Notes: generated by a model from the letters alone, not told the origin. Counted from the stretch's first letter, positions 1-64,000 are shown. The stretch is 64,000 bases of DNA from Gemmatimonadaceae bacterium (GCA_030647905.1 JAUSJA010000030.1:62001-126000), one strand, 5' to 3'. Translations and numbers: made by a program.

Positions 1-34
1 CACGTCTGAAGCGCCGATCGCCGACGGCGTAACG

Positions 35-1000
35 CTACCTTCGTCTCAATCCGTCCCACGCCGCGCCGGCGTACCGCCGCGCGACATCCGCGTCATACTG
101 GTCACGCCGCACCCATGCGACGGCGCGGCGAACGCCGAACATCGCGAGGAGACTCGCACAGAATGCGGCGTAGGCAACGGGACTCCGACCGGTTCGGAAG
201 AAATAGAGAGCGCCCTTGAGGTACTCCGGATAAAGGTTGCGCGATCCGTCGCGAACCGTTTGGCTCCCGTAGTGGATCACGCTCGCCTCGGGATAGTAGA
301 CGACCTTCCATCCGTTCTCGTGGAACCGGCGGTGCCACTCAGTTTCCTCTCCGCCGACGATTGCCACTTCGACCATCGGCCCGACCTGCCGCACCGCTTT
401 CATTCGCATCGCTACGCACGCGCCCCGGAGAGTATCCACTTCGACCGTGCGGTCGTGCGCCCAGTAGCGGGACGAGCCTTCCTTCGACCGGAGTATGGGC
501 GCGAGACGCCCGAGGATCGAATCGGTGAACGGCAGCTCGCGGAGACCGGAATGCGCGAGCAGGATCTGCGGCATGGATGGAAATCCGTACGTGGACGGCT
601 GGAGGGACCCGTCAGGATTCAGCAGGCGCGGGCTGGCGACGCCAACGCGCGAATTCTCCGGCCTGTCGAGGAATTCCGTCACGAGGCGGATGGCGTCGGG
701 AAGGATCAGGAGGTCGTCGTTCAGCAGCCAGACATACCGCGCCCGGGAGACCCTCAGCACGCGATTATGATTGGCCGCAAACCCTTTCGGTGTCTCGTTA
801 TCGAGCACCGTCGCCTCCGGGTAGCGCGCGCGAAGGCGCCCGGCCAGTCCACTGCCGGGGGTGTTGCAGGTCACTGTCACGCTCCATGCGTAGCGCGACC
901 CCTTCATCGTCTTCGTCAGCGATTCGAGGCAACCGAACAGCATCTCCTCGTTGGAGCCGCTCACGATCGAGAATTCGATGTCCTTATCCCGCGATCCCAT
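35..1000 (-). CDS. Family 2 glycosyltransferase, rhamnosyltransferase-like (WbbL type)
   Basis: A 321-residue cytoplasmic GT-A enzyme expected to transfer an activated sugar to a lipid-linked glycan. The strand EFSIVSGS opens the nucleotide-binding fold, the acidic metal motif is LNDDLLIL (NDD at 94-96), SPRLLNPDGSLQPS is typical of WbbL-like rhamnosyltransferases, and GGEETEW (216-222) is the catalytic acidic patch. I chose the ATG at 1000; an upstream ATG at 1066 would make the gene overlap the divergent neighbour. The 38 bases between the two starts cannot hold two full promoters, so one start may be wrong. Donor and linkage cannot be read from the sequence. Confidence 0.85.
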   Translation of the reverse strand: MGSRDKDIEFSIVSGSNEEMLFGCLESLTKTMKGSRYAWSVTVTCNTPGSGLAGRLRARYPEATVLDNETPKGFAANHNRVLRVSRARYVWLLNDDLLILPDAIRLVTEFLDRPENSRVGVASPRLLNPDGSLQPSTYGFPSMPQILLAHSGLRELPFTDSILGRLAPILRSKEGSSRYWAHDRTVEVDTLRGACVAMRMKAVRQVGPMVEVAIVGGEETEWHRRFHENGWKVVYYPEASVIHYGSQTVRDGSRNLYPEYLKGALYFFRTGRSPVAYAAFCASLLAMFGVRRAVAWVRRDQYDADVARRYAGAAWDGLRRR

Positions 1001-1038
1001 TGCTTCCAACGTCGGCCCCCGATAGCCTACCCCACGAA

Positions 1039-2094
1039 ATGCACTCGGTCTCGATTCTAATCCCATGTTATCACGAACGGAACTTCATCCGTGCTTGTCT
1101 CGACTCAGTCAGAGCCTTCGAGATGCCTGACGGAGCGACGCTCGAGGTTCTCGTTCTGGACGGGATGTCCACCGACGGGACGCGCGAGATCGTTTCGAGT
1201 ATCGAACAATCGGATTCGCGCATAAGAATGGTGGATAATCCGAGCCGCACACAGTCCGCTGCCCTGAACCTCGGAGTATCGATCGCCACGGGCGACTACG
1301 TGATGCGGCTCGACGCGCATTCAGTATATCCGCCCGATTATCTCGCGCTGACGCTGGAGACGGCGATCAGAACCGGCGCCGACAATACCGGCGGGGTGGT
1401 CGTCACGCTGCGCCGCGGGGAGGGTTACCAGTCGGCGCTCGTGCAGGCGATCACCACGCACAAGTTCGGCGTCGGCGACTCCGGCTTCAGGACAAACGCG
1501 GCCGAGGGGGAGGCGGACACTGTTCCCTACGGCTGCTTCAAGCGGGACGTGTTCGCCAAGGTCGGTCTGTTCGACGAGCGGCTTATCCGCGCCCAGGACT
1601 ACGAGATGAACCGGCGGATAATCGCCGCTGGCGGAACTGTGTGGATGAATCCATGGATACAGGTCCGATACTTCCAGCAGCCGGACCTCGCGTCCTTCAT
1701 CCGCAAGCAGGTCGTCTACGAGGCGCCGTATAACGCGTATCTCTGGTATCTCGCGCCTTACGCGTTTACCCCCCGGCACGCCATCACCGGAGTCTTTGCC
1801 GCAGGGGTGATCGCTGGTCTGGCCATTTCGCCCTTTTCGACGTTCGTGCGCTGGACTTTCGCGGCCGTCATGACGCTCTATCTGCTTCTGGCGATTCTTT
1901 CGGGCGTCCAGCAGGCAGTGAGGTACCGCGAGCCGCGCCATGTGATCTTCGCTCCCGTCGCCTTCTTTCTCTATCATTTTCTGCACGGGACCGGCGTTCT
2001 GATCGGGCTCGCCCGGCTGGCGACGGGCACGGCTCCAGTCCAGGGAAAGCCCGAGCCGTGGCCCGGCGCGGGCCGGTTTCGGGCCTGGCCGTGA
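1039..2094 (+). CDS. Family 2 glycosyltransferase, ExoA-like, membrane-anchored
   Basis: A 351-residue enzyme resembling succinoglycan-type ExoA transferases. Seen: SILIPCYHE opening strand, DxD-equivalent LDAH (92-94), VPYGCFKRDVF and RAQDYEMNRR acceptor-side motifs, then about three hydrophobic segments between residues 245 and 330 that anchor it to the inner membrane. The open frame extends far upstream, but the family-like N-terminus begins at the ATG used here. It is followed by 180 bases before the aminotransferase operon. The sugar specificity is unknown. Confidence 0.85.
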   Translation: MHSVSILIPCYHERNFIRACLDSVRAFEMPDGATLEVLVLDGMSTDGTREIVSSIEQSDSRIRMVDNPSRTQSAALNLGVSIATGDYVMRLDAHSVYPPDYLALTLETAIRTGADNTGGVVVTLRRGEGYQSALVQAITTHKFGVGDSGFRTNAAEGEADTVPYGCFKRDVFAKVGLFDERLIRAQDYEMNRRIIAAGGTVWMNPWIQVRYFQQPDLASFIRKQVVYEAPYNAYLWYLAPYAFTPRHAITGVFAAGVIAGLAISPFSTFVRWTFAAVMTLYLLLAILSGVQQAVRYREPRHVIFAPVAFFLYHFLHGTGVLIGLARLATGTAPVQGKPEPWPGAGRFRAWP

Positions 2095-2274
2095 CTGCCA
2101 ATGGCGGCACCCCTCTCCCGGCCCGATCCCGCCAGCCGTGGATCGCTGCCGCAAAGGCACTGGCACTCGGTGGCAAAATCGGGATAAATTGTACGCTGAC
2201 AACCAGTTGGCGAACTCAGCACGATTCTCGTGGAGGCCAGCAGGCACTCCCCGTAATCTGACTCGTACCTGCGT

Positions 2275-3405
2275 ATGACTTCCCCCGCCTCGACGTCGAT
2301 GTCCGTACCGTTCTTCCGGTATCCGCATCTCTTCGCCCAGCAACGCGAAGAGATTTTGAGCGCGATGACGGCAGTCATGGATCGTGGCGCGTTCATTCTT
2401 CAGAGCGACCTCGTCGAGTTCGAGACGGCGATCGCCAACTTTACCGGGGCAAAGCACGCTCTCGGTGTTGCCAATGGGACCGATGCGCTGATCATCGCTC
2501 TCCGGGCGGCTGGAGTCGGGCCCGGCGACGAGGTCATAGTCCCCTCGCACACCTACGTCGCCTCGGCGGCCTCGATCCACTTCGCCGGCGCAACGCCTGT
2601 TCTCGTGGAATGCGGCGCCGACCACATGATGGATCCGGAGTCGGTCGCGGCGGCCGTCACCTCTCGCACGCGCGCGATCATGCCTGTGCAGCTGAACGGC
2701 CGCACCTGCGACATGGACGCTCTTCAGGCGATCGCAGACCGGCACGGACTCCTCATCATCGAGGACGCGGCGCAGGCGATCGGATCGAAGTTCAAGGGCC
2801 GGAACGCCGGCACCTTTGGCATCGCGGCAGCGATCAGTCTCTATCCCGCAAAGATCCTCGGCTGCTTCGGCGACGGAGGCGTCCTTCTCACCAATGACGC
2901 CGACATGGCGCGGAAGATGTCGCTGCTGAGAGATCATGGCCGCGACGAGACCGGTCTTGTCGTCACATGGGGGCTCAACTCGCGGCTCGACAATCTCCAG
3001 GCGGCTGTACTGAACGTGAAGCTTCCGCAGCTCGACGCCGAGATCGAGCGCCGCCGGCAGATCGCGCGCCTGTACCGCGAAGGACTGCAGGATATCGAAG
3101 ACATTGTGCTCCCGCCGGGACCGGACAACGATCCCGACCACTTCGATGTCTATCAGAACTACGAGATAGAGTCCGGCAGGCGCGACGACCTGCGCGCGCA
3201 GCTGGAGAAGGGCGGCATCCGCACCATCATCCAGTGGGCCGGCAAGCCGGTGCATCATTTCGAAGGGCTCGGCCTTACCGGCTTCAAGCTCCCCTTCACC
3301 GACCGTCTTTTCACCCGCTGCTTCCTGCTCCCGATGAACACCTCGCTCAGCGATGACGAGGTCGCATACATCTGCGAGCGAATCCGGAAATTCCATGCGG
3401 GCTAG
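2275..3405 (+). CDS. DegT/DnrJ/EryC1/StrS sugar aminotransferase
   Basis: A 376-residue PLP enzyme predicted to convert a nucleotide-linked keto-sugar to an amino sugar, using glutamate in most relatives. The PLP lysine is K193 in LYPAKILGCFGDGG; ANGTDAL (67-72), the cofactor-phosphate loop, and IIEDAAQAIG (161-170) with the PLP-ring aspartate are intact. Closest in feel to the FdtB/QdtB/DesV group of 3- or 4-aminotransferases, which is a judgement by eye. It opens an operon whose next gene overlaps it by 11 bases and encodes a thiamine-diphosphate enzyme, so the two probably act on one sugar pathway. An alternative start is the ATG at residue 9. Confidence 0.88.
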   Translation: MTSPASTSMSVPFFRYPHLFAQQREEILSAMTAVMDRGAFILQSDLVEFETAIANFTGAKHALGVANGTDALIIALRAAGVGPGDEVIVPSHTYVASAASIHFAGATPVLVECGADHMMDPESVAAAVTSRTRAIMPVQLNGRTCDMDALQAIADRHGLLIIEDAAQAIGSKFKGRNAGTFGIAAAISLYPAKILGCFGDGGVLLTNDADMARKMSLLRDHGRDETGLVVTWGLNSRLDNLQAAVLNVKLPQLDAEIERRRQIARLYREGLQDIEDIVLPPGPDNDPDHFDVYQNYEIESGRRDDLRAQLEKGGIRTIIQWAGKPVHHFEGLGLTGFKLPFTDRLFTRCFLLPMNTSLSDDEVAYICERIRKFHAG

Positions 3406-4477
3406 CGTGGAGCCAGGGGTGTATCGGAACGCTTCATCCCTTGGCAATCTTGCGGATGCGGACCGTTATCACGAGCCGCTTTCCATTGACGCCGACGACA
3501 CGACTGCGTTGCTGAACGGGCTTCAGCGGATGATTCTGATCCGCGTCGTCGAGGAAAAAATCGGCGACATGGTTTCGCAGGGCGTAGTGAAATGCCCCTG
3601 CCATCTGGCGATCGGACAGGAAGCGCCGGCCGTTGGCGTCGCCGGATACGTGCGCAAGGGCGACCGTGTGTTCGGTGCGCATCGCTCGCACGGCCACTTC
3701 CTTGCGCTCGGCGGCTCGCCACACGGGCTGCTCGCTGAAGTCCAGGGCAAGGACACCGGCGTGTCGCGCGGCATGGGTGGCTCGATGCACCTGATTGACA
3801 TCCCCAACGGGCTCTTTGGAACCGTGCCGATCGTCGGCGCGACGATTCCGATCGCGGTAGGCGCGGGAATCGCGGCGAAGATGGACGGGAACGGCGACAT
3901 GGCAGTCTCGTTCTTCGGTGACGGCGCGACGGAGGAAGGCGCATTCCACGAGTCCATGAACCTCGCGGCGACGATGAAAGTGCCGGTGCTGTTCGTGTGC
4001 GAGAACAACTTCTTCTCGAGCCACCTGCACATCAACCTGCGCCAGCCCGACACGTCCGTCTGCAGGTACGCCGAAGCCCACCGCGTGGGCTGGGCGCGCG
4101 CCGATGGAAACGATCTCGCCGCCGTGCGCGCGGTAACGAAGGAAGCGGTGGAAGCCATTCGCGCCGGCGAAGGTCCGCGGTTCCTCGAGCTCGTCACGTA
4201 CCGCTGGAGAGGACACGTAGGGCACCGCGAGGACGAAGACGTGGGCGTGAAGCGCAAGGACGATCTTGCCGCATGGAAGCTGCGCGATCCCATCAGCCGC
4301 CTCGCCGTAGCACTCGAATCTCTCGGGGCCCTCGACCGCCAGCAGCTCAAGCGCTACTGGACCGATGCGCACTCGGTGGTCGAGGAGGCGTGGGCAGCGG
4401 CCACACACGACGGCTATCCGCCGGCGAAGGCACTTCTCAGCCGCGTTTACAGCGGGACCATGGCACGCAAGCATTGA
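3395..4477 (+). CDS. Thiamine-diphosphate dehydrogenase E1-like, alpha subunit
   Basis: A 360-residue protein matching the alpha subunit of 2-oxo-acid dehydrogenase E1 enzymes. The ThDP/Mg motif runs from GDG at 175-177 to NN at 204-205 with the expected 26-residue spacing, and AHRSHGHFLALG and SRGMGGSMH are typical alpha-subunit active-site loops. The ATG at 3395 overlaps the aminotransferase stop. The beta subunit follows with a TTGA overlap, but no lipoyl E2 or flavoprotein E3 lies in the window, so this is unlikely to be a standard pyruvate or acetoin dehydrogenase. A role in ketol transfer onto a keto-sugar, as the unrelated single-chain ThDP enzyme YerE does, is an inference. Confidence 0.85.
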   Translation: MRASVEPGVYRNASSLGNLADADRYHEPLSIDADDTTALLNGLQRMILIRVVEEKIGDMVSQGVVKCPCHLAIGQEAPAVGVAGYVRKGDRVFGAHRSHGHFLALGGSPHGLLAEVQGKDTGVSRGMGGSMHLIDIPNGLFGTVPIVGATIPIAVGAGIAAKMDGNGDMAVSFFGDGATEEGAFHESMNLAATMKVPVLFVCENNFFSSHLHINLRQPDTSVCRYAEAHRVGWARADGNDLAAVRAVTKEAVEAIRAGEGPRFLELVTYRWRGHVGHREDEDVGVKRKDDLAAWKLRDPISRLAVALESLGALDRQQLKRYWTDAHSVVEEAWAAATHDGYPPAKALLSRVYSGTMARKH

Positions 4478-5487
4478 AACAGGCACCAGTAACCACAGGG
4501 TACGGAGCCGCGATCCGCGACGGCTTCGAGTATCTCCTCGCAAATCATCCATCGGTGTTCACCATCGGCCAGGGGTTGTGGAGCCCCTGGTACGTCGGCA
4601 ACTCGATGACGGACCTCGACAGCCAGTTCGGACGCGAGCGCGTGATTGACACGCCCGTCTCCGAGCTGGGATGCACGGGTGCGGCGCTGGGCGCGGCACT
4701 GTGTGGCTACCGTCCGGTGGTCATTCACCCGCGCGTGGACTTCATGCTGCTGGCGGTGGACCAGATCGTCTCGCAGGCGGCGAAGTGGCGCTCGATGTTC
4801 GGCGGCCAGGTGTGCGCGCCGATCACCGTGCGCGCGATCATCAACCGCGGCGGCGAGCAGGGCGCGCAGCATTCGCAGTCGCTGCAGTCGTGGTTCGCCC
4901 ACATCCCCGGCCTGCGGGTGGTGATGCCTTCCACTCCCACTGACGCGCGCGATCTCCTCATCGCGAGCGTGCTTTCGGACGATCCCGTTCTCTACCTCGA
5001 CGACCGCTGGCTGTACGGGCTCGAAGAGGAGCTGCCGCCGATCGAGGAGAGGAATCTCGCGCTCGAGGGTCCGCGCCTCACGCGCACGGGCCAGGATCTC
5101 ACGCTCGTCGGCTGCAGCTACAGCGCGCATCTCTGCCGCGAGGCGGCGGCACGACTCAGCGCCAACGGCATCGAGTGCGACGTGATAGACATCCGCGTTC
5201 TGAATCCGCTCGACGCGACGCTGCTCATCAAGTCGGCGAAGAAGACCGGACGCGTGCTCGCCGTGGATGGCGACTGGAGAAGCTGCGGAATGGCGGCCGA
5301 GGTGATCGCGTCAATCGTGGAGGCGGTGGATCCGCGGGTGATGCGTGCCGCGCCGCGCCGGGTGACGCTGCCAGATGCCCCAGCGCCCACGAGTAGTCCG
5401 CTCGAGCGCAGTTATTATCCCACGGTGGATTACATCGTACAGCGCGGCCTCGCGCTCGTCGGAGCGCAGCAAGAAACTTTCGAATGA
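4474..5487 (+). CDS. Thiamine-diphosphate dehydrogenase E1-like, beta subunit
   Basis: A 337-residue transketolase-like beta subunit. DTPVSELGCTGAALGAAL contains the conserved glutamate (E64) that activates the ThDP aminopyrimidine in this family, and the C-terminal transketolase domain (LVGCSYSAHLCREAAARL onward) is present. No ATG lies near the domain start; the TTG at 4474 overlaps the alpha-subunit stop as TTGA, so I chose it. It ends with an ATGA overlap into the phosphoglycosyl transferase. The coupling argues for an alpha2beta2 enzyme dedicated to a glycan precursor. Confidence 0.85.
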   Translation: MKQAPVTTGYGAAIRDGFEYLLANHPSVFTIGQGLWSPWYVGNSMTDLDSQFGRERVIDTPVSELGCTGAALGAALCGYRPVVIHPRVDFMLLAVDQIVSQAAKWRSMFGGQVCAPITVRAIINRGGEQGAQHSQSLQSWFAHIPGLRVVMPSTPTDARDLLIASVLSDDPVLYLDDRWLYGLEEELPPIEERNLALEGPRLTRTGQDLTLVGCSYSAHLCREAAARLSANGIECDVIDIRVLNPLDATLLIKSAKKTGRVLAVDGDWRSCGMAAEVIASIVEAVDPRVMRAAPRRVTLPDAPAPTSSPLERSYYPTVDYIVQRGLALVGAQQETFE

Positions 5488-6224
5488 AGCGTCTGCTGGA
5501 CATCGTCGCGGCGGCACTGGGGCTCCTCGTCCTGTCGCCGCTGCTGGCAATTCTTTGCTTCGCCATCTGGCTTCAGGACTATCACTCGCCGTTCTACATC
5601 GCGAGCCGGATCGGCCGCGGCGAGCGCCCGTTCCGCATGGTGAAGCTGCGCTCGATGGTGATCCGCGCAGATCGCACGGGAGTGGACTCCACCGCCGGCG
5701 ACGACCCGCGCATCACTTCGCTCGGCAGATTCATCCGGCGATTCAAACTCGACGAGATTCCGCAGTTGTGGAACGTGCTCGGCGGAAGCATGTCGCTGGT
5801 GGGTCCGCGGCCGAACGTCGAGCGCGAGACGGTACTCTACACGCCCGACGAGAAGCGACTGTTGAGCTCGCGCCCGGGCATCACCGACCTCGCTTCGATC
5901 GTCTTCGCCGACGAGAGCGAGATCCTGCAGGGCAGCGCGGACCCGGACCTCAGGTACAATCAGGTCATCCGCCCCTGGAAGTCGCGCCTCGGGCTTCTGT
6001 ACGTTGACGCGCCGCCGAGTGTCGCGCGGGACCTCCGGGTGATCGCGCTGACCGTGCGCGGCGCGCTCGACCGTGGCGCGGCGCTCCGTGGCGTGCACCA
6101 TATCGCGGCCGCCATTGGAGCCGATCCCGGACTACTGGAGATCATCACACGCCGGCACCCGCTTCCGGCCGGTGCGCCGCCGGGCGCGAGCGAGATCGTT
6201 CAGAGCCGGGCCGTCGTCGCGTAA
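5484..6224 (+). CDS. Monotopic phosphoglycosyl transferase (bacterial sugar transferase family)
   Basis: A 246-residue initiating enzyme that moves a sugar-1-phosphate from a UDP-sugar to undecaprenyl phosphate at the cytoplasmic face of the inner membrane. Seen: one N-terminal hydrophobic segment (about 4-28), the catalytic Asp-Glu dyad in FKLDEIPQLWNVLGG, and SLVGPRP. The protein is of the short PglC/WbaP-catalytic-domain size, with a roughly 60-residue C-terminal extension rich in Ala and Gly that I cannot assign. It closes the aminotransferase-E1 operon, so it may load the sugar made by those genes. A second, unrelated initiator (WecA type) lies at 12533-13558. Confidence 0.9.
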   Translation: MKRLLDIVAAALGLLVLSPLLAILCFAIWLQDYHSPFYIASRIGRGERPFRMVKLRSMVIRADRTGVDSTAGDDPRITSLGRFIRRFKLDEIPQLWNVLGGSMSLVGPRPNVERETVLYTPDEKRLLSSRPGITDLASIVFADESEILQGSADPDLRYNQVIRPWKSRLGLLYVDAPPSVARDLRVIALTVRGALDRGAALRGVHHIAAAIGADPGLLEIITRRHPLPAGAPPGASEIVQSRAVVA

Positions 6225-6299
6225 CGAGACCCGGCCGAGTAGTGAGTCAAATCCCCTGGCCGGCAAAATCGTCGCGCGGGCGCGCGACGATCTGCCCGC

Positions 6300-6977
6300 T
6301 CAGGATTTCCGGAGCACGGTAGTCATCTGTCCGACAGCCGGCGGGATCAGCGCCTGCACCGCGAAGTACAGCGACGGCGCATACCGCGACAGCGCACGGC
6401 CGAGTGGCGGGACGAGCGCTCCCTTCTCTCTCGCCACCACGCTGGTCGCGCCGCCGACGTCGAACAGCTTGGCGATGCGCCTCTTCGACATCGCCTTGTA
6501 CACGTCGCTGCCGGGTTTGGAGTAGCGCCAGTCCACCAGCATCAGGTAGCCGCCGGGTTTCGTCACTCGCACCATCTCGCGGGCGATGCGGCTGGCCATG
6601 TCATCCGACGGAATCAAAACGAACATCGTTGACTCGAAGACGATGTCGAAGTCGCCGGCGCCGTAGCTCATCGCGTCGCCGCTCTCGCATCTCAGGTCGG
6701 CGAGCGGAAGAGCTCGCCTCGCCTGCTCGATCCGCTCCGTGCTGATGTCCACTCCCGACATCTGCTGCTGCGTGAAGCCGAGTCGAAGGAACTGGATGAG
6801 GCCGGCACCGGTTCCGCAGCCGACGTCGAGTATGCGCGCCGACTCGCGTTCGAGATCCATCCGCCGCAGCGCGCGTATGTTCGCCCTGTCGAAGGCGAAC
6901 GTCTGGAAGGTTACTTCCGGATTGCCGAGGAGGTCGTTGCGGTCCGCCTTGTGCTCTTCATAGTATCGGCTGTACAC
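6300..6977 (-). CDS. Class I SAM-dependent methyltransferase
   Basis: A 225-residue methyltransferase with motif I ILDVGCGTGAGL (49-60), an acidic ribose contact in GVDIS and a post-motif region typical of small-molecule methyltransferases. The GTG start at 6977 sits four bases after the stop of the preceding lipoprotein gene; an ATG at 7052 in the same frame would overlap that gene by 71 bases and is less likely. The substrate is unknown. Its position within the island suggests sugar methylation, but its co-transcription with a TolB-like lipoprotein leaves this open. Confidence 0.8.
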   Translation of the reverse strand: MYSRYYEEHKADRNDLLGNPEVTFQTFAFDRANIRALRRMDLERESARILDVGCGTGAGLIQFLRLGFTQQQMSGVDISTERIEQARRALPLADLRCESGDAMSYGAGDFDIVFESTMFVLIPSDDMASRIAREMVRVTKPGGYLMLVDWRYSKPGSDVYKAMSKRRIAKLFDVGGATSVVAREKGALVPPLGRALSRYAPSLYFAVQALIPPAVGQMTTVLRKS

Positions 6978-6981
6978 GCCG

Positions 6982-7881
6982 TCACTTGGTGGAGCAAAAG
7001 TCGTCCGCAGCCGCGTTCGTCGTGAGCCGCGTTGGATTGCTTCCGTCCGCATTCATGATCCAGATGTCGTTGCTGCCGCCGCGGTTGCTCATGAAGCAGA
7101 TCTGGCGCCCGTTGGAGCTCCACGCGGGACGACCGTCGGACGCGGGATTTTTCGTGAGGTTCACCTGGTTGGTGCCCTCGTACGGCAGATCGTGGAAGTC
7201 CATCGTGTAGATCTCGAAGTTGCCGTCGCGGAAGCTCGTGAACGCGATCCTGGTTCCGTCGGGCGACCACGCGGGCGACTGGTCGGCACCGCCCGCGGTG
7301 GTGTAGCGATACACCACGTTGGTGTGGTTCACCAGGACGTAGATGTCGTCGTTCACCGAGTTCCGGTTGGCCTGAAAAGCGATATATCGCCCGTCGGGTG
7401 ACCACGTGGGATACGTGTCGGTCGCGAAATGGTCGGTGAGCCGAGTCACGTTGTTGCCTTCGTTGCTCATCACAAACAGCTCGAACTGCCCCAGCCGGTT
7501 GCTCGAGAACACGACCCTCAATCCGTCAGGAGACCACGCCGCGTTTTCGTCTGTGGACGGATCGTTCGTCAGATTCCTCAGCCCGGTCCCATCCGGGTTC
7601 ATAACCTCGATGTCCATATTCCCGCTGCGATTGGACTGGAACAGAACGAAGCGTCCGTCGGGAGACCAGGCCGGATGCGTGTCCTGCGCGCCGTTGGTCG
7701 TCAGACGCGTTTGATTCGTTCCGTCCGAATTCATCGAGTAGATCTCGTCGTTCCCGTCGCCATTGGAGACGAAGAGAATCTTCGGCTCCATCTGCCGCAG
7801 CGACGGGCCGGTGGACTCGATGCAGCTTCCAATGGTGACCGCGACGAGGATCCACCCGGCGGCTTTGTACGCACGTCTCAT
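6982..7881 (-). CDS. TolB-like beta-propeller lipoprotein (PD40 repeats)
   Basis: A 299-residue predicted lipoprotein. After a short signal segment the lipobox-like TIGSC gives a lipidated Cys20, followed by SCIESTGPS. The mature part is built of about six propeller repeats with the recurring motif PAWSPDG and the pairs IYSMNSDGT / IEVMNPDGT / IWIMNADGS, as in TolB and PD40-repeat proteins. A GAGGAG sequence lies about ten bases upstream of the ATG at 7881, which favours it over the ATG at 7890. A periplasmic scaffold or binding role is expected. There is no obvious link to the glycan apart from the adjacent Wzi-like gene 14 bases upstream. Confidence 0.85.
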
Positions 7882-7904
7882 TGAATCCATGCTCCTCGCG
7901 ACGC

Positions 7905-9593
7905 CTACCATCCCAGCATGCTCATCGTTACGGACAGATAGTGGCTCGACCTGTCGCCGATGGCCGACGCGTCCGACCCGCACCCACTGGTGCGCTGAAA
8001 GAACGTGTTGTATCTCGTCAGCTTGGAGTAGTCGGCCTGCAAGCGGAAGAATCTCGTTCCGAACCCCGCGCGGGCCCCCGGGTAGACGGTGACGTCGTGA
8101 AAGCAGCGGTGCGGATTGTTCTTGGCGAAGAACGCGTCGTTGTTGAATCGCGTCCGGCCGAAGTTCGCTCCGAGAGCAAAACCTCCGCGCAGGTAATCTG
8201 CCGCGAACCACTGGCCCGAAGAGCCCGGCCCTATTCCGGCGCCGAGCATCTGCCCTTCGTTCGTGTATCCCTGTATCACCGCTCGACTGGTGTAGAACGA
8301 TCCGTTCGGCCTGAACCTGTAAGTCGTGCTCTGCTCGACGTTCGTGAACTCGCTCTGGATGCGGAACCGTGCGGGCCCATTTCCAATCGGCCTGACCCAC
8401 TGCAGTCCCGAGGTGTAACCGCGGCTGTGCATGGGCTCGAGCAGGAAGTCACGAATGGATTTCGGCATCTCTGCGCGTGCCCACTCGATATAGGTCTCGA
8501 GCCCGTAGCTCGGAAGCACCCAATGGGCGAACACGGAGAGAATCTGATCCGGTCCGGGCGTGAAGGTCGAATCGGTGACCGGAAGCGCATTGGGATGGCC
8601 GACGCTCGACAGAAAGTTGAAGGCCTTCGCGGCAACGCCGCTGTACCCGTCGACCGGAGCGAATACGGAGCGCGAGAATCCGAGTGTCAATCCGGAAGCC
8701 GGCGAGTGCTTCCAGATCAGGGAGATTGCGCTGATCGAGCGGACGTCGTTCGTGATGTCCTTGTCGAAATAATCCGACTCGTGGAGTCCACCGACGATCC
8801 ACCGGCCCTCGAACTGGCCGATCGCGCTCCGCAGAGGGCGCGCGGTCCTCAGAAAAGCGTGAGGAAAGCCGGCGGCGTTATCGCTGAAGATGATCGGATT
8901 CCGGATCGCCGGGCCCCACCACTCGTTCTCGCTTGCGGCGCCGGCCTGGAACGCGCCGAACGATGCCGTCACCGACGATTGCCCCGGATGAATCCTGCTT
9001 ATCGCCGAGCCGCCGAAGCGATACGGCAGATCGATCGAGTACGGAACGACGTTGAATGGCGACGAGAAGCCGCTCCGCGACGCGGGAATTGGCCTGGCGT
9101 ACCGGAGATCGGTCGGGTCAATCGAAAGATTGTGGTTGGACGAATAGACGAACTCGGGAATCGCCACGACGCGCACAGGCCCGAACGTCGCGGTGAAACC
9201 AGCCATCACTCTCCCGTTGTAACCCTTCCCCGCCCACAGGGCCCCGTCGTTCTGGCCGAACGGCAGATCGCTGTTCGTCACTGATGTGATGCGCGGAAGC
9301 ACGATACTGAACGAGCGCGGCACAAGCCCCGACGCGCGCGGATCGGTGAGCGACGACGTGGACCGCAGGAACAGGCCCTGATACGGAGCGTGGCCTTGCA
9401 GCTCAGCGAGACGCAGCCGGTCCACGGAATCGCCGCTCACCGTCACGACCACCTCTGTGAACGGGGCAATCACGGGCGCTGGAGCCGACACTGTCGGGGC
9501 AGCACCTGGCTCACGCTGCGATGCGGCAGTCCCGGCAACGCCCAACATGAGGACCGCAGGCAGCAGATAAGAAAGACGCTCGAATGGACGCAT
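7905..9593 (-). CDS. Wzi-like capsule assembly outer-membrane protein (copy 1)
   Basis: A 562-residue secreted protein with an N-terminal signal peptide (cleavage expected near GTAASQ, residue 26) and a long beta-barrel-like remainder. It shares family landmarks with the divergent gene at 9766: [24 protein letters not shown] and GQMLGAG. Wzi proteins are outer-membrane lectins that help retain or organise capsule at the cell surface. The start is the ATG at 9593, immediately before the hydrophobic signal segment. It heads a minus-strand group with the lipoprotein and methyltransferase genes. Confidence 0.82.
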
Positions 9594-9657
9594 TAAATGA
9601 TGACGTTTCGATGTGATGACTCGTGCGGCACGCGGAGCGATCGGAGACCCGGCACGC

Positions 9658-9686
9658 TTGCTCCGTACAGTTCGCGAGCGTAAATA
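9658..9686 (+). promoter_or_regulatory. Candidate sigma70-type promoter for the second wzi-like gene
   Basis: TTGCTC and TAAATA hexamers are separated by exactly 17 bases in the 172-base divergent region, about 80 bases upstream of the ATG at 9766. Match by eye only. Confidence 0.35.
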
Positions 9687-9765
9687 TAGTGTCTCCGCAC
9701 GGGTACGCGCCGCGCCGATCTGTATTGACGGCGGATCCTGCAATTCTCTCGTCAGACTGCCAGTG

Positions 9766-11457
9766 ATGAATAAAGATTGTCCCGCGGCCCTCCGTCGAAT
9801 GGTCATCGCCGCGGTCGTCATGACTGCGGCACTAACCGGCACAAACGCTTCGGCCCAGACGCTGGGCGGGCGGAGTGAGGTCTACGCCGGCAGCGAGCTC
9901 GAGAGCTACCTGCGATATCTGCAGACTCTGGGCAAATCGCAGCCCACAGTCTGGAGCCTTCGCGGACTCTCGCCGTCGGAGATCGACGCCCTCGCTCCCA
10001 TCGATTCGGCGCATCCGTGGTCGGCCAGATACGATTTTGGCAAGCAGACACGCACCGGTCTTCAGGTGGATTACGTCCGGCCGACCGTGGGCTTCGTCCT
10101 CAATTCCTCATACCCGTTCGGCGGAAATGATGGGCCGGTATGGGCGGGCAAGGGAGTGACGAGCTGGGCCCAGACCGGCGTTTCCGCACGCTGGGGGCCT
10201 TTCTCGGCGAAGCTCGCGCCGATCGCATTCCGTGCCGGGAACCAGTCATTCGCGCTGATGGCGAACGGACAAGTCGGGAATCTCATATTCGCCGACGGGC
10301 AGCTCCCGGGTGAGATAGACCGGCCGCAGCGGTTCGGAAACGCTCCCTATGCGCGCATTGATCCAGGCGAGAGCACACTCAGGGTGGACGTGGCCGGCAT
10401 CGCCGCGGGTATATCCACGGCGAGCAACTGGTGGGGACCGACGGTCGAGTTTCCATACATACTCGGCAACAACTCGGGCGGGTTCCCCAGCGCATTCGTC
10501 GGAACCTCCAAGCCAGCCAACATCGGAATCGGCCATGCTCACGGCCGCGTGGTCTACGGGTATCTGGACCAGTCCCCGTATTCATCTGTCACCGGCAAGG
10601 ATTACTTCGAGAGCTACCTCTCACCTGGCAAGAGGAGATTCATGGCGGGGCTCGTTGGAATCCTGCAGATCAGGGGTGCCCCCGGCCTTGAAATCGGCGG
10701 AATGCGGTTCTTCCATTCCGCGATGGACAGCAGCGGAATCACATCAAAAGACATATCGCTTCCATGGCAGAATCTGCTGAAATCGCGCATCAAGCCCGAG
10801 GATACCACCGTTTTCGGCGACGACCGAAGCCTTCGTGAGAATCAGCTGGCATCCATCTTCTTTCGCTGGGCGCCTCCCGGTAACGGACTCGACTTTTACG
10901 GCGAATACGGTCGCGAGGACTTCAGCGCCAACATCCACGATTTTCTCCTCGAGCCCGATCATTCTTCGACGGTCAATCTCGGATTCAGAAAAGCGTGGAT
11001 GAAGAGCGGAGGGACGATGAACGCGGCTCGTGCCGAATTTTTCTCGTACGAAGCGCCCGCCGGTACTCGAACGAGAAGCGAGGGACTGATCTACCTGCAT
11101 CAGCCGTTAAGGCAGGGCCACACCTACAGAGGCCAGATGCTCGGCGCCAATACTGGTGCCGGCAGCGGGTCGGCTCAACTGTTCGCGCTGGAGCGCTACA
11201 CGACCGGCGGACGCATCAAGGGATTCTTCTCCCGCGTCACACAGCGCGAGGTTTCCGTCCGCGAGGAGCCGTATTCCAGCGGTCCAGCGCTCAAGAAACC
11301 CGAAGACGTGCAGTTCTCCCTTGGGACTGAGCTCGCCCGCTTCATCGGACCGTTCGACGTCACCGGCCGACTCGTGTTGACGTCAGAGGCAAACCGCTAC
11401 TTCGCAAGCGACAAGTCGAACGCGAACTTCGTCCTGATCGTCAGGCAGGGATTCTAG
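9766..11457 (+). CDS. Wzi-like capsule assembly outer-membrane protein (copy 2)
   Basis: A 563-residue paralogue of the neighbouring divergent gene, with a signal peptide ending in TNASAQ (residue 31) and the same landmarks: VWAGKG, NWWGP, GGFPSAF, DFLLEPDHSS and RGQMLGANTG. Predicted outer-membrane beta-barrel that interacts with surface polysaccharide. I chose the ATG at 9766 because it is the first start giving a standard signal peptide; an ATG 33 bases later also works. Its stop shares a CTAG palindrome with the stop of the convergent Wzz-like gene. Two paralogues may each serve one of the polymers made by this locus. Confidence 0.82.
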   Translation: MNKDCPAALRRMVIAAVVMTAALTGTNASAQTLGGRSEVYAGSELESYLRYLQTLGKSQPTVWSLRGLSPSEIDALAPIDSAHPWSARYDFGKQTRTGLQVDYVRPTVGFVLNSSYPFGGNDGPVWAGKGVTSWAQTGVSARWGPFSAKLAPIAFRAGNQSFALMANGQVGNLIFADGQLPGEIDRPQRFGNAPYARIDPGESTLRVDVAGIAAGISTASNWWGPTVEFPYILGNNSGGFPSAFVGTSKPANIGIGHAHGRVVYGYLDQSPYSSVTGKDYFESYLSPGKRRFMAGLVGILQIRGAPGLEIGGMRFFHSAMDSSGITSKDISLPWQNLLKSRIKPEDTTVFGDDRSLRENQLASIFFRWAPPGNGLDFYGEYGREDFSANIHDFLLEPDHSSTVNLGFRKAWMKSGGTMNAARAEFFSYEAPAGTRTRSEGLIYLHQPLRQGHTYRGQMLGANTGAGSGSAQLFALERYTTGGRIKGFFSRVTQREVSVREEPYSSGPALKKPEDVQFSLGTELARFIGPFDVTGRLVLTSEANRYFASDKSNANFVLIVRQGF

Positions 11458-12488
11458 GCGCCCGCATCGGCTGTCACGGCTGAGAACCGGAGAAATCCGC
11501 GCGTTCCGGCGTTGCGCGACTCGAGCATGCGCTGCCTGAGGAACGCCAGAACGATTCCCACGAGCAGTCCCACCGCCAGGCCGAGCAGCGTCTGTCGCGC
11601 CGCCTCGCGCCGCTGCGGCTCGGCGGGAAGATCGGCTGATTCGACGACGCTCAACTCGGTGGGGTCTCTCGCTTCCTCGATCTTCGCCTGCTCCAGCGAC
11701 TCCGACAGCGCCGTGTAGACCTGCTGCTGCGCCACGACTTCGCGCGTCAGACGGTCGTGCTCGAGCCTGAGCTGAGGTGAGTTCTCGTACTCGCGATTCA
11801 CGCTGAGAAAGTCCCTCGCCGCGGACTCCGCCTGGTGCAGCCTCGCCCGTGCATCCCCCACGAGGCCCTCGATGAACTTGCGCTCATCCACCGCTTGCCG
11901 GTGCCGTCGCGCGATGGAATACTCGTTGACCTCGACGAGAATGTTGGCCGCGATCTGCTGCGCCAGGAGCGGATCGACTGCCTGCACAGAGAGCCCGACG
12001 ATGCCGCTGCGCGAGTAGATGTTCGACGATACGTCGGGAGCGAGCCGCTCCGCCGCGAGCACGGCGGCGACATCGGGATTCTTTTCCTCGATGCCGTAGA
12101 TCTCGGCGAGAGTACGCTTCCGCCCCCGGCTGTCGGACGTCAGGTACGTTTCTTTTGCGGCAGCAACGAGGATCGTCCTCGCCGGCACGAGATCGGAGTA
12201 GAACACGATGGACTGCGAGAACTCGGCAGCCGCCGCGATGTTGATGCCGAACGCGCCGGCGCCACCGCCGATCTGCGCCGGCGCCCGGCTGCCTTTCACT
12301 ACGAACGATGCGCGCGACAGGTACAGACTCGCCTGCGACGCGGCGAGCACGCCGAAGACCGCCATGCCGGCAAGAGCGCAGAGAGCGACGAGTCGCCTGT
12401 GGCTCAGGACTATGCTTAGAAACGCGAGTAGCGACGTCTCTTCGCGCGGGCCCTCGACATTCCCTGCCCTGGGAACCATCGGTGGCAT
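11454..12488 (-). CDS. Wzz/GNVR-type polysaccharide chain-length determinant (copy 1)
   Basis: A 344-residue inner-membrane polysaccharide co-polymerase. An N-terminal transmembrane segment (about 30-50) and a C-terminal one (LLGLAVGLLVGIVLAFL) flank a periplasmic region with a long helical stretch ending in TELSVVESADLPAEPQ, the proline-bearing junction usual for Wzz proteins. It lacks a cytoplasmic BY-kinase domain. It is the last gene of the long minus-strand convoy and lies just after the WecA-type initiator, as expected for Wzy-dependent synthesis. Start uncertain: GTG at 12515 and ATG at 12479 are alternatives. Confidence 0.85.
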   Translation of the reverse strand: MPPMVPRAGNVEGPREETSLLAFLSIVLSHRRLVALCALAGMAVFGVLAASQASLYLSRASFVVKGSRAPAQIGGGAGAFGINIAAAAEFSQSIVFYSDLVPARTILVAAAKETYLTSDSRGRKRTLAEIYGIEEKNPDVAAVLAAERLAPDVSSNIYSRSGIVGLSVQAVDPLLAQQIAANILVEVNEYSIARRHRQAVDERKFIEGLVGDARARLHQAESAARDFLSVNREYENSPQLRLEHDRLTREVVAQQQVYTALSESLEQAKIEEARDPTELSVVESADLPAEPQRREAARQTLLGLAVGLLVGIVLAFLRQRMLESRNAGTRGFLRFSAVTADAGA

Positions 12489-12532
12489 GCGGGAGGTCTC
12501 GTGGCCTCCCGGCACGTCAGCGGACCCCACGC

Positions 12533-13558
12533 TCAATTGCGCGACTGCGCATGCATCGGCCGGATCCGCTCGACCGACATGTAGATGATGCTGAGAAGAA
12601 TTGCCCCCGCGGCGATCGCGATCAGGAACAACGTCGGACGGAGCCATGCGACGATCGCAAGCACGGCGAGCGCGAGGTTGATGATCAATATCGTCGTGCT
12701 CACCTGCGCGTGGCTGCGGCCGGCCTGCACCATCCTCTGGTACGCGTGACTGTGGTGCGCATGATACCAGCGCTCGCCATGCGCGATGCGGCGGCAAAGC
12801 GTCACTGTCGCGTCGAACACGAACGCGCCGAGCAGCAGCACCCAGATCAGGAGCGGCACAGCCCCAGCGTTCTCCGAGGCGACCGCAAGCACCGCGAACA
12901 GGTAGCCGAGCATGCCGCTTCCGACGTCGCCCATGAACAGCTTCGCCGGGGCCCAGTTGAACGGAAGAAATCCGGCGCTCGCCGCGGCGATGAGGAACGA
13001 CACCGTCGCCAGCCCGACCTGGCCCATCGCCATCAGGATCATTCCGCCGATCACGCCAGTGCTGATCGCTTCTCCCGCGGCGAGCCCGTCAATTCCGTCC
13101 ACGAAATTGTAGAGGTTTATCGCCCACACGATCCCTATTACGCCGAGTATCGTTCCGAAGAGCCCGAGGTTCACGCTTGCGAATCCGATACTGAGAGACG
13201 GGAATCCACCGAGCCAGTACATCGCCCAGCCGGCGGAAAGAAATTGAACGGCGAATCGCGTGAGTGCCGGCAGATCGCGGTGATCGTCCACCCATCCGAC
13301 TGTCGCGATCATCGCTCCACCGCCGGACAGCGCTATCGCCAGATTCCAGTCAATCCAGCCAAGCATGGCGGCAATGATGATTCCTCCGAGCGCCGTCACG
13401 GCGATCGCGAGTCCTCCGCCCCGCGGCGTCGGCGAGGAGTGGGAGCTCCGCTCGTTAGGAATGTCGAGGAGTCTGTCGAGGGCATACAAACGAACGCGGC
13501 TCGCCAGCAGCCAGCTCAGGATCGCCGCCGCGACGACGAATACGAGTCGCTGAACCAT
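12533..13558 (-). CDS. Polyprenyl-phosphate N-acetylhexosamine-1-phosphate transferase, WecA/WbpL type
   Basis: A 341-residue polytopic enzyme that starts a glycan by placing an N-acetylhexosamine-1-phosphate on undecaprenyl phosphate. Family motifs are all present: GWVDDHRDLP with the DD pair, NLYNFVDGIDGLA, FMGDVGSG and the His-rich HAHHSHAYQRM loop, among about ten hydrophobic segments. Its ATG overlaps the stop of the preceding reductase gene in TAATG, which fits the frequent WbpV-WbpL type pairing of a UDP-sugar reductase with its cognate initiator. Confidence 0.93.
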   Translation of the reverse strand: MVQRLVFVVAAAILSWLLASRVRLYALDRLLDIPNERSSHSSPTPRGGGLAIAVTALGGIIIAAMLGWIDWNLAIALSGGGAMIATVGWVDDHRDLPALTRFAVQFLSAGWAMYWLGGFPSLSIGFASVNLGLFGTILGVIGIVWAINLYNFVDGIDGLAAGEAISTGVIGGMILMAMGQVGLATVSFLIAAASAGFLPFNWAPAKLFMGDVGSGMLGYLFAVLAVASENAGAVPLLIWVLLLGAFVFDATVTLCRRIAHGERWYHAHHSHAYQRMVQAGRSHAQVSTTILIINLALAVLAIVAWLRPTLFLIAIAAGAILLSIIYMSVERIRPMHAQSRN

Positions 13559-14577
13559 TATCTGATCACCTCCGAACGGGATCTGAACCATTCTGCGGTA
13601 AGGAGCATTCCCCTCTCTAATGATATTGGCGGTTTATAGCCGGTGGTCTCCCGGAGTCGGGAAGTGTCGACGAAGAGAGAGCCGAGCACCGCCGTAAGGG
13701 AATCACCTGTAAGATGGAACGGCGGAAATCGGGAGAGCAAGCCCCCGCTTCCGGCGACCGCCCGGAGCATCGCCCGGGGGAACGGAAAGAGCCTCGCCGG
13801 CCGGCCAAGCGCCCGCGCGATATGCCTGATGAGCTCGGGCGTGGAAACGTCCTGTTCGTCACTCACGTACACCGTCTCCCCGGCCGCCGCGGGGCTCGTC
13901 ATCAGGCCGCGGATGGCGGCGACGGCATTGTCCACGTAGGCGAAGCTGCGGCGGTTCCTCACCGAGCGGAGTGGCAACGGGAGGCCGCGGTCCACCACGC
14001 GGAACAGCAGCCCCATGTTCGCCTTCATACCCGGCCCGTAGACGTTCGGCAGGCGCAGTATCGGTGCGCGAAGACCCTCACGCACGCCGACGACCCGCAC
14101 CAGCCGCTCCGCCTCGAGCTTGCTCTCGCCGTAGGCGTCCACTGGCTGCGGTGGCGTGTCCGAAGTCAGCACCCGATCGCTCTGATCGGCGACCGCCTTC
14201 ACCGAGCTGATGAAAACGAAGGTTCCAACGCCGGCAGCCACGGCCTCCTTCAGGAGCAGCGCGGTGCCATCCACGTTGATCCTGCTGCACTCGGAACCCG
14301 GATCGCCTATCCCCTCGGCCTTCGCATGCACCCTCGCGGCGAGATGGACGACGGTCGAGACGCCGGACAGCGCCGCGCGCAGCGCATCCCGGTCGGTGAT
14401 ATCGGCGGCGATGGCCGTCTCGACTCCGGGCACGTTCATCCCCGTCGCCGAGCGCGTGATGCCCCTGACGCGCACTTCATCGCGCGCGAGACTCTCGCAC
14501 AGGCGCCGGCCGATGAAACCGCTGGCGCCGGTAACCGCGACGACTCCGGAGCCGAACCTCACTGCCGGGACCGTCAT
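13558..14577 (-). CDS. NAD-dependent epimerase/reductase, WbpV/WreQ-like
   Basis: A 339-residue extended short-chain dehydrogenase. VTGASGFIG is the dinucleotide-binding loop, FISSVKAV supplies the serine and YGESK the Tyr/Lys pair. This family, when next to a WecA/WbpL-type initiator, reduces a UDP-4-keto-6-deoxy-HexNAc to UDP-QuiNAc or UDP-FucNAc; the 4-keto precursor could come from the WbpM/CapD-type dehydratase at 55544-57454. That specificity is an inference from context. ATGA overlap with the upstream gene. Confidence 0.85.
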   Translation of the reverse strand: MTVPAVRFGSGVVAVTGASGFIGRRLCESLARDEVRVRGITRSATGMNVPGVETAIAADITDRDALRAALSGVSTVVHLAARVHAKAEGIGDPGSECSRINVDGTALLLKEAVAAGVGTFVFISSVKAVADQSDRVLTSDTPPQPVDAYGESKLEAERLVRVVGVREGLRAPILRLPNVYGPGMKANMGLLFRVVDRGLPLPLRSVRNRRSFAYVDNAVAAIRGLMTSPAAAGETVYVSDEQDVSTPELIRHIARALGRPARLFPFPRAMLRAVAGSGGLLSRFPPFHLTGDSLTAVLGSLFVDTSRLRETTGYKPPISLERGMLLTAEWFRSRSEVIR

Positions 14578-15788
14578 ACGTTGCGCTCCAGCACATCGCA
14601 CAGCCGGCCGACCGACTCCGCTTTCCCACCGCGACTGAGCATCACTTCGCGCGCCAGGCGGCCCTTGGCGCGCAGCTCCGCCGGCGGCATCGCCGCTATC
14701 TCGCGCAATACTCTCTCTGCGCCATCCACGTCCCCATGACGGACGTGCCATCCGATGTCGTTCCCGACGAGAATATCCGCGACATGATTCTCGGCCGGGC
14801 CGACGAGAAGGATCGGCCGGGCGACGGCCATCGCACCATACACCTTGCTCGGATGAACGATGCCGGGAATTGCGTCACCGACCGTGACGATGTGCACGTC
14901 GGCCGCGGCGAGCGAGTGGCGCAGCTCGCTCAGCGGCTGATATGGAAGCGACATGACGTTCGCGCCGCCCATCTCCCCGACTTCCCGCTTCCCCACTCCG
15001 CCGCCGATGAACATGAAGAGCAGCCGGGGATCGTCGGCGACGCGCCTTGCCGCATGGAGAATCGTGGTGACGGGATTGGAAGGCCCATGATTCCCGCTGT
15101 ACATGAGGACGATGCGCCCTTCCGGTACGTGCGCTCTCCGGAACGGGTTCGCCTCGTGGGAGACGACTTCGGGCGGATCCTCGGCGGGCCACGGCGGGAG
15201 CACCGTCAGCTTGTCGCTCACGTTGCGCTTGCGATTGATGCGCTCGGCCATGAACCGGTCCAGCACGACGACGTCATCAGCGCGTCCGAGAATCCGCCGG
15301 TTGAGCCAGTTGAAGCCCCGCACACTGGCGGAAGTCGGCCGCGCCATGCCGAGAACCACTGTCTGATCCGGATTGACATCCATCACCCAGTACTTCACCC
15401 GCGCTCTCTTCAATGCTCCGATAGCGAGTGCACCGAGCGATGCCATCGGCGGGCACGTACTCACGACGACTGCGTCCACCCGTCCTGCCGAGAGACTTCT
15501 CGCAACTGCCTGCGCGACGAATGCCAGGCCGCCGACGACCCGGATGAGGATGGAGCTCTTGCCGAAACTCGCCAATGGGATTCTCCGCACGTCCACGCCG
15601 CGCACCATCTCGCGTCGCGGATATGTGGCGGAGGGATCGTCATACCCGCGGCTCGACGTATATACGATCACGCGATTGCCGCGCCGCGCCAGCTCTTCCG
15701 CGGCGTCGGCAAGGTGCTGGCCGACGGCGGCGGGATCCGGCACATAGACCTGTGATATGAAAACGAAGGTCCTGGGCTTGCCGGTCAC
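14574..15788 (-). CDS. Family 4 glycosyltransferase, WbuB-like
   Basis: A 404-residue GT-B enzyme. The N-terminal acceptor domain starts FVFISQVYVPDPAAVGQ, which resembles the WbuB group of L-FucNAc/QuiNAc-type transferases, and the donor domain contains VLMYSGNHGPSN and the nucleotide-binding segment IPGIVHPSKVYGAMA. The GTG at 15788 overlaps the preceding stop (GTGA) and immediately precedes the first strand, so it was preferred to longer starts. It likely adds an early sugar to the lipid carrier loaded by the adjacent WecA-type enzyme. Confidence 0.85.
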   Translation of the reverse strand: MTGKPRTFVFISQVYVPDPAAVGQHLADAAEELARRGNRVIVYTSSRGYDDPSATYPRREMVRGVDVRRIPLASFGKSSILIRVVGGLAFVAQAVARSLSAGRVDAVVVSTCPPMASLGALAIGALKRARVKYWVMDVNPDQTVVLGMARPTSASVRGFNWLNRRILGRADDVVVLDRFMAERINRKRNVSDKLTVLPPWPAEDPPEVVSHEANPFRRAHVPEGRIVLMYSGNHGPSNPVTTILHAARRVADDPRLLFMFIGGGVGKREVGEMGGANVMSLPYQPLSELRHSLAAADVHIVTVGDAIPGIVHPSKVYGAMAVARPILLVGPAENHVADILVGNDIGWHVRHGDVDGAERVLREIAAMPPAELRAKGRLAREVMLSRGGKAESVGRLCDVLERNV

Positions 15789-16897
15789 GATGCGACTGCG
15801 GAGTAAACGCCGAGAGTCTCGCTTGCTGCTCGATCCCAGGAGAACCCCCGCGCGTTCTCGTAGCCCTTGGCGCGAAGACGGCTGCGCAGATCCACATCCA
15901 GCAGAGATCGCATGAGGGCAGCGGCCATGTCGTCCACCGAGTGCGGATCGAACAGGACGGCCCCTTCGCCGGCGACCTCCGGAAGTGCGCCCGCCGAGGA
16001 GCATGCGACCGGCACACCGGCGTGCTGGGCGTCGAGAATCGGAAGACCGAACCCCTCGTAGAGCGACGGGAACGCGAAGAGCGACGCGTTGTGCATGAGC
16101 GTCTCGACGTCGCTGTCGGGCAGATAGCCGGTGAAGTGAACGCGGTCGTCTCCCGCCGCCTCGATGTCCGCGCGAACCCCGGCTCTCTCGGGTAGGTGGC
16201 CGACGAGCACGAGCGCGTGCGGCACCGACGACGAAATGCGCGCGAAGGCCGCGATCAGTCCTCTGATGTTCTTGTGGGCGCTCAGACTGCTGAACGCCAG
16301 GATGTACGGCCGCGAAATGTTGCGGACGACGTCCACCGCCACCCCCGCCCTCGCCGGCATCGCTCCCACTTCCCTGCCGGCGCAGTGAATGACGGTCACC
16401 TTGTCTTCCGGCACTCCCATGTGCCGGATGATCTCGCCCCGCGAGAATTCGGAGATCGTGATGACACGGTTGGCGCGATTGACGGCCTTCTCCACGAAGA
16501 ACTGAAAAGCCCGCCGCCCGATCGCCGTGCGCCGCCCCTTGTGCCCCAGGTAGTTGACGTCGTGCACCGTGACCACCTGCGGGCCGCGCGCCGCCAGTGG
16601 CGCGACGTAGCCGAGCGAGTGGATGACGTCGGGACTCTCACGGAAAAGCTGGAGTGGCAGGACGGCCTGCTCCCAGCTGTAGCGGAAGGCGCGCTTCATC
16701 GCTACGACGGGACACACGATTCGGCGAAAGTTTGGCGCGGGCGTGATGTCGAGATCCGCCGCCTCTCTGCTGACGAACACGGCATACTCGTTGTCCTCGT
16801 CCTGTCGCGCCAGCGCGTGTATGAGCGAGCGCGCGTATGTCTCGGTACCGCCGACGACACCGGGAATCAGATACAGCACGTTCAGAGCTATCAGCAT
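15785..16897 (-). CDS. Family 4 glycosyltransferase
   Basis: A 370-residue GT-B retaining transferase, mannosyltransferase-like. Seen: GVVGGTETYARSL glycine-rich acceptor loop, TVHDVNYL, ISEFSRGEI, LAFSSLSAHKNIRGLI at the start of the donor domain, and FPSLYEGFGLPILDAQHAG, the EX7E-like region with the second acid as Asp. The ATG start directly follows the polymerase gene by three bases. Its donor may be GDP- or UDP-linked and cannot be fixed by eye. Confidence 0.88.
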   Translation of the reverse strand: MLIALNVLYLIPGVVGGTETYARSLIHALARQDEDNEYAVFVSREAADLDITPAPNFRRIVCPVVAMKRAFRYSWEQAVLPLQLFRESPDVIHSLGYVAPLAARGPQVVTVHDVNYLGHKGRRTAIGRRAFQFFVEKAVNRANRVITISEFSRGEIIRHMGVPEDKVTVIHCAGREVGAMPARAGVAVDVVRNISRPYILAFSSLSAHKNIRGLIAAFARISSSVPHALVLVGHLPERAGVRADIEAAGDDRVHFTGYLPDSDVETLMHNASLFAFPSLYEGFGLPILDAQHAGVPVACSSAGALPEVAGEGAVLFDPHSVDDMAAALMRSLLDVDLRSRLRAKGYENARGFSWDRAASETLGVYSAVAS

Positions 16898-16900
16898 CGT

Positions 16901-18271
16901 TCAGAAGTGGGGCAGCATCGCCGGCTCGGTGCCGGAAGGCCGCGGCGCCGAGGGCCACATGGCCTGGGCGCGCCTCGGAGCCCATCTGAGCCTCGAGACG
17001 AAGCGCATCAGGGCGTATGCTCCGCCCACGACGACCAAGGCGTACAAGGTCCCGCCGAAGTCGCCGCGATTGAAGTCCACGACCAGCGAGAAGGAGACGA
17101 AGTAGAGGCCGGAGTGCGTATCCGCGTTTCGCACAAGCTTCACCATGAGAAGCGAAAGGATCGAGAACACAATGAAAGGTCCGACCCACGAGAAGTTGAG
17201 AAACGCCTCAGTGACCGGCGTGTACGCGAATCCCATGAGCCCGGTAGTGCCGAACGCATCACGCATGAACTGCAGCGACAGGCTTTCCGGCTTGGCCGGC
17301 CATATGGCGCGGGGAACGAACAGTCCGGGTGCCGCGAGATAGGTGAAGCCCCACCGGAGCGGACGCTCGACGTTCACGTAATGCATGAGCGTGAAGATCG
17401 GAGACACGAACTCGCTGTTAGTGACGATCAGCTCGATGGGGTTGGTCCGCGCGAGAATGGAAGGATCCTGAAGCACCTGTCTCACGATTCCGATAGCCGT
17501 GAACGCCGCAAACGCGATGAACCCTATGACGACCGTTCCAAGCCGGATCACAGCATGGCGTCGCGTTGCGATCATCGCGGCGAGAAACACGAACATCGGC
17601 AGGAAATCGCGGCGATTCCCCATCGCGAGCTGGAACACCACGAAGAAGAGAACGGAGGCGACGAGCGCTATCCGCGCGCTCTTCGTGAGGCGGCTCCATC
17701 CGGCGAACATGAACATCACGAAGCCGTTCACCACGAACATGGACACCACCCACAACTGCGTTCCGAGAAATCGAACCTGGGAGCGGTCTATCGTGAGAGA
17801 GAGCCTGACTCCAAGCACCACGGCGTATGCACCGATGAACCCGAATGCGAGCAGGATCATGGCGGCGTTGCCGAAGGAAGGCCGGATGCGGGCGAAGACT
17901 GCCCTCGGGATGTCGTGCCACGGCTGCCGGTACCACCACTGCACCAGGTTGAATCCGAGAAATCCGGTGCCGTACATGAATGCGGCGCCGGCGATTCCCG
18001 TCCCCAGCCCGCTCAACCCCAGGAGCACCACCAGCGGGAGCGTGCCGCCATACAGGAAGAAGAAGATGACGAAGAAAAGCCGAATGTCCTGGAAGACCCA
18101 CTTCCCGTCGTACAAACGAAGCAGAGCAAGCGACAGCGCGAACTGACCGAGGAGGAAGTAGGTCGCCGCGGCGAACATCGTTCCGAGTACAAGCTCGGTG
18201 AGCGCCGCGAGATGAAGCGCGGCGACCGCGCCAAGCAGAACGCCGGCGGTGGTGGGGAAGCGCGGCGACAT
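16901..18271 (-). CDS. O-antigen polymerase-like (Wzy-type) membrane protein
   Basis: A 456-residue polytopic protein with about a dozen hydrophobic segments and a large periplasmic loop near residues 275-370 (SPIFTLMHYVNVERPLRWG onward, including FVPRAIWPAKP), the general layout of oligosaccharide-repeat polymerases. Wzy proteins link lipid-bound repeat units at the periplasmic face. It sits among glycosyltransferases and in the same convoy as a Wzz-like gene, which supports the call. No Wzx flippase was found in the window. The C-terminal 25 residues are Pro-rich and unassigned. Family identity rests on topology and context, not on catalytic motifs. Confidence 0.72.
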   Translation of the reverse strand: MSPRFPTTAGVLLGAVAALHLAALTELVLGTMFAAATYFLLGQFALSLALLRLYDGKWVFQDIRLFFVIFFFLYGGTLPLVVLLGLSGLGTGIAGAAFMYGTGFLGFNLVQWWYRQPWHDIPRAVFARIRPSFGNAAMILLAFGFIGAYAVVLGVRLSLTIDRSQVRFLGTQLWVVSMFVVNGFVMFMFAGWSRLTKSARIALVASVLFFVVFQLAMGNRRDFLPMFVFLAAMIATRRHAVIRLGTVVIGFIAFAAFTAIGIVRQVLQDPSILARTNPIELIVTNSEFVSPIFTLMHYVNVERPLRWGFTYLAAPGLFVPRAIWPAKPESLSLQFMRDAFGTTGLMGFAYTPVTEAFLNFSWVGPFIVFSILSLLMVKLVRNADTHSGLYFVSFSLVVDFNRGDFGGTLYALVVVGGAYALMRFVSRLRWAPRRAQAMWPSAPRPSGTEPAMLPHF

Positions 18272-18284
18272 CGGGGGGGCTGCG

Positions 18285-19184
18285 TCAGCCACTGTAGCTC
18301 GACCGGAATCTGCTGCGCGCAATCCGCCTGATCTGTGCCGCCTGCCGGCGCATGTAGTAGCGGATCGTCCACGCGGTGGCGCTGCCGCGCAGTCCATGCG
18401 CGCGCTTGAGGTAAGGCCAGTGCTTGTTCACCAGATATCTCGTGTTGCGCCACGCGAGGTACTCGAACCACAGGCGGTTGACTCTCTGCCCGCCAACCGC
18501 CGAGATGGGGCCTCTCAGGTGGAAACACACAGTGCTCGGCGAGAAATAGACCTTCTCGCCTGCTGCGTTTGCCGCGAGATAGAAATCCGTCTCCTCGCGC
18601 CATGAGTTGCCGGAGTACCAGGTGTCGAACCTTACCGACGAGAAAACGTCGCGACGGATGAGTGCGATCGAATGGACGTACGGCGCCCTGACCGGCGCGC
18701 CTACACGCTCGGAGAACTGCGCGTCCATCGCGTCGAGATCGAATACGTCGGCCGCATCCTTCACCGGCGACGGCGGATCCATGAGACAGCTTTCGTCGAA
18801 CTCCCCGGGCACGCGCGCAGTCACTATCCTGCCGGCGATGATGGACGCGCCGAGCTCCCGCGCCTCGCGAAGCAGCGTCGAGCAGTAGTCGCCCGACAGC
18901 CAGACGTCATCCTCGCCGAACAGAACCCACTCTGTGCGCGCTGCCGCAATGCCAGCCATGCGCGACGCCGGCTGGCCCAGCTGCGATTCGTGGCGGATCA
19001 CGTCCACGGGCACAGGCGAGCTTTTCGCCAGCTCACGAACCCTGTCGCTCGTTCCGTCGCTCGAGCCGTCGTCAATCACGACGATCCGCGCGACATCGGG
19101 GTGCACGAGGTACGACGGCCAGACGGCCTCGAGCGCTCTCACCCGGTTGAAGGTGGGAATGAGGATCGTGACAGACGGAGTCAC
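18285..19184 (-). CDS. Family 2 glycosyltransferase
   Basis: A 299-residue GT-A enzyme: VTILIPTFNRVRALE opening strand, VVIDDGSSDGT, acidic metal motif GEDD (90-93), and NSWREETDF as the acceptor-side acid motif. The GTG start overlaps the upstream gene by four bases (GTGA). No transmembrane segments are evident. It forms part of a block of four GT2 genes (18285-21955) that probably build side-by-side linkages of one repeat unit. Confidence 0.87.
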   Translation of the reverse strand: MTPSVTILIPTFNRVRALEAVWPSYLVHPDVARIVVIDDGSSDGTSDRVRELAKSSPVPVDVIRHESQLGQPASRMAGIAAARTEWVLFGEDDVWLSGDYCSTLLREARELGASIIAGRIVTARVPGEFDESCLMDPPSPVKDAADVFDLDAMDAQFSERVGAPVRAPYVHSIALIRRDVFSSVRFDTWYSGNSWREETDFYLAANAAGEKVYFSPSTVCFHLRGPISAVGGQRVNRLWFEYLAWRNTRYLVNKHWPYLKRAHGLRGSATAWTIRYYMRRQAAQIRRIARSRFRSSYSG

Positions 19185-20125
19185 GGGGTGCGCTCCGTCC
19201 GGGCGGCGCTCGCCGCGCGTGAGGCGTCCAGGCCCTTGTATCCTTCCCACCCGCCGCGCACAACGTTGACCGGGATTCGCGGGTCCATCTTGGCGAGACC
19301 CACCACACCCATCGCCGCGGCGTGCAGTAGCAGGCGCGTGGCGTATCGCAGCTGCCACAGGGGCTCGTCGCCGATCGCCTTCCACACGAACAGCACGCGC
19401 GACCGCTCGCGCTCGCGCATCTGCGCGTGGAGCGGCGGCCTGTTGATCGAGTTCGGATAGTGCTCGATCGCCACCTTCACCGACGAGATCGTTTTCCATC
19501 CCGATCTCGCGACGCGGTGCGCGACGTCCACGTCCTCGTGCCAGAAGCTGCCAAGCGCTTCGTCGAACCCTCCGACGTCGTTGATCGCGGACCGGCGGAA
19601 CGACATATTGCATCCGCTGAGCCAGGCCGCGGGCTGGTCCTCGACCGGGTGACTCGCAGGACCGACGTTGAATCCGCCCCAGTCAATGCGATACCGGTCG
19701 GAGGTCAGCCCAAGCATGCGGTAAACCGCGTTGCGCGCCGGATTGTAGTGGCCAGGATGGTCCACGAATCCACCCACGCCGCCAATCTCCGGATCGTCGT
19801 AGAACGGGATCATCGAGCCAACCCACGTCTTCGGAAGACGCACGTCGTCGTCGAGAAAGGCGACGATATCCCCACGCGCCATCCGCAGCCCGGTATTGCG
19901 CGCGCACGACGTGCCGAGCCCTTCGTCGAATTCGGCAATCTGGAGCGTGAGCCGGCCGCCGAATCGCTCGCGGAGACGCTGCGCCGCGCCCGCCGGGTGC
20001 GCCTGAAGCACCAGGATCACCTCGAACGGACGCTCCGTCGCCTGCGCGGCGAGGTCCTCGATACAAAGCTCGAGCGCATCGCTTCGCTTGTACGAGGCAA
20101 CAATGACGGAGAGGTCGAAATGCAT
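19181..20125 (-). CDS. Family 2 glycosyltransferase
   Basis: A 314-residue GT-A enzyme with LSVIVASYKRSDALE, the acidic motif AFLDDDVRLP (DDD 92-94), SGCNMSFRRS and SFWHEDVDVAHRV on the acceptor side. A C-terminal extension of about 80 residues contains one hydrophobic stretch (LLLHAAAMGVVGLA) that may attach it to the membrane. ATG start; followed downstream by a GTGA overlap. Sugar specificity is not visible. Confidence 0.87.
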   Translation of the reverse strand: MHFDLSVIVASYKRSDALELCIEDLAAQATERPFEVILVLQAHPAGAAQRLRERFGGRLTLQIAEFDEGLGTSCARNTGLRMARGDIVAFLDDDVRLPKTWVGSMIPFYDDPEIGGVGGFVDHPGHYNPARNAVYRMLGLTSDRYRIDWGGFNVGPASHPVEDQPAAWLSGCNMSFRRSAINDVGGFDEALGSFWHEDVDVAHRVARSGWKTISSVKVAIEHYPNSINRPPLHAQMRERERSRVLFVWKAIGDEPLWQLRYATRLLLHAAAMGVVGLAKMDPRIPVNVVRGGWEGYKGLDASRAASAARTERTP

Positions 20126-20133
20126 GTAGGCGG

Positions 20134-20973
20134 CTATGAGCCTTTGAGCGCCCGCCAGTGACCGAGGAGGCCCACCCGGTCCAGCCAGCGGCGTGCGGTG
20201 TTACGGGGAATATCGTACAAATTTACCTGCCATACCCCCCTCAGTCGAGGAATCAGCGGGAACCGCCGGCGGATGACATCCTTCCGCTCCCGGCAGGAGC
20301 GCATGAACTGGTCTTCGCTCAGTCCGCCCATCCGCATTCTCGAGACGACGACGTCCACGAACCTCGTGGTCACCGGCGCGGCGAAGCAGCGCACTATGTG
20401 ATCGTAGTCGCCGGCGATGGCATAGCCGGTGTCGAATTTCCCGATCGCATCGAACACCTTGCGCCTCACGAATGTCGCTGGGTGGCACAGCGTCTGGAGC
20501 GCGAGATCGTCGAGATCCACCCGGCGGCCGACTACCGCCGAGATGCTGTCATCGGCCAGCAGCATCTTCCCGTAAACCAGATCCTCTCCCCCGCTCTGGG
20601 AGATCACTCTCTCGATCGCTTCGGGCGAATAGAGGTGGTCGTCGGAATTGGCGAACAGAATGTAGGACTCGGGATCGCGCACCAGCTCGACGCCCTTGTT
20701 CATCGCGTCGTAAATCCCGGTATCCGGCTCGCTTACCCAGTAACCGATGGTCCCGTCGTAGCGGCGGAGAATGTCCAGCGTTCCATCGGTCGAGCCGCCA
20801 TCCACGACGATGTGCTCGATGGCTTCGTACGTCTGCACCGCGACCGCCTGAATGGTCTGCTCGATGTATTTCGCGCCGTTGAGCACGACCGTCACGATGG
20901 ACACGAGCGGGCACTCGACGGATCCGATGATCCGCTCACCGCGCAGGCGGCGTCCACCTTCAGTACAAGACAT
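20134..20973 (-). CDS. Family 2 glycosyltransferase, WfgS-like
   Basis: A 279-residue GT-A enzyme. The segment VDGGSTDGTLDILRRY followed by SEPDTGIYDAMNKG and an NSDD metal motif (109-112) is characteristic of the WfgS-like O-antigen transferase group. The ATG at 20973 gives an N-terminus close to the fold and a 14-base overlap with the upstream gene; longer starts read through that gene. Likely one linkage of the repeat unit. Confidence 0.86.
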   Translation of the reverse strand: MSCTEGGRRLRGERIIGSVECPLVSIVTVVLNGAKYIEQTIQAVAVQTYEAIEHIVVDGGSTDGTLDILRRYDGTIGYWVSEPDTGIYDAMNKGVELVRDPESYILFANSDDHLYSPEAIERVISQSGGEDLVYGKMLLADDSISAVVGRRVDLDDLALQTLCHPATFVRRKVFDAIGKFDTGYAIAGDYDHIVRCFAAPVTTRFVDVVVSRMRMGGLSEDQFMRSCRERKDVIRRRFPLIPRLRGVWQVNLYDIPRNTARRWLDRVGLLGHWRALKGS

Positions 20974-21955
20974 CAGCGGAATCGGAGAGCCAGTCATCCC
21001 GGAGAGCAAACCGTCGCCAGTGCTCGTCGCGGAGAAGGCGCGAGTCGTAGCGCGCGCGGTTGCGATGGTAGAACACGCGCGCCAGATCGACACGCCATTG
21101 GGTGTTCCCCGCGAGCCGGCGGGCGGCCGCCTTCAGCGCGGTGAGCCCCGCCAGCGCTGTGTGGGCGACGATTCGCTTCGCGAGCCGCCCCTTCCCCGGA
21201 TGAATCGCGCGATAGTCGGTGTAGCTGTCGCAGTACCCCCGATCGGCCATGCGGCTGTTGAGATACCCCTGCGTCATGCGCGAGGCGGGTATCATGTGAT
21301 GCGTGACGGCGGCGCCCACGTACGCGAATCTATAGCCGAGCTTGCGGATCTTGATGTTCAGTCCGGTCTCGTTGTCTCCGGTGAATGTTCCGGCGTTCGT
21401 GTCGGGATTGAAGCCGCCCGCCCGCACGAAGACGTCGCGCAGCACCGCCTGGTGACAGCTGAACACGCCCGGGTCGTCGTCGGAGACGATCAGAGACTCG
21501 CCCATGTCGTTGAGACTGAGGAGAGCATTCCTGCAGTGCTCGAGCACCCACACTGGCGGCTCCGTGTCCCATCGCGGCAGGACGCGCCCGGTGACTGACG
21601 CAACCTTGGGATCGGCGGCGAATCCCTCCACGATCCGCGTCAGAAGGTCGCGGTCTGCCAGCATGTCATCGTCAGTAAAATACAGAACCGCCCCCAACGC
21701 TGCCATCGCTCCGCTGTTGCGCGCGAAGTGAGCCCCCCGTCTCGGCTCCCGAAGAGGCCGCACGCGCCGGTCGCTCCCGGCAAGCCCGTAAATCACACTC
21801 CACGTGTCGTCCGTGGATTCGTTGTCCACGAGGATAAGCTCCCACCGCTCCGCGGGATACGACTGCGCGCGAAACGTCTCCACGGTCTGGCGCAGGAGCT
21901 CCGACCGGTTGTAGGTCGGAATGATCACCGAGATGAAGGGATGCTCTCCGCTCAC
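20960..21955 (-). CDS. Family 2 glycosyltransferase
   Basis: A 331-residue GT-A enzyme: FISVIIPTYNRSELLRQT, LVDNESTDDT, metal motif YFTDDDM (DDD 95-97) and TGDNETGLNIKIRKLGY on the acceptor side. The GTG start at 21955 makes a GTGA overlap with the upstream family 4 gene. C-terminal region about 90 residues long, basic, of unknown function. Confidence 0.87.
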   Translation of the reverse strand: MSGEHPFISVIIPTYNRSELLRQTVETFRAQSYPAERWELILVDNESTDDTWSVIYGLAGSDRRVRPLREPRRGAHFARNSGAMAALGAVLYFTDDDMLADRDLLTRIVEGFAADPKVASVTGRVLPRWDTEPPVWVLEHCRNALLSLNDMGESLIVSDDDPGVFSCHQAVLRDVFVRAGGFNPDTNAGTFTGDNETGLNIKIRKLGYRFAYVGAAVTHHMIPASRMTQGYLNSRMADRGYCDSYTDYRAIHPGKGRLAKRIVAHTALAGLTALKAAARRLAGNTQWRVDLARVFYHRNRARYDSRLLRDEHWRRFALRDDWLSDSADVLY

Positions 21956-23121
21956 GTGAGCGCCTCGACGATCTGCCGAAAGCGTTCCCGAAACTGCGGC
22001 GGGCCCCACCGCGCCGCATGCTCGCGACCGCGCCGCCCAAGCTCCGCGCAGAGGTCGTCGTCGGTCCACAGGCGCACGAGGTAATCGTGAATCTCATCCG
22101 CCGACGACGGATCGAAGAGGAGCGCGGCATTGCCGACCTGATCGGGAATCCCATAGATACGCGACGTGGCGACGGGACAGCCGAGGGCAAAGGCCTCGAG
22201 CTGAGGAATGTTGGTGGGACCGAAGTATGTCGGCATCACCAGCGCGCGCGCCGCGCGGTAGAGCGCTGCCATGTCGCTGTCCGGAGCATAGCCGAGGAAC
22301 AGCACTATTCCGGTGAGACCAAGGCGCTCGACCTGTCGCTTTATATCGTCGTAGCTGTTCCGCTCCCTGGCACCGACCAGAACGAGGCGCACGTCGGGAT
22401 ACTGCTCCCGCATCCGGGCGACCGCATCAATCAGCGTCGCGTGATTCTTGTGCTGGTAGAACTGCGCCGGATAGAAGAAGAACTTCTCCGGCAGCGAGTA
22501 CTTCGATCGCACCGCGGTATCATTGCCTCCGTCGTACTCGTATATGTACGATGGCGCGATGTACGGCAGCACGAATACTTTCTCCGGCGCGATTCCGTAC
22601 GATTCCACGAGCTGGTTCTTGCCCAGCTCGGAGTCCACGAGCACTCCGCGCGACCACCGTGCCGTCTCGCTGAAATGAAATTCGCGGGATTCGAATTCGC
22701 CGTTGGCCGAGACTTCGGGGAACTGCCGCTCGTAGCGGTGCATCAGGTCGTGCACCGTGCCCAAGGCCGGTATCTGCGCGCGAAACGAATAGCGATCGTG
22801 ATTGGGACAGATCCAGAGATCACATCCCTCCCGCTGAAGCGCCTTCACGTTCGAGTCGAGATGCGCGAGCGTCTTTCGCCATGCGGCAACAGGGAGGCGC
22901 GTCATGTGAGCGATGCGATTCAGCGCGCGATTCCACGCCGTATCGCGCAGCCGCATGATGGACATGCGCTCCGGCAGCACACCTTCCCACAGCGGATCGG
23001 CGATGGCCGCCGACAACGCGTACTCCTGCGGAAGCGCCATCGCCGCGTCCACGATTGCCTGCGAATATTGCAGCACTCCTCCCCCCGGCCCGGCGGAGAG
23101 CAGCACCCCGATCCTCTTCAT
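21952..23121 (-). CDS. Family 4 glycosyltransferase
   Basis: A 389-residue GT-B enzyme of the mannosyl/rhamnosyl type. Acceptor-domain loop SAGPGGGVLQYSQ, donor-domain entry FFYPAQFYQHKNHATLI, and the nucleotide-sugar region PTYFGPTNIPQLEAFALGCP, where the usual EX7E first glutamate is replaced by Pro/Thr residues but PQLEAFALG keeps the second. ATG start in an ATGA overlap with the methyltransferase gene. Predicted soluble or peripheral membrane enzyme in repeat-unit assembly. Confidence 0.86.
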   Translation of the reverse strand: MKRIGVLLSAGPGGGVLQYSQAIVDAAMALPQEYALSAAIADPLWEGVLPERMSIMRLRDTAWNRALNRIAHMTRLPVAAWRKTLAHLDSNVKALQREGCDLWICPNHDRYSFRAQIPALGTVHDLMHRYERQFPEVSANGEFESREFHFSETARWSRGVLVDSELGKNQLVESYGIAPEKVFVLPYIAPSYIYEYDGGNDTAVRSKYSLPEKFFFYPAQFYQHKNHATLIDAVARMREQYPDVRLVLVGARERNSYDDIKRQVERLGLTGIVLFLGYAPDSDMAALYRAARALVMPTYFGPTNIPQLEAFALGCPVATSRIYGIPDQVGNAALLFDPSSADEIHDYLVRLWTDDDLCAELGRRGREHAARWGPPQFRERFRQIVEALT

Positions 23122-23885
23122 CCGCGCGCCACGAAGCAGGCGCCCCAGGTCGTGAAGTCGGGTGGGCCATCCGACATCCATCCGCGCGAGTCAATCAGCT
23201 TCATGCCTGCCGTTGCGAGGGCAAGCTCGATCTCCGGAGTGAAGAGGTACCGCATGCTGTGCGTCTCTCGCAGCGTCTCGCTCACGCCGGTATTTCGATC
23301 GGTCACGACCATCGTGTAGTTCACGTCCACTACGTTCGACCCGGGATGCACCACCGGCTCGGCGACGCGCCTCACCTCGGTGGACTGGTCGGAGAGATAC
23401 TTCTCGGTCGTGGCGGGCCACTGGCGCAAAACTGCCGGGCCGTACCAGCAATCGAACACGAACACGCCGCCGGGAGCGAGATGTTCGCGCGCCGTCGCGA
23501 ATGCAGCAGCGAGATCCTCATTCGACGTTTGATAGCTCATCACGTGGAACAGCGATATCACCGCGTTGAACCGCCGGCCAAGCCGCACAGTTCGCGCATC
23601 TCCGCGGGCGAAAGAAAGACGCGCCGCCACGCCTGCCTGGAGCGACCGCCGGCGCGACTCGGCGCCATCAAGCATGCCCTCGCTCATGTCCACGCCGGTG
23701 ACCTCGTACGACTGATCGGCGAGCTCGGCGGCGTGGGCGCCCGTCCCGCATCCAAGTTCGAGAACGGATCGCGCCGATGGCGCGTGAGTCTCGACGAGGC
23801 CGGCGACATAGCGGGCCTCAGCCGCGTAATCCTTGTCGCGGTAGAGAAGGTCGTAGTATCGCGAGTAGCCCGCGAAGACTGTCAA
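23118..23885 (-). CDS. Class I methyltransferase, DesVI/TylM1-like amino-sugar N-methyltransferase
   Basis: A 255-residue SAM enzyme. YYDLLYRDKDYAAEARYV followed by VLELGCGTGAHAAEL (41-55) is the N-terminal signature of the dTDP-amino-sugar N,N-dimethyltransferases DesVI, TylM1 and relatives, and FHVMSYQ and FDCWYGPAV occur in the same group. The immediately preceding gene is a sugar aminotransferase, overlapped through TTGA with a TTG start, which strengthens an N-methylation role on that amino sugar. The exact nucleotide sugar is not known. Confidence 0.82.
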   Translation of the reverse strand: MTVFAGYSRYYDLLYRDKDYAAEARYVAGLVETHAPSARSVLELGCGTGAHAAELADQSYEVTGVDMSEGMLDGAESRRRSLQAGVAARLSFARGDARTVRLGRRFNAVISLFHVMSYQTSNEDLAAAFATAREHLAPGGVFVFDCWYGPAVLRQWPATTEKYLSDQSTEVRRVAEPVVHPGSNVVDVNYTMVVTDRNTGVSETLRETHSMRYLFTPEIELALATAGMKLIDSRGWMSDGPPDFTTWGACFVARG

Positions 23886-25000
23886 GCGAAGACCTCGTGC
23901 ACGGCGGTGGACACTCTCTCCATCTGCTCGTCGGTGAGCGCGAGGCCGCTCGGCAGATAGAATCCACGCCGCGCGATTCGCTCCGCGTGCGGATACTTCT
24001 CTCCGGCGAAGAGCCCCATCTTCCGATAGACCGGCTGCTCGTGCATCGGCCAGAAGAACGGCCGCGTGCCGATACCGCGCTCACCGAGCCGGCGCATGGC
24101 TTCGTCGGCGTCGAACGGCGCATCGTCGGAGATCACGAGCCCGTACACCCAGTTGATGTTGGTCGCGTAATCGGTCGAGGCGACGGGCAGCTGGAGCGCG
24201 CGAATGTCCGCGAGCAGCTCGGTATAGCGCTCGAAGATGTGGCGCTTGCGCGGGATGAACTCGTCGAGCCGCTCGAGCTGAGCCAGGCCAACGGCCGCCT
24301 GCATGTTCGTCATCCGGAAGTTCCAACCGAGCTCGTCGTGCACGAACCGCCGCGGCGCTTTCATCGCCAGGTTGCGCAGTCCCCTGCACCGCTCTGCCAG
24401 AGCGTCGTCGTCGGTGACGATCATTCCGCCTTCGCCGGTGGTGACGTGCTTGTTGGGATAGAAGCTGAAGGTAGAGATGGTTCCGAGCGATCCGCAGGGA
24501 CGACCGCGGTACGTCTGCCCGATCATCTCCGCGGCGTCCTCGATGACCTGGAGGCCGTGGCGCGCTGCGATTTCGAGGAGCGGATCCATGTCCACCGGGA
24601 GGCCGTAGATGTGCACCGGCATGATTGCGCGCGTGCGTTCCGTGATCCGCGCTTCGATCGCCGAAACGTCCATGTTCCATGTTGCCGGGTCGCAGTCCAC
24701 GAGCACCGGAGTGGCGCCGAGGCGGGAGACGGCCGACGCACAGGAAATGATCGTGAAGGTGGGCATGATCACTTCGTCGCCCAGGCCCAGACCGAGGGCC
24801 GCCGCGGCGGCTTCCAGTGCCGCCGTCCCGTTGCAGACTGCAATGCCGTGACGCCGTCCGACGCGCCCGGCAAAGCGCTCCTCGAACTGACGAATGAACG
24901 GGCCTTCGGAGGATATCCAGCCCGTGTCAATGCATTCGCTGAGGTACTTTTTTTCGTTTCCGTCGAGGACCGGCTCGTTAACCGGTATAAAGCGGGGCAT
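23882..25000 (-). CDS. DegT-family aminotransferase, perosamine-synthase-like
   Basis: A 372-residue PLP aminotransferase. The start IPVNEPVLDGNE, the segment GWISSEGPFIRQFEERFA and the PLP lysine K184 in FYPNKHVTTGEGG match the GDP-perosamine/dTDP-viosamine synthase (Per, RfbE, VioA) group. Substrate would be a 4-keto-6-deoxy sugar; the Gmd encoded at 54117-55208 could supply GDP-4-keto-6-deoxymannose. It is translationally coupled to the methyltransferase. ATG at 25000 begins the family-like N-terminus. Confidence 0.86.
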   Translation of the reverse strand: MPRFIPVNEPVLDGNEKKYLSECIDTGWISSEGPFIRQFEERFAGRVGRRHGIAVCNGTAALEAAAAALGLGLGDEVIMPTFTIISCASAVSRLGATPVLVDCDPATWNMDVSAIEARITERTRAIMPVHIYGLPVDMDPLLEIAARHGLQVIEDAAEMIGQTYRGRPCGSLGTISTFSFYPNKHVTTGEGGMIVTDDDALAERCRGLRNLAMKAPRRFVHDELGWNFRMTNMQAAVGLAQLERLDEFIPRKRHIFERYTELLADIRALQLPVASTDYATNINWVYGLVISDDAPFDADEAMRRLGERGIGTRPFFWPMHEQPVYRKMGLFAGEKYPHAERIARRGFYLPSGLALTDEQMERVSTAVHEVFA

Positions 25001-25025
25001 ATCTCTGTAAGATACAACGCTGCGC

Positions 25026-26642
25026 CTATTTACCGCGACAGCGGGACCCCGCCAAAACCGTCGGCGCGATCTCGACGATGTCATAGAACTCGTCGCTCGT
25101 CGCCCGAGGAAAGGACGCCACCCGCACGCCCCTCTGGCGCAGCCGTTCCCGCTCGGCGGCGGTCCACCGGAAGACGGTGCCCGGATAGGCGGGGTGCGCC
25201 TCGCCCTGGGGCTTCCACGGCATCTCGGTGTTGCCAAGTGCGAGCAGCACGGGCTGGCCGTTGGCGCAGGCCACGCTGTCAGCGACGTCTATCAGTCGCC
25301 CGAGAGTCAGATCCTGCTGCCGGCGCTGGCCGCGGTCGAAATAGACCCGATAGTGGAACTCACCCTGCCGAGGCATGTACACGCGGTTCGGCACGTAATA
25401 GGGCATGGACTCCATGAGGTAATCGGGCTCCGAGGCCAGAATGGCGTCGCGAAACCGGGGGTTGGCCTCGATGAACTCGCCGTACGCCTTGCTGCCCGAT
25501 ACCGGCTTGGTGAAGTAACGATGCGCCATGACTGGGAGCGCGGCGGACTGCACGACGAACAGCGGAAGCAGTCCGAATGCCATCCGCCGACTGTCGCCGG
25601 CAGTCGACCGCCCCGGATTGCCCGCCACGGCGATCCAGCAGATGGAAAAGAGAAGGAATGCGATCATCCCCTCGTGTCTCAGGCCGCCGGAATAGACATG
25701 ACGAAACAACACCTCGAAGCCGAGGATGGTGACGATCATCGCGGCCAGGCACGCGCGGTTGCGGCGGAGTGACCACGCCACGCTCAGGAGACAGATGTCC
25801 ACGATCACGCGGGATGCCAGATCCCGGTCTATGTGGAGAAGGCGCCACGGGAGCTCACCCGCCGCTGCGACGTTGGCCCCCGTTACACCGCTTAGTGCCC
25901 ATCCGGGGTCCGTGAGAATGGTTCGCACGATTCCCCCCGCACTCAGCTGCCCGGGCCAGAATGCCCACGCCATGTCGGGGGTCGGTCTCGCGCTCCAGAG
26001 AGCCAGCCCTGCACCAGAGAGTGACAACGCGATCGCCATGACGCCGCGCCACTCGAGTCGGCCCTGCTCGCGATCGAGAAGGTCACTCAGCCAGATGAAG
26101 ACGAAAACGAGCGCGCCGAATGCGGCATGCACGCTCGTATTCGCCATGAGGGCGAGCACCATGCCGAGCATGAGGGGACGCTGCCGCCTCAACGGGAACA
26201 CGATGCAGGCGACGATCATCAGCAGCACGCCGATGCCGTAGTTCCGCGCCACCACGCTCAGCTCGTAACCGAGGAATGCGCCGAACACCGCGAGCATCCG
26301 CAGCCAGACAGGAAACGGCGCGAAGCGGAGGATCAGGTATGCGGTCACCGTAGCGATGACGAGCGCCGCAACCGGAAGGACGAGATGCGAATGCGTCGCC
26401 GCGTATCCGATGCGCAGAATGGCGTACCACAGTATCGGGTGACCTTCGTGATGGAGCTCCGCGACGAGCTGGCCCCACGACGCCGTCCGTGTCGCGACGG
26501 AGAACGCGCGCACCTCGTCCCGCCACATCTCGTGACGGATCGCCAGGACGGAGATGAGCGCCACGTACGCGGCGAGCGATCCCCACAGCTGGCGGGGCGT
26601 GATTCCGCGCGCCGCGGTCCCCTCGCGCCCGGACGCCGGCAC
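25026..26642 (-). CDS. Polytopic GT-C-like membrane protein
   Basis: A 538-residue protein with about ten hydrophobic segments and a soluble C-terminal part. After the first membrane helix comes RHEMWRDEVRAFSVAT, an acidic first-loop motif reminiscent of GT-C transferases (ArnT/family 39 or 83), which use polyprenyl-phosphate sugars at the periplasmic face. The adjacent DPM-like gene would make such a donor. The GTG at 26642 overlaps the upstream stop in TAGTG; a GTG at 26657 is possible. GT activity is inferred from topology and the acidic motif. Confidence 0.62.
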   Translation of the reverse strand: MPASGREGTAARGITPRQLWGSLAAYVALISVLAIRHEMWRDEVRAFSVATRTASWGQLVAELHHEGHPILWYAILRIGYAATHSHLVLPVAALVIATVTAYLILRFAPFPVWLRMLAVFGAFLGYELSVVARNYGIGVLLMIVACIVFPLRRQRPLMLGMVLALMANTSVHAAFGALVFVFIWLSDLLDREQGRLEWRGVMAIALSLSGAGLALWSARPTPDMAWAFWPGQLSAGGIVRTILTDPGWALSGVTGANVAAAGELPWRLLHIDRDLASRVIVDICLLSVAWSLRRNRACLAAMIVTILGFEVLFRHVYSGGLRHEGMIAFLLFSICWIAVAGNPGRSTAGDSRRMAFGLLPLFVVQSAALPVMAHRYFTKPVSGSKAYGEFIEANPRFRDAILASEPDYLMESMPYYVPNRVYMPRQGEFHYRVYFDRGQRRQQDLTLGRLIDVADSVACANGQPVLLALGNTEMPWKPQGEAHPAYPGTVFRWTAAERERLRQRGVRVASFPRATSDEFYDIVEIAPTVLAGSRCRGK

Positions 26643-27412
26643 TACGAAGACGGACACTCCAGCTTGCGGCCATCGGGATCGAACAGCCGGTCGCGCGTGA
26701 ACCCGGCGCGATGCAGGCGATAGCGGACCGACGTCGCCAATACGCCGACGCCGTAAACTACTGACCGCCTGAAGTTGATGGACGACGCCTCGGCGAAATA
26801 CTTCGTCGGACAGGCGATCTCGCCGATGCTGAAGCCGAACATCGCCGCCTGGGCGAGAATCTGGTTATCGAACAGAAAATCGTCCGAGCACTCGTTCAGC
26901 GGCAGCGTCTCGAGAACCTGGCGCGTGAAGGTGCGATAGCCGGTGTGAAATTCCGAGAGCTTGATGCCAAGGAAGATGTTCTCAACCGCCGTCAGAAAGC
27001 GATTCGCCACGTACTTGTAAAGCGGCATGCCACCTTCCCTTGCACCGCGCCCGAGAATGCGCGAGCCGAGCACGACGTCGAACTCTCCGGATGCGGCGAG
27101 CGAAGCCATCGGACCGATGAGATTCGGCGAATACTGATAGTCCGGGTGGAGCATGATGACGATGTCGGCGCCGCGCCGCAGCGCTTCGGTGTAGCAGGTC
27201 TTCTGATTTCCACCGTATCCGCGATTCTCCGGATGCACGACGTACGGCACACCGAGACGCTCCGCGACCGCGACCGTGTCGTCGCCCGACGCGTCATCCA
27301 CCAGCAGCAGATCGTCCACTACGCCGGCAGGTATCTCCGAGATGGTCCGCTCGAGCGTGCGTCCGGCATTGTACGCCGGCAGCACGACGACGACCCGCTT
27401 CCCGTTGATCAC
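26642..27412 (-). CDS. Family 2 glycosyltransferase, polyprenyl-phosphate sugar synthase-like (DPM type)
   Basis: A 256-residue GT-A enzyme: VVVVLPAYNAGRTLERT, LLVDDASGDDT, then MLHPDYQYSP in place of the usual DADLQ metal motif, and GSRILGRGAREGGMPLYKY. This variant is common in DPM1-like proteins of bacterial glycan loci. It would load a hexose on a polyprenyl phosphate for the GT-C-like protein encoded next. No C-terminal membrane helices. GTG start with GTGA overlap to the cupin gene. Confidence 0.82.
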   Translation of the reverse strand: MINGKRVVVVLPAYNAGRTLERTISEIPAGVVDDLLLVDDASGDDTVAVAERLGVPYVVHPENRGYGGNQKTCYTEALRRGADIVIMLHPDYQYSPNLIGPMASLAASGEFDVVLGSRILGRGAREGGMPLYKYVANRFLTAVENIFLGIKLSEFHTGYRTFTRQVLETLPLNECSDDFLFDNQILAQAAMFGFSIGEIACPTKYFAEASSINFRRSVVYGVGVLATSVRYRLHRAGFTRDRLFDPDGRKLECPSS

Positions 27413-27837
27413 TTCACCACGACACGCTCGGCGGCGACTCCCTTGAAGCGCGTCTTGTCCTGGTCTCCGGCGTACGGCCCCTGCTTGACCTCGATCATCT
27501 CCAGCTCCTCGAGAACCTCGAAGCCATGCCCGCCCGTGGCGAGAAGGATGACGTCCCCGCCATGAAGAATCCGGCTCTCAAGGTAATTCTGGCCATTGTC
27601 GTAGAAATCAACGCGAAGCTTGCCACGCTTGATGAACAACACTTCCTGCGTGAAGTGGACGTTCCTGCTGACCGGATTGTGAACGTGAGGCTCGATCACT
27701 TTCCCGAGGGGATGGTGCATGTAGGCGAGCTGCTGCGACAGGTCGCTTGGAGTGAAGAAATGGATCCCGGGCTCGTCGAAGTCGCGGGAAACGATCACCG
27801 CGAGGAGCTGGTCACCGGATTTGAGCGTCTCGATCAT
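27409..27837 (-). CDS. Small cupin-domain protein
   Basis: A 142-residue single cupin. The segment PHVHNPVSRNVHFTQEVLFI carries several histidines plus a glutamate in the positions of the first cupin motif, and GGDVILLATGGHGFEVL is the second. It does not look like the FdtA/WxcM keto-isomerases by eye. Cytoplasmic, function unknown; its coupling to a polyprenyl-sugar synthase suggests an accessory or isomerase role in sugar supply. Confidence 0.72.
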   Translation of the reverse strand: MIETLKSGDQLLAVIVSRDFDEPGIHFFTPSDLSQQLAYMHHPLGKVIEPHVHNPVSRNVHFTQEVLFIKRGKLRVDFYDNGQNYLESRILHGGDVILLATGGHGFEVLEELEMIEVKQGPYAGDQDKTRFKGVAAERVVVK

Positions 27838-27852
27838 AGGAGGAAGAAGATA

Positions 27853-30087
27853 TCAGCTTCCGCACTCAATGCGGTAACGCCGCGGAGTCCTGCCGTCTCC
27901 GGCGTTCAGAACGATCACCTCGTCGAATCCCTTTGCGCGGGCCCTGGCGCAGACGGCGACACGGGTCGTGTCGCTCGGAAGCTGGGGCCGGGAGCGCGAT
28001 GTGTAGACGGTCATGTTGTACTGCGTCGTCATTTTGCAGCCGGCCGCCGGCATGCCGTCAATCATCGCTACCGATGAGACCGCCGGGGCGACGAGCGAGA
28101 CGAAGTCGCACCTGTCGTCGGCGTCGAACATCCCCCAGTAGAGGCGATTGGACTGGGGAATGAAGAGCGCCGCACGTCGCCGTTCGGCGAGAGGCAGCGC
28201 GCGGATCTCGCGGAGCGCGGACACGAGGGGATAGTAGGTCGTCCGGCGGAGGCCTTCGGCGAGAGTTACGCGATCCGCCAGAGCGCGGACACCGGACGAT
28301 GCCGCACCTTTGCCGCCGAGTGCAAGAAGCTCGCGGCGAAGCGCCACGTTCGCACGGAGAACCCGGAGCGGCCATTGGAACGTGTTGAGAGCCAGCGTCA
28401 CCGCGAACGGTGCCGCGACGACAATCGCGAGAAGCGTGGAGAGTCTGACGGCGCGGAATCCTCTCCCGGGCGCGGATGTCGCGCTACCTGGCTGAGTTGC
28501 GCGCCAGTGTCTCACCCAGATCCCCAGGCGGGAGAGGATGAAGCTGAGAGCCACCCACCGCTGCACGTCAGAGAAATAGATCGCCGATCCGCCGTGGATC
28601 GAAAATACCTCGCCCGGAAGGAAACCGAGCAGCGCGACGAGTGCGACGAATTCGACATCCAGAATACGCCTCGCGCGAAATGCCTCGCGAAGACCCGCGA
28701 AGTCGCGAATGCCCTCCTCCCACAGCCGGCCGGCGATGTATAGCCAGCTCCAGAGCATGTGCACCAGAGGAAAGAACTGCTGCCAGTTGGCCACCACCTC
28801 GAATCGCAGGAAGTTGAGCCACGACACGCCGCCATTATGACTCGCGAGGGAGACTCGCGAATAGGTAAACGAGACAGCGACGATACCTGCCACACACGCC
28901 GCAACGCCCATCCATCGCTTCCAGAGGCCCAGCCGAAGCGCGAAGTACAACGCGACGCCAAAGAGGATCAGCATCAGCGAGACCTTGAGGAATCCGAGCA
29001 CCGCCAGCGACACCGGGATAAACACGAGAAGAAACACAAGCGCGTCGCCACGGGCCGGCCCGCTCTCCGCTTTGTCTGTATCGGCGGGTAACCGCGGCAC
29101 AACCGCGCGCCGTGCATCGTTGAGCCAGAATGCCAGCGCCGCGCCGATCACGAGCAGAAGCACGGGAATCCCGATGAGGTACGACTCCGATACCAGGACG
29201 TTCGCGTTCCACACCGTGAGCGCGTCGAGCGCGCTCGTGGGGATGAGCCCGATGGTCGCGGCCGCAACAACCAGCCAGGTGCGGTAGTCGCCTCGAAGCG
29301 ATGCTGACGCTTCATCACGGCCGAACGCGAATCGCAGCTCGACCGCAAGAAGCAGCAGCGCTCCGAGAAAGAGAGGGATGACGACGATCGGATAACCAAG
29401 CGAGTAGAACGTGAGCACGTCCGTTCCGATCAGGTCCGCCCACTTGGCGTAGAGCCACGCTGACCCGTAGTGGTAATGAATCACCGGAAGCCCGTCGAGA
29501 CCGGTGCTCGCCACCCCATACGTCTCGAGCATGTTCGCCATGCTCGCGTAATAGAGAGGGTCGTGATGCACGTTTGCCCGGAACGACAGCGTTTCCCAGT
29601 AGAGCGGCATCTTGTAGCGCGAGCCCCATGTCACGCCTGCGCTCCAAATGGTGAAGAGCACCGAGCCGGCCAGAAACAGAATCGTGCTCGCGGGCCTGCC
29701 ACGGGGGAGCCAGCGTACCAGCGTAAACGCGGCAAGGCCAAATCCAGCGAGCGCGATTACGAGCGCGAGGACGGTCCCGGCGCCGCGCGCACCGATTCCC
29801 GCAATCGCGGTCAACACGAGGCAGGCGAGCGTCAGCGCCGCCTGTGACGACCACCAATTCCCTTTGCCGACATGTTCGCGGCGCGCGATGCGCGTCAGCC
29901 AGAGCGGAGCAGCGCAGAGAAAAAGCGACAGGCCGAGTGAGAGGGCGACCGGGGCAACGGGATTGTCGAACCCGATTCGCGAGACCCAGTAGATAGCCGC
30001 AAGCACGATGGCGGCGACCGACGTTCCCACGACGATCGTCTCGCGGGCGTCGAGAAATTCGGAATCCGCGCGCGTCCCGTCCTTCAC
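27853..30087 (-). CDS. Large polytopic membrane protein, tandem paralogue A
   Basis: A 744-residue protein with about a dozen hydrophobic segments and a roughly 120-residue soluble C-terminus. It is clearly paralogous to the upstream gene: both have a YWVSRIGFDNP-type start, an HHDPLYYASMANMLETYG loop, GLDGLPVIHYHYG, IYFSDVQRW and the C-terminal pair ALFIPQSNRLYW and MIDGMPAAGCKM. The early loop after the third or fourth helix is rich in His and Asp, a layout seen in GT-C enzymes, but no family could be named. I used the GTG at 30087 because it overlaps the preceding stop as GTGA; a GTG at 30105 is in the same frame. Confidence 0.6.
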   Translation of the reverse strand: MKDGTRADSEFLDARETIVVGTSVAAIVLAAIYWVSRIGFDNPVAPVALSLGLSLFLCAAPLWLTRIARREHVGKGNWWSSQAALTLACLVLTAIAGIGARGAGTVLALVIALAGFGLAAFTLVRWLPRGRPASTILFLAGSVLFTIWSAGVTWGSRYKMPLYWETLSFRANVHHDPLYYASMANMLETYGVASTGLDGLPVIHYHYGSAWLYAKWADLIGTDVLTFYSLGYPIVVIPLFLGALLLLAVELRFAFGRDEASASLRGDYRTWLVVAAATIGLIPTSALDALTVWNANVLVSESYLIGIPVLLLVIGAALAFWLNDARRAVVPRLPADTDKAESGPARGDALVFLLVFIPVSLAVLGFLKVSLMLILFGVALYFALRLGLWKRWMGVAACVAGIVAVSFTYSRVSLASHNGGVSWLNFLRFEVVANWQQFFPLVHMLWSWLYIAGRLWEEGIRDFAGLREAFRARRILDVEFVALVALLGFLPGEVFSIHGGSAIYFSDVQRWVALSFILSRLGIWVRHWRATQPGSATSAPGRGFRAVRLSTLLAIVVAAPFAVTLALNTFQWPLRVLRANVALRRELLALGGKGAASSGVRALADRVTLAEGLRRTTYYPLVSALREIRALPLAERRRAALFIPQSNRLYWGMFDADDRCDFVSLVAPAVSSVAMIDGMPAAGCKMTTQYNMTVYTSRSRPQLPSDTTRVAVCARARAKGFDEVIVLNAGDGRTPRRYRIECGS

Positions 30088-32291
30088 AAGCCACTCCCTC
30101 GGCACTCGATGGGATGTGCCGAGACACGGCCGGCGCTGTCGAAACGGAGACTCAGCACGCGATCGAATCCCATGCGTGTGGCGCGCGCGCAGAGCGTGGG
30201 CGGGATCGCGTCGTCAGTCGTCTGCGCGCGTGTCCGCGGCGCGAACAGACTGAGCCCGTAGTACGGACTGAGCCGGCAACCCTGGGGCGGCATGCCGTCA
30301 ATCATCGCCATTCCCGTCAGCGCCGGCGCGACATAGCCGGAGAACGCGCACCCGCCATGCCTGCCGAGAATGGTCCAGTATCTCTGATCGGCCTGCGGAA
30401 TGAACAGCGCCGTCCTTCGTTTCTCCTGGAGTGGCAGCAAATCCAGGCCGAGGAGACCCTGTACCGCCGCGTAATTGCGCGCTCGTCGCAGGCCTGCCTC
30501 GAGCTGATCCGGGTCGGCGAGCAGCGGCAGCGCGCGCAACCCCTCGGGTATCTGCGCTCTTCGTTCCGGCGAGTACAGCGCGTGCCGCGTGGCGGCGTTC
30601 GCGCGCATCATCCGGTTCGTCCAGAACGCGGTGTTCCGAATCATTGATATCGCCAGCGGCAGCGCGAGGAACGCAACTCCAACGATCCTCAGATCGGATT
30701 TCCGCCATCTCAACACGCGTGGAATCAGTGTCGTGCTTCCCGCCAGCAGCAGACTCAGGGCAAGCCACCGCTGGACGTCGGAGAAATAGAACGCGGATCC
30801 GCCGTCTATGTGGAGAAGGAGGCCCGGCACGACCCCCGCCAGCGCGACGACAACGACGACTTCCACATCGAGAACACTTCGCCCCCTGACTGCGGCGATC
30901 AAATCTCCGACAGTGCGCGTCCCCTCCTGCCTGAGCCGCAGCACGACGTACACAAGCGACCAGAAGAGATGCACCAGCAGGAAGAAGGGCCACCACACGA
31001 CGGGTACGAATCCCTTGAGAAAATCGAACGGTATGACCCCTTCGCGATGCGCGAGCAGCGACACTTCTCCATATGTCACCACCACGACCGCCGCGGCGAG
31101 GAGGGCCGCGGCCCCGAGCTGCCAGCGCCGGTAGGCACCCACGCGTAACGCCGCATAGGCGGCCGCGCCGAAGCCGAGAACCATCAGCGAGATCTTGAGG
31201 TATCCCAGCACCGACAGCCCGCCCGGAACAAGCAGGAACAGCAGCGCATAGTCGGAGACACTGACGTGCCCGGCCATCACCGCTTCGCCTCTCGTTCTCC
31301 ACCACAGGACAACCGTCGCCAGCAGAAGGAGCGCGACAGGAATCGCGACGGTGTAGGACTCCGAGATCATCAGATTGGAAGTCCATACGCCGAGCGCGTC
31401 CATGCCGGTGATCGGCATGACTCCTATCGTCGCCGCGAGAAAGACTCCCCAGAACGCCAGGTCTCTCGACGGATCGCGCCCTGCCGCGCTACGCAACTCG
31501 ATGGCGAACGCGATCACGGCGCCGAAGAAGAACGGAATCATCGTCACCGGGAACGCGAGCTGATAGAACTGCATCAGCGAGAGCCCGGCGAGCTTCGACC
31601 ACTGCGCGAACAGCCACGGCGTTCCCCAGTGATACGCCATGTGCGGAAGCCCGTCGAGCCCCACGCTCGCGACGTGATACGTGCGGAGCATGTTGCCGAG
31701 CGCAGCCAGCGTGACGCCATCGTGGTGAACCATTCCATCGAGCGTCAGCATCTCCATGAACAACGGGCTCTTGTAGATGCGGCCCCACACGACGCCGGCG
31801 GCCCAGGTCGAGAAGACCGCGCTCCCGAGGATCATCGCGATGCTGCTCTTCACGGAGCGCCTTCTCAGCCACCCGACGAGAACCAGCACGAACGTCAAAG
31901 CTCCCGCGGCTGCAAGCGGAACGAAGGGGCTGACACCGAGAAGCGGAACGATCCAGCCGAGCGCCGCGGTCGCCGCGATGGTGAGCAGCCACAGGAAGGA
32001 ATACGAAGTCGCCCACCAGTATCCACCGAAGCGGCCGCGAAGCACGCGCCTCAGCGCATAGGGCGCGTTCAACAGGAGCAGCGCGAGTCCCGCCGCGCGC
32101 AGCACCGGGCTCAGGGGATTGTCGAACCCCGTTCTCGCGAACCAGTAGACGAACGCGAGACCGAGAGCCACGATGGACGAGCTGACGGCGACCGTCCCGA
32201 AGGCGGTAATGTCGTCAACCAGGAAGCTGAGCGGTACCAACCTTTGGCGATCGAGGGCAGGCTGAAGCACCCGTACCTCGCGAAGAAACAT
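30084..32291 (-). CDS. Large polytopic membrane protein, tandem paralogue B
   Basis: A 735-residue polytopic protein, the upstream member of a tandem pair. Shared landmarks with its paralogue: WFARTGFDNPLSPV, MVHHDGVTLAALGNML, VGLDGLPHMAYHWGTPWLF, FYFSDVQRWLALS, ALFIPQADQRYW and MIDGMPPQGC. The ATG shares one base with the stop of the preceding polyprenyl-sugar synthase gene (TGATG), so the two are probably made together. A periplasmic glycosyl or other transferase role is plausible but unproven. Confidence 0.6.
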   Translation of the reverse strand: MFLREVRVLQPALDRQRLVPLSFLVDDITAFGTVAVSSSIVALGLAFVYWFARTGFDNPLSPVLRAAGLALLLLNAPYALRRVLRGRFGGYWWATSYSFLWLLTIAATAALGWIVPLLGVSPFVPLAAAGALTFVLVLVGWLRRRSVKSSIAMILGSAVFSTWAAGVVWGRIYKSPLFMEMLTLDGMVHHDGVTLAALGNMLRTYHVASVGLDGLPHMAYHWGTPWLFAQWSKLAGLSLMQFYQLAFPVTMIPFFFGAVIAFAIELRSAAGRDPSRDLAFWGVFLAATIGVMPITGMDALGVWTSNLMISESYTVAIPVALLLLATVVLWWRTRGEAVMAGHVSVSDYALLFLLVPGGLSVLGYLKISLMVLGFGAAAYAALRVGAYRRWQLGAAALLAAAVVVVTYGEVSLLAHREGVIPFDFLKGFVPVVWWPFFLLVHLFWSLVYVVLRLRQEGTRTVGDLIAAVRGRSVLDVEVVVVVALAGVVPGLLLHIDGGSAFYFSDVQRWLALSLLLAGSTTLIPRVLRWRKSDLRIVGVAFLALPLAISMIRNTAFWTNRMMRANAATRHALYSPERRAQIPEGLRALPLLADPDQLEAGLRRARNYAAVQGLLGLDLLPLQEKRRTALFIPQADQRYWTILGRHGGCAFSGYVAPALTGMAMIDGMPPQGCRLSPYYGLSLFAPRTRAQTTDDAIPPTLCARATRMGFDRVLSLRFDSAGRVSAHPIECRGSGL

Positions 32292-33286
32292 CAGAAGCCC
32301 GTGGATCGGCCAACTATATAAAGTGGCCGCTGCTTGACCTCGTCGTAGATGCGGCCGATGAACTCGCCGATCACACCGAGACAGATGAGCTGGACGCCGC
32401 CGAGAAAAAGAACGACGACGATTGTGGATGCCCAGCCCCGTGCCGCGTGCGAAGTCCCGGTGATCTGCTGAATGGCGAACGCCACACCCAGCACGAAGCT
32501 CGCCGCAGACACCATGAATCCCATGTAGGTCGCCAGACGGAGCGGTGCCTTGGACAACGCCAGTACGCCGTCCGTCGCGAGACCCACGAGCCGTCTGAAG
32601 GAGTACTTGGTCCGGCCGGCGAACCGTGCCGGCCGCTCGAACAGAATCGCCGTCTGCCTGAACCCCAGCCATGCGCGGAGACCGCGGACATAGCGGTTTC
32701 TCTCGGGCATCGCGTTGAGAAGATCCACAACCTTTCGATCCATCAGACAGAAATCGCCAGTATCGGGAGGAACCTCGACGTCCGTGAGCCGTCGCAGAAT
32801 CCGGTAATAGACGTAGTACGCCGCGCGAAGCAGAGGATTCGGACCTTCGCGCCGGTTCTTCTGCGCGTAGACCACCTCGAAACCCTCGCGCCACTTACGG
32901 AGCATCTCAACAATCAGCTCCGGAGGGTCCTGCAGATCGGCATCTATTACCACCGCACAGCTCCCGGAGACCGCGCGCAATCCCGCCGTTACCGCGGCCT
33001 GGTGCCCGAAGTTTCGGGAGAAATGCAACGCCTTGAAGCGCGGGTCGCTGTTGCAGATGGAATCGAGGAGGTCCGGCGACCGGTCGTGGCTGCCGTCGTT
33101 GACGAAGATCACCTCGAACCGCTCTCCGCTGGGGACAAGCACCTGGAGAAGGCGTGAGTGGAGTGGCTCGATGACCACTTCCTCATTGAAGATGGGCACG
33201 ACGACCGAGACCACCGGTGCCTCAGCGGCCGACAGACCCGCCGGCACGTTCGACTGATTTGAGTTGTCTTGTTGGAGCTGAGCCAT
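32291..33286 (-). CDS. Polyprenyl-phosphate sugar synthase, GtrB/ArnC-like GT2
   Basis: A 331-residue GT2 enzyme with VVSVVVPIFNEEVVI, FVNDGSHDRS, the DADLQDPP motif (115-122), FSRNFGHQAAVTAGL and two C-terminal transmembrane segments (about 245-310), the standard architecture of GtrB, ArnC and DPMS. It would transfer a hexose, Ara4N-like or related sugar to undecaprenyl phosphate. The two polytopic proteins encoded just downstream are candidate users of that donor. Confidence 0.9.
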   Translation of the reverse strand: MAQLQQDNSNQSNVPAGLSAAEAPVVSVVVPIFNEEVVIEPLHSRLLQVLVPSGERFEVIFVNDGSHDRSPDLLDSICNSDPRFKALHFSRNFGHQAAVTAGLRAVSGSCAVVIDADLQDPPELIVEMLRKWREGFEVVYAQKNRREGPNPLLRAAYYVYYRILRRLTDVEVPPDTGDFCLMDRKVVDLLNAMPERNRYVRGLRAWLGFRQTAILFERPARFAGRTKYSFRRLVGLATDGVLALSKAPLRLATYMGFMVSAASFVLGVAFAIQQITGTSHAARGWASTIVVVLFLGGVQLICLGVIGEFIGRIYDEVKQRPLYIVGRSTGF

Positions 33287-33367
33287 CAGGATAGAGGTAT
33301 TTGGAATGGGAGACCCTGGCCGGGTGCCCGGCATCGGCGCGCCTGAAAGTTAGAATCACGCAAGTCC

Positions 33368-33381
33368 GCCGCAAGCGCGGC
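33368..33381. repeat. Short hairpin with GCAAGCGCGG core
   Basis: GCCGC and GCGGC arms with a four-base loop, eight bases after the stop of the upstream minus-strand gene. No T-tract follows, so it is not a convincing terminator. The core GCAAGCGCGG recurs inside the palindrome at 63623-63645. Confidence 0.5.
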
Positions 33382-33388
33382 AGGGCGC

Positions 33389-35617
33389 TCAACGAGTCAC
33401 CTGTGCGCGCGGCGCCATCCACCAGAGCGACCATGGGCCGCGCGTGTATTTGCGTGTCGGCTCGTGCGTTCGGATGATCTGCTTCAGGTGATCTCCGAAC
33501 CAGCGCACCGTGTCGGTCTGGTGCTGCACCATCCATCCGCCGATGGGCTTTTCCGCCGCGCGGTCTATATAGACCTGTCTTTGCTCCGGTGACAGCGTAC
33601 CGATCATCTCGTAGGGCTTGGGGAGCCACGACCGGACGCTCATCACGCGCTCATTCTTCCCCGCCCCGCGCCACGCAGGGAGCACCAGCCGTCCGTCGGC
33701 GATACGCACGATGGGATCGTTCGGCGTCGCGCCGGACTCGCGGAGCAGCGTCTCGAGCTCGGGATCCATCAGCGGAAGCTGGTCGGTAAACCTCGCCGGC
33801 GTGAGCTGCGCGGTCCCGATATCCGCAAGCAACCCCGGATGCCCGAGCGTCATCGCAATCGGAACGGCGAACACCGGGACCATCGCCGCGCGAACGTAAC
33901 GATGCCACGGACGCCGCGTCGCCGCGCGCAGCACGATCGCCAGCACCGCCAGCGCGAACAGCAGCGCGGGCGTGATGCTGAACAGATTCACCGGATGGCT
34001 GCGCGACACGAAGTAGCTGCTCAGCGACCACACACCGCCCCACACGCCGGCCGCCACCACCACGCGGAAGTCGCGCCAGTCCTCGACGAGAAAGTGCACC
34101 ACCACGGTCGAGACAATGAAGAACACGAGCAGCAGATACCACACGGCTCCCGTCGTATCTATCGGAAGCGCGCCGAAGCCGCGGCTGTAGAGGAGTCCGT
34201 ACTCGACGTACCCGGCGAGATCGGGCGGCGCGCCGACCGCCGCCATGTAGATCGCCCAGACGATTCCATAAAGCGCGATCGCCATCCCGACCGGGACGGC
34301 CACCGCTCCGATCACGCGCTGCGCAACGCTCGATGCGCTCGCCCCCTCCCTCCGCCACGCGTACGCGCTCTGAATGACATATACCGCGAACGCCGAGAAC
34401 CAGATCGCCGAGCCGTAGATGGCTGCCTCGAAGGACCACGCGAGGGCGCAAAGCCAGATCAAGTGCCCGGTGAATGGGAAAGCCAGCCATTTCAGCGAGC
34501 CATCGCCATTCTTCCGCCGACGGTTGAAGCTGTAGAGCAGCCACGCCAGCATCACGAAGCACCACAGAAATCGCACCGGACCGCCGGAGGGCGTCATCTG
34601 CGCGGGGAGGATCAGCGTCGCCGTGCGTGGCCGGAAGAAGAGAGTCGTGAACACCGCTCCCGCCGCCAGCAGAACGTCTCCCGCCCCGCCGCGCATCTTC
34701 CGCAGAACGATGAACATGCCCGCCGCGACGACGGCATAGACCGCCGCCTGATAGAACCAGAACGACTGCCACGCGCTGCCGGGCATCGCGGCCGGAATGA
34801 GAATGCTCAGAAAACCGTACTGCGACGGCGTGTCTCTCAGCAGCCACCCACCCTGCCTGAGCTGTTCGATTGGTCCAGTCCAGAAACCCCAGTGGTAGAA
34901 CTCGACCACCGGGTTGGTGCGGAAGCTGAACACGACCAGCGCCACCAGGAGCAGCGCGGACAGCACGCGCAGGGCGACGCCGTTGGCCGCGCGCGGCTCG
35001 TCCGGGAGATCGAGCCGCGGCAGTCCCCACAGCGAGATGCCTGTCGCGACCGCGAATGCGATGAGTCGGACCGGCGAGCCAGGAAACCACAAGCTTGCTC
35101 TGGTCCAGTACACAAGGCCGGCCGCGCACATCCACGCGATCAGGCTGACGACGATGAGAATCGCGATCTGCGCCAGCGTCGCGGGCGAGCGATCGCCCAT
35201 GAGGCTCGGCGCACCGGTAAAGGTCGTCACAAGCGCGGGAACGAGCGCCAGCGCCGCGAGCCCGAGGCGACCGTCTATCGCGAACAACACCGCGTACCAG
35301 ATGGCGAAAATCACGGTCGCCGCCTTGACCACGGTTGCCGCCTGTGCGCGGAACATCCGCGGCAAGACGACCGCGACGAGAATCGCGACGAGCGGGAAAC
35401 CGGCGAGGAGCGACATGTACACCGCCCATTCCACCGTCTCGGTCTGGCCACCGCGGCCCATGAGCCGGATCAACCGGGGAATCCACTCGTAGCCCCAGAG
35501 AACAAACAGGGCAGCCGTCGAGGCCACCCAGAGCGGCTCGGCGCCGCGCGCCACTGCCGAAACGAGCGGGGGCAGGCGGCGCGGAACGGGCTCGCGAGTA
35601 TCCACCGTCTCAGTCAT
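33389..35617 (-). CDS. Large polytopic membrane protein, GT-C-like
   Basis: A 742-residue protein with about twelve to fourteen hydrophobic segments and a soluble C-terminal domain of about 130 residues (from TPARFTDQLPLMDPELETLL onward). After the central helices comes VEFYHWGFWTGPIEQLRQGG and DTPSQYGFLSI, an acidic/aromatic loop reminiscent of GT-C transferases. It shows no clear sequence kinship with the pair at 27853-32291, though it has the same size and layout. ATG at 35617 overlaps the upstream gene by eight bases. Function unassigned. Confidence 0.58.
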   Translation of the reverse strand: MTETVDTREPVPRRLPPLVSAVARGAEPLWVASTAALFVLWGYEWIPRLIRLMGRGGQTETVEWAVYMSLLAGFPLVAILVAVVLPRMFRAQAATVVKAATVIFAIWYAVLFAIDGRLGLAALALVPALVTTFTGAPSLMGDRSPATLAQIAILIVVSLIAWMCAAGLVYWTRASLWFPGSPVRLIAFAVATGISLWGLPRLDLPDEPRAANGVALRVLSALLLVALVVFSFRTNPVVEFYHWGFWTGPIEQLRQGGWLLRDTPSQYGFLSILIPAAMPGSAWQSFWFYQAAVYAVVAAGMFIVLRKMRGGAGDVLLAAGAVFTTLFFRPRTATLILPAQMTPSGGPVRFLWCFVMLAWLLYSFNRRRKNGDGSLKWLAFPFTGHLIWLCALAWSFEAAIYGSAIWFSAFAVYVIQSAYAWRREGASASSVAQRVIGAVAVPVGMAIALYGIVWAIYMAAVGAPPDLAGYVEYGLLYSRGFGALPIDTTGAVWYLLLVFFIVSTVVVHFLVEDWRDFRVVVAAGVWGGVWSLSSYFVSRSHPVNLFSITPALLFALAVLAIVLRAATRRPWHRYVRAAMVPVFAVPIAMTLGHPGLLADIGTAQLTPARFTDQLPLMDPELETLLRESGATPNDPIVRIADGRLVLPAWRGAGKNERVMSVRSWLPKPYEMIGTLSPEQRQVYIDRAAEKPIGGWMVQHQTDTVRWFGDHLKQIIRTHEPTRKYTRGPWSLWWMAPRAQVTR

Positions 35618-36890
35618 CCACGACCGCGAGCAGGCCGACCTCGGCCAGTTTCTCCGCCGTCTCGACCGCTTCGTCAGCGCCCACGCCAATGTACTCCGCG
35701 AGATCCACCAGGTCGCGTGTCCCGTCGGCGTACGCGAGAACATTCGTCATCGCGCGCACCGCGTAACCCGCGCCGCGCGTGCTGAGCGTGGGATAGAGGC
35801 CGCGCTTTCCGAGCTGCGGCTCGCACGGGGTCGTCGCGCGATAGACGTGATTGTGCTCGATCAGCTCGATCGTCTTCCGGATCGCCTCGAAGCCTCCCTC
35901 GAGCCCTGACGGCGTGACGAGCTTCAGATCGTCGAGCGACGTGTGATACTCGGGATAGCTGTTGTACCGCGTGCGCATGATGGACGCGACCGGCAGGTCC
36001 ACACCGGGGCTGCAGTACTGCCGCTCATCGCTCCTGCGGTCGAGAAACGAATACTCGACGTGATCCGGAGCGTGACGCCTGAGAACGAGCTTCGCCGCCC
36101 GGTCGGCGAGCGTGTTCCCGGCGCGCGACCTCAGCAGGGAGTACGCGCGGTCATCCCCCACGCACGTCACGACGTAGCCTGCCACGACCCTTTCCCTCAG
36201 ATCGGCGAGGTGACGGCTGATGTACACTATCGCGCCGATCGTCTCGGGCACGAACACGATGCGATAGCTGAAGCGCCGCTCCGGGAGCGACGCGAGCCAC
36301 CGCGCGAGAGCCGTCGTCACGACCGGGCCCGACAGCTCGTTGTTCGCCATGGACGGATGGCAGATATAGGTGGACAGCAGGACTTCCTTCTTCTCGCGCC
36401 CGGGAATCAGCACCTCTCCGTACGTGAGAGAGCCGTGCTCGAGAGTGCTGTCTATCACCGCGTGGTACTTCCCTTCCGGAAGCGCTTCGCGCTGCGCGTG
36501 GGCAAGGCAGAACCCCCAGCGCTTCGTGTAATACGAAGTGACGTACGGAATCGCATCCGGCTGCTCGGGGAGCGAATGCAGGTGCAGCTGCAACTCGGCA
36601 AGCGTCAGCCACTTGTCCACCGGCGTCGAGTATCCGACGACGTGCAGATTGCTCGCGGCGAAATCGATCACGCGATTGCCGCGCTCGTCCTCGATGTACG
36701 CGCCGCGAATGTTCCACTCGTCCGGCACCGTCCAGTCAAATGCCTGTGTTCCCGACCGAACCTCGTGCACGGTCAGGGCGGGGACGATCTTCTTCAAATA
36801 GGCCAGCGTTTCGCGAACACCGTTGCCCGTGAGACTGCGGCAGATCGGGAACAGATCCGATGCCCACGCATGCATCTCGCGCCCCGTCAT
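35610..36890 (-). CDS. DUF4910/DUF2172 aminopeptidase-like protein with C-terminal winged helix
   Basis: A 426-residue M28-like zinc-hydrolase family member. Typical features: N-terminal DLFPICRSLTGNGVRETL, YICHPSMANNELSGP with the first metal ligands, VFVPETIGAIVYI with a Glu, DRRSDERQY and EYHTSLDD supplying later ligands, and a C-terminal region (GLYPTLSTRG onward) matching the small winged-helix domain of this family. Family members are frequent in flagellin- and glycan-modification loci, and their substrate is unknown. It is coupled (ATGA) to the AAC(3)-type acyltransferase, so it may trim an amide or peptide on the acyl chain or sugar; this is inference. Confidence 0.82.
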   Translation of the reverse strand: MTGREMHAWASDLFPICRSLTGNGVRETLAYLKKIVPALTVHEVRSGTQAFDWTVPDEWNIRGAYIEDERGNRVIDFAASNLHVVGYSTPVDKWLTLAELQLHLHSLPEQPDAIPYVTSYYTKRWGFCLAHAQREALPEGKYHAVIDSTLEHGSLTYGEVLIPGREKKEVLLSTYICHPSMANNELSGPVVTTALARWLASLPERRFSYRIVFVPETIGAIVYISRHLADLRERVVAGYVVTCVGDDRAYSLLRSRAGNTLADRAAKLVLRRHAPDHVEYSFLDRRSDERQYCSPGVDLPVASIMRTRYNSYPEYHTSLDDLKLVTPSGLEGGFEAIRKTIELIEHNHVYRATTPCEPQLGKRGLYPTLSTRGAGYAVRAMTNVLAYADGTRDLVDLAEYIGVGADEAVETAEKLAEVGLLAVVDD

Positions 36891-37732
36891 GCCGGCCTCC
36901 ACAGTGGCTCGGGCGACTCGAAGTCGCCGATATCGAAGCGGCGGCCCAGCTCCTCTATTGCCGGCTCCACCCACTTCCTCGTCTTCTCGTCGAGCAACGC
37001 GAACGGATCGGCGCGCAGCTCCGCGAGCCACAGCTCGGTCAGCGCGCGCGCAGAAGCGGCGAGAACCTCGGGATGCCCTTCCACGCGCCGGCACACACCG
37101 GCGTCGATCGCCTCGTCAAGCAGTCGCGGCCAATCGTAGTCGAGACCGGTGCCGAGCGGTCTCACATGGTAGTCGAGCGAGCCCTCCACCACTGTGCCGT
37201 CGCCCATCACGACCTTCCCCGGGAAAACCTTGTCATAGCGGTACACCGGCCCGCCCGCGACACGCTCGGCGAAATGCACGATCGTGTTGTAATGGAATGT
37301 GTCTCCGTAGTACAGCACCACGCCATCACGCCGCATGAGATCCGCAAAGATCGAGTCTCCGCCGAACGGGTCGGTGTCCGGCCCCCACGCCGGCGATGGA
37401 GCGGCGCCGAGGCCGGCGACCGAGAACATCGGGATCGGGGTCCGCCACTCCGCCGCGTGCGTGCGAAAGCGCTCGGGGATCGGCCCGAGCTGCGATTCGT
37501 TGGCGACGACGTCGAATACGTGCGTCTTCGGGAAATCGTAGTTGAACGACGGCAGCCACAACGCGCGATCGCCGGCGGCATCGCGAAGAACGGCAATGTG
37601 GGAATCAAGATACGCTTCGCGGTCGCGCACTGGCTCAACGAGGCGGGTGGTGCGGAACGGATCCGAATGCACGAACACCGGGCCGCTTCCCATGGAGCCG
37701 ATCAGCTCGCCGATAAACGATGCCACGCTCAC
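36887..37732 (-). CDS. AAC(3)-family N-acyltransferase
   Basis: A 281-residue protein of the antibiotic N-acetyltransferase (AAC(3)) fold. Seen: VFVHSDPF near the N-terminus, ALWLPSFNYDFP, LGPIPERFRTH and RTPIPMFSVAGLG, all typical landmarks, followed by FADLMRRDGVVLYYGDTFHYNT. In aminoglycoside resistance these enzymes use acetyl-CoA; inside a glycan locus next to an acyl carrier protein and AMP ligase, acylation of an amino sugar is the natural guess. GTG start with GTGA overlap. I see no sign that it is a resistance gene. Confidence 0.8.
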   Translation of the reverse strand: MSVASFIGELIGSMGSGPVFVHSDPFRTTRLVEPVRDREAYLDSHIAVLRDAAGDRALWLPSFNYDFPKTHVFDVVANESQLGPIPERFRTHAAEWRTPIPMFSVAGLGAAPSPAWGPDTDPFGGDSIFADLMRRDGVVLYYGDTFHYNTIVHFAERVAGGPVYRYDKVFPGKVVMGDGTVVEGSLDYHVRPLGTGLDYDWPRLLDEAIDAGVCRRVEGHPEVLAASARALTELWLAELRADPFALLDEKTRKWVEPAIEELGRRFDIGDFESPEPLWRPA

Positions 37733-39036
37733 TTCTGCTTGAACCGGTGGCTCACCGCAACTTTGCCAATGATGACCCGGTGAGGCGAGAGCTGCTTCTG
37801 AAGGTGCGTGCGAAAGTGAGCCATGATGGCGCGGCGATCGAGCGACGCGCCATCGCGCGGCTCGACGGTGACTTCGATATGCTGGCCCGTGATCGGGTTC
37901 GGCACGCCCACCGCCTTGGCGCGCAGAACGTCGGGATGCAGCAGCGCCACACGCTCGACTTCACCGGGCAGGATCTTGAGCCCGCCGACGTTTACTATCT
38001 CCTTCGCGCGTCCGACGACCTTGATGAACTCACCGTCCTGCTCGACGATGTCGCCCGTGTCGTACCATCCGTCAACGAACGGTGACGGCGCGTTGAGATA
38101 GCCAAGCATCCGGTTGGCCGATCGCATTTGGAGCACGCCCTCCACGATCCGCGTCTCGATCCCCGTCCCGCCGATCCGCATCCACAGACTGTCGCGCGCC
38201 TTCGACTTGACCTGGAACACGCCAAGCTCGGAGAGACCGTACGTCTGCCTGAGATCCACCGCGGGCAGCTTCGCGGCGAGGCGGTCGAGTGTCCCCTGGT
38301 CCATCCGTTCGGTTCCGTAGGTGATGACGCGGAGATCGGGGAACTTCATCGCGTCGAACACGCCCGTGAGCAGCATCATGCGAAGAAATGTCGGCGTCGC
38401 CGGCAGCAGCTCTACGCGATGCTTCACCATTTCCGCGGCGATCGTCTCCGGCGTGCGCTCGGAGGGAACAATCACCACGCCCTTGTTGAACAGCGTGTGC
38501 AGCATCGTGTTGATGCCGCCGGCGTGATCGAACAGAAGGAAATTGAGCGCGCGGAGCGGAGCGCGCGGAACGGCGTAGCGCTCGAGAAAATTGTCAAAGT
38601 CGTGGAGGATCGCTTTGGGGCGACCGGTGGTTCCCGACGAGAAGAAGACAATGCCGGGGTGCCCGCTGCGGCGGAGCTCCTCGATCAGCCGATGCGCTGC
38701 GGCGGACTGCCCCCCGCGGTGCTCCAGGCGGCCACCGCGAATGATCCACTCGGCGCGACCGGTCTCGAAGAAATACTCATGGTCGGCGCTCGTCCCCTCA
38801 GTGAGAGGCATCAGGATCACGCCGCGGTCGAGCAGCTCCAGCATCGTCGCGATCGTGGGGCCGTCGAAGTCGCCGACAAGCGCCACCACCGCGCCCCGTG
38901 GAATGGCCGCGAGATCCACTCCCGGCTGCGCGGCCGCTCCGGCGATGTCATCGAAGGCGAGACTGCCGCCCGGGCCGATCAGGAAGGGCTCGTGGTTCCC
39001 GGCGTTCCGTCTGCCGAGCTCCTCGAGGATGCGCAC
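37729..39036 (-). CDS. AMP-dependent acyl ligase (ANL superfamily)
   Basis: A 435-residue adenylating enzyme, shorter than standard acyl-CoA synthetases. The P-loop FFSSGTTGRPKA is at 131-142, YGLSELG is the A5 motif, WYDTGDIV the A7 and GRAKEIVNVGG the hinge A8; the C-terminus ends with GKVAVSHRFKQK, holding the A10 lysine. It likely activates a carboxylic acid and loads it on the acyl carrier protein encoded two genes upstream. The GTG start shares a base with the SDR stop (TAGTG), consistent with coupled translation. The acyl group is unknown. Confidence 0.85.
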   Translation of the reverse strand: MRILEELGRRNAGNHEPFLIGPGGSLAFDDIAGAAAQPGVDLAAIPRGAVVALVGDFDGPTIATMLELLDRGVILMPLTEGTSADHEYFFETGRAEWIIRGGRLEHRGGQSAAAHRLIEELRRSGHPGIVFFSSGTTGRPKAILHDFDNFLERYAVPRAPLRALNFLLFDHAGGINTMLHTLFNKGVVIVPSERTPETIAAEMVKHRVELLPATPTFLRMMLLTGVFDAMKFPDLRVITYGTERMDQGTLDRLAAKLPAVDLRQTYGLSELGVFQVKSKARDSLWMRIGGTGIETRIVEGVLQMRSANRMLGYLNAPSPFVDGWYDTGDIVEQDGEFIKVVGRAKEIVNVGGLKILPGEVERVALLHPDVLRAKAVGVPNPITGQHIEVTVEPRDGASLDRRAIMAHFRTHLQKQLSPHRVIIGKVAVSHRFKQK

Positions 39037-39719
39037 TACGCGCCGCCGACGTGCATGATCTGTCCGCTGATCATCGAGCTCTCGTCCGAGAGCAGGAGCG
39101 AGAGGATGTTCCACACGTCTTCGGGTGTGCCCTGGCGCGGGATGATCTGCTGGCGGACCACTGCTTCGACCTTGTCCTTCGGGACCTTCGCGATGAGCGC
39201 CGTATCTATGGGGCCGGGGGCAATGGCATTGACCGTCACTCCGTGCGGCGCCATCTCACGGGCGAACGCGCGCGTGAATCCCTCGACCCCCGCCTTGGAC
39301 GCGACGTAGATCGCTTCACCCTTGATGGCGAGCGGCACGCCAAGTGTGGAAAAGTTGACGATGCGTCCCGATCCGCGCTTGATGAGCGCGGGTGCGACCT
39401 GCTGGCAACAGAAGATGGTGCCGAGAAGGTTTGTCTCGACAATCCGTCTCACGGTCTCCGGCGGCGTCGTCACGACGAGATTCATGGACGCGATCCCGGC
39501 GCAATTGATCAACGCGAATACGCTTTTGTCGCGCCGAAGATCGCCGAGCGCGGCAGCGATGGATGCGGGATCCGAGACGTCGGCGGCGCGCATCTCGAAG
39601 GCCGCGTCGGCTGCCGGCGTCCGGCCGACGCCGACCACGCGGTAGCCGCGGGAGTGCAGCTGGTCGGCGCAGAAGCGACCGAGCCCGCGCGACGCACCGG
39701 TGACGATGACGGTGTCCAT
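39036..39719 (-). CDS. Short-chain dehydrogenase/reductase, FabG-like
   Basis: A 227-residue classical SDR: TGASRGLG (7-14), NCAG, N97, the catalytic serine in NFSTLG (S124) and YVASK (Y138, K142), and MHVGGA at the C-terminus. FabG-type proteins reduce 3-ketoacyl-ACP; encoded between an ACP and an acyl ligase, this one could make a hydroxyacyl-ACP. The ATG directly follows the ACP stop (TAAATG). Confidence 0.88.
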   Translation of the reverse strand: MDTVIVTGASRGLGRFCADQLHSRGYRVVGVGRTPAADAAFEMRAADVSDPASIAAALGDLRRDKSVFALINCAGIASMNLVVTTPPETVRRIVETNLLGTIFCCQQVAPALIKRGSGRIVNFSTLGVPLAIKGEAIYVASKAGVEGFTRAFAREMAPHGVTVNAIAPGPIDTALIAKVPKDKVEAVVRQQIIPRQGTPEDVWNILSLLLSDESSMISGQIMHVGGA

Positions 39720-40007
39720 TTACGACTGCGGCAGCTCGGACAGATGACGCGCGAGAGTCCCGACGCTGCGCAGGACGCTGCGCGCCTCGGACATCGCGCT
39801 GTCGCTCGTCCAGTCGAAATGCGCCCCGAGCTGGTCGCGCGCGTACTCCTCGGCGGCGAGCAGCAGCATCACCAGATCGGCGGAGTCCACCACGCGGCCG
39901 GCGCCGACAAGGACTGTGTTGGCCGTGACCGACCCGGCCGACTGGCCGGTCAGCGATGCGACCTCATCGCGCACGAACTTCTCAACGTCTTCGTAAGCAG
40001 CTGCCAT
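39720..40007 (-). CDS. Acyl carrier protein
   Basis: A 95-residue carrier protein. The phosphopantetheine attachment motif is VVDSADLVMLLLA with Ser42 preceded by Asp41; acidic helices flank it. It lacks any fatty-acid-synthesis genes nearby and is coupled to an SDR, an AMP ligase and an AAC(3)-type acyltransferase, so it probably carries a dedicated acyl group for glycan decoration rather than serving lipid synthesis. GAGG about nine bases upstream supports the ATG. Confidence 0.85.
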   Translation of the reverse strand: MAAAYEDVEKFVRDEVASLTGQSAGSVTANTVLVGAGRVVDSADLVMLLLAAEEYARDQLGAHFDWTSDSAMSEARSVLRSVGTLARHLSELPQS

Positions 40008-40039
40008 TCAGTGAGCCTCGGATTTCATGTTCGAATCTG

Positions 40040-41542
40040 TCATTTCGTGCAGATGAGCAGCGACCGCGTTTCGGGGTGCGACGCTACGACCTCGACGCTC
40101 CCGAAGTGCGACCCGAGCGCAGCCATGAGATTCTCCCGCGTGTACCACCCGAACGATCCCCGGGCCGCGTTCCAGGCCGGAAAGAACCCAGGATCGCTGG
40201 TGATCATCTGGTCGTCCATGTCCACGAACTCGACGCAAAGATACTTCGTCGAGAGGCGGCCGAGTATCGCGGCGATGGCCTCGAAGGTCAGGGCCTGGCC
40301 CAGCGCGAGGTGGTGGACGATCGCGAGGGCGAGGACCAACTCGCACTGGAGCCGCTCATCGGGGGGCGCGACGACCGGCGCGCCATCGCCGATGAGCGAC
40401 AGCGATGGCTCGTTCTCGTACACCCTCGGATAGAGCGGCGGCAGCGGTGCGGTGAGATTCGCGACCAGCGGCAGGATGTCGAGCCGCTCCCGGCGGGCAT
40501 CGCCGAACAGGCGGTCGATCGAGGCCTCGTCGAGGTCCACCGCGACGACCGAGCTGCCGAGCCTGGCGGCGAGCATCGAGAACCATCCCGTATTGCTGCC
40601 GAGGTCGAGGACAGTGCGCGGGTTGAGCCGCGTGAGCGTTTCGTGCACGCCGCGCTGCTTGTCCGTCCAGTCGTCGCTCGGGGTCGCCGCGAACACCTCC
40701 TTCTTGTCCTCGTAGTAGCTGCTGTATGCGCTGCCTTTCAGGGCCGCCTTTCTCGACGCGATGATGTGCCGCAGCCGGCGGAAGAAGCGCGGCTTTTGCG
40801 GCCCCTTCTCCACAAGAGTGACGAGAAGCCATCGCGCCTCGACCTCGTACATCACGCGGTCGGCGAACGATCCTTCGAACGCCTCCTGCCGCGTGATCAC
40901 CGACTCCGACGCATTGAGCGTAGTCTCGTAGATGCGGCGCCTGGCCTGCGCGTGCAGGCCGCGATGCATCATCATCAACGGAAGCCCGAAGTACGGCTCG
41001 AACATCAGGCGGTACATCTCGTAGATCGCTTTCGACGTCTCGTCCCACAGGGCGCCGATCCCCTCGGGAGGCCGTCCCGACTGGAGATGGGGCTGCTTCG
41101 GCAGATCGGAGATCGGGATGATGGACGTGAAGTCCACGAACACCGGACGGGTCCCCGAGAACAGGATGTTGTGCGGGTGCCAGTCCTTGATCGTGAGGCC
41201 GTGCTCCTCGAGCCGCTCGTAGAGTGCAATGTGGAGCAGCGCCGCCTCGCCGAACATCGCGGCCGACCATTCGTGCGGATACGTGACGAACGGAATTCGC
41301 TCGTGCTCGAGCACCATTTCGTACGCCAGCCCGGGGTGCGGATTCTCCGCCAGCTCGCGCGTCGGGACGATGCCGTGGCTGAAGAGATCGTGCTCCTCGC
41401 AAACGCGGAGCACCCGGCGCACGGTGTCCGCGTGTCCGCTGTAGATGCCGCGAAGAACGCGGTCGCCGCTCACGAATGGCTCGCCGGCAGTATCGAATCC
41501 GACGAGGCGCGTCACCTGCGCGGATGTCCGGGCTGCGGTCAC
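40040..41542 (-). CDS. Kinase-like domain fused to a SAM methyltransferase
   Basis: A 500-residue two-domain protein. The first third carries IKDWHPHNILF (118-128) and VFVDFTS (135-140), equivalent to the catalytic and metal-binding loops of aminoglycoside/LPS kinase folds; I do not see a clear N-lobe lysine or glycine loop, so this part may be degenerate. The second part has motif I TVLDLGSNTGWFSML (310-324) and VVAVDLDE. A kinase plus methyltransferase in one chain recalls the O8/O9a chain terminator WbdD, although WbdD has the methyltransferase first. GTG start, GTGA overlap. Confidence 0.78.
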   Translation of the reverse strand: MTAARTSAQVTRLVGFDTAGEPFVSGDRVLRGIYSGHADTVRRVLRVCEEHDLFSHGIVPTRELAENPHPGLAYEMVLEHERIPFVTYPHEWSAAMFGEAALLHIALYERLEEHGLTIKDWHPHNILFSGTRPVFVDFTSIIPISDLPKQPHLQSGRPPEGIGALWDETSKAIYEMYRLMFEPYFGLPLMMMHRGLHAQARRRIYETTLNASESVITRQEAFEGSFADRVMYEVEARWLLVTLVEKGPQKPRFFRRLRHIIASRKAALKGSAYSSYYEDKKEVFAATPSDDWTDKQRGVHETLTRLNPRTVLDLGSNTGWFSMLAARLGSSVVAVDLDEASIDRLFGDARRERLDILPLVANLTAPLPPLYPRVYENEPSLSLIGDGAPVVAPPDERLQCELVLALAIVHHLALGQALTFEAIAAILGRLSTKYLCVEFVDMDDQMITSDPGFFPAWNAARGSFGWYTRENLMAALGSHFGSVEVVASHPETRSLLICTK

Positions 41543-43203
41543 GCCGCTCCGACCTCGCGCTCGGAGAGGGCGACCAGATCCTCCGTCATGTTGAAGTCGC
41601 GGCCATCCACCAGCCGGTCGCAGACGAACTCGATGAACGCATCCTTCCCGGGCAGCAGCAGCTCACGCTTCTCGTGCTGGAGCCCCCACCACTCGGTGCG
41701 TGGATCGTGCACGATCTCGAGCGGGATCTGCCGCTGGATGAAGTGCGAGTATGCGTACTTGCGCACGTCACGCCGCTGCTGATCGGTAAGACGTCCGAGA
41801 CGCGACGCGCCCTTCAGGAACCGGCGGTAGGTGATAGGCGTCATTCCTTCGTGCGCAAAGCCGAGCCCGCCGTAGTGCGCCTCGCCGGCGAGAATCACCG
41901 GCTTGCCCATGAGCGCGAGTTCGAGACCGGCAGTGCCGTACACCGTGACGCCGCCATCTATCAGCTCGAACATGTTGGCCGGGCTGATGTCCTCTTCCGC
42001 TGGAATGACCCGCACGTGGTCGGGCAGCTCGGGGAATTCCCGCTCGATCAGTCGCTGGACGCCGCTGGCGGGGTTATCCCACGCCTCGATCGGATGGATC
42101 TTGATCAGCCACTGAACGTCGGGGATCTCGATGGCGTGGCGAATGGTGTCTATCATCCAGTCGTCGAACGACGGATACGCCATCGGCGCGTAGTCGGACA
42201 CGCTGTCCCAGTTGATATGGGCAAGCACGGCGAAAACGGGCTTGTCGGTGGGCGCGTACTTCTTCTTCAGCTCGCTGACGTCCTGGCGATAAGTCTTGAT
42301 GTGCTTCATGTCGAAGCTGATCTGCCGGTGGTAGCGGTCCTCGAAGAACTTGTCGAGTCGGGCGTTCTCCCGCGGCGAGAGCTCGCGGCTCCTGATGTCC
42401 TCCCAGCAGGCGCGGCTCAGCTTCTTGAAATCAATGCGCGAGGGGTCCTCGACGTGGCGAAGGTAGAAATGCCACGAGAGATACGACGCCTTCCACCCGG
42501 TCACGGGGATGCCGCGCTCGAACGCGGTGTGAATGGCGGGGCCCCAGTCTATGTAAGTGCCGTGCGACATGAATACGCGCCACGGATTGAACCGGTCGAG
42601 CGCGCGGGCGGCGGCGCAGGCGGACACGAGCCCGCTGTACGCATACTCGCGCACGATCGCCTCGTGGCCCGTCAGCGCGGCACCCTGGAGGTATCGCACG
42701 ACAGACGAACGCACGTTCTTCCCGACGTTCAGGCCGTTGTAGGAGAGCGTGTCGAGTGTGTCCCACGTCACGTCGGCGGTGCTCTGCCAGAGCTCGTCGC
42801 GCTCCGCGTCCGTCAGGAAATCACCGTTGTAAGAGTACGGAATTCCCATCTGCTCGAGCACAGCGCTCGTCTTGCGCGTGCAGGTCAGGCAGGCGTCGCG
42901 CCATTTCGCGATCGGCACTCCCTCCTGCACGGTGCGGATGGCACAGCCGCGGTAAGGCGCATTGCAGATGATGGCGTGGACGTCATACCCGCGCAGCTTC
43001 ATCGCCGCGGCGATGGATGCCTCGACATGCAGAAGCAGCGGCATGCCCCCCGGTACCCAGAAGAGAAGCGTTCCCTTCGACTGATCAATGTCGCGGCCAT
43101 GCTTGTACAGCTGAGCCATCTTCCGCGTGCGGTGCTCTTCGGTGTGCTTGAAGAGCGCCTGCACCAGCAGCGGCGATTTCTGGATTGCGATGTGCGCGGC
43201 CAT
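41539..43203 (-). CDS. Capsule polysaccharide biosynthesis protein, KpsC/KpsS-like
   Basis: A 554-residue cytoplasmic GT-B-like protein. The C-terminal half has VQWLIKIHPIEAW, the pattern GGVTVYGTAGLELALMGKP and VILAGEAHYGGLGF, which characterise capsule-synthesis proteins that include the beta-Kdo transferases KpsC and KpsS. A cluster of four cysteines in the N-terminal third (CNAPYRGC ... CLTC) could bind metal. I used the ATG at 43203; TTG at 43242 would add 13 residues. Its GTGA coupling to the kinase-methyltransferase fusion suggests work at a chain end. Confidence 0.75.
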   Translation of the reverse strand: MAAHIAIQKSPLLVQALFKHTEEHRTRKMAQLYKHGRDIDQSKGTLLFWVPGGMPLLLHVEASIAAAMKLRGYDVHAIICNAPYRGCAIRTVQEGVPIAKWRDACLTCTRKTSAVLEQMGIPYSYNGDFLTDAERDELWQSTADVTWDTLDTLSYNGLNVGKNVRSSVVRYLQGAALTGHEAIVREYAYSGLVSACAAARALDRFNPWRVFMSHGTYIDWGPAIHTAFERGIPVTGWKASYLSWHFYLRHVEDPSRIDFKKLSRACWEDIRSRELSPRENARLDKFFEDRYHRQISFDMKHIKTYRQDVSELKKKYAPTDKPVFAVLAHINWDSVSDYAPMAYPSFDDWMIDTIRHAIEIPDVQWLIKIHPIEAWDNPASGVQRLIEREFPELPDHVRVIPAEEDISPANMFELIDGGVTVYGTAGLELALMGKPVILAGEAHYGGLGFAHEGMTPITYRRFLKGASRLGRLTDQQRRDVRKYAYSHFIQRQIPLEIVHDPRTEWWGLQHEKRELLLPGKDAFIEFVCDRLVDGRDFNMTEDLVALSEREVGAA

Positions 43204-43262
43204 CCGCGCATACCGGTTCAAGGATTTCAGAGGAGAGCGCAAATTTCAGTGGATTTGGTTGT

Positions 43263-43286
43263 GCGGGGCCAGGCCTCGAGCCCCGC
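43263..43286. repeat. Inverted repeat between two minus-strand genes
   Basis: GCGGGGC and GCCCCGC arms, seven bases each, with a ten-base spacer, in the 107-base gap after the methyltransferase stop at 43311. No T-tract follows on the minus strand, so termination is uncertain; it could instead stabilise or attenuate the transcript. Confidence 0.5.
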
Positions 43287-43310
43287 GCATCGCGGACGGC
43301 TAAATCTGAC

Positions 43311-44162
43311 TCAACCCTGCGGTACCCAGGCAATCACCGACGCCGCGAGAAGCGGGTTCGGACCGAAGGCAGGAGAACTCTCGGCGATGATCTTGAGCGA
43401 GCCCCGCGCCTCGTGATCGTGCAGAATGGTCACCAGATTCCGGTTGTATCCGTTGGCCTGAATATAACGCCGCCTGAGAAGGCCCAGCAGGGTGCTTTCG
43501 TCGCAATGTTCATAGACGGGCTCCACGTGCACCACCGCCGCCGGACGGAGCGCGGACAACCCCTCGACGAACGCGTCGCCGATGGGCTCGATGTACTGGG
43601 CCGCATAGGCCGTAAAGACGGTGCTGCCCTCGGGGATCGTGATCCCCGCCGTGCGACCCGAGGCGAGATCGCACCACCCGGTCGAGAGCGCCGTCCCCTC
43701 CCGACTCGCGATCGCCGCGGCAAGCTCGGGGCCGGTCGAAGTGCAGTCGGCGGCAAATAGCGGGATGCCGGCGAATTCGGCCCGCCGCGCGAGCCCCAGG
43801 ATCACACTTCCGTAACCGCAACCGAGCTCGACCAGCCCGGCCGCATTCAGATGCGGCTGGAGCGCCCCCGCGACGATGTCCAGATAAGCCGCGTGCGATT
43901 CCTCCGGCGTCATCAGCACAAGGTCGTCGCCCAGCGCCACCAGAGTCTCCTTCGGATCCCCCGCCGCCCATCGGTCCACTTCGTCGAGCCCCGCCCCCGG
44001 ATTCTTTCTGAATCGCTCGAGAAGCTCGCCCCATTTCTCCCGGCCGAACTCACGCTCGATCTCATCCGGAGTCCTCCGCTTCTCCGGCCATGGCTCAAGG
44101 CCGAGCAGCCGCGCCGGCCAGGGCGAATATTTCGGAAGATCGTCGAGCGGACGGAGCTTCAT
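43311..44162 (-). CDS. Class I SAM-dependent methyltransferase
   Basis: A 283-residue protein with a roughly 90-residue N-terminal extension (PKYSPWPARLLGLEPW, then a helical region) before motif I GLVELGCGYGSVILGLA. The last third ends VIAWVPQG. The layout resembles methyltransferases of glycan loci found with NeuB-like genes, but no substrate can be named. ATG start, five bases after the aminotransferase stop. Confidence 0.8.
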   Translation of the reverse strand: MKLRPLDDLPKYSPWPARLLGLEPWPEKRRTPDEIEREFGREKWGELLERFRKNPGAGLDEVDRWAAGDPKETLVALGDDLVLMTPEESHAAYLDIVAGALQPHLNAAGLVELGCGYGSVILGLARRAEFAGIPLFAADCTSTGPELAAAIASREGTALSTGWCDLASGRTAGITIPEGSTVFTAYAAQYIEPIGDAFVEGLSALRPAAVVHVEPVYEHCDESTLLGLLRRRYIQANGYNRNLVTILHDHEARGSLKIIAESSPAFGPNPLLAASVIAWVPQG

Positions 44163-44167
44163 GATGA

Positions 44168-45451
44168 CTACCGGGTAGCGGGTAGCTGGTACCGGTTCTC
44201 GTACACCTTCTCGAACGCGGTTACGACGTCCATCAAGTCCGCCTCAGTCATGCTGGCGTGGATGACGTCGGTGCACATAAGCTCCTTGTAGTACAGCCGC
44301 TCGATCACCGGGCAGATTCCCGGCTCGTAGCTGACCGTGCCCTTCCAGCCGGGATAGGTGAACGGAAACCCGTCCTTTCCGAAGGCAATGCGCTTCTGGT
44401 ACATGGGCTCGAGATAGATCGGCTCGGTGTACCCCTTCACCATCGGGATCCCCTCGGCGTTGAGCGCATCCACGAACCGGTCGCGCGAAACACCGACGAC
44501 ATCCTCGTCGAACCTCAACGCGTACCGGTAATACCCGTGCATGACGCCCTCCTTCACGACCGGCGTGCGCAGTCCGGGGAACAATCTCAGCCGCTCCGTC
44601 AGAAACTCAGCGCACGCCACGCGCGGCGGATGCAGCGCCGGCAGCTTCCTGAGCTGCTCGATGCCGATCGCCGCCTCTATCTCCGTCATGCGATAGTTGA
44701 ACCCGACGAGGTTCACGATGTCCTCGACACCCATGTCCTTCACCACCACTTCACCGTGGTTGCGGATCAGCGCCAGGCGATCGGCCAATCTTGCATCGTC
44801 GGTGACTACAACTCCGCCTTCACCGGTGTGAATCGTCTTGTGATAGTTGAGACTGAACACACCCATGTGGGCGAGCGTGCCGGCGTGCCGCCCGTTGTAC
44901 GTCGCACCGGGAGCCTGCGCCGCATCCTCGATCACGACGAGGTTCCGCTCACGCGCGATCTCCATTATCCCGTCAATGTCGGCCGGATGGCCGAGCAGGT
45001 CCACGACGATGATCGCCTTCGTGTACGGACTGAGGCGCTGGCGGATCGTTTCGGGAGTGATGCAGAACGTGTCCTCGTCTATGTCGGCAAATACGGGAAT
45101 CGCGCCGTAGACGATTGCCGCCGATGCCGAGGCCGTCATCGTGTACGGCGAGACGATGACTTCGTCTCCCGGCCCCACTCCCGCCGCGCCGACCGCGGCG
45201 TAGAGACCCGACGTCGCGGCGTTGACGGACACCGCGTGCTTCACGCCAAAGAACGCTTCCCAGTCGCGCTCCAGCCGCTGCACATTCGTCCCGCCGTGGA
45301 ACGCGGGCGACCATGTGCCGAGAAATCCGGAAAGCTCTCCGCTGTCGAGCACCGCGGCGACCGCGCGCTTTTCCTCTTCGCCGATGGTGTTGTACCGTGG
45401 GAATGGCGTGGTGCGGACGGGTGTGCCGCCGTTGATCGCGAGCCGGCTCAC
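44168..45451 (-). CDS. DegT-family aminotransferase
   Basis: A 427-residue PLP enzyme, longer than the other two in the window. The N-terminus LAINGGTPVRTTPFPRYNTIG is the longer type seen in many DegT proteins; the PLP lysine is K205 in LNYHKTIHTGEGG and VIEDAAQAPG the PLP-ring aspartate. The GTG start overlaps the dehydrogenase stop (GTGA). Being coupled to a Gfo/Idh dehydrogenase, it would aminate the ketone that enzyme makes, as in dehydrogenase-aminotransferase pairs of amino-sugar synthesis. Confidence 0.85.
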   Translation of the reverse strand: MSRLAINGGTPVRTTPFPRYNTIGEEEKRAVAAVLDSGELSGFLGTWSPAFHGGTNVQRLERDWEAFFGVKHAVSVNAATSGLYAAVGAAGVGPGDEVIVSPYTMTASASAAIVYGAIPVFADIDEDTFCITPETIRQRLSPYTKAIIVVDLLGHPADIDGIMEIARERNLVVIEDAAQAPGATYNGRHAGTLAHMGVFSLNYHKTIHTGEGGVVVTDDARLADRLALIRNHGEVVVKDMGVEDIVNLVGFNYRMTEIEAAIGIEQLRKLPALHPPRVACAEFLTERLRLFPGLRTPVVKEGVMHGYYRYALRFDEDVVGVSRDRFVDALNAEGIPMVKGYTEPIYLEPMYQKRIAFGKDGFPFTYPGWKGTVSYEPGICPVIERLYYKELMCTDVIHASMTEADLMDVVTAFEKVYENRYQLPATR

Positions 45452-46491
45452 GACGTGGCGCTCACCGCGCCCGCCCGCGTCAGGGTGACGACTTCCCCCT
45501 CGTTTCGCGCGGACTGGTGGGCCGCGAGTGCAATTCTCAGCGCTTCCAATCCGTCCTCGCCCGATGACTGCGGCGCCGAGCCGGTGGCAAGACACGCCAC
45601 GATGTCTTCGACGGCGTGCAGCATCACGTCCTTCCGGTCGCCCATGTTCACCGATGATGGGGCGAGCTCGACATAGCCGCTGTAGCGCGGGCTCGGCATC
45701 GCCGTCGCGATATCCACGCGATACGACGAGTCCACTATCTGCGCTCTGCCGCGCGATCCCATGATATCCATCTCGCAAATGGTGAAGTTGGCGACCTCCG
45801 CCGCGCGCATGGTCGCGACCATGCCGTTCGACATGCCGAGCGCGACGTCGAGCGTCGGATCGGCGCCACCCTCGCGAAGAATGTCTTTCGCCGATACCCA
45901 CTCGACTTCGCCCACGAGATAACGGAGGAGGTCGAACCAGTGCGTGCCGTTGTGCACCGTGCCTTTCGTGAGCCAGCCCGAAACGCCCCGCAGCTCACCG
46001 ATGCCGCCGTCGCGCAGAAAGCGCCTCAGGTTCTGCATGTTCCGCGCGTAGCGGCGCAGGTGCATCACCACCAGCAGCGTGCCCCGCTCCCGCGCCAGCC
46101 CCACAAGGCGCTCCGCCTCGTACAGCGTCGAAGCCAGCGGCTTTTCACAGAGCATCGCGAGCGGCGCCTGTTCGGCCCTGAGAATCTGCGACGCCACGGT
46201 GAAGTGCGTCGGCGTTGGAGTGGCGACGCTCACGATCTCCGGACGTACCGATGCCATCAGATCCGCGACGGCGCTGAAACGCGCGCTCACTCCCCACCGC
46301 TCGCCGCAACGCTCGAGCGCGGCCGGGTCGGAGTCCGCGATCGCCACCAGGTCCGTCTCGGGGCATTGCTGATACGCCTCGGCGTGAGAGAACACGTCTC
46401 CTTTCATCAGCCGGTCGTCGGCGAAGTCGCTGCCGATCTTTCCGCAGCCGATCAGCGCCGCCCTGTAGGGTGGCCGGCCTGGCACCGTCAT
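45448..46491 (-). CDS. Gfo/Idh/MocA-family NAD(P)-dependent sugar dehydrogenase
   Basis: A 347-residue oxidoreductase. Rossmann motif ALIGCGKIGSDFAD at residues 11-24, ATPTPTHF, the family lysine in CEKPLAST, and HNGTHWFDLLRYLVGE in the C-terminal substrate domain. Family members oxidise a ring hydroxyl of sugars or inositols. It lies between a cytidylyltransferase and an aminotransferase with 4-base overlaps on both sides, implying oxidation then transamination of one sugar. Confidence 0.88.
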   Translation of the reverse strand: MTVPGRPPYRAALIGCGKIGSDFADDRLMKGDVFSHAEAYQQCPETDLVAIADSDPAALERCGERWGVSARFSAVADLMASVRPEIVSVATPTPTHFTVASQILRAEQAPLAMLCEKPLASTLYEAERLVGLARERGTLLVVMHLRRYARNMQNLRRFLRDGGIGELRGVSGWLTKGTVHNGTHWFDLLRYLVGEVEWVSAKDILREGGADPTLDVALGMSNGMVATMRAAEVANFTICEMDIMGSRGRAQIVDSSYRVDIATAMPSPRYSGYVELAPSSVNMGDRKDVMLHAVEDIVACLATGSAPQSSGEDGLEALRIALAAHQSARNEGEVVTLTRAGAVSATS

Positions 46492-47225
46492 GAGCGAACG
46501 TCTTTCTGCCGGATGTTGCGGTTCAAATCAATCAGATCAGAACGGCGTTCGAGAAGATTCAGCACGTCGGCGAGAGTGAACGCGGGATTCGCGGGGTAGA
46601 GCTCGTCGTAGATCGCGCGCACGAGCTCGAGGTCTTCGTCCGTGTCCACGGTGAGTCGCAGCGATGCCGCAGCTTCGGGAAAATCGGTCCCGACGTTTCT
46701 GCAACGATAGCGCTCGGGATGCTCCCAGAAGTGAACCGAGACGTGCTCGTGATCCGCCGGATCTGTGGATGTGGCGTTGATCTCCGCGAGGTCGGCGGCG
46801 CGAAACACGCGCACGTCCGTGCCGCGCGGGGTCGTATGCGGCAGGATGTTGCTGACGAAATCCGCGCCGCCCATGAGAAAATTGCCGACGACCTTGTCCA
46901 CCAGGCCGGGATCCACGAGCGGGCAGTCACCAGTCAGCTCGACGATGATATCCGCGGAGCGGGCGTCCGCCGCGCGGACTACGCGATCCAGCACGTCGTC
47001 TTCGCTTCCGCGAAAGACATGCGCGCCAATCCTCTGCGCGTATGCGGCGAGCCGGTCGTCCGCCGGGTCGTCTGTCGTCGCAATCACGATCTCGTCAATC
47101 GTCCTTGCGCGCCGCAGCCGCTCGACCATGCGGCCGAGCATCGGCTCGCCGAGGATCGGCATGAGGACTTTACCGGGGAGCCGGGTGGCGTTGAAGCGCG
47201 CCTCCACGATGCAGACGATCCTCAT
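46488..47225 (-). CDS. SpsF-type cytidylyltransferase (copy 1)
   Basis: A 245-residue nucleotidyltransferase of the CMP-Kdo-synthetase-like SpsF family. VEARFNATRLPGKVL is the nucleotide-binding signature, HVFRGSEDDVLDRVV and ELTGDCPLVDP follow as in the family. ATG at 47225 is the start adjoining the first strand; ATGs at 47240 and 47267 are longer options. Expected to activate a sugar acid with CMP, or another nucleotide. Confidence 0.82.
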   Translation of the reverse strand: MRIVCIVEARFNATRLPGKVLMPILGEPMLGRMVERLRRARTIDEIVIATTDDPADDRLAAYAQRIGAHVFRGSEDDVLDRVVRAADARSADIIVELTGDCPLVDPGLVDKVVGNFLMGGADFVSNILPHTTPRGTDVRVFRAADLAEINATSTDPADHEHVSVHFWEHPERYRCRNVGTDFPEAAASLRLTVDTDEDLELVRAIYDELYPANPAFTLADVLNLLERRSDLIDLNRNIRQKDVRS

Positions 47226-47250
47226 CGGGTCGGCGCCCATTCGATGCGGC

Positions 47251-47991
47251 TCACCCCTCGGTGACATGCTTCGGCCTCAGATGCGAGTTGATATCGGCCA
47301 GTTCCGGCTCGCGCTCGATGAGACTCACAACGTCGAGCCAGCTGAAGTCGTTGCCGCCGCCGAGCCGCGCGTAAACCCGCCGCGCAAACTCGAGATCCAC
47401 CGGCGTATCCACAGTCCACCGCCAGGCGTGGCGATCAATGCCGGTCGTCACCGGGACGAGCCGGAACGCCGCCGGATTGTCGTACATGTACACGGTGACG
47501 TGCGAGCGCTCGAAACTTTCCGTCGCCTCGCGCCATGCGCGATCGAGCGCGCCACGCGAGAACACCTCGACGTCGAGCCCCAGCGGGAAGCTCGGCTCAA
47601 GCTTGTTGCTCGCATAATCCGCCGCGGGCTCGGCAGCTCGATAACTGGCGATGGCCTGGTCGCAGACGTCGGGATCCACGAAAGGCGAATCGGCGCAGAT
47701 GCGGACGATGACGCCGGCACCGAGACTTTCCGCGGCATCGTGAAAGCGGCCGAGCACGTCCTCCTCGCTCCCTCTCGTTACGCGGACGCCGAGCAATTCC
47801 GCCGCCTCCGCGACCGCATCGTCGGCGGGGTTGACGGTGGTTGCCACTACCACCTCGTCCACGAGCCGGGATCGCCGGACTCGTTGCACGACCCTCGCCA
47901 GCATGGATTGGCCCGCAATATCGAGGAGGACCTTGCCGGGGAGGCGCGACGAAGTCATTCGCGCCTGGATGATAGCGATCGTGGGGAGCAC
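47251..47991 (-). CDS. SpsF-type cytidylyltransferase (copy 2)
   Basis: A 246-residue paralogue of the next gene with the cleaner family signature IIQARMTSSRLPGKVL, then RVTRGSEEDVLGRFHDA and CADSPFVDP. The GTG at 47991 lies one base after the NeuB-like stop; an ATG at 48015 would overlap that gene. Two adjacent copies in a NeuB-type cassette suggest activation of two different sugar acids or one heteromeric enzyme. Confidence 0.82.
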   Translation of the reverse strand: MLPTIAIIQARMTSSRLPGKVLLDIAGQSMLARVVQRVRRSRLVDEVVVATTVNPADDAVAEAAELLGVRVTRGSEEDVLGRFHDAAESLGAGVIVRICADSPFVDPDVCDQAIASYRAAEPAADYASNKLEPSFPLGLDVEVFSRGALDRAWREATESFERSHVTVYMYDNPAAFRLVPVTTGIDRHAWRWTVDTPVDLEFARRVYARLGGGNDFSWLDVVSLIEREPELADINSHLRPKHVTEG

Positions 47992-47992
47992 G

Positions 47993-49057
47993 TCAGGCTT
48001 TCGATTCAAGATCAACCTGGGTTGATCTTCCGCTTGCAGTTACCGGCATGAGGTCCTCCCACTGAAGTACATGATCCCGCGACAGATCCCGTGCTGCGCA
48101 CCGCCCGATCACCTCATCCCAGTGCACCGGGCTCACCCCCGTCCCCGGCCGCTTGTACGTGAGCATCTCCTCGCGCAATTCGGTCCCCGCTGAGACGTCC
48201 GCATCGAGCACGATGCTCCGCCGCGCGTTCAGCCGCGAGATCTCTTCCGTCTCGATTGATTCGACCTCCGCCTTCCTCCCGATCATCGAGTCGAGCCGCG
48301 CCACGTACACGCGGAACCGCTTGAGATCGTCCACGTCCATCGCGTGGTAATGGTCGTTTCCCGGCAGCGTCTTGTCGTGCGTGAAGTGCTTCTCGATCAC
48401 CCGTGCACCCAACACGAATGCCGTGCACAGCGCGGTCATCCCGTCGTCGGGAACGGTGTGATCGGAATAGCCGATGAGCAGCTCGGGATACTCGGCGCGC
48501 AGCGCAGTGATCATCCCCAGATGCGCGTTCTCGTCAGCGGTCGGATAATTGAGCACGCAATGCAGCAGCGACAGCTCTTCGCACCCCGCGTCGCGAAGCG
48601 TCTTCACCGCATCCCGCACTTCGTCGGAAGTGGACGCGCCAGTCGAGAGAACGACGGGCTTCCCCGTCTCCGCCACCTGTCGCAGCAGCGGAGTATTCGT
48701 GAGATCGGCAGACGCAATCTTGAAGAACGGCATCAGCGGGTCCAGCAGCTCCACCGCCGACTTGTCGAATGGAGTGGAGACGAAATCGATCCCCACCTCC
48801 TCGCAGTGCTTCGCCAGCTCGCGATACTCGTCCGGCCCGAACGAATCGTACTTCTGGAAGAGCCGGAACTGGCTCGTCGTCGGCTCCCTCGTTAGATCCC
48901 AGTACGCCGGGCTGTGCTTCGACGCCAGCGTCTCCGCCTTGTACGTCTGGAACTTCGCCGCGTCCGCGCCGCCTTCCTTCGCCAGGTCTATCAGCCTCTT
49001 CGCCAGCTCCAGCGACCCTTCGTGATTCACCCCGATCTCGGCAATGACATAAGGCAT
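47993..49057 (-). CDS. NeuB-family ulosonic acid synthase with SAF domain
   Basis: A 354-residue enzyme, the usual size. The TIM-barrel entry VIAEIGVNHEGS, KFQTYKAETLA, FKIASADLTN and the C-terminal SAF (antifreeze-like) domain from RSIVLDADVSAGTEL are all present. NeuB enzymes condense phosphoenolpyruvate with a hexosamine-like aldose. The active-site loop reads KTLPGNDHYHAMD instead of the GPDH pattern of sialic, legionaminic and pseudaminic synthases, hinting at another substrate. Start at ATG 49057; a GTG at 49072 is possible, while the more upstream frame runs through a low-complexity repeat. Confidence 0.87.
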   Translation of the reverse strand: MPYVIAEIGVNHEGSLELAKRLIDLAKEGGADAAKFQTYKAETLASKHSPAYWDLTREPTTSQFRLFQKYDSFGPDEYRELAKHCEEVGIDFVSTPFDKSAVELLDPLMPFFKIASADLTNTPLLRQVAETGKPVVLSTGASTSDEVRDAVKTLRDAGCEELSLLHCVLNYPTADENAHLGMITALRAEYPELLIGYSDHTVPDDGMTALCTAFVLGARVIEKHFTHDKTLPGNDHYHAMDVDDLKRFRVYVARLDSMIGRKAEVESIETEEISRLNARRSIVLDADVSAGTELREEMLTYKRPGTGVSPVHWDEVIGRCAARDLSRDHVLQWEDLMPVTASGRSTQVDLESKA

Positions 49058-49095
49058 CGAATCATCGGTCACAACCCGCGCCCCAAGGTGGATCT

Positions 49096-49127
49096 CTCTG
49101 CGCCTCTGCGTCTCTGCCCTCTCTGCG
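49096..49127. repeat. CTCTGCG low-complexity tandem repeat
   Basis: Four copies of CTCTGC(G/C) at 49096, 49104, 49112 and 49121, spaced eight to nine bases, in the gap between the NeuB-like gene and the upstream GT2 gene. It makes the apparent N-terminal extension of the NeuB frame an artefact. Confidence 0.75.
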
Positions 49128-49136
49128 TTCTCGTCC

Positions 49137-49814
49137 CTACCCATGGCCGTTGACCTTCTCCAGTCCGTGCTTGGCCTCGAGCTGATTCAGATAGCCGTTC
49201 ATCGCGCCGTGATCGTTGGTCATGTTCTCGTCGTGGCGGCGATAGCGGTACAGCGGCAGCGCGACCCGGTGGATTCTGTACTTCTCGAGGAAGCGGATGC
49301 GCAGGTCCTTGTCCTCGTGCAGCAGGAACTGCTCGTCGTACAGTCCGAGCTCCACCAGCTGGTCAATGCGGAACATAATGCCGCAGCCGATCGGCTTCTC
49401 CTCGCAGTTCATGCGCTCGATCACTTCGTCGTTGTCCTCCACGAGGTGATAGTCGCACGCCACCGCGTCCATCCACGGATTGAGCGTGAGATGCATCGAG
49501 AGAATGTTCAGGTACTCCGTGTGCACGTAGTCGTCGCCGTCAATCCGCACGACGAACCGGCCGCGCGCCGACCGGATGCCGATGTTGAGCGAGCCCGGAA
49601 GCCCCTTCCGTTCGTCGTTGTGAATCAGCCGGATCTTGTGCTCGAATTGCTCAAGTGCGAATCGCGTGCGGTCCGTGCTCGCGTCGTTCACCACGATCAC
49701 TTCGTAGTCGCCGCTCGGGTACGTCTGGTTGAGGATCGACCGTATGCACCGGCCGATGTAATTCTCCTGGTTGCGTACTGCCACGACCAGCGAGACGGTT
49801 GGCATGTGTGTCAT
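49137..49814 (-). CDS. Family 2 glycosyltransferase
   Basis: A 225-residue compact GT-A enzyme: [28 protein letters not shown], metal motif [10 protein letters not shown], and [16 protein letters not shown]. It lacks membrane segments. Its position directly before the NeuB-like cassette suggests it could use the sugar made there, or that it adds the neighbouring residue; the sequence does not decide. Confidence 0.85.
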
Positions 49815-49824
49815 TCGATGTCGC

Positions 49825-51165
49825 TCAGCGAACGATTTGTGGGCGCTTCATTGGAGTACGGGGCTTCTCGCCGGACGCGCCGGGGAGCGGCTCCTCGACC
49901 GTCATGCGCGACGGAAGCGAGAAGACGCCGAGCGGCCTCGACGGGTCGAAGTTGTCGTGCAGCACGCGCGACCCCGCGACAATGACAAGGGGCGGCGTGA
50001 GATCGTCGAGCACGTCGTAATTCTTCGGAGACTGGAGAGATTCGCTCACGTGCAGGTACAGCGGATACTCGCCCGGCCGGATGTACACGCTCGGCAGGTC
50101 AACCACGACGGTCGAAGTCGTTCCCGGCGAGACGAGCGCCCCGGTGACGACGTGCCGCGCGGAGGTCACGAGCTCGCGCGACATCCCCGAGCGGATCCCG
50201 ACGAATATCGCCAGCCCGCGCATCGGCGCGTGAACCGTGAACGTGAGGCGGAACCGCACAGTGTCGCCCATCGCGAACGTGTAGCGCTCGTTCCCGTCGA
50301 GATCCTCGACCGACACCGCCGTGAATCGCACCGCGCCGGAGCCGCGGCGGTTCTCCGGATTGTTCACCCCGGTCTCCGCATCCACGCGCAGCTCGCGCAG
50401 CCGCTGGTTGTAAACGGCGAGCGTTGAATCCGTGGGCCCGTCGGCGGCGACACGACCGTGCTCAAGCAGAATCCCGCGCGTGCAGAGCTGCCGCACCGCC
50501 TGCGTGTTGTGGCTCACGAAGAACACCGTGCGCCCCTCGCCCGCCACGTCCTCCATCTTGCCGAGGCATTTCTTCTGGAACTCGGCGTCACCTACCGCCA
50601 GCACCTCGTCCACAAGCAGTATCTCCGGCTCGAGATGCGCGGCTACAGCGAATGCGAGCCGCGTGTACATGCCGCTCGAGTAGCGCTTGGTCGGCGTATC
50701 TATGAACTGCTCGACCCCGGCGAAATCCACGATGGCGTCGAACTGCCGCGCGATCTCCGACTTCCGCATGCCGAGGATGGCGCCGCTCAGGAAGATGTTC
50801 TCGCGGCCCGTGAGCTCGGGATGGAACCCCGTCCCGACTTCGAGCAGCGCGCCGACGCGTCCGTAGATCTCGGCGCGCCCCCGCGTCGGCTCGGTGATCC
50901 GCGACAGGATCTTGAGCAAAGTGCTCTTCCCCGCTCCGTTGCGCCCGATTATCCCGACGACCTCGCCCTCCATCACCTCGAACGAGACGTCATCCAGCGC
51001 CCAGAACGTCTCCATCGTGTCGGACCGGCCAAGCGCGCGCTTCCACAGGTTCTTCGGCAGCGCGATGACTTCTTCCTGAAGCGTGCGGTACGGCTGGCGT
51101 CCGAGCGCCCGCGCTATGCGGTACGATTTCGCGAGCCCTTCGACCTTGATCGCCGTCTGGCTCAT
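49825..51165 (-). CDS. wzt: Wzt-like polysaccharide ABC transporter ATP-binding protein with C-terminal glycan-binding domain
   Basis: A 446-residue ATPase. Walker [10 protein letters not shown] (74-82), signature [12 protein letters not shown], Walker [14 protein letters not shown] and the switch His in VSHN. From about residue 250 a beta-rich domain follows, equivalent to the Wzt C-terminal domain that in E. coli O8/O9a recognises the modified chain end before export. The ATG overlaps the permease stop (ATGA). This domain implies that finished polymer with a specific cap is selected for transport. Confidence 0.93.
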
Positions 51166-52034
51166 ACCGCGTCCGCGAAGCCGCGCTCTACCCGGCGGAA
51201 GAAGAAGGCGCCGCCGACGAACACCGCCAGAGACAGAACGGTGGTGATCCCCACGATCGCCGGCGTTATGGAACTGGTGCCGAGCACCGACCAGCGGGCG
51301 CCTTCAATGAAGGCGACAGCCGGATTCAGACTGTAGTACAGCCGCCACTTCTCGGGCACGATCGTCGTCGCGTAGGCTACCGGACTGGCGAACATCCACA
51401 CCTGGAGCAGGAACGGCAGCGCGTGCACGAAATCGCGGTACTTCACGTTGAGCGCGGACAGCCAGAGACTCACCCCCGTTGCCGTGACCGCGGTGAGCGC
51501 GATGAAGAACGGAAGCGCCAGCAGCCGCCACGTCGGCGATATGCCATAGAAGATCATGAACACCGCCAGCACGCCAAGCGATACCAGCAGGTCGAGCATC
51601 GCCGAGAAGGTGCTGGCGAGGGGAATCGCCAGTCGCGGGAAATAGACCTTGGTGATGAGCCGCTGGTCGGTGATGAGACTGTTGCCGGCGCGCTGCAGCA
51701 CAGCGGCGAAGTAGTTCCACACCACCACGCCGCTGAAGACGAACACGAGGTAGGGGTGCCCGTCGCTCGGCAGCTTCGCGAAGCGGCCGAACATCACCGT
51801 GAAGATGAGCGCGGCCACAAGCGGCTGAAGCACCACCCACGTGATGCCGAGCCCGGTCTGCTTGTACCGCAGCTTGATGTCGCGGCCGGCGAGGATCATC
51901 AGCAGGTCGCGGTACGTCCACAGCTCGCGGAGGTTGAGGGCCGACCAGCCGCTGGTCGGCTCGATGACCACGGTCGGTCGGCGGACAGCGGCGGGCGGGC
52001 GGTTCTGGCCGGGGAACGTCGCAGGCGCCGTCAC
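51162..52034 (-). CDS. wzm: Wzm-like polysaccharide ABC transporter permease
   Basis: A 290-residue inner-membrane permease of the ABC-2 family with six hydrophobic segments; LLMILAGRDIKLRYKQTGLG and WVVLQPLVAALIFTVMFG are the hallmark first cytoplasmic loop and first helix, and NVKYRDFVHALPFLLQVWMF the later signature. It exports lipid-linked polymer across the inner membrane with Wzt. The GTG at 52034 overlaps the Wzz-like stop (GTGA); the alternative start at 52076 lies further inside that gene. Confidence 0.93.
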   Translation of the reverse strand: MTAPATFPGQNRPPAAVRRPTVVIEPTSGWSALNLRELWTYRDLLMILAGRDIKLRYKQTGLGITWVVLQPLVAALIFTVMFGRFAKLPSDGHPYLVFVFSGVVVWNYFAAVLQRAGNSLITDQRLITKVYFPRLAIPLASTFSAMLDLLVSLGVLAVFMIFYGISPTWRLLALPFFIALTAVTATGVSLWLSALNVKYRDFVHALPFLLQVWMFASPVAYATTIVPEKWRLYYSLNPAVAFIEGARWSVLGTSSITPAIVGITTVLSLAVFVGGAFFFRRVERGFADAV

Positions 52035-53155
52035 GCTTTGCGCCGCGAGCCGAAAGCCCGCGCAAGAGGCCGCCACGGATGCGTGAGGTCGCCCATCGCC
52101 TCATGCCTCAGTGCGGCAAACTCCACGAACTCGTCTGATTGCGACGCGCTGCCACGGGCCATCCGGTCGCGCCCGAACGCGAGAAGAGATCCGAGCACCA
52201 GCCCGATCAGAATGCCGATGGCGGTCTTCCGCACGCCGCCGCGCGAGTCGGGACCGATCGGCAGCTCCGGCGCCTCGATGACCGTGATCACCGGCAGGTC
52301 GCGCACCTCTTCGATGCGCGCCGTTTCATACGCGCTCAACAGGCTCGAGTAGATCTGGTTCCGCATGTCCACCTGCCGCTGCAGCCGTCCGTACTCAAGT
52401 ACGAGCTGCGGCGAGTACCTGTACTGGCGGTTCCCCTCGAGGAAGCTCTCCAGCTCCGACTCCGCCTGGCGAAGCTCGGCGCGCTTCTCCCCGAGCTGCC
52501 GCTCGACGAAGGCGCGATCGAGCGATGCCAGGTTCTGCCGCTGCGACAGGTTGTAGATGTTAACCTGGTCCAGAAGGTTCTGCGCGATCTGGAGCGACAG
52601 CTCCGGATTCGCGGTGGCCACGCTGACGGAGATGACACCGGTCTTTGCCGCCAGTGTCGAGCGGATCGCGCCCTTGAGCGCGCTGATCACCTTCGCCTTC
52701 CGTACGGCAGGGCGAGGATCCCTGATGTTGAAGATCTTCTCCAGATCGCCGCTCACCACTCCCGTGTCGGTCCTCATCCGGTACGTCTTCTCCGCCACCG
52801 GCCACAGCAGCGACCTCGTCTCGAGCAGGTCGGTGTAGAGCTGCGGATTGCTGGACGGATCGCCGCTGCCAAGGTTGATGCCGAACTGCGCCGCGATACC
52901 GCCGAGCTGGCCCTGGCCTCGCGCGCCCCTGGGCATGAACTTCGCCTCAGTCGTGTAGTACCTGGACGACGTGACGCTCCGCGCGCCGGCGTACGCGCCG
53001 ATGGCGAGCGCGAGCGTGACGATCATCACGCGATGGCGCAGCAGCACGTTCATCAGGCTCACCGCGGATATGTCCTTCTCGTTTTCTTCCGGAGCGCCGG
53101 CGATCTGCGGCGCCGCAGGAACGCTCAGCGGTTGCGTCGCGCGGGGGCTGGTCAA
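52031..53155 (-). CDS. Wzz/GNVR-type chain-length protein (copy 2)
   Basis: A 374-residue polysaccharide co-polymerase with transmembrane segments near residues 40-60 and 315-335 and a long coiled-coil-like region (RAFVERQLGEKRAELRQAES). The segment VITVIEAPELPIGPDSRGG precedes the last helix, as in Wzz proteins. No kinase domain. The only start near the fold is a TTG at 53155 overlapping the fcl stop as TTGA. It lies directly before an ABC exporter, an unusual place for a protein that normally tunes Wzy-made chains, although related co-polymerases such as KpsE also serve ABC-type capsule export. Confidence 0.83.
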   Translation of the reverse strand: MTSPRATQPLSVPAAPQIAGAPEENEKDISAVSLMNVLLRHRVMIVTLALAIGAYAGARSVTSSRYYTTEAKFMPRGARGQGQLGGIAAQFGINLGSGDPSSNPQLYTDLLETRSLLWPVAEKTYRMRTDTGVVSGDLEKIFNIRDPRPAVRKAKVISALKGAIRSTLAAKTGVISVSVATANPELSLQIAQNLLDQVNIYNLSQRQNLASLDRAFVERQLGEKRAELRQAESELESFLEGNRQYRYSPQLVLEYGRLQRQVDMRNQIYSSLLSAYETARIEEVRDLPVITVIEAPELPIGPDSRGGVRKTAIGILIGLVLGSLLAFGRDRMARGSASQSDEFVEFAALRHEAMGDLTHPWRPLARAFGSRRKA

Positions 53156-54120
53156 CTGGCGAGCCTCGCCAGCTCGGCTTCGCGCGCGCCGAGGAACCAT
53201 TCGTATGTCGAGCGGATGCCTTCCTCCAGCGGAATGCGTGGTTCCCAGCCGCGACTGCGGATCAGCGCGGAATCCATCAGCTTCCGGGGAGTGCCGTCGG
53301 GCCTGGACGTATCCCATTCCACCGGTCCGTCATAGCCGACAACGCGGGCAACAATCTGCGCCAGCTCCTTGATCGGCAGGTCGGAGCCGGATCCGACGTT
53401 GTAGAGTCCCGTGACTCCCGACTCCATCATCATGAGTGCAGCGCCTGCTGCGTCGTCCACATGCAGGAACTCGCGGCGCGCCGTCCCGTGTCCCCACAGC
53501 GTGACGACGGCATCCAGGCCCTCGGCGCGCGCTTCCTTCGCTTCGTGAAACTTTCGGATCAGGGCCGGAAGCACGTGCGAGCTCTCGAGGTCGAAGTTGT
53601 CGTTCGGTCCGTACAGATTCGTCGGCATCAGCGAGATCCAGCGCCGGCCGAACTGCGAGTTCGCGGCCTCAACCAGCTTCACCCCGGCAATCTTGGCGAT
53701 GGCGTAGGGCTCGTTGGTGGACTCGAGCGGGCTCGTGAGCAGGTACTCCTCCCTGATCGGCTGCGGTGACATCCTCGGATAGATGCACGAGCTGCCGAAG
53801 AAGACTACACGATCCACTCCCGCGTCGAGCGACGCGCCGAGCACGTTGGTCTCGATAACCAGGTTCTCGAAGAGAAAATCCCAGCGATATGTATTGTTCG
53901 CCTTGATCCCGCCCACCTTCGCCGCGGCGAAGAAGACGACGTCGGGCTTCTCATCCCTGAAGAACTGGCGCACCGCGCGCTGGTCGAGCAGATCGAGCTC
54001 CGCACGCGTCCTCACGATCGGAGCCGGATAGCCCCCCGCCTCGAGGGCGCGGACCACCGCCGATCCTACCAGCCCGCGATGGCCGGCGACGAAACAGCGG
54101 CTCGCCGCCCGGTCCGTCAC
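53152..54120 (-). CDS. fcl: GDP-L-fucose synthase
   Basis: A 322-residue extended SDR that epimerises and reduces GDP-4-keto-6-deoxy-D-mannose to GDP-L-fucose. [17 protein letters not shown] is the NADP loop, FFGSSCIYP has the catalytic serine/cysteine, EPYAIAK the Tyr/Lys, and [11 protein letters not shown] is also diagnostic. The GTG at 54120 overlaps the gmd stop (GTGA), as expected for a gmd-fcl pair. Confidence 0.95.
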
Positions 54121-55208
54121 TTTACCAGCGCGTGCAGCGCCGCGTACGACGACTCGATCGTGAACGGCATGCCCGACTGCACCGACGCGAGATCGGCATC
54201 CACCATCATTTCCACGAGCTCCGTGAAGCTCACGCGCGGCGACCACCCCAGCTCGCGCTTCGCCTTGCTGGCATCACCGATCAGGAGGTCCACTTCCGTC
54301 GGACGGAAGTACCGCTTGTCAATCGCGATGACCTCGTTCCCCGTCGCGGTATCAATCCCCACTTCGTCCTCACCCGTGCCGCGGAACTCGATGTTCATTC
54401 CCACGCGGGCGAAAGCGGCCGAGCAGAACTCGCGCACCGTGTGCTTCGCTCCTGTCGCAAGCACGTAATCGCCCGGAGTCGCGTGCTGCACCATCTTCCA
54501 CATCCCTTCCACGTAGTCCCCGGCGAATCCCCAGTCGCGCTCGGCGTCGAGGTTCCCGAGGAAGAGCTTGTCCTGCTGCCCCTCACGGATGCGGGCGACG
54601 GCCATCGTGATCTTGCGCGTCACGAATGTCTCGCCGCGAATGGGCGACTCGTGATTGAACAGGATGCCCGACGACGCGTGCGCTCCGTATGCCTCGCGAT
54701 AGTTCACCGTGATCCAGTGCGCGTAGAGCTTCGCCACAGCGTACGGGGAGCGGGGATAGAAGGGCGTCGTCTCCGACTGCGGCACCGCCTGCACCTTGCC
54801 GTACATCTCGGACGTCGAGGCCTGATAGAATCGCACGCGATCGAGCATGCCGAGGATTCTCAGCGCCTCGAGCAGTCGCAAGGCGCCGAGCGCGTCGGCG
54901 TTGCCCGTGTATTCGGGCGTCTCGAAGGAGACCTGGACGTGGCTCTGTGCGGCGAGGTTGTAGATCTCGTCGGGCTGGGACTCCTGGATGATGCGGATGA
55001 GATTCGTGGCGTCGGTGAGGTCGCCGTAGTGCATCACGAACCGGGAGTGAACATCCTGCGGCTCGGCGTAGATCTGGTCCACCCGCTGAGTGTTGAACGA
55101 CGAGGCACGGCGCTTGAGGCCGTGGACCATGTAACCCTTCGCGAGCAGGAGACGCGCGAGGTAGGCTCCGTCCTGGCCGGTAACCCCCGTGATCAGCACT
55201 GTTTTCAT
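54117..55208 (-). CDS. gmd: GDP-mannose 4,6-dehydratase
   Basis: A 363-residue extended [36 protein letters not shown], the catalytic STSEMYG and SPYAVAK, and [16 protein letters not shown] are diagnostic for Gmd. It supplies GDP-4-keto-6-deoxymannose to fcl and possibly to the perosamine-synthase-like enzyme. It is the first gene of the 39-gene minus-strand convoy, behind a 335-base divergent region. Confidence 0.95.
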
Positions 55209-55307
55209 TGAGAACCCGTAAAGATGCGGCGAAGCCCGGGAAGCCCTCCGTCATGGCAGGAGCGTCCCCCCGGGATCGTTAATGACGATGGAAGGTTGAG
55301 CCGGAGA

Positions 55308-55336
55308 AATGTCACATAGGCTATGGCGTCAGTCAA
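55308..55336 (-). promoter_or_regulatory. Weak candidate promoter for the gmd convoy
   Basis: On the minus strand TTGACT is followed after 17 bases by GACATT, about 100 bases upstream of the gmd ATG. The -10 element matches the consensus poorly. It lies immediately next to the 13-base tandem repeats. Confidence 0.25.
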
Positions 55337-55338
55337 TC

Positions 55339-55377
55339 TTTTCCCGTAGTCTTGTCCCGTAGTCTTGTCCCGTAGTC
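55339..55377. repeat. Triple 13-base tandem repeat
   Basis: Three head-to-tail copies of TTGTCCCGTAGTC, the first with one mismatch (TTTTCCCGTAGTC). The array begins two bases beyond the candidate -35 element of the gmd promoter. Confidence 0.9.
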
Positions 55378-55419
55378 TTCATAATGGTCGTAAGTTCGCA
55401 TCAATGTGTGACATCCGGA

Positions 55420-55447
55420 TTGTGCAGGAGTCGTTATTGCGTAGATT
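55420..55447 (+). promoter_or_regulatory. Weak candidate promoter for the capD-like operon
   Basis: TTGTGC and TAGATT are separated by 16 bases, about 96 bases before the TTG start at 55544. Both hexamers deviate from consensus. Confidence 0.22.
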
Positions 55448-55452
55448 GGGAC

Positions 55453-55500
55453 GGGCATGGGCCTTGCCGCTCGCAGTTCGGAGAAGATGGTCCCATGCCC
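55453..55500. repeat. Inverted repeat in the capD-like leader
   Basis: Perfect nine-base arms GGGCATGGG (55453-55461) and CCCATGCCC (55492-55500) with a 30-base loop, followed by ATTTTGTTTG. It could be a protein-binding site or an attenuator-like hairpin. Confidence 0.55.
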
Positions 55501-55543
55501 ATTTTGTTTGTGACGTCGAAATACCTCAAGCCAGAAACACGTC

Positions 55544-57454
55544 TTGACGCCTAAGCCAATCCGAAACAGGCACCTGTTCGTCGCCGACTTCCTGTCCGTT
55601 ATCGCGGCGACACTGATTGCGTTTCTCGTTCGCTTCGAGCAGCCGCAGTGGATAAGTGAGAATCTCCGCCTCGTCACTTTCTACCTGGCTCTCTCGGTAC
55701 CCCTCAGACTCTTCATATTCTTCATCGCCGGCATGTACCGGCGGCTCTGGCGCCACGCCAGCGTCGGCGAGCTCAGGCCGATCCTTCTCGCCGCCCTGGG
55801 CGGTGGGGTCGCCTGCGGGCTGATCGGGCTGATCGTCCTCCCCGCCACCGGCCTCACGCCGGCCAGGGTCCCGTTCTCCGTCATATTCATTGACACATTC
55901 CTGACCGGCGCCCTCATCTCCCTGCCGCGCCTCATGGCGAGGATCAACCGGGCGGGCTACACGCACCGCCGGAAGGACGACGGCGGAAAGCGCGTCCTCA
56001 TTGCCGGAGCGGGCGACGCGGGCAAGCTGGTCGTGAAGGAGCTGTTCGCCACGTCGCAGCTCGGCCTCGAGCCGATCGGCTTCGTGGATTCGGACGCCAC
56101 CAAGCACGGCCGCATACTGGCCGGCCTGCCGGTGTTCGGCCCCCTCGCGCACATCCCGGAGATCGTCGAGCGGCTCGGAGTCGCCGAGATCATCATCGCG
56201 ATGCCTTCGGCTCCCGGTACCGTGATCAGGCAGGTCGTTCGCGCGGCGCTCAGCTGCGGCATCCCCACCCGCACCGTGCCCAGCCTCCCCGAGATCATCT
56301 CGCGGCAGGGCAACGCCACGGGCTTGCGGGAAGTCGAGATCCAGGACCTCCTCCGCCGCGATGCCGTCGAGACCGACCTCGCCGCGGTCGCCGAACTGGC
56401 GACGAGCGAGACCGTTCTCATCACCGGCGCCGGCGGGTCCATCGGCAGCGAGCTCTGCCGGCAGCTCGCCCGGCTTGCTCCGTCCCGCCTGATTCTCCTC
56501 GGTCACGGGGAAAACTCCATCTTCGACATCTTCCAGGAGCTGACGCTCAGCTTCCCGGACGTCGAGATGATTCCCGTCATCGCCGACGTCCGCGACCGCG
56601 GCCGCATCCAGTACATCTTCCAGCAGTACCGCCCGCACGCCGTCTTCCACACCGCCGCGCACAAGCATGTGCCGCTGATGGAGGACAACGTCCTCGAGGC
56701 CGTCACCAACAACGTCGCCGGCACGCGCAACGTCGTGGACGCGGCGATCGAGGTGAACGTCCAGCACTTCGTGCTCATCTCGACGGACAAGGCGGTGCGC
56801 CCCACCAGCGTCATGGGCGCCACCAAGCGAATCGCCGAACAGCTCGTGCAGCACGCGGCGACCAAGCACCACCGCAATTTCGTCTCGGTGCGATTCGGCA
56901 ACGTCCTCGGCAGCCGCGGCTCGGTGGTTCCGACGTTCCTCCGGCAGATTCGCGCCGGCGGTCCCGTCACCGTGACGCACCCCGAGATGCGCCGCTATTT
57001 CATGACGATCCCGGAGGCCGTGCAGCTGGTGCTCCAGGCGGGCGCTCTTGGACGCGGCGGCGAGGTGTTCGTGCTCGACATGGGCGAGCAGATCCGCATC
57101 GTGGACATCGCCACCGATCTCATTCGCCTCTCCGGCCTCGAGGTCGGCGCCGACATCGAGATCACGTTCACCGGCGTGCGTCCGGGCGAAAAGCTGTACG
57201 AGGAGATGTTCTTCACCGCCGAGAACGTGCTGCCGACGGATCACCCCAAGGTGCTGCGCGCGCGCAACGGATTGCTCGCCGAGGGCACCGTGAAGCACAT
57301 AGACGCGCTCATGCGCTCTACGGACAGCGGCCGTCCGGAAGACGAGATCCGGAAGCTGCTCCAGACGCTCGTGCCCGATTTCCACCCGCACGGGGCTACT
57401 TCTCACGAGGGCGAGGCGCCGGCGCGCGGGTCGGAGACAGTCCGGCGGGCGTAA
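55544..57454 (+). CDS. UDP-sugar 4,6-dehydratase, WbpM/CapD type, membrane-anchored
   Basis: A 636-residue protein: about four N-terminal transmembrane helices, a CoA-binding-like Rossmann domain (RVLIAGAGDAGKLVVKEL, near 147-164), then the SDR dehydratase domain with TGAGGSIGSELCRQ (GAGGSIG 295-301). The catalytic motif has methionine in place of tyrosine, VMGATK (M424, K428), as in WbpM, which forms UDP-4-keto-6-deoxy-GlcNAc. This product would feed the WbpV-like reductase and possibly an aminotransferase. The start is a TTG at 55544; no ATG fits and no clear ribosome site is seen. Confidence 0.93.
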   Translation: MTPKPIRNRHLFVADFLSVIAATLIAFLVRFEQPQWISENLRLVTFYLALSVPLRLFIFFIAGMYRRLWRHASVGELRPILLAALGGGVACGLIGLIVLPATGLTPARVPFSVIFIDTFLTGALISLPRLMARINRAGYTHRRKDDGGKRVLIAGAGDAGKLVVKELFATSQLGLEPIGFVDSDATKHGRILAGLPVFGPLAHIPEIVERLGVAEIIIAMPSAPGTVIRQVVRAALSCGIPTRTVPSLPEIISRQGNATGLREVEIQDLLRRDAVETDLAAVAELATSETVLITGAGGSIGSELCRQLARLAPSRLILLGHGENSIFDIFQELTLSFPDVEMIPVIADVRDRGRIQYIFQQYRPHAVFHTAAHKHVPLMEDNVLEAVTNNVAGTRNVVDAAIEVNVQHFVLISTDKAVRPTSVMGATKRIAEQLVQHAATKHHRNFVSVRFGNVLGSRGSVVPTFLRQIRAGGPVTVTHPEMRRYFMTIPEAVQLVLQAGALGRGGEVFVLDMGEQIRIVDIATDLIRLSGLEVGADIEITFTGVRPGEKLYEEMFFTAENVLPTDHPKVLRARNGLLAEGTVKHIDALMRSTDSGRPEDEIRKLLQTLVPDFHPHGATSHEGEAPARGSETVRRA

Positions 57455-57469
57455 GGCCGTGCGACGCAG

Positions 57470-58189
57470 GTGACCGCCACAGTGACTGAGCCCTTCAACT
57501 ACTCCGGCACCGAGCTCACCTCCCTGGCCGAAGCGAAGAACTACTACGCCTGGGTCCTGAAGCAGTTCGAGCCTTTCCTCGGCCCGACGGTGATCGAGGC
57601 CGGCGCCGGGATCGGAACGTTCTCGGAATTCCTGCTCAGCGTGCCGCGCATCCGCCAGCTCATCGCCATCGAGCCCGCGGCGAATACGTTCCCAGCCCTC
57701 CAAAAGCGCTTCCAGGGCAATCCGCGGGTCCGGGTGACTCCCGGGTACCTCAGCCAGCATTACCGGTCCTTATCGGCGAATGCGTTCGTTGCGGTGAACG
57801 TCCTCGAGCATGTCGCGGATCATGAGGCGTTTCTGCGAGAGGCACGGGATGCCATTGTCCCCGGGGGCCATTTGCTCCTCTTCGCCCCCGCTCTTCCAGC
57901 GATCTACGGAACGCTCGACCGCGTCTTCGAGCACCATCGCCGGTACACGAAAGCCTCGCTGCGCGCCGTGATCGAGTCAGCCGGATGGAAGCCGCACCGC
58001 ATCAGCTACATGAATCTCCCGGGAATCGCCGCGTGGTTCATGGCCGGCCGCGTCCTCCGCAAATCGAGCATTGCGGCTCGTGACGTGAAGGCCTATGATC
58101 GGCTCGTCATCCCCTGGCTGTCGCGCCTGGAGTCGGTATTTTCGCCGCCGATAGGCTCCAACCTCGTCGCGATCGCGACCAAGCCCTGA
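57470..58189 (+). CDS. Class I SAM-dependent methyltransferase
   Basis: A 239-residue protein: motif I VIEAGAGIGTFSEFLL, IAIEPAANTF for ribose binding and VAVNVLEHVADHEAFLREA. The combination with the downstream DPM-like transferase two bases later is often seen in bacterial glycan clusters. GTG start at 57470; the next GTG at 57482 is an alternative. Substrate unknown. Confidence 0.82.
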   Translation: MTATVTEPFNYSGTELTSLAEAKNYYAWVLKQFEPFLGPTVIEAGAGIGTFSEFLLSVPRIRQLIAIEPAANTFPALQKRFQGNPRVRVTPGYLSQHYRSLSANAFVAVNVLEHVADHEAFLREARDAIVPGGHLLLFAPALPAIYGTLDRVFEHHRRYTKASLRAVIESAGWKPHRISYMNLPGIAAWFMAGRVLRKSSIAARDVKAYDRLVIPWLSRLESVFSPPIGSNLVAIATKP

Positions 58190-58191
58190 CC

Positions 58192-58995
58192 ATGAGCGAG
58201 CAGAATCCCATCAAAGTCTCGGTGCTGATGCCTGTGTACAACGAGCGCGCGACCGTCGCTCACGCGGTGAAGCGCGTGCGCGAGGTTCCGTTCGAGATGC
58301 AGATCATCTGCGTGGACGACTGCTCGACCGACGGAACGCACGATGTCCTGCGGGAGCTACGCGCGTCGGGTCGCATAGATGAGCTGGTCACTCACGAGGT
58401 GAATCGTGGAAAGGGCGCCGCGATCCGGACGGCGCTGGCGAAGGCGACGGGCGACGTGGTGGTGATCCAGGACGCCGATCTGGAGTACGATCCGTTCGAC
58501 ATTCTCCGCCTGCTCGGCCCCATCCGTGACGGTCGGGCCGACGCCGTTTTCGGCAGCCGCTTCAAGGGCGACGTGAGCCGCGTGCTCTACTACTGGCACA
58601 GTCTCGGCAACTGGGGGCTCACCACGCTCTCCAACATGCTCACCAACCTGAACATCTCCGACATAGAGACCTGCTACAAGCTGGTGAGGACCGATTTGAT
58701 GAAGAGCCTGCCGCTCACGTCGAACAGATTCGGGTTCGAGCCCGAGCTGACGGCGCGGCTGGCGCAGTCCCGTGCGCGGATTTACGAGGTGCCGATCAGC
58801 TACAGCGGCCGGACGTACGCCGAGGGGAAGAAGATCAGGTGGAGCGACGGTGTGGCGGCGCTGTGGCACATCGTGCGGTTTAATCTCCTGTCGCCGAAGG
58901 CGCCCGTGTATCGCGCAGCCATCCGTCCTTCAGTCCCGCCGAGCGAAGCTCCTCTATCATCTTCAGAGTCCGCAGCCGCCGCCCTTCCCCGTTGA
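58192..58995 (+). CDS. Family 2 glycosyltransferase, DPM1-like
   Basis: A 267-residue GT-A enzyme with VSVLMPVYNERATV, CVDDCSTDGT, VIQDADLEYDP as metal motif and GSRFKGDVSRVLYYWHSLGN, the layout of dolichyl/polyprenyl-phosphate sugar synthases without membrane helices. The conserved fold ends near residue 232; the remaining Ala/Ser/Pro-rich tail overlaps the convergent AlgJ-like gene by 116 bases and may be read-through sequence of little function. Confidence 0.87.
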   Translation: MSEQNPIKVSVLMPVYNERATVAHAVKRVREVPFEMQIICVDDCSTDGTHDVLRELRASGRIDELVTHEVNRGKGAAIRTALAKATGDVVVIQDADLEYDPFDILRLLGPIRDGRADAVFGSRFKGDVSRVLYYWHSLGNWGLTTLSNMLTNLNISDIETCYKLVRTDLMKSLPLTSNRFGFEPELTARLAQSRARIYEVPISYSGRTYAEGKKIRWSDGVAALWHIVRFNLLSPKAPVYRAAIRPSVPPSEAPLSSSESAAAALPR

Positions 58996-59902
58996 GGTGG
59001 TAGCGGGTGTCGAAGAAGAGATAGCCGGGATACACGAAATCGCGTGCCGTACCGACGATCGGTATGCGCATCCCCCGCGTCAGGCGTGACCTGAGCGAGT
59101 CAATCGCGGCGACGTTGATCGCGTACGAGCGATCTATATAGGATGGAAAGAGAAAGTAGGCATGCGCCTGCTCGTCCTTCGCTCGCTCGGCGATTCCGTT
59201 GAGATCGTCGAGAATGCGCTTGTTGAAGTCCTTCATCGGCGGCAGCGGCTTTACGAAGATCGAGTCGGGATCGTTGCCCTTCTTGCCGAGGTGGCTGACG
59301 ACGTCGCCGTACTGGTTGAAGGAGCGCCGGTTGTAAACCGCGTTCGTGTCCGGCGGGAAGAACTGGCTCTCCTTCCCTACCGCTGCGGCGGCGGCGTGAA
59401 GGAACGCGCGCCTCGCGTTCTCCACGCGCGGTCTCAATACCACATCAATGATCGAGTACGATCGCACGAAGTCGCCAATGCGGTCCGCCGGCGCGTAGAG
59501 CAGCGCGGTGTTGAGGGTGTTGTCGCCGTTGGCGTAGTCGCCGTAGAACTGGTCGAACTCGGGGACGACGACGACGGCGTCGCCGGGCCTGATGTACGGC
59601 TTCACCTGCGCCAGCATGTACTTGAGGCCGAGCTTGGCGTAGAGCCCCATGTTGACGACGGGGAGGCCGAGCGAGTCCTGCATCATCCTGCTGTCAATTC
59701 CGAATGCGAGGTTCGATCCGCCGACGAGAATGATTTTGGGTGACGGCGTATTCCGAATTAGCCGATCCTTCTCGAGTACGGCCGCGACGTAGCTGTCGTC
59801 CGTCGAGCGGATGTCGTACTGCCCGATGATCAATCCGGTCAGCGTGATCGCGGTGGCGAGCGCAGCGATCCTGAGCGTGAGCTTCTTCACGGCGGCGGAC
59901 AT
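58880..59902 (-). CDS. AlgJ-like SGNH-hydrolase-fold protein of a glycan acetylation system
   Basis: A 340-residue protein with an N-terminal membrane anchor or uncleaved signal (about 8-27) and a periplasmic SGNH-like domain: ILVGGSNLAFGID has the nucleophile Ser, and FFDTRYHLNGEG near the C-terminus has the Asp/His-Leu-Asn pattern of the catalytic pair. It is coupled by a TGATG overlap to an MBOAT gene, as in alginate, cellulose and peptidoglycan O-acetylation systems. It may receive the acetyl group from the MBOAT protein. Confidence 0.72.
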   Translation of the reverse strand: MSAAVKKLTLRIAALATAITLTGLIIGQYDIRSTDDSYVAAVLEKDRLIRNTPSPKIILVGGSNLAFGIDSRMMQDSLGLPVVNMGLYAKLGLKYMLAQVKPYIRPGDAVVVVPEFDQFYGDYANGDNTLNTALLYAPADRIGDFVRSYSIIDVVLRPRVENARRAFLHAAAAAVGKESQFFPPDTNAVYNRRSFNQYGDVVSHLGKKGNDPDSIFVKPLPPMKDFNKRILDDLNGIAERAKDEQAHAYFLFPSYIDRSYAINVAAIDSLRSRLTRGMRIPIVGTARDFVYPGYLFFDTRYHLNGEGRRLRTLKMIEELRSAGLKDGWLRDTRAPSATGD

Positions 59903-61356
59903 CAGAACTGGAAGTAGATGAATGCCTGCTCGGTGTTGATGCCGAGCAGCCAGACCGCCATGCACAACGCGTAGTATGCGGGCCATCGCACCCATGCCGG
60001 CTGGAGCCGGAACTGTTTCACCACGTCAACACGCGTGGAGACAACCTCCACAGTCATGAGCCCGGCGATGAGCACCAGCGAGTAAAGCACCTCGAGCCTG
60101 GAGATTCCCTCGGCGCGGAGAATATCCGGCAGGATCTGGTGAGCCGTCGGCCGCGCCAGGGCGGCGGACAGGATGTGGATTGCGTCCGTCGTCGTGTTGG
60201 CGCGGAAGAACACCCATGCGATGCAGCACAGGACGAACGTGATGCCGACGCTCATCACCATGCGGAGCCGGGGATGCGCGGCCAGTCCCGTCGCGCGTGC
60301 GACCGCTTCGCGCGCGCCCTGTGTGAAGAGCGAGAACATGAGGTAGAAGCCGTTGAGCGCGCCCCAGATCACGAACGTCCAGTTGGCTCCGTGCCACAGC
60401 CCGCTCAGGAGAAACGTGATGAAGATGTTCCAGTACCAGCGCGGCCTGGCGACGCGATTTCCGCCGAGCGGGATGTAGACGAAGTCGCGGAACCAGCTCG
60501 AGAGCGAGATGTGCCAGCGGCTCCAGAACTCGCTGATGGAGCGCGACAGGTACGGCCGGTCGAAGTTCTTCATCAGGCGGAAGCCCATCACCTCGGCGGC
60601 GCCGATCGCCATCTGCGAGTAGCCGGCGAAGTCGCAATAGATCTGGAACGCGAAGAAGACCGTGGCGATGACGAGCGTGAGCCCCTGAAAGCTCGTGGGG
60701 TCGTCGTAGACGATGTTGACGTAGCGCGCGAGGCGGTCGGCGATGACGACCTTCATAAACAGGCCCCACGCCATCTTGCGGAGCCCGTCGGTGACGCGCT
60801 CGTACTCAAAGGCGTGTTTCTCGTAGAACTGATGCAGCAGGTTCTGCGGCCGCTCGATGGGGCCCGCGACGAGCTGCGGGAAGAACATCACGTAGAGGGC
60901 GAATATCCCGAGGTGACGCTCGGCAGGATGGCGTCCGCGATAGACCTCGACCGTGTACGACATCGCCTGGAACGTGTGGAACGAGAGGCCGATTGGCAGG
61001 ATGATGCCGAGCGGCACGAGGTGATAGGGCCAGTGGAAGACCTCGGCGATGGCGTGAGCGTTGGCGTTGAGGAAGTTGACGTACTTGAAGACCGCGAGGA
61101 CGCCGACGTTGGCGACGATGCTCATCACCAGGAACCACTTCCGCTTCGATCCCGCTGCGTTCTCGATGAGGATTCCCGCTACGTAGTCAACCGCGATCGT
61201 GAAGAACAGGATCAGGATGTAGACGGGGATGAACGCCATGTAGAAGTAGCAGCTTGCGGCGAGCAGCCACGCCCAGCGGTAGCGGTGGGGCAGGACGAAA
61301 TAGATCGTCGCCACCACCGGAAAGAAGATCAGGAAGGTGAAGGAGTTGAAGAGCAC
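59902..61356 (-). CDS. MBOAT-family O-acetyltransferase, AlgI-like
   Basis: A 484-residue polytopic protein. The family histidine is H322 in FLLSGLWHGANWTF; MFFPQLVAGPIERP, YCDFAGYSQMAIGAA and RWHISLSSWFRDFVYIPLGG complete the MBOAT signature. It would carry acetyl groups across the inner membrane for O-acetylation of an exported polysaccharide, in partnership with the AlgJ-like protein. GTG start. Confidence 0.93.
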   Translation of the reverse strand: MLFNSFTFLIFFPVVATIYFVLPHRYRWAWLLAASCYFYMAFIPVYILILFFTIAVDYVAGILIENAAGSKRKWFLVMSIVANVGVLAVFKYVNFLNANAHAIAEVFHWPYHLVPLGIILPIGLSFHTFQAMSYTVEVYRGRHPAERHLGIFALYVMFFPQLVAGPIERPQNLLHQFYEKHAFEYERVTDGLRKMAWGLFMKVVIADRLARYVNIVYDDPTSFQGLTLVIATVFFAFQIYCDFAGYSQMAIGAAEVMGFRLMKNFDRPYLSRSISEFWSRWHISLSSWFRDFVYIPLGGNRVARPRWYWNIFITFLLSGLWHGANWTFVIWGALNGFYLMFSLFTQGAREAVARATGLAAHPRLRMVMSVGITFVLCCIAWVFFRANTTTDAIHILSAALARPTAHQILPDILRAEGISRLEVLYSLVLIAGLMTVEVVSTRVDVVKQFRLQPAWVRWPAYYALCMAVWLLGINTEQAFIYFQF

Positions 61357-61402
61357 TTATTGGAATAAAATGGTGTCGCGGGGAATTTAACCGAAGGGGG
61401 AC

Positions 61403-61428
61403 GGACCGAAATGCAGGACCGAAATGCA
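61403..61428. repeat. Duplicated 13-base direct repeat
   Basis: GGACCGAAATGCA occurs twice head to tail in the 218-base divergent gap between the MBOAT and second gmd-like genes. Confidence 0.85.
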
Positions 61429-61574
61429 CTGCAAGCGGGGAGCGAACGGTGAGCCTGGACTCAGTGAAACCAAGGGGACATTTCTACTTTGGCTGGACAC
61501 GCCGCTATCATGGCGACAGCGCGCTCCACAAATTAGGGCACGTCGCTCCTGGGTGAAACTCAACCATCGCATCA

Positions 61575-62585
61575 ATGACTTACGCAGGGCCTGTCGCCAC
61601 AGCAGGAAACCCGAAGCGCGCCCTCATCTGCGGCGTGTCCGGACAGGACGGCGCCTACCTCACGCGCTTTCTCCTTTCGCGCGGCTACGAGGTATTCGGC
61701 ACATCGCGCGACGCCCAGGTCTCCCACTTCACCAAGCTCCACAGGCTCGGCCTTCAGGGAAAGATTCAGCTCGAGTCCATGGCCGTGACGGATTTTCGCA
61801 GCGTTCTGCAGGCAGTGCGAAAGGCGGCGCCAGACGAAATTTACAACCTCGCCGGCCAAAGCTCCGTCGGCCTCTCATTCCAGCAGCCCGTCGAAACGCT
61901 CGAGAGCATCAGTCTCGGCACCTTGAACCTCCTCGAGGCAATCAGGTTCGTCGAGCACCCCATCCGCTTCTACAATGCGGGATCGAGCGAGTGCTTCGGC
62001 GACACGGGAGGCGCCGCGGCGAACGAGACGACACCCTTCAGACCGCGGAGCCCGTACGCGGTCGCAAAGTCAGCAGCATTCTGGGAAGTCGCCAACTATC
62101 GCGAAGCGTACGGACTCTACGCCTGCTCGGGAATTCTGTACAATCACGAGTCCCCGCTCCGCCCCGAGCGATTCGTCACCCGCAAGGTCGTCGCGGCCGC
62201 GTGCCGCATCGCCGGCGGCAGCGGCGAGACACTTCACCTCGGCAACGTCAATATCGAAAGGGACTGGGGTTGGGCTCCCGAGTACGTCGAGGCGATGTGG
62301 CTGATGCTGCAGCAACCGAGCCCGGACGATTTCGTGATCGCGACGGGACAGCTCAACTCGCTGGGATCGTTCGTCGAAATGGCGTTCCGCGAGGTGGGGC
62401 TGGACTGGCGGGAGCACGTACAGCTCGACCCCGCCTTTCTACGCCCCACGGATCTCGCCCGAGGAGTAGGCGATCCGTCCCTCGCCGCCCGCAAGCTGAA
62501 TTGGTCAGCCCGCTACCGGATGCGCGACGTGGTGCGGATGATGGTCGAAGGAGAGCGGATTATCCTCGCCGGCGGCGCGCTCTGA
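61575..62585 (+). CDS. GDP-mannose 4,6-dehydratase-like protein (second copy)
   Basis: A 336-residue extended SDR of the Gmd group: ICGVSGQDGAYLTRFLL, YNLAGQSSVGLSFQQP, GSSECFGDTGG with the catalytic Ser and Glu, SPYAVAK and YNHESPLRPERFVTRK. It differs from the gmd at 54117 in many positions (STSEMYG becomes GSSECFG) and stands alone without a reductase partner, so it may make the 4-keto intermediate for another sugar, for example a perosamine- or rhamnose-type GDP-sugar. Confidence 0.88.
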   Translation: MTYAGPVATAGNPKRALICGVSGQDGAYLTRFLLSRGYEVFGTSRDAQVSHFTKLHRLGLQGKIQLESMAVTDFRSVLQAVRKAAPDEIYNLAGQSSVGLSFQQPVETLESISLGTLNLLEAIRFVEHPIRFYNAGSSECFGDTGGAAANETTPFRPRSPYAVAKSAAFWEVANYREAYGLYACSGILYNHESPLRPERFVTRKVVAAACRIAGGSGETLHLGNVNIERDWGWAPEYVEAMWLMLQQPSPDDFVIATGQLNSLGSFVEMAFREVGLDWREHVQLDPAFLRPTDLARGVGDPSLAARKLNWSARYRMRDVVRMMVEGERIILAGGAL

Positions 62586-62587
62586 CC

Positions 62588-63370
62588 CTACTGCCCGAAA
62601 ACCTTTCTCCAGAAACCGAGCTGCACCGGCTCCAGGGGATCAACGTCGATCGGATCTTCCGATCTCAGAATCCGCTCGGGATTCGTCACGGTGAGCGCGC
62701 GAAGCTGGGCCGCTCCACCCCTCTCGAGCATCGCGGCTGAGCACTGCTGAATGGTGCACCGCCCTCTCGAGTGATAGTCGCTCGAAAGATAGTGCGCCCA
62801 TCCGCTTTCCAGGATCTGCCATGAAAGCCGTCTCGGGGTGGCGCCGTACTGCCCGACAAGCGACCCGCAGTTGACCTGGATCAGCGCACCCGCTTCGCGC
62901 CATGCCTCGATCAGCTCGACGTTGGAACCCATGTCCGCGTACCGCTCGGGGTGAGCGATGATGGGCGTCACCCCCTGCCCCACCACCGACCGGATCGGCA
63001 TCGTGCTGTTGGGAGGCACGTTCATGAAGGGAAACTCGACGAGCGCAAATCGCGTTCCTGCGAGACGAAGTCGCGGGTCCGTCAATGATGGTGACGGAAC
63101 GTCGAGCATCATCTCCACGCCCCTCTCCAGGCGCACCGCTGGGAACTCGGCGACGGAAAGTTTTTCGAGAGCAGCAAATGCTTCATCTAGCTGGCCAAGG
63201 TAACTCTCCAGCTCGCGGGGCCGACCGGTGAGCGATGCCCGAATGTGCGGCGTCGTGACGATCGTCGTGACGCCCTGCTCGAGCATGGTGGCCAGTCCGG
63301 ACCGCGATTCCTTGATATCCACGGCGCCGTCGTCGACGCCCGGCATGAGATGGTTATGAAAGTCGAACAT
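62588..63370 (-). CDS. CpsB/YwqE-type PHP tyrosine-protein phosphatase
   Basis: A 260-residue metal-dependent phosphatase of the PHP family. FDFHNHLMPGVDDG (H5, H7), TTPHIR, ERGVEMM, IAHPERY and SSDYHSR provide the metal ligands in the expected order. In other bacteria such enzymes dephosphorylate BY-kinases that regulate capsule length. No BY-kinase is encoded in the window, so the partner must lie outside or the substrate differs. Its end faces the second gmd-like gene with two bases between the stops. Confidence 0.88.
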   Translation of the reverse strand: MFDFHNHLMPGVDDGAVDIKESRSGLATMLEQGVTTIVTTPHIRASLTGRPRELESYLGQLDEAFAALEKLSVAEFPAVRLERGVEMMLDVPSPSLTDPRLRLAGTRFALVEFPFMNVPPNSTMPIRSVVGQGVTPIIAHPERYADMGSNVELIEAWREAGALIQVNCGSLVGQYGATPRRLSWQILESGWAHYLSSDYHSRGRCTIQQCSAAMLERGGAAQLRALTVTNPERILRSEDPIDVDPLEPVQLGFWRKVFGQ

Positions 63371-63526
63371 CAGGTTCGCAATCTAATTCCAGGAGTTCCC
63401 TGCTGATGAAACTCGACGCGATCACGCTTCCCGCACGGAGGTCGATACCCTATGTGCCCCCGTTTTGCTGAAGCGGTATTCACGATCCCGTTCCGCACAG
63501 CCGACACTCCAGGAAGGTGACTCATC

Positions 63527-63817
63527 TTGAGCCGCACCGTGAACGATTCCCCCGAGCCCGCGTCCCAGCTTACCTGTTCGGTCGTCGTACCGACCTTCGG
63601 AAGGCCCGATGAGCTGGACCGCTGCCCCGCGGCAAGCGCGGGGCAGGATTATCCACGCTTCGACGTCATCGTGGTGGACAACTTCGCCGGAGACCCAGCC
63701 ACGGAGACGGTGAATCGTGGCTGCGTCCTGATGAAGAGAATGCAGGCAACCGCAGCCGCGCCGAGGAAGGCATGGGGCCTTGAGTTTACCGCCCCTTGGA
63801 GACTACGCATTATATAG
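63527..63817 (+). pseudogene. Remnant of a family 2 glycosyltransferase gene
   Basis: Only the first nucleotide-binding half survives: CSVVVPTFGRPDELDRC, QDYPRFDVIVVDN and a following NRGCVLMK-like stretch, then the frame becomes unrelated and stops after 96 codons, about a third of a normal GT2. AGGAAGGTGA before a TTG start is one of the few good ribosome sites in the window. A palindromic element lies within the frame. A functional gene is unlikely. Confidence 0.65.
63623..63645. repeat. REP-like palindrome inside the glycosyltransferase remnant
   Basis: Perfect nine-base arms TGCCCCGCG and CGCGGGGCA around a GCAAG loop. It interrupts the region where GT2 proteins have the conserved helix after the first strand. 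Confidence 0.85.
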
Positions 63818-63839
63818 TCGCGACTGGATCTCGCGGGCC

Positions 63840-64000
63840 TCAGACCGCCGCCGTAACCCCCGCGCCCGCCCTTCTCAGCCGTCCCGCCAGCACCTCGTCC
63901 AAACGCGCCGTCAGCACCAGTTCCTCACCCTCGTGCCGCTGCTCCAGAACCTCAGCCTCGCGATGAATCTCGGCGAGAAGCTTTCCGTCATGCAGCGGCA
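63840..64000 (-). CDS. hflX: GTPase HflX, C-terminal fragment (cut by window end)
   Basis: The last 53 codons of a minus-strand gene read PLHDGKLLAEIHREAEVLEQ, then RHEGEELVLTARLDEVLAGR and a short tail to a TGA at 63840-63842. This matches the HflX C-terminus, where a basic surface region follows the G domain. HflX is a ribosome-splitting stress GTPase with no known role in glycan synthesis, so this probably marks the edge of the island. The rest lies outside the window. Confidence 0.72.
   Translation of the reverse strand, partial: PLHDGKLLAEIHREAEVLEQRHEGEELVLTARLDEVLAGRLRRAGAGVTAAV

Follow-up and report, generated by a model that had tools for sequence, protein, structure and literature searches.

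A NeuB-type operon of a Gemmatimonadaceae bacterium as a putative variant of CMP-ulosonate biosynthesis

Which sugar is made by a NeuB-type cassette that carries two SpsF cytidylyltransferases, a Gfo/Idh/MocA-family dehydrogenase and a DegT-family aminotransferase, and by what route? We addressed this question in a 64,000-nucleotide stretch of DNA from a Gemmatimonadaceae bacterium (GCA_030647905.1), the whole of which is referred to below as the window. An earlier note, made from the sequence alone, had described five coupled genes, and these are real: all five lie on the minus strand, each product scores above its Pfam cut-off and the reading frames overlap at every junction. They encode a NeuB-family synthase with a SAF domain (47993..49144; PF03102, 257.5 bits; PF08666), SpsF1 (47251..48015; PF02348), SpsF2 (46488..47267; PF02348), the Gfo/Idh/MocA-family protein (45448..46491; PF01408) and the PLP-dependent DegT-family aminotransferase (44168..45451; PF01041). 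The NeuB start is placed at 49144 or alternatively at ATG 49057. The SpsF2–Gfo/Idh junction is an ATGA and the Gfo/Idh–DegT junction a GTGA, where DegT probably starts at GTG 45451, overlapping the Gfo/Idh stop. The note had missed a sixth gene, directly upstream of NeuB and likewise overlapping it, which encodes a short GT2-family protein of 225 aa (49137..49814, minus strand; PF00535) and is the most constant neighbour of the NeuB clade described below. With moderate confidence, we regard the operon as a variant of CMP-ulosonate biosynthesis; by the comparisons below it is not a standard legionaminic (Leg), pseudaminic (Pse) or Neu cluster. As judged from the sequence, the surface sugar that it most likely makes is acidic and sialic-acid-like, and a separate oxidise-and-aminate module is attached.

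The PF03102 barrel, the C-terminal SAF domain and the PEP and metal residues place the window NeuB among the NeuB/SAF ulosonate synthases. Its scores fall below the NCBIfam cut-offs for both the NeuB equivalog (324 versus 399.65 bits) and PseI (251 versus 340.25 bits), and its best PDB match is SpsE. A tree with 80 rows groups it with two Gemmatimonadota copies (99% SH-aLRT); the larger clade around them has 64 rows (99% SH-aLRT) and leaves out five PseI, two LegI and three Neu-type references as well as SpsE. These references were chosen by gene context or PDB entry, both LegI references being defined by gene context, and the edge of the clade is partly set by the search, its members having been gathered by similarity. 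The phylogeny, which the earlier note had proposed as a check, therefore puts the protein outside the LegI and PseI references, and by this comparison it is a member of a large branch apart from the PseI, LegI, NeuB and SpsE references. The note had also drawn attention to an active-site loop reading GNDHYHAMD instead of GPDH. This loop is present and is a signature of the clade, not a one-off: 79 of the 81 clade members read GNDHYH, and all 16 references lack it. As one of the seed peptides was NDHYHAMD, the loop was rechecked in members found with other seeds, and GNDH was kept in 23 of 24. Eight other Gemmatimonadota NeuBs read GPDH or GWDH, none GNDHYH. Both the loop and its monophyly with the rows from loci L004–L083 make the window protein a member of the GNDHYH clade.

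The residues at N. meningitidis NeuB positions K53, Q55, T110, K129, S132, S154, Y186, H215, H236, D247 and R314 are all kept, and we take these to be the PEP and metal residues, plus Asp247. Three pocket positions are changed in a clade-specific manner (N184 to Leu, E134 to Asp and P246 to Asn in the same numbering), which would fit a different aldose substrate. The clade extends over 80 named loci in 12 phyla, including Prochlorococcus, SAR11 and freshwater Actinobacteria, and its members usually adjoin the same GT2 and an SpsF. Two further PF03102 matches in the genome, considered as second synthases, were both DAHP synthases.

According to the earlier note, the canonical precursor enzymes are missing. 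For the hydrolysis step this is borne out in the whole genome (98.6% complete), in which no NeuC/LegG scores above the cut-off and no PseG/SpsG-type hydrolase was found; the PseG model gave matches in the B. subtilis and Caulobacter controls. The only match to the NeuC model (65 bits, cut-off 235.9) is a WecB-type protein of an L-FucNAc operon, and the sub-cut-off NeuC and PseB matches on contig C25 were rejected as an FnlA–FnlB–FnlC-type L-FucNAc set. PseB, PseG and PseI are all without a match above cut-off in this genome. From the legionaminic pathway, grouping of the synthase with LegI and a hydrolase of LegG/NeuC or SpsG/PseG type are missing, and from the Neu5Ac pathway a hydrolysing UDP-GlcNAc 2-epimerase and a synthase above the NeuB cut-off. 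For the dehydratase and aminotransferase steps the claim is unproven, and a PseB-like dehydratase, said to be absent from the window, has a candidate there: a PglF/WbpM-type membrane 4,6-dehydratase (55544..57454, plus strand; PF02719), for whose PF02719 domain the best NCBIfam match is PseB (186.9 bits, cut-off 407.75). This protein is a possible source of a 4-keto-6-deoxy precursor. A LegC-like aminotransferase (23882..25237, minus strand; TIGR04181, 342.7 bits, cut-off 420) is similarly a possible precursor enzyme, and a LegB-family dehydratase scores above its cut-off on contig C11, its gene adjoining those for a sugar-1-phosphate nucleotidyltransferase, an SDR and a GT4, with neither LegC nor LegG.

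The two SpsF genes, which the note had called duplicated and left unexplained, are indeed two copies, yet not a duplication. In the SpsF tree, SpsF1 pairs with the copy next to NeuB in L004 (L004_9102, support 99), and SpsF2 falls with copies that are linked to Gfo/Idh, those of L077, L091 and L092 (support 97). Recent tandem duplication is ruled out by this separation into different clades, and the pair therefore reflects two modules joined, SpsF1 going with the NeuB core and SpsF2 with Gfo/Idh–DegT. In the neighbourhood search the five genes did not form a single conserved set. They look like two modules, GT2–NeuB–SpsF1 and SpsF2–Gfo/Idh–DegT, the second of which is also found with NeuBs of other types and even with a full Pse pathway. 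The gene order NeuB, SpsF, Gfo/Idh, DegT recurs in L017, L023, L058, L077 and L094, and relatives of the window DegT with 48–65% identity are present in L017, L023, L058, L077 and L092–L094. When the Gfo/Idh protein alone served as the query, 5 of 295 genomes of the class were matched, the window genome included, and all five matches adjoin a NeuB-family gene. Two of these five, the Gemmatimonadota pseudaminic clusters L092 and L093, have the same Gfo/Idh–DegT module directly after a NeuB-family gene, and L092 has both SpsF types, as in the window. Unlike the window, they encode PseB, PseC and PseI above curated cut-offs; L093 has PseF and PseG as well, so that its module lies beside a complete PseBCFGI set. 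The L092 locus also contains flagellin and a TPR protein. L004, the nearest relative, has the exporter, GT2, NeuB and SpsF1 in common with the window and, instead of the module, an aldo-keto reductase, an SpsF–class III aminotransferase fusion and HisH/HisF-type genes. Copies of the module usually come with a GT-B-like gene (c53), which the window genome lacks. No description of this gene set was found in the literature searched.

The comparison with the Shewanella Kdo8N pathway made in the earlier note is apt, relatives of the window NeuB being adjoined by true KdnB and KdnA homologues. The best PDB matches of the Fe-alcohol dehydrogenase of the clade loci are 3rf7 (E 2.1e-90) and KdnB 5k8c (E 3.5e-89), the next scoring 88.7 bits, and a second copy, from a locus with another aminotransferase type, gave the same KdnB match. 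Long upstream sequence was available for 40 of the GT2 loci; of these, 31 have a KdnB-type dehydrogenase and 21 an aminotransferase with KdnA as its best match (5k8b, E 3.6e-88). The proposed logic is the same in both systems, namely oxidation followed by transamination on a 3-deoxy-ulosonic acid, whereas the enzymes differ: KdsA is the synthase in Shewanella and NeuB here, the oxidase is the Fe-alcohol dehydrogenase KdnB there and Gfo/Idh here, and the window DegT is closer to other families than to the DegT aminotransferase KdnA, which ranks seventh among its matches (172 bits versus 204 for the best). KdnB was not found in the window genome (98.6% complete), the only match being 25% identical with 25.7 bits. 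The operon would thus work like the Kdo8N pathway but is not a member of it. Neither is the Gfo/Idh–DegT pair a simple swap for KdnAB, because KdnB and the pair occur together in L023 and L058. Clusters from Actinobacteria, Proteobacteria and Spirochaetes (among L004–L083) share the NeuB clade, the GT2 and SpsF with the window and differ in having KdnB, frequently together with KdnA, either instead of Gfo/Idh–DegT or in addition to it. Another Gemmatimonadota family has KdnA–KdnB pairs without NeuB, two of them adjoining a distant cytidylyltransferase, which is what Kdo8N sets should look like. The substrates of KdnAB thus seem to be ulosonic acids in general.

We put at about even the chance that the operon makes a CMP-activated ulosonic acid for an exported surface polysaccharide and that Gfo/Idh and DegT add an amine to it. 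In the route that we infer, from starting sugar, step order and GT2 role to amine position and final glycan, the GT2 protein would either free an aldose from a nucleotide sugar, and so stand in for PseG or NeuC, or be the transferase. NeuB would condense the free aldose with phosphoenolpyruvate, and SpsF1 would activate the product with CTP to its CMP form. Gfo/Idh would oxidise a hydroxyl of the acid to a carbonyl, which DegT would replace with an amine, and SpsF2 would activate the resulting amino-ulosonate. Ulosonates with an amine on the side chain do exist: an 8-amino-pentadeoxy nonulosonic acid is known in the O-polysaccharide of Flexibacter maritimus (PMC3210612). No description of the biosynthesis genes of this sugar was found in the literature searched, and the present operon, if read correctly, offers candidate genes for such side-chain-aminated ulosonic acids. 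Against amination within the path, the module also stands beside the full PseBCFGI set of L093 and may make a separate partner sugar, leaving the ulosonate unaltered.

The role of the GT2 protein as a hydrolase is the boldest step. We considered it as the aldose supplier because it exchanges with PseG in the slot beside NeuB and because the hydrolase is missing from the genome. Sixty-nine NeuB loci, not independent of each other, had enough upstream sequence; 50 have the GT2 only, 14 a PseG-like gene only, 5 neither and none both. Moreover L017, L061, L062 and L081, of which L061 and L062 are from the same genus, combine a KdnB- or KdnA-type gene with a PseG-like gene and have no GT2, as expected if the two proteins do the same job. 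Nevertheless, the hydrolase role is a guess from this exchange, and neither fold nor motifs set the protein apart from a normal GT2. DxDD and HED are intact, and the AF2 model (pLDDT 93.6) has a standard GT-A fold, a common one that does not separate transferase from hydrolase. The closest fold is 6p61, a Leptospira GT with 62% identity, and the nearest structures are true transferases and SpsA; a published function for the 6p61 orthologue (Leptospira borgpetersenii) was not found in the literature searched. It is thus quite possible, if somewhat short of an even chance, that the GT2 is a glycosyltransferase that attaches the sugar, and that a phosphatase or a housekeeping enzyme supplies the free aldose. 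Consistent with this, an inositol-phosphatase-family protein is encoded in the operon of acIV-type Actinobacteria clusters; the four loci with a PseG-like gene and no GT2 argue against it.

The two modules might also make unrelated sugars, GT2–NeuB–SpsF1 an ulosonic acid and SpsF2–Gfo/Idh–DegT a separate amino sugar joined to it in the same glycan. Amino nucleotide sugars are the products of Gfo/Idh and DegT pairs such as WbpB/WbpE and GnnA/GnnB, and the module accompanies several types of NeuB, one of them in the full Pse set of L093, which has its own PseF. An acetyltransferase-like gene follows the module in some loci. However, most module copies include a gene of the CMP-transferase family, for which a UDP-sugar route would have no use; the sole SpsF next to NeuB in L017 and L023 is that of the module; and the class search (5 of 295 genomes) gave no module copy away from NeuB. 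On balance we find separate sugars doubtful.

A legionaminic-like pathway resembling the sps route of Bacillus subtilis seems more improbable still. That pathway uses the PglF-like SpsM, then SpsC, SpsD, SpsG, SpsE and SpsF (PMC7439481). Here SpsM would correspond to the PglF-type dehydratase, SpsC to the LegC-like or DegT aminotransferase and SpsE to NeuB; with SpsF and with an acetyltransferase and a hydrolase that escaped recognition, they would give an ordinary diamino-nonulosonate. In favour of this are a NeuB-family synthase, SpsF, DegT and a GT2 (SpsA) in both, SpsE as the best PDB match of NeuB, the dehydratase and the LegC-like protein in the same polysaccharide region, which leave room for a legionaminic-like precursor, and the LegB-family dehydratase elsewhere. 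Yet the window adds Gfo/Idh and a second SpsF and has no SpsG-type hydrolase, and PseG/SpsG and NeuC/LegG alike are absent from the 98.6% complete genome. The window NeuB falls with strong support outside the LegI references, in another clade and with another active-site loop than SpsE; the LegB-family gene keeps company with the nucleotidyltransferase, SDR and GT4 and not with LegC or LegG; and most GT2-linked NeuB relatives adjoin KdnB.

Extended to the whole clade, the amino-ulosonate reading would describe a widespread route in which the GNDHYH NeuB uses an aldose from a GT-A-fold enzyme and not from NeuC or PseG, and in which KdnB–KdnA or Gfo/Idh–DegT aminate after condensation; in this general form we hold it to be speculative and rather unlikely. 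If true, a NeuB branch in 12 phyla would make surface sugars that are now annotated as sialic acid.

The operon is embedded in a region of polysaccharide genes, among them those for an ABC exporter, for GDP-fucose and for glycosyltransferases. The ATPase and permease genes (49825..52076, minus strand), labelled as Wzt/Wzm type by inspection of the sequence and synteny with L004, are 82–84% and 79–84% identical to genes of L004 and L005, and the transporter is the probable export route of the glycan. A Capsule_synth-family protein (41539..43242, minus strand; PF05159, E 3.3e-7) may transfer the activated sugar before the exporter moves the glycan; it has a 78% identical copy in L004, and its AF2 model, made from two sequences (pLDDT 51.7), was too poor for fold assignment. 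Between this gene and DegT lies a protein with no Pfam or NCBIfam match (43311..44162, minus strand), possibly, at a guess from its sequence, a methyltransferase, whose relatives (44% and 36% identical) are also found downstream of DegT in L058 and L093.

Downstream of the cassette on the minus strand (window 35610–39719), we observed a run of genes encoding an aminopeptidase-like protein (DUF4910/DUF2172), an acetyltransferase resembling AAC(3), an AMP ligase and one SDR protein. DUF4910 genes also neighbour many loci of the NeuB clade, the branch of the NeuB family with the GNDHYH loop. One is likewise found with a GNDHYHAMD NeuB gene (L132, 146–1219) close to the end of a 98 kb viral contig, IMGVR_UViG_3300017971_000228.

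At the locus of the nearest relative (L004, 9102–15524), a 704 aa protein fuses SpsF to a class III aminotransferase of the glutamate-semialdehyde type. HisH/HisF-type genes are present there, as they are in acetamidino modification. The cluster in acIV-type Actinobacteria (L027, 2380–9784) begins with genes for a HpaI/GarL-family pyruvate aldolase, a Gfo/Idh protein and an inositol-phosphatase-family protein, followed by KdnB, KdnA, GT2, NeuB and SpsF.

In another Gemmatimonadota family, KdnA–KdnB pairs occur in the absence of NeuB (L145, L146, L147 and L148), with a distant cytidylyltransferase gene adjoining the pair in two of the four; these pairs are probably Kdo8N sets. Within the window genome itself, a shortened FnlA/PseB-like frame lies on another contig, C11 (L125, 8458–9015), where it is truncated, contains an internal stop and adjoins rhamnose genes.
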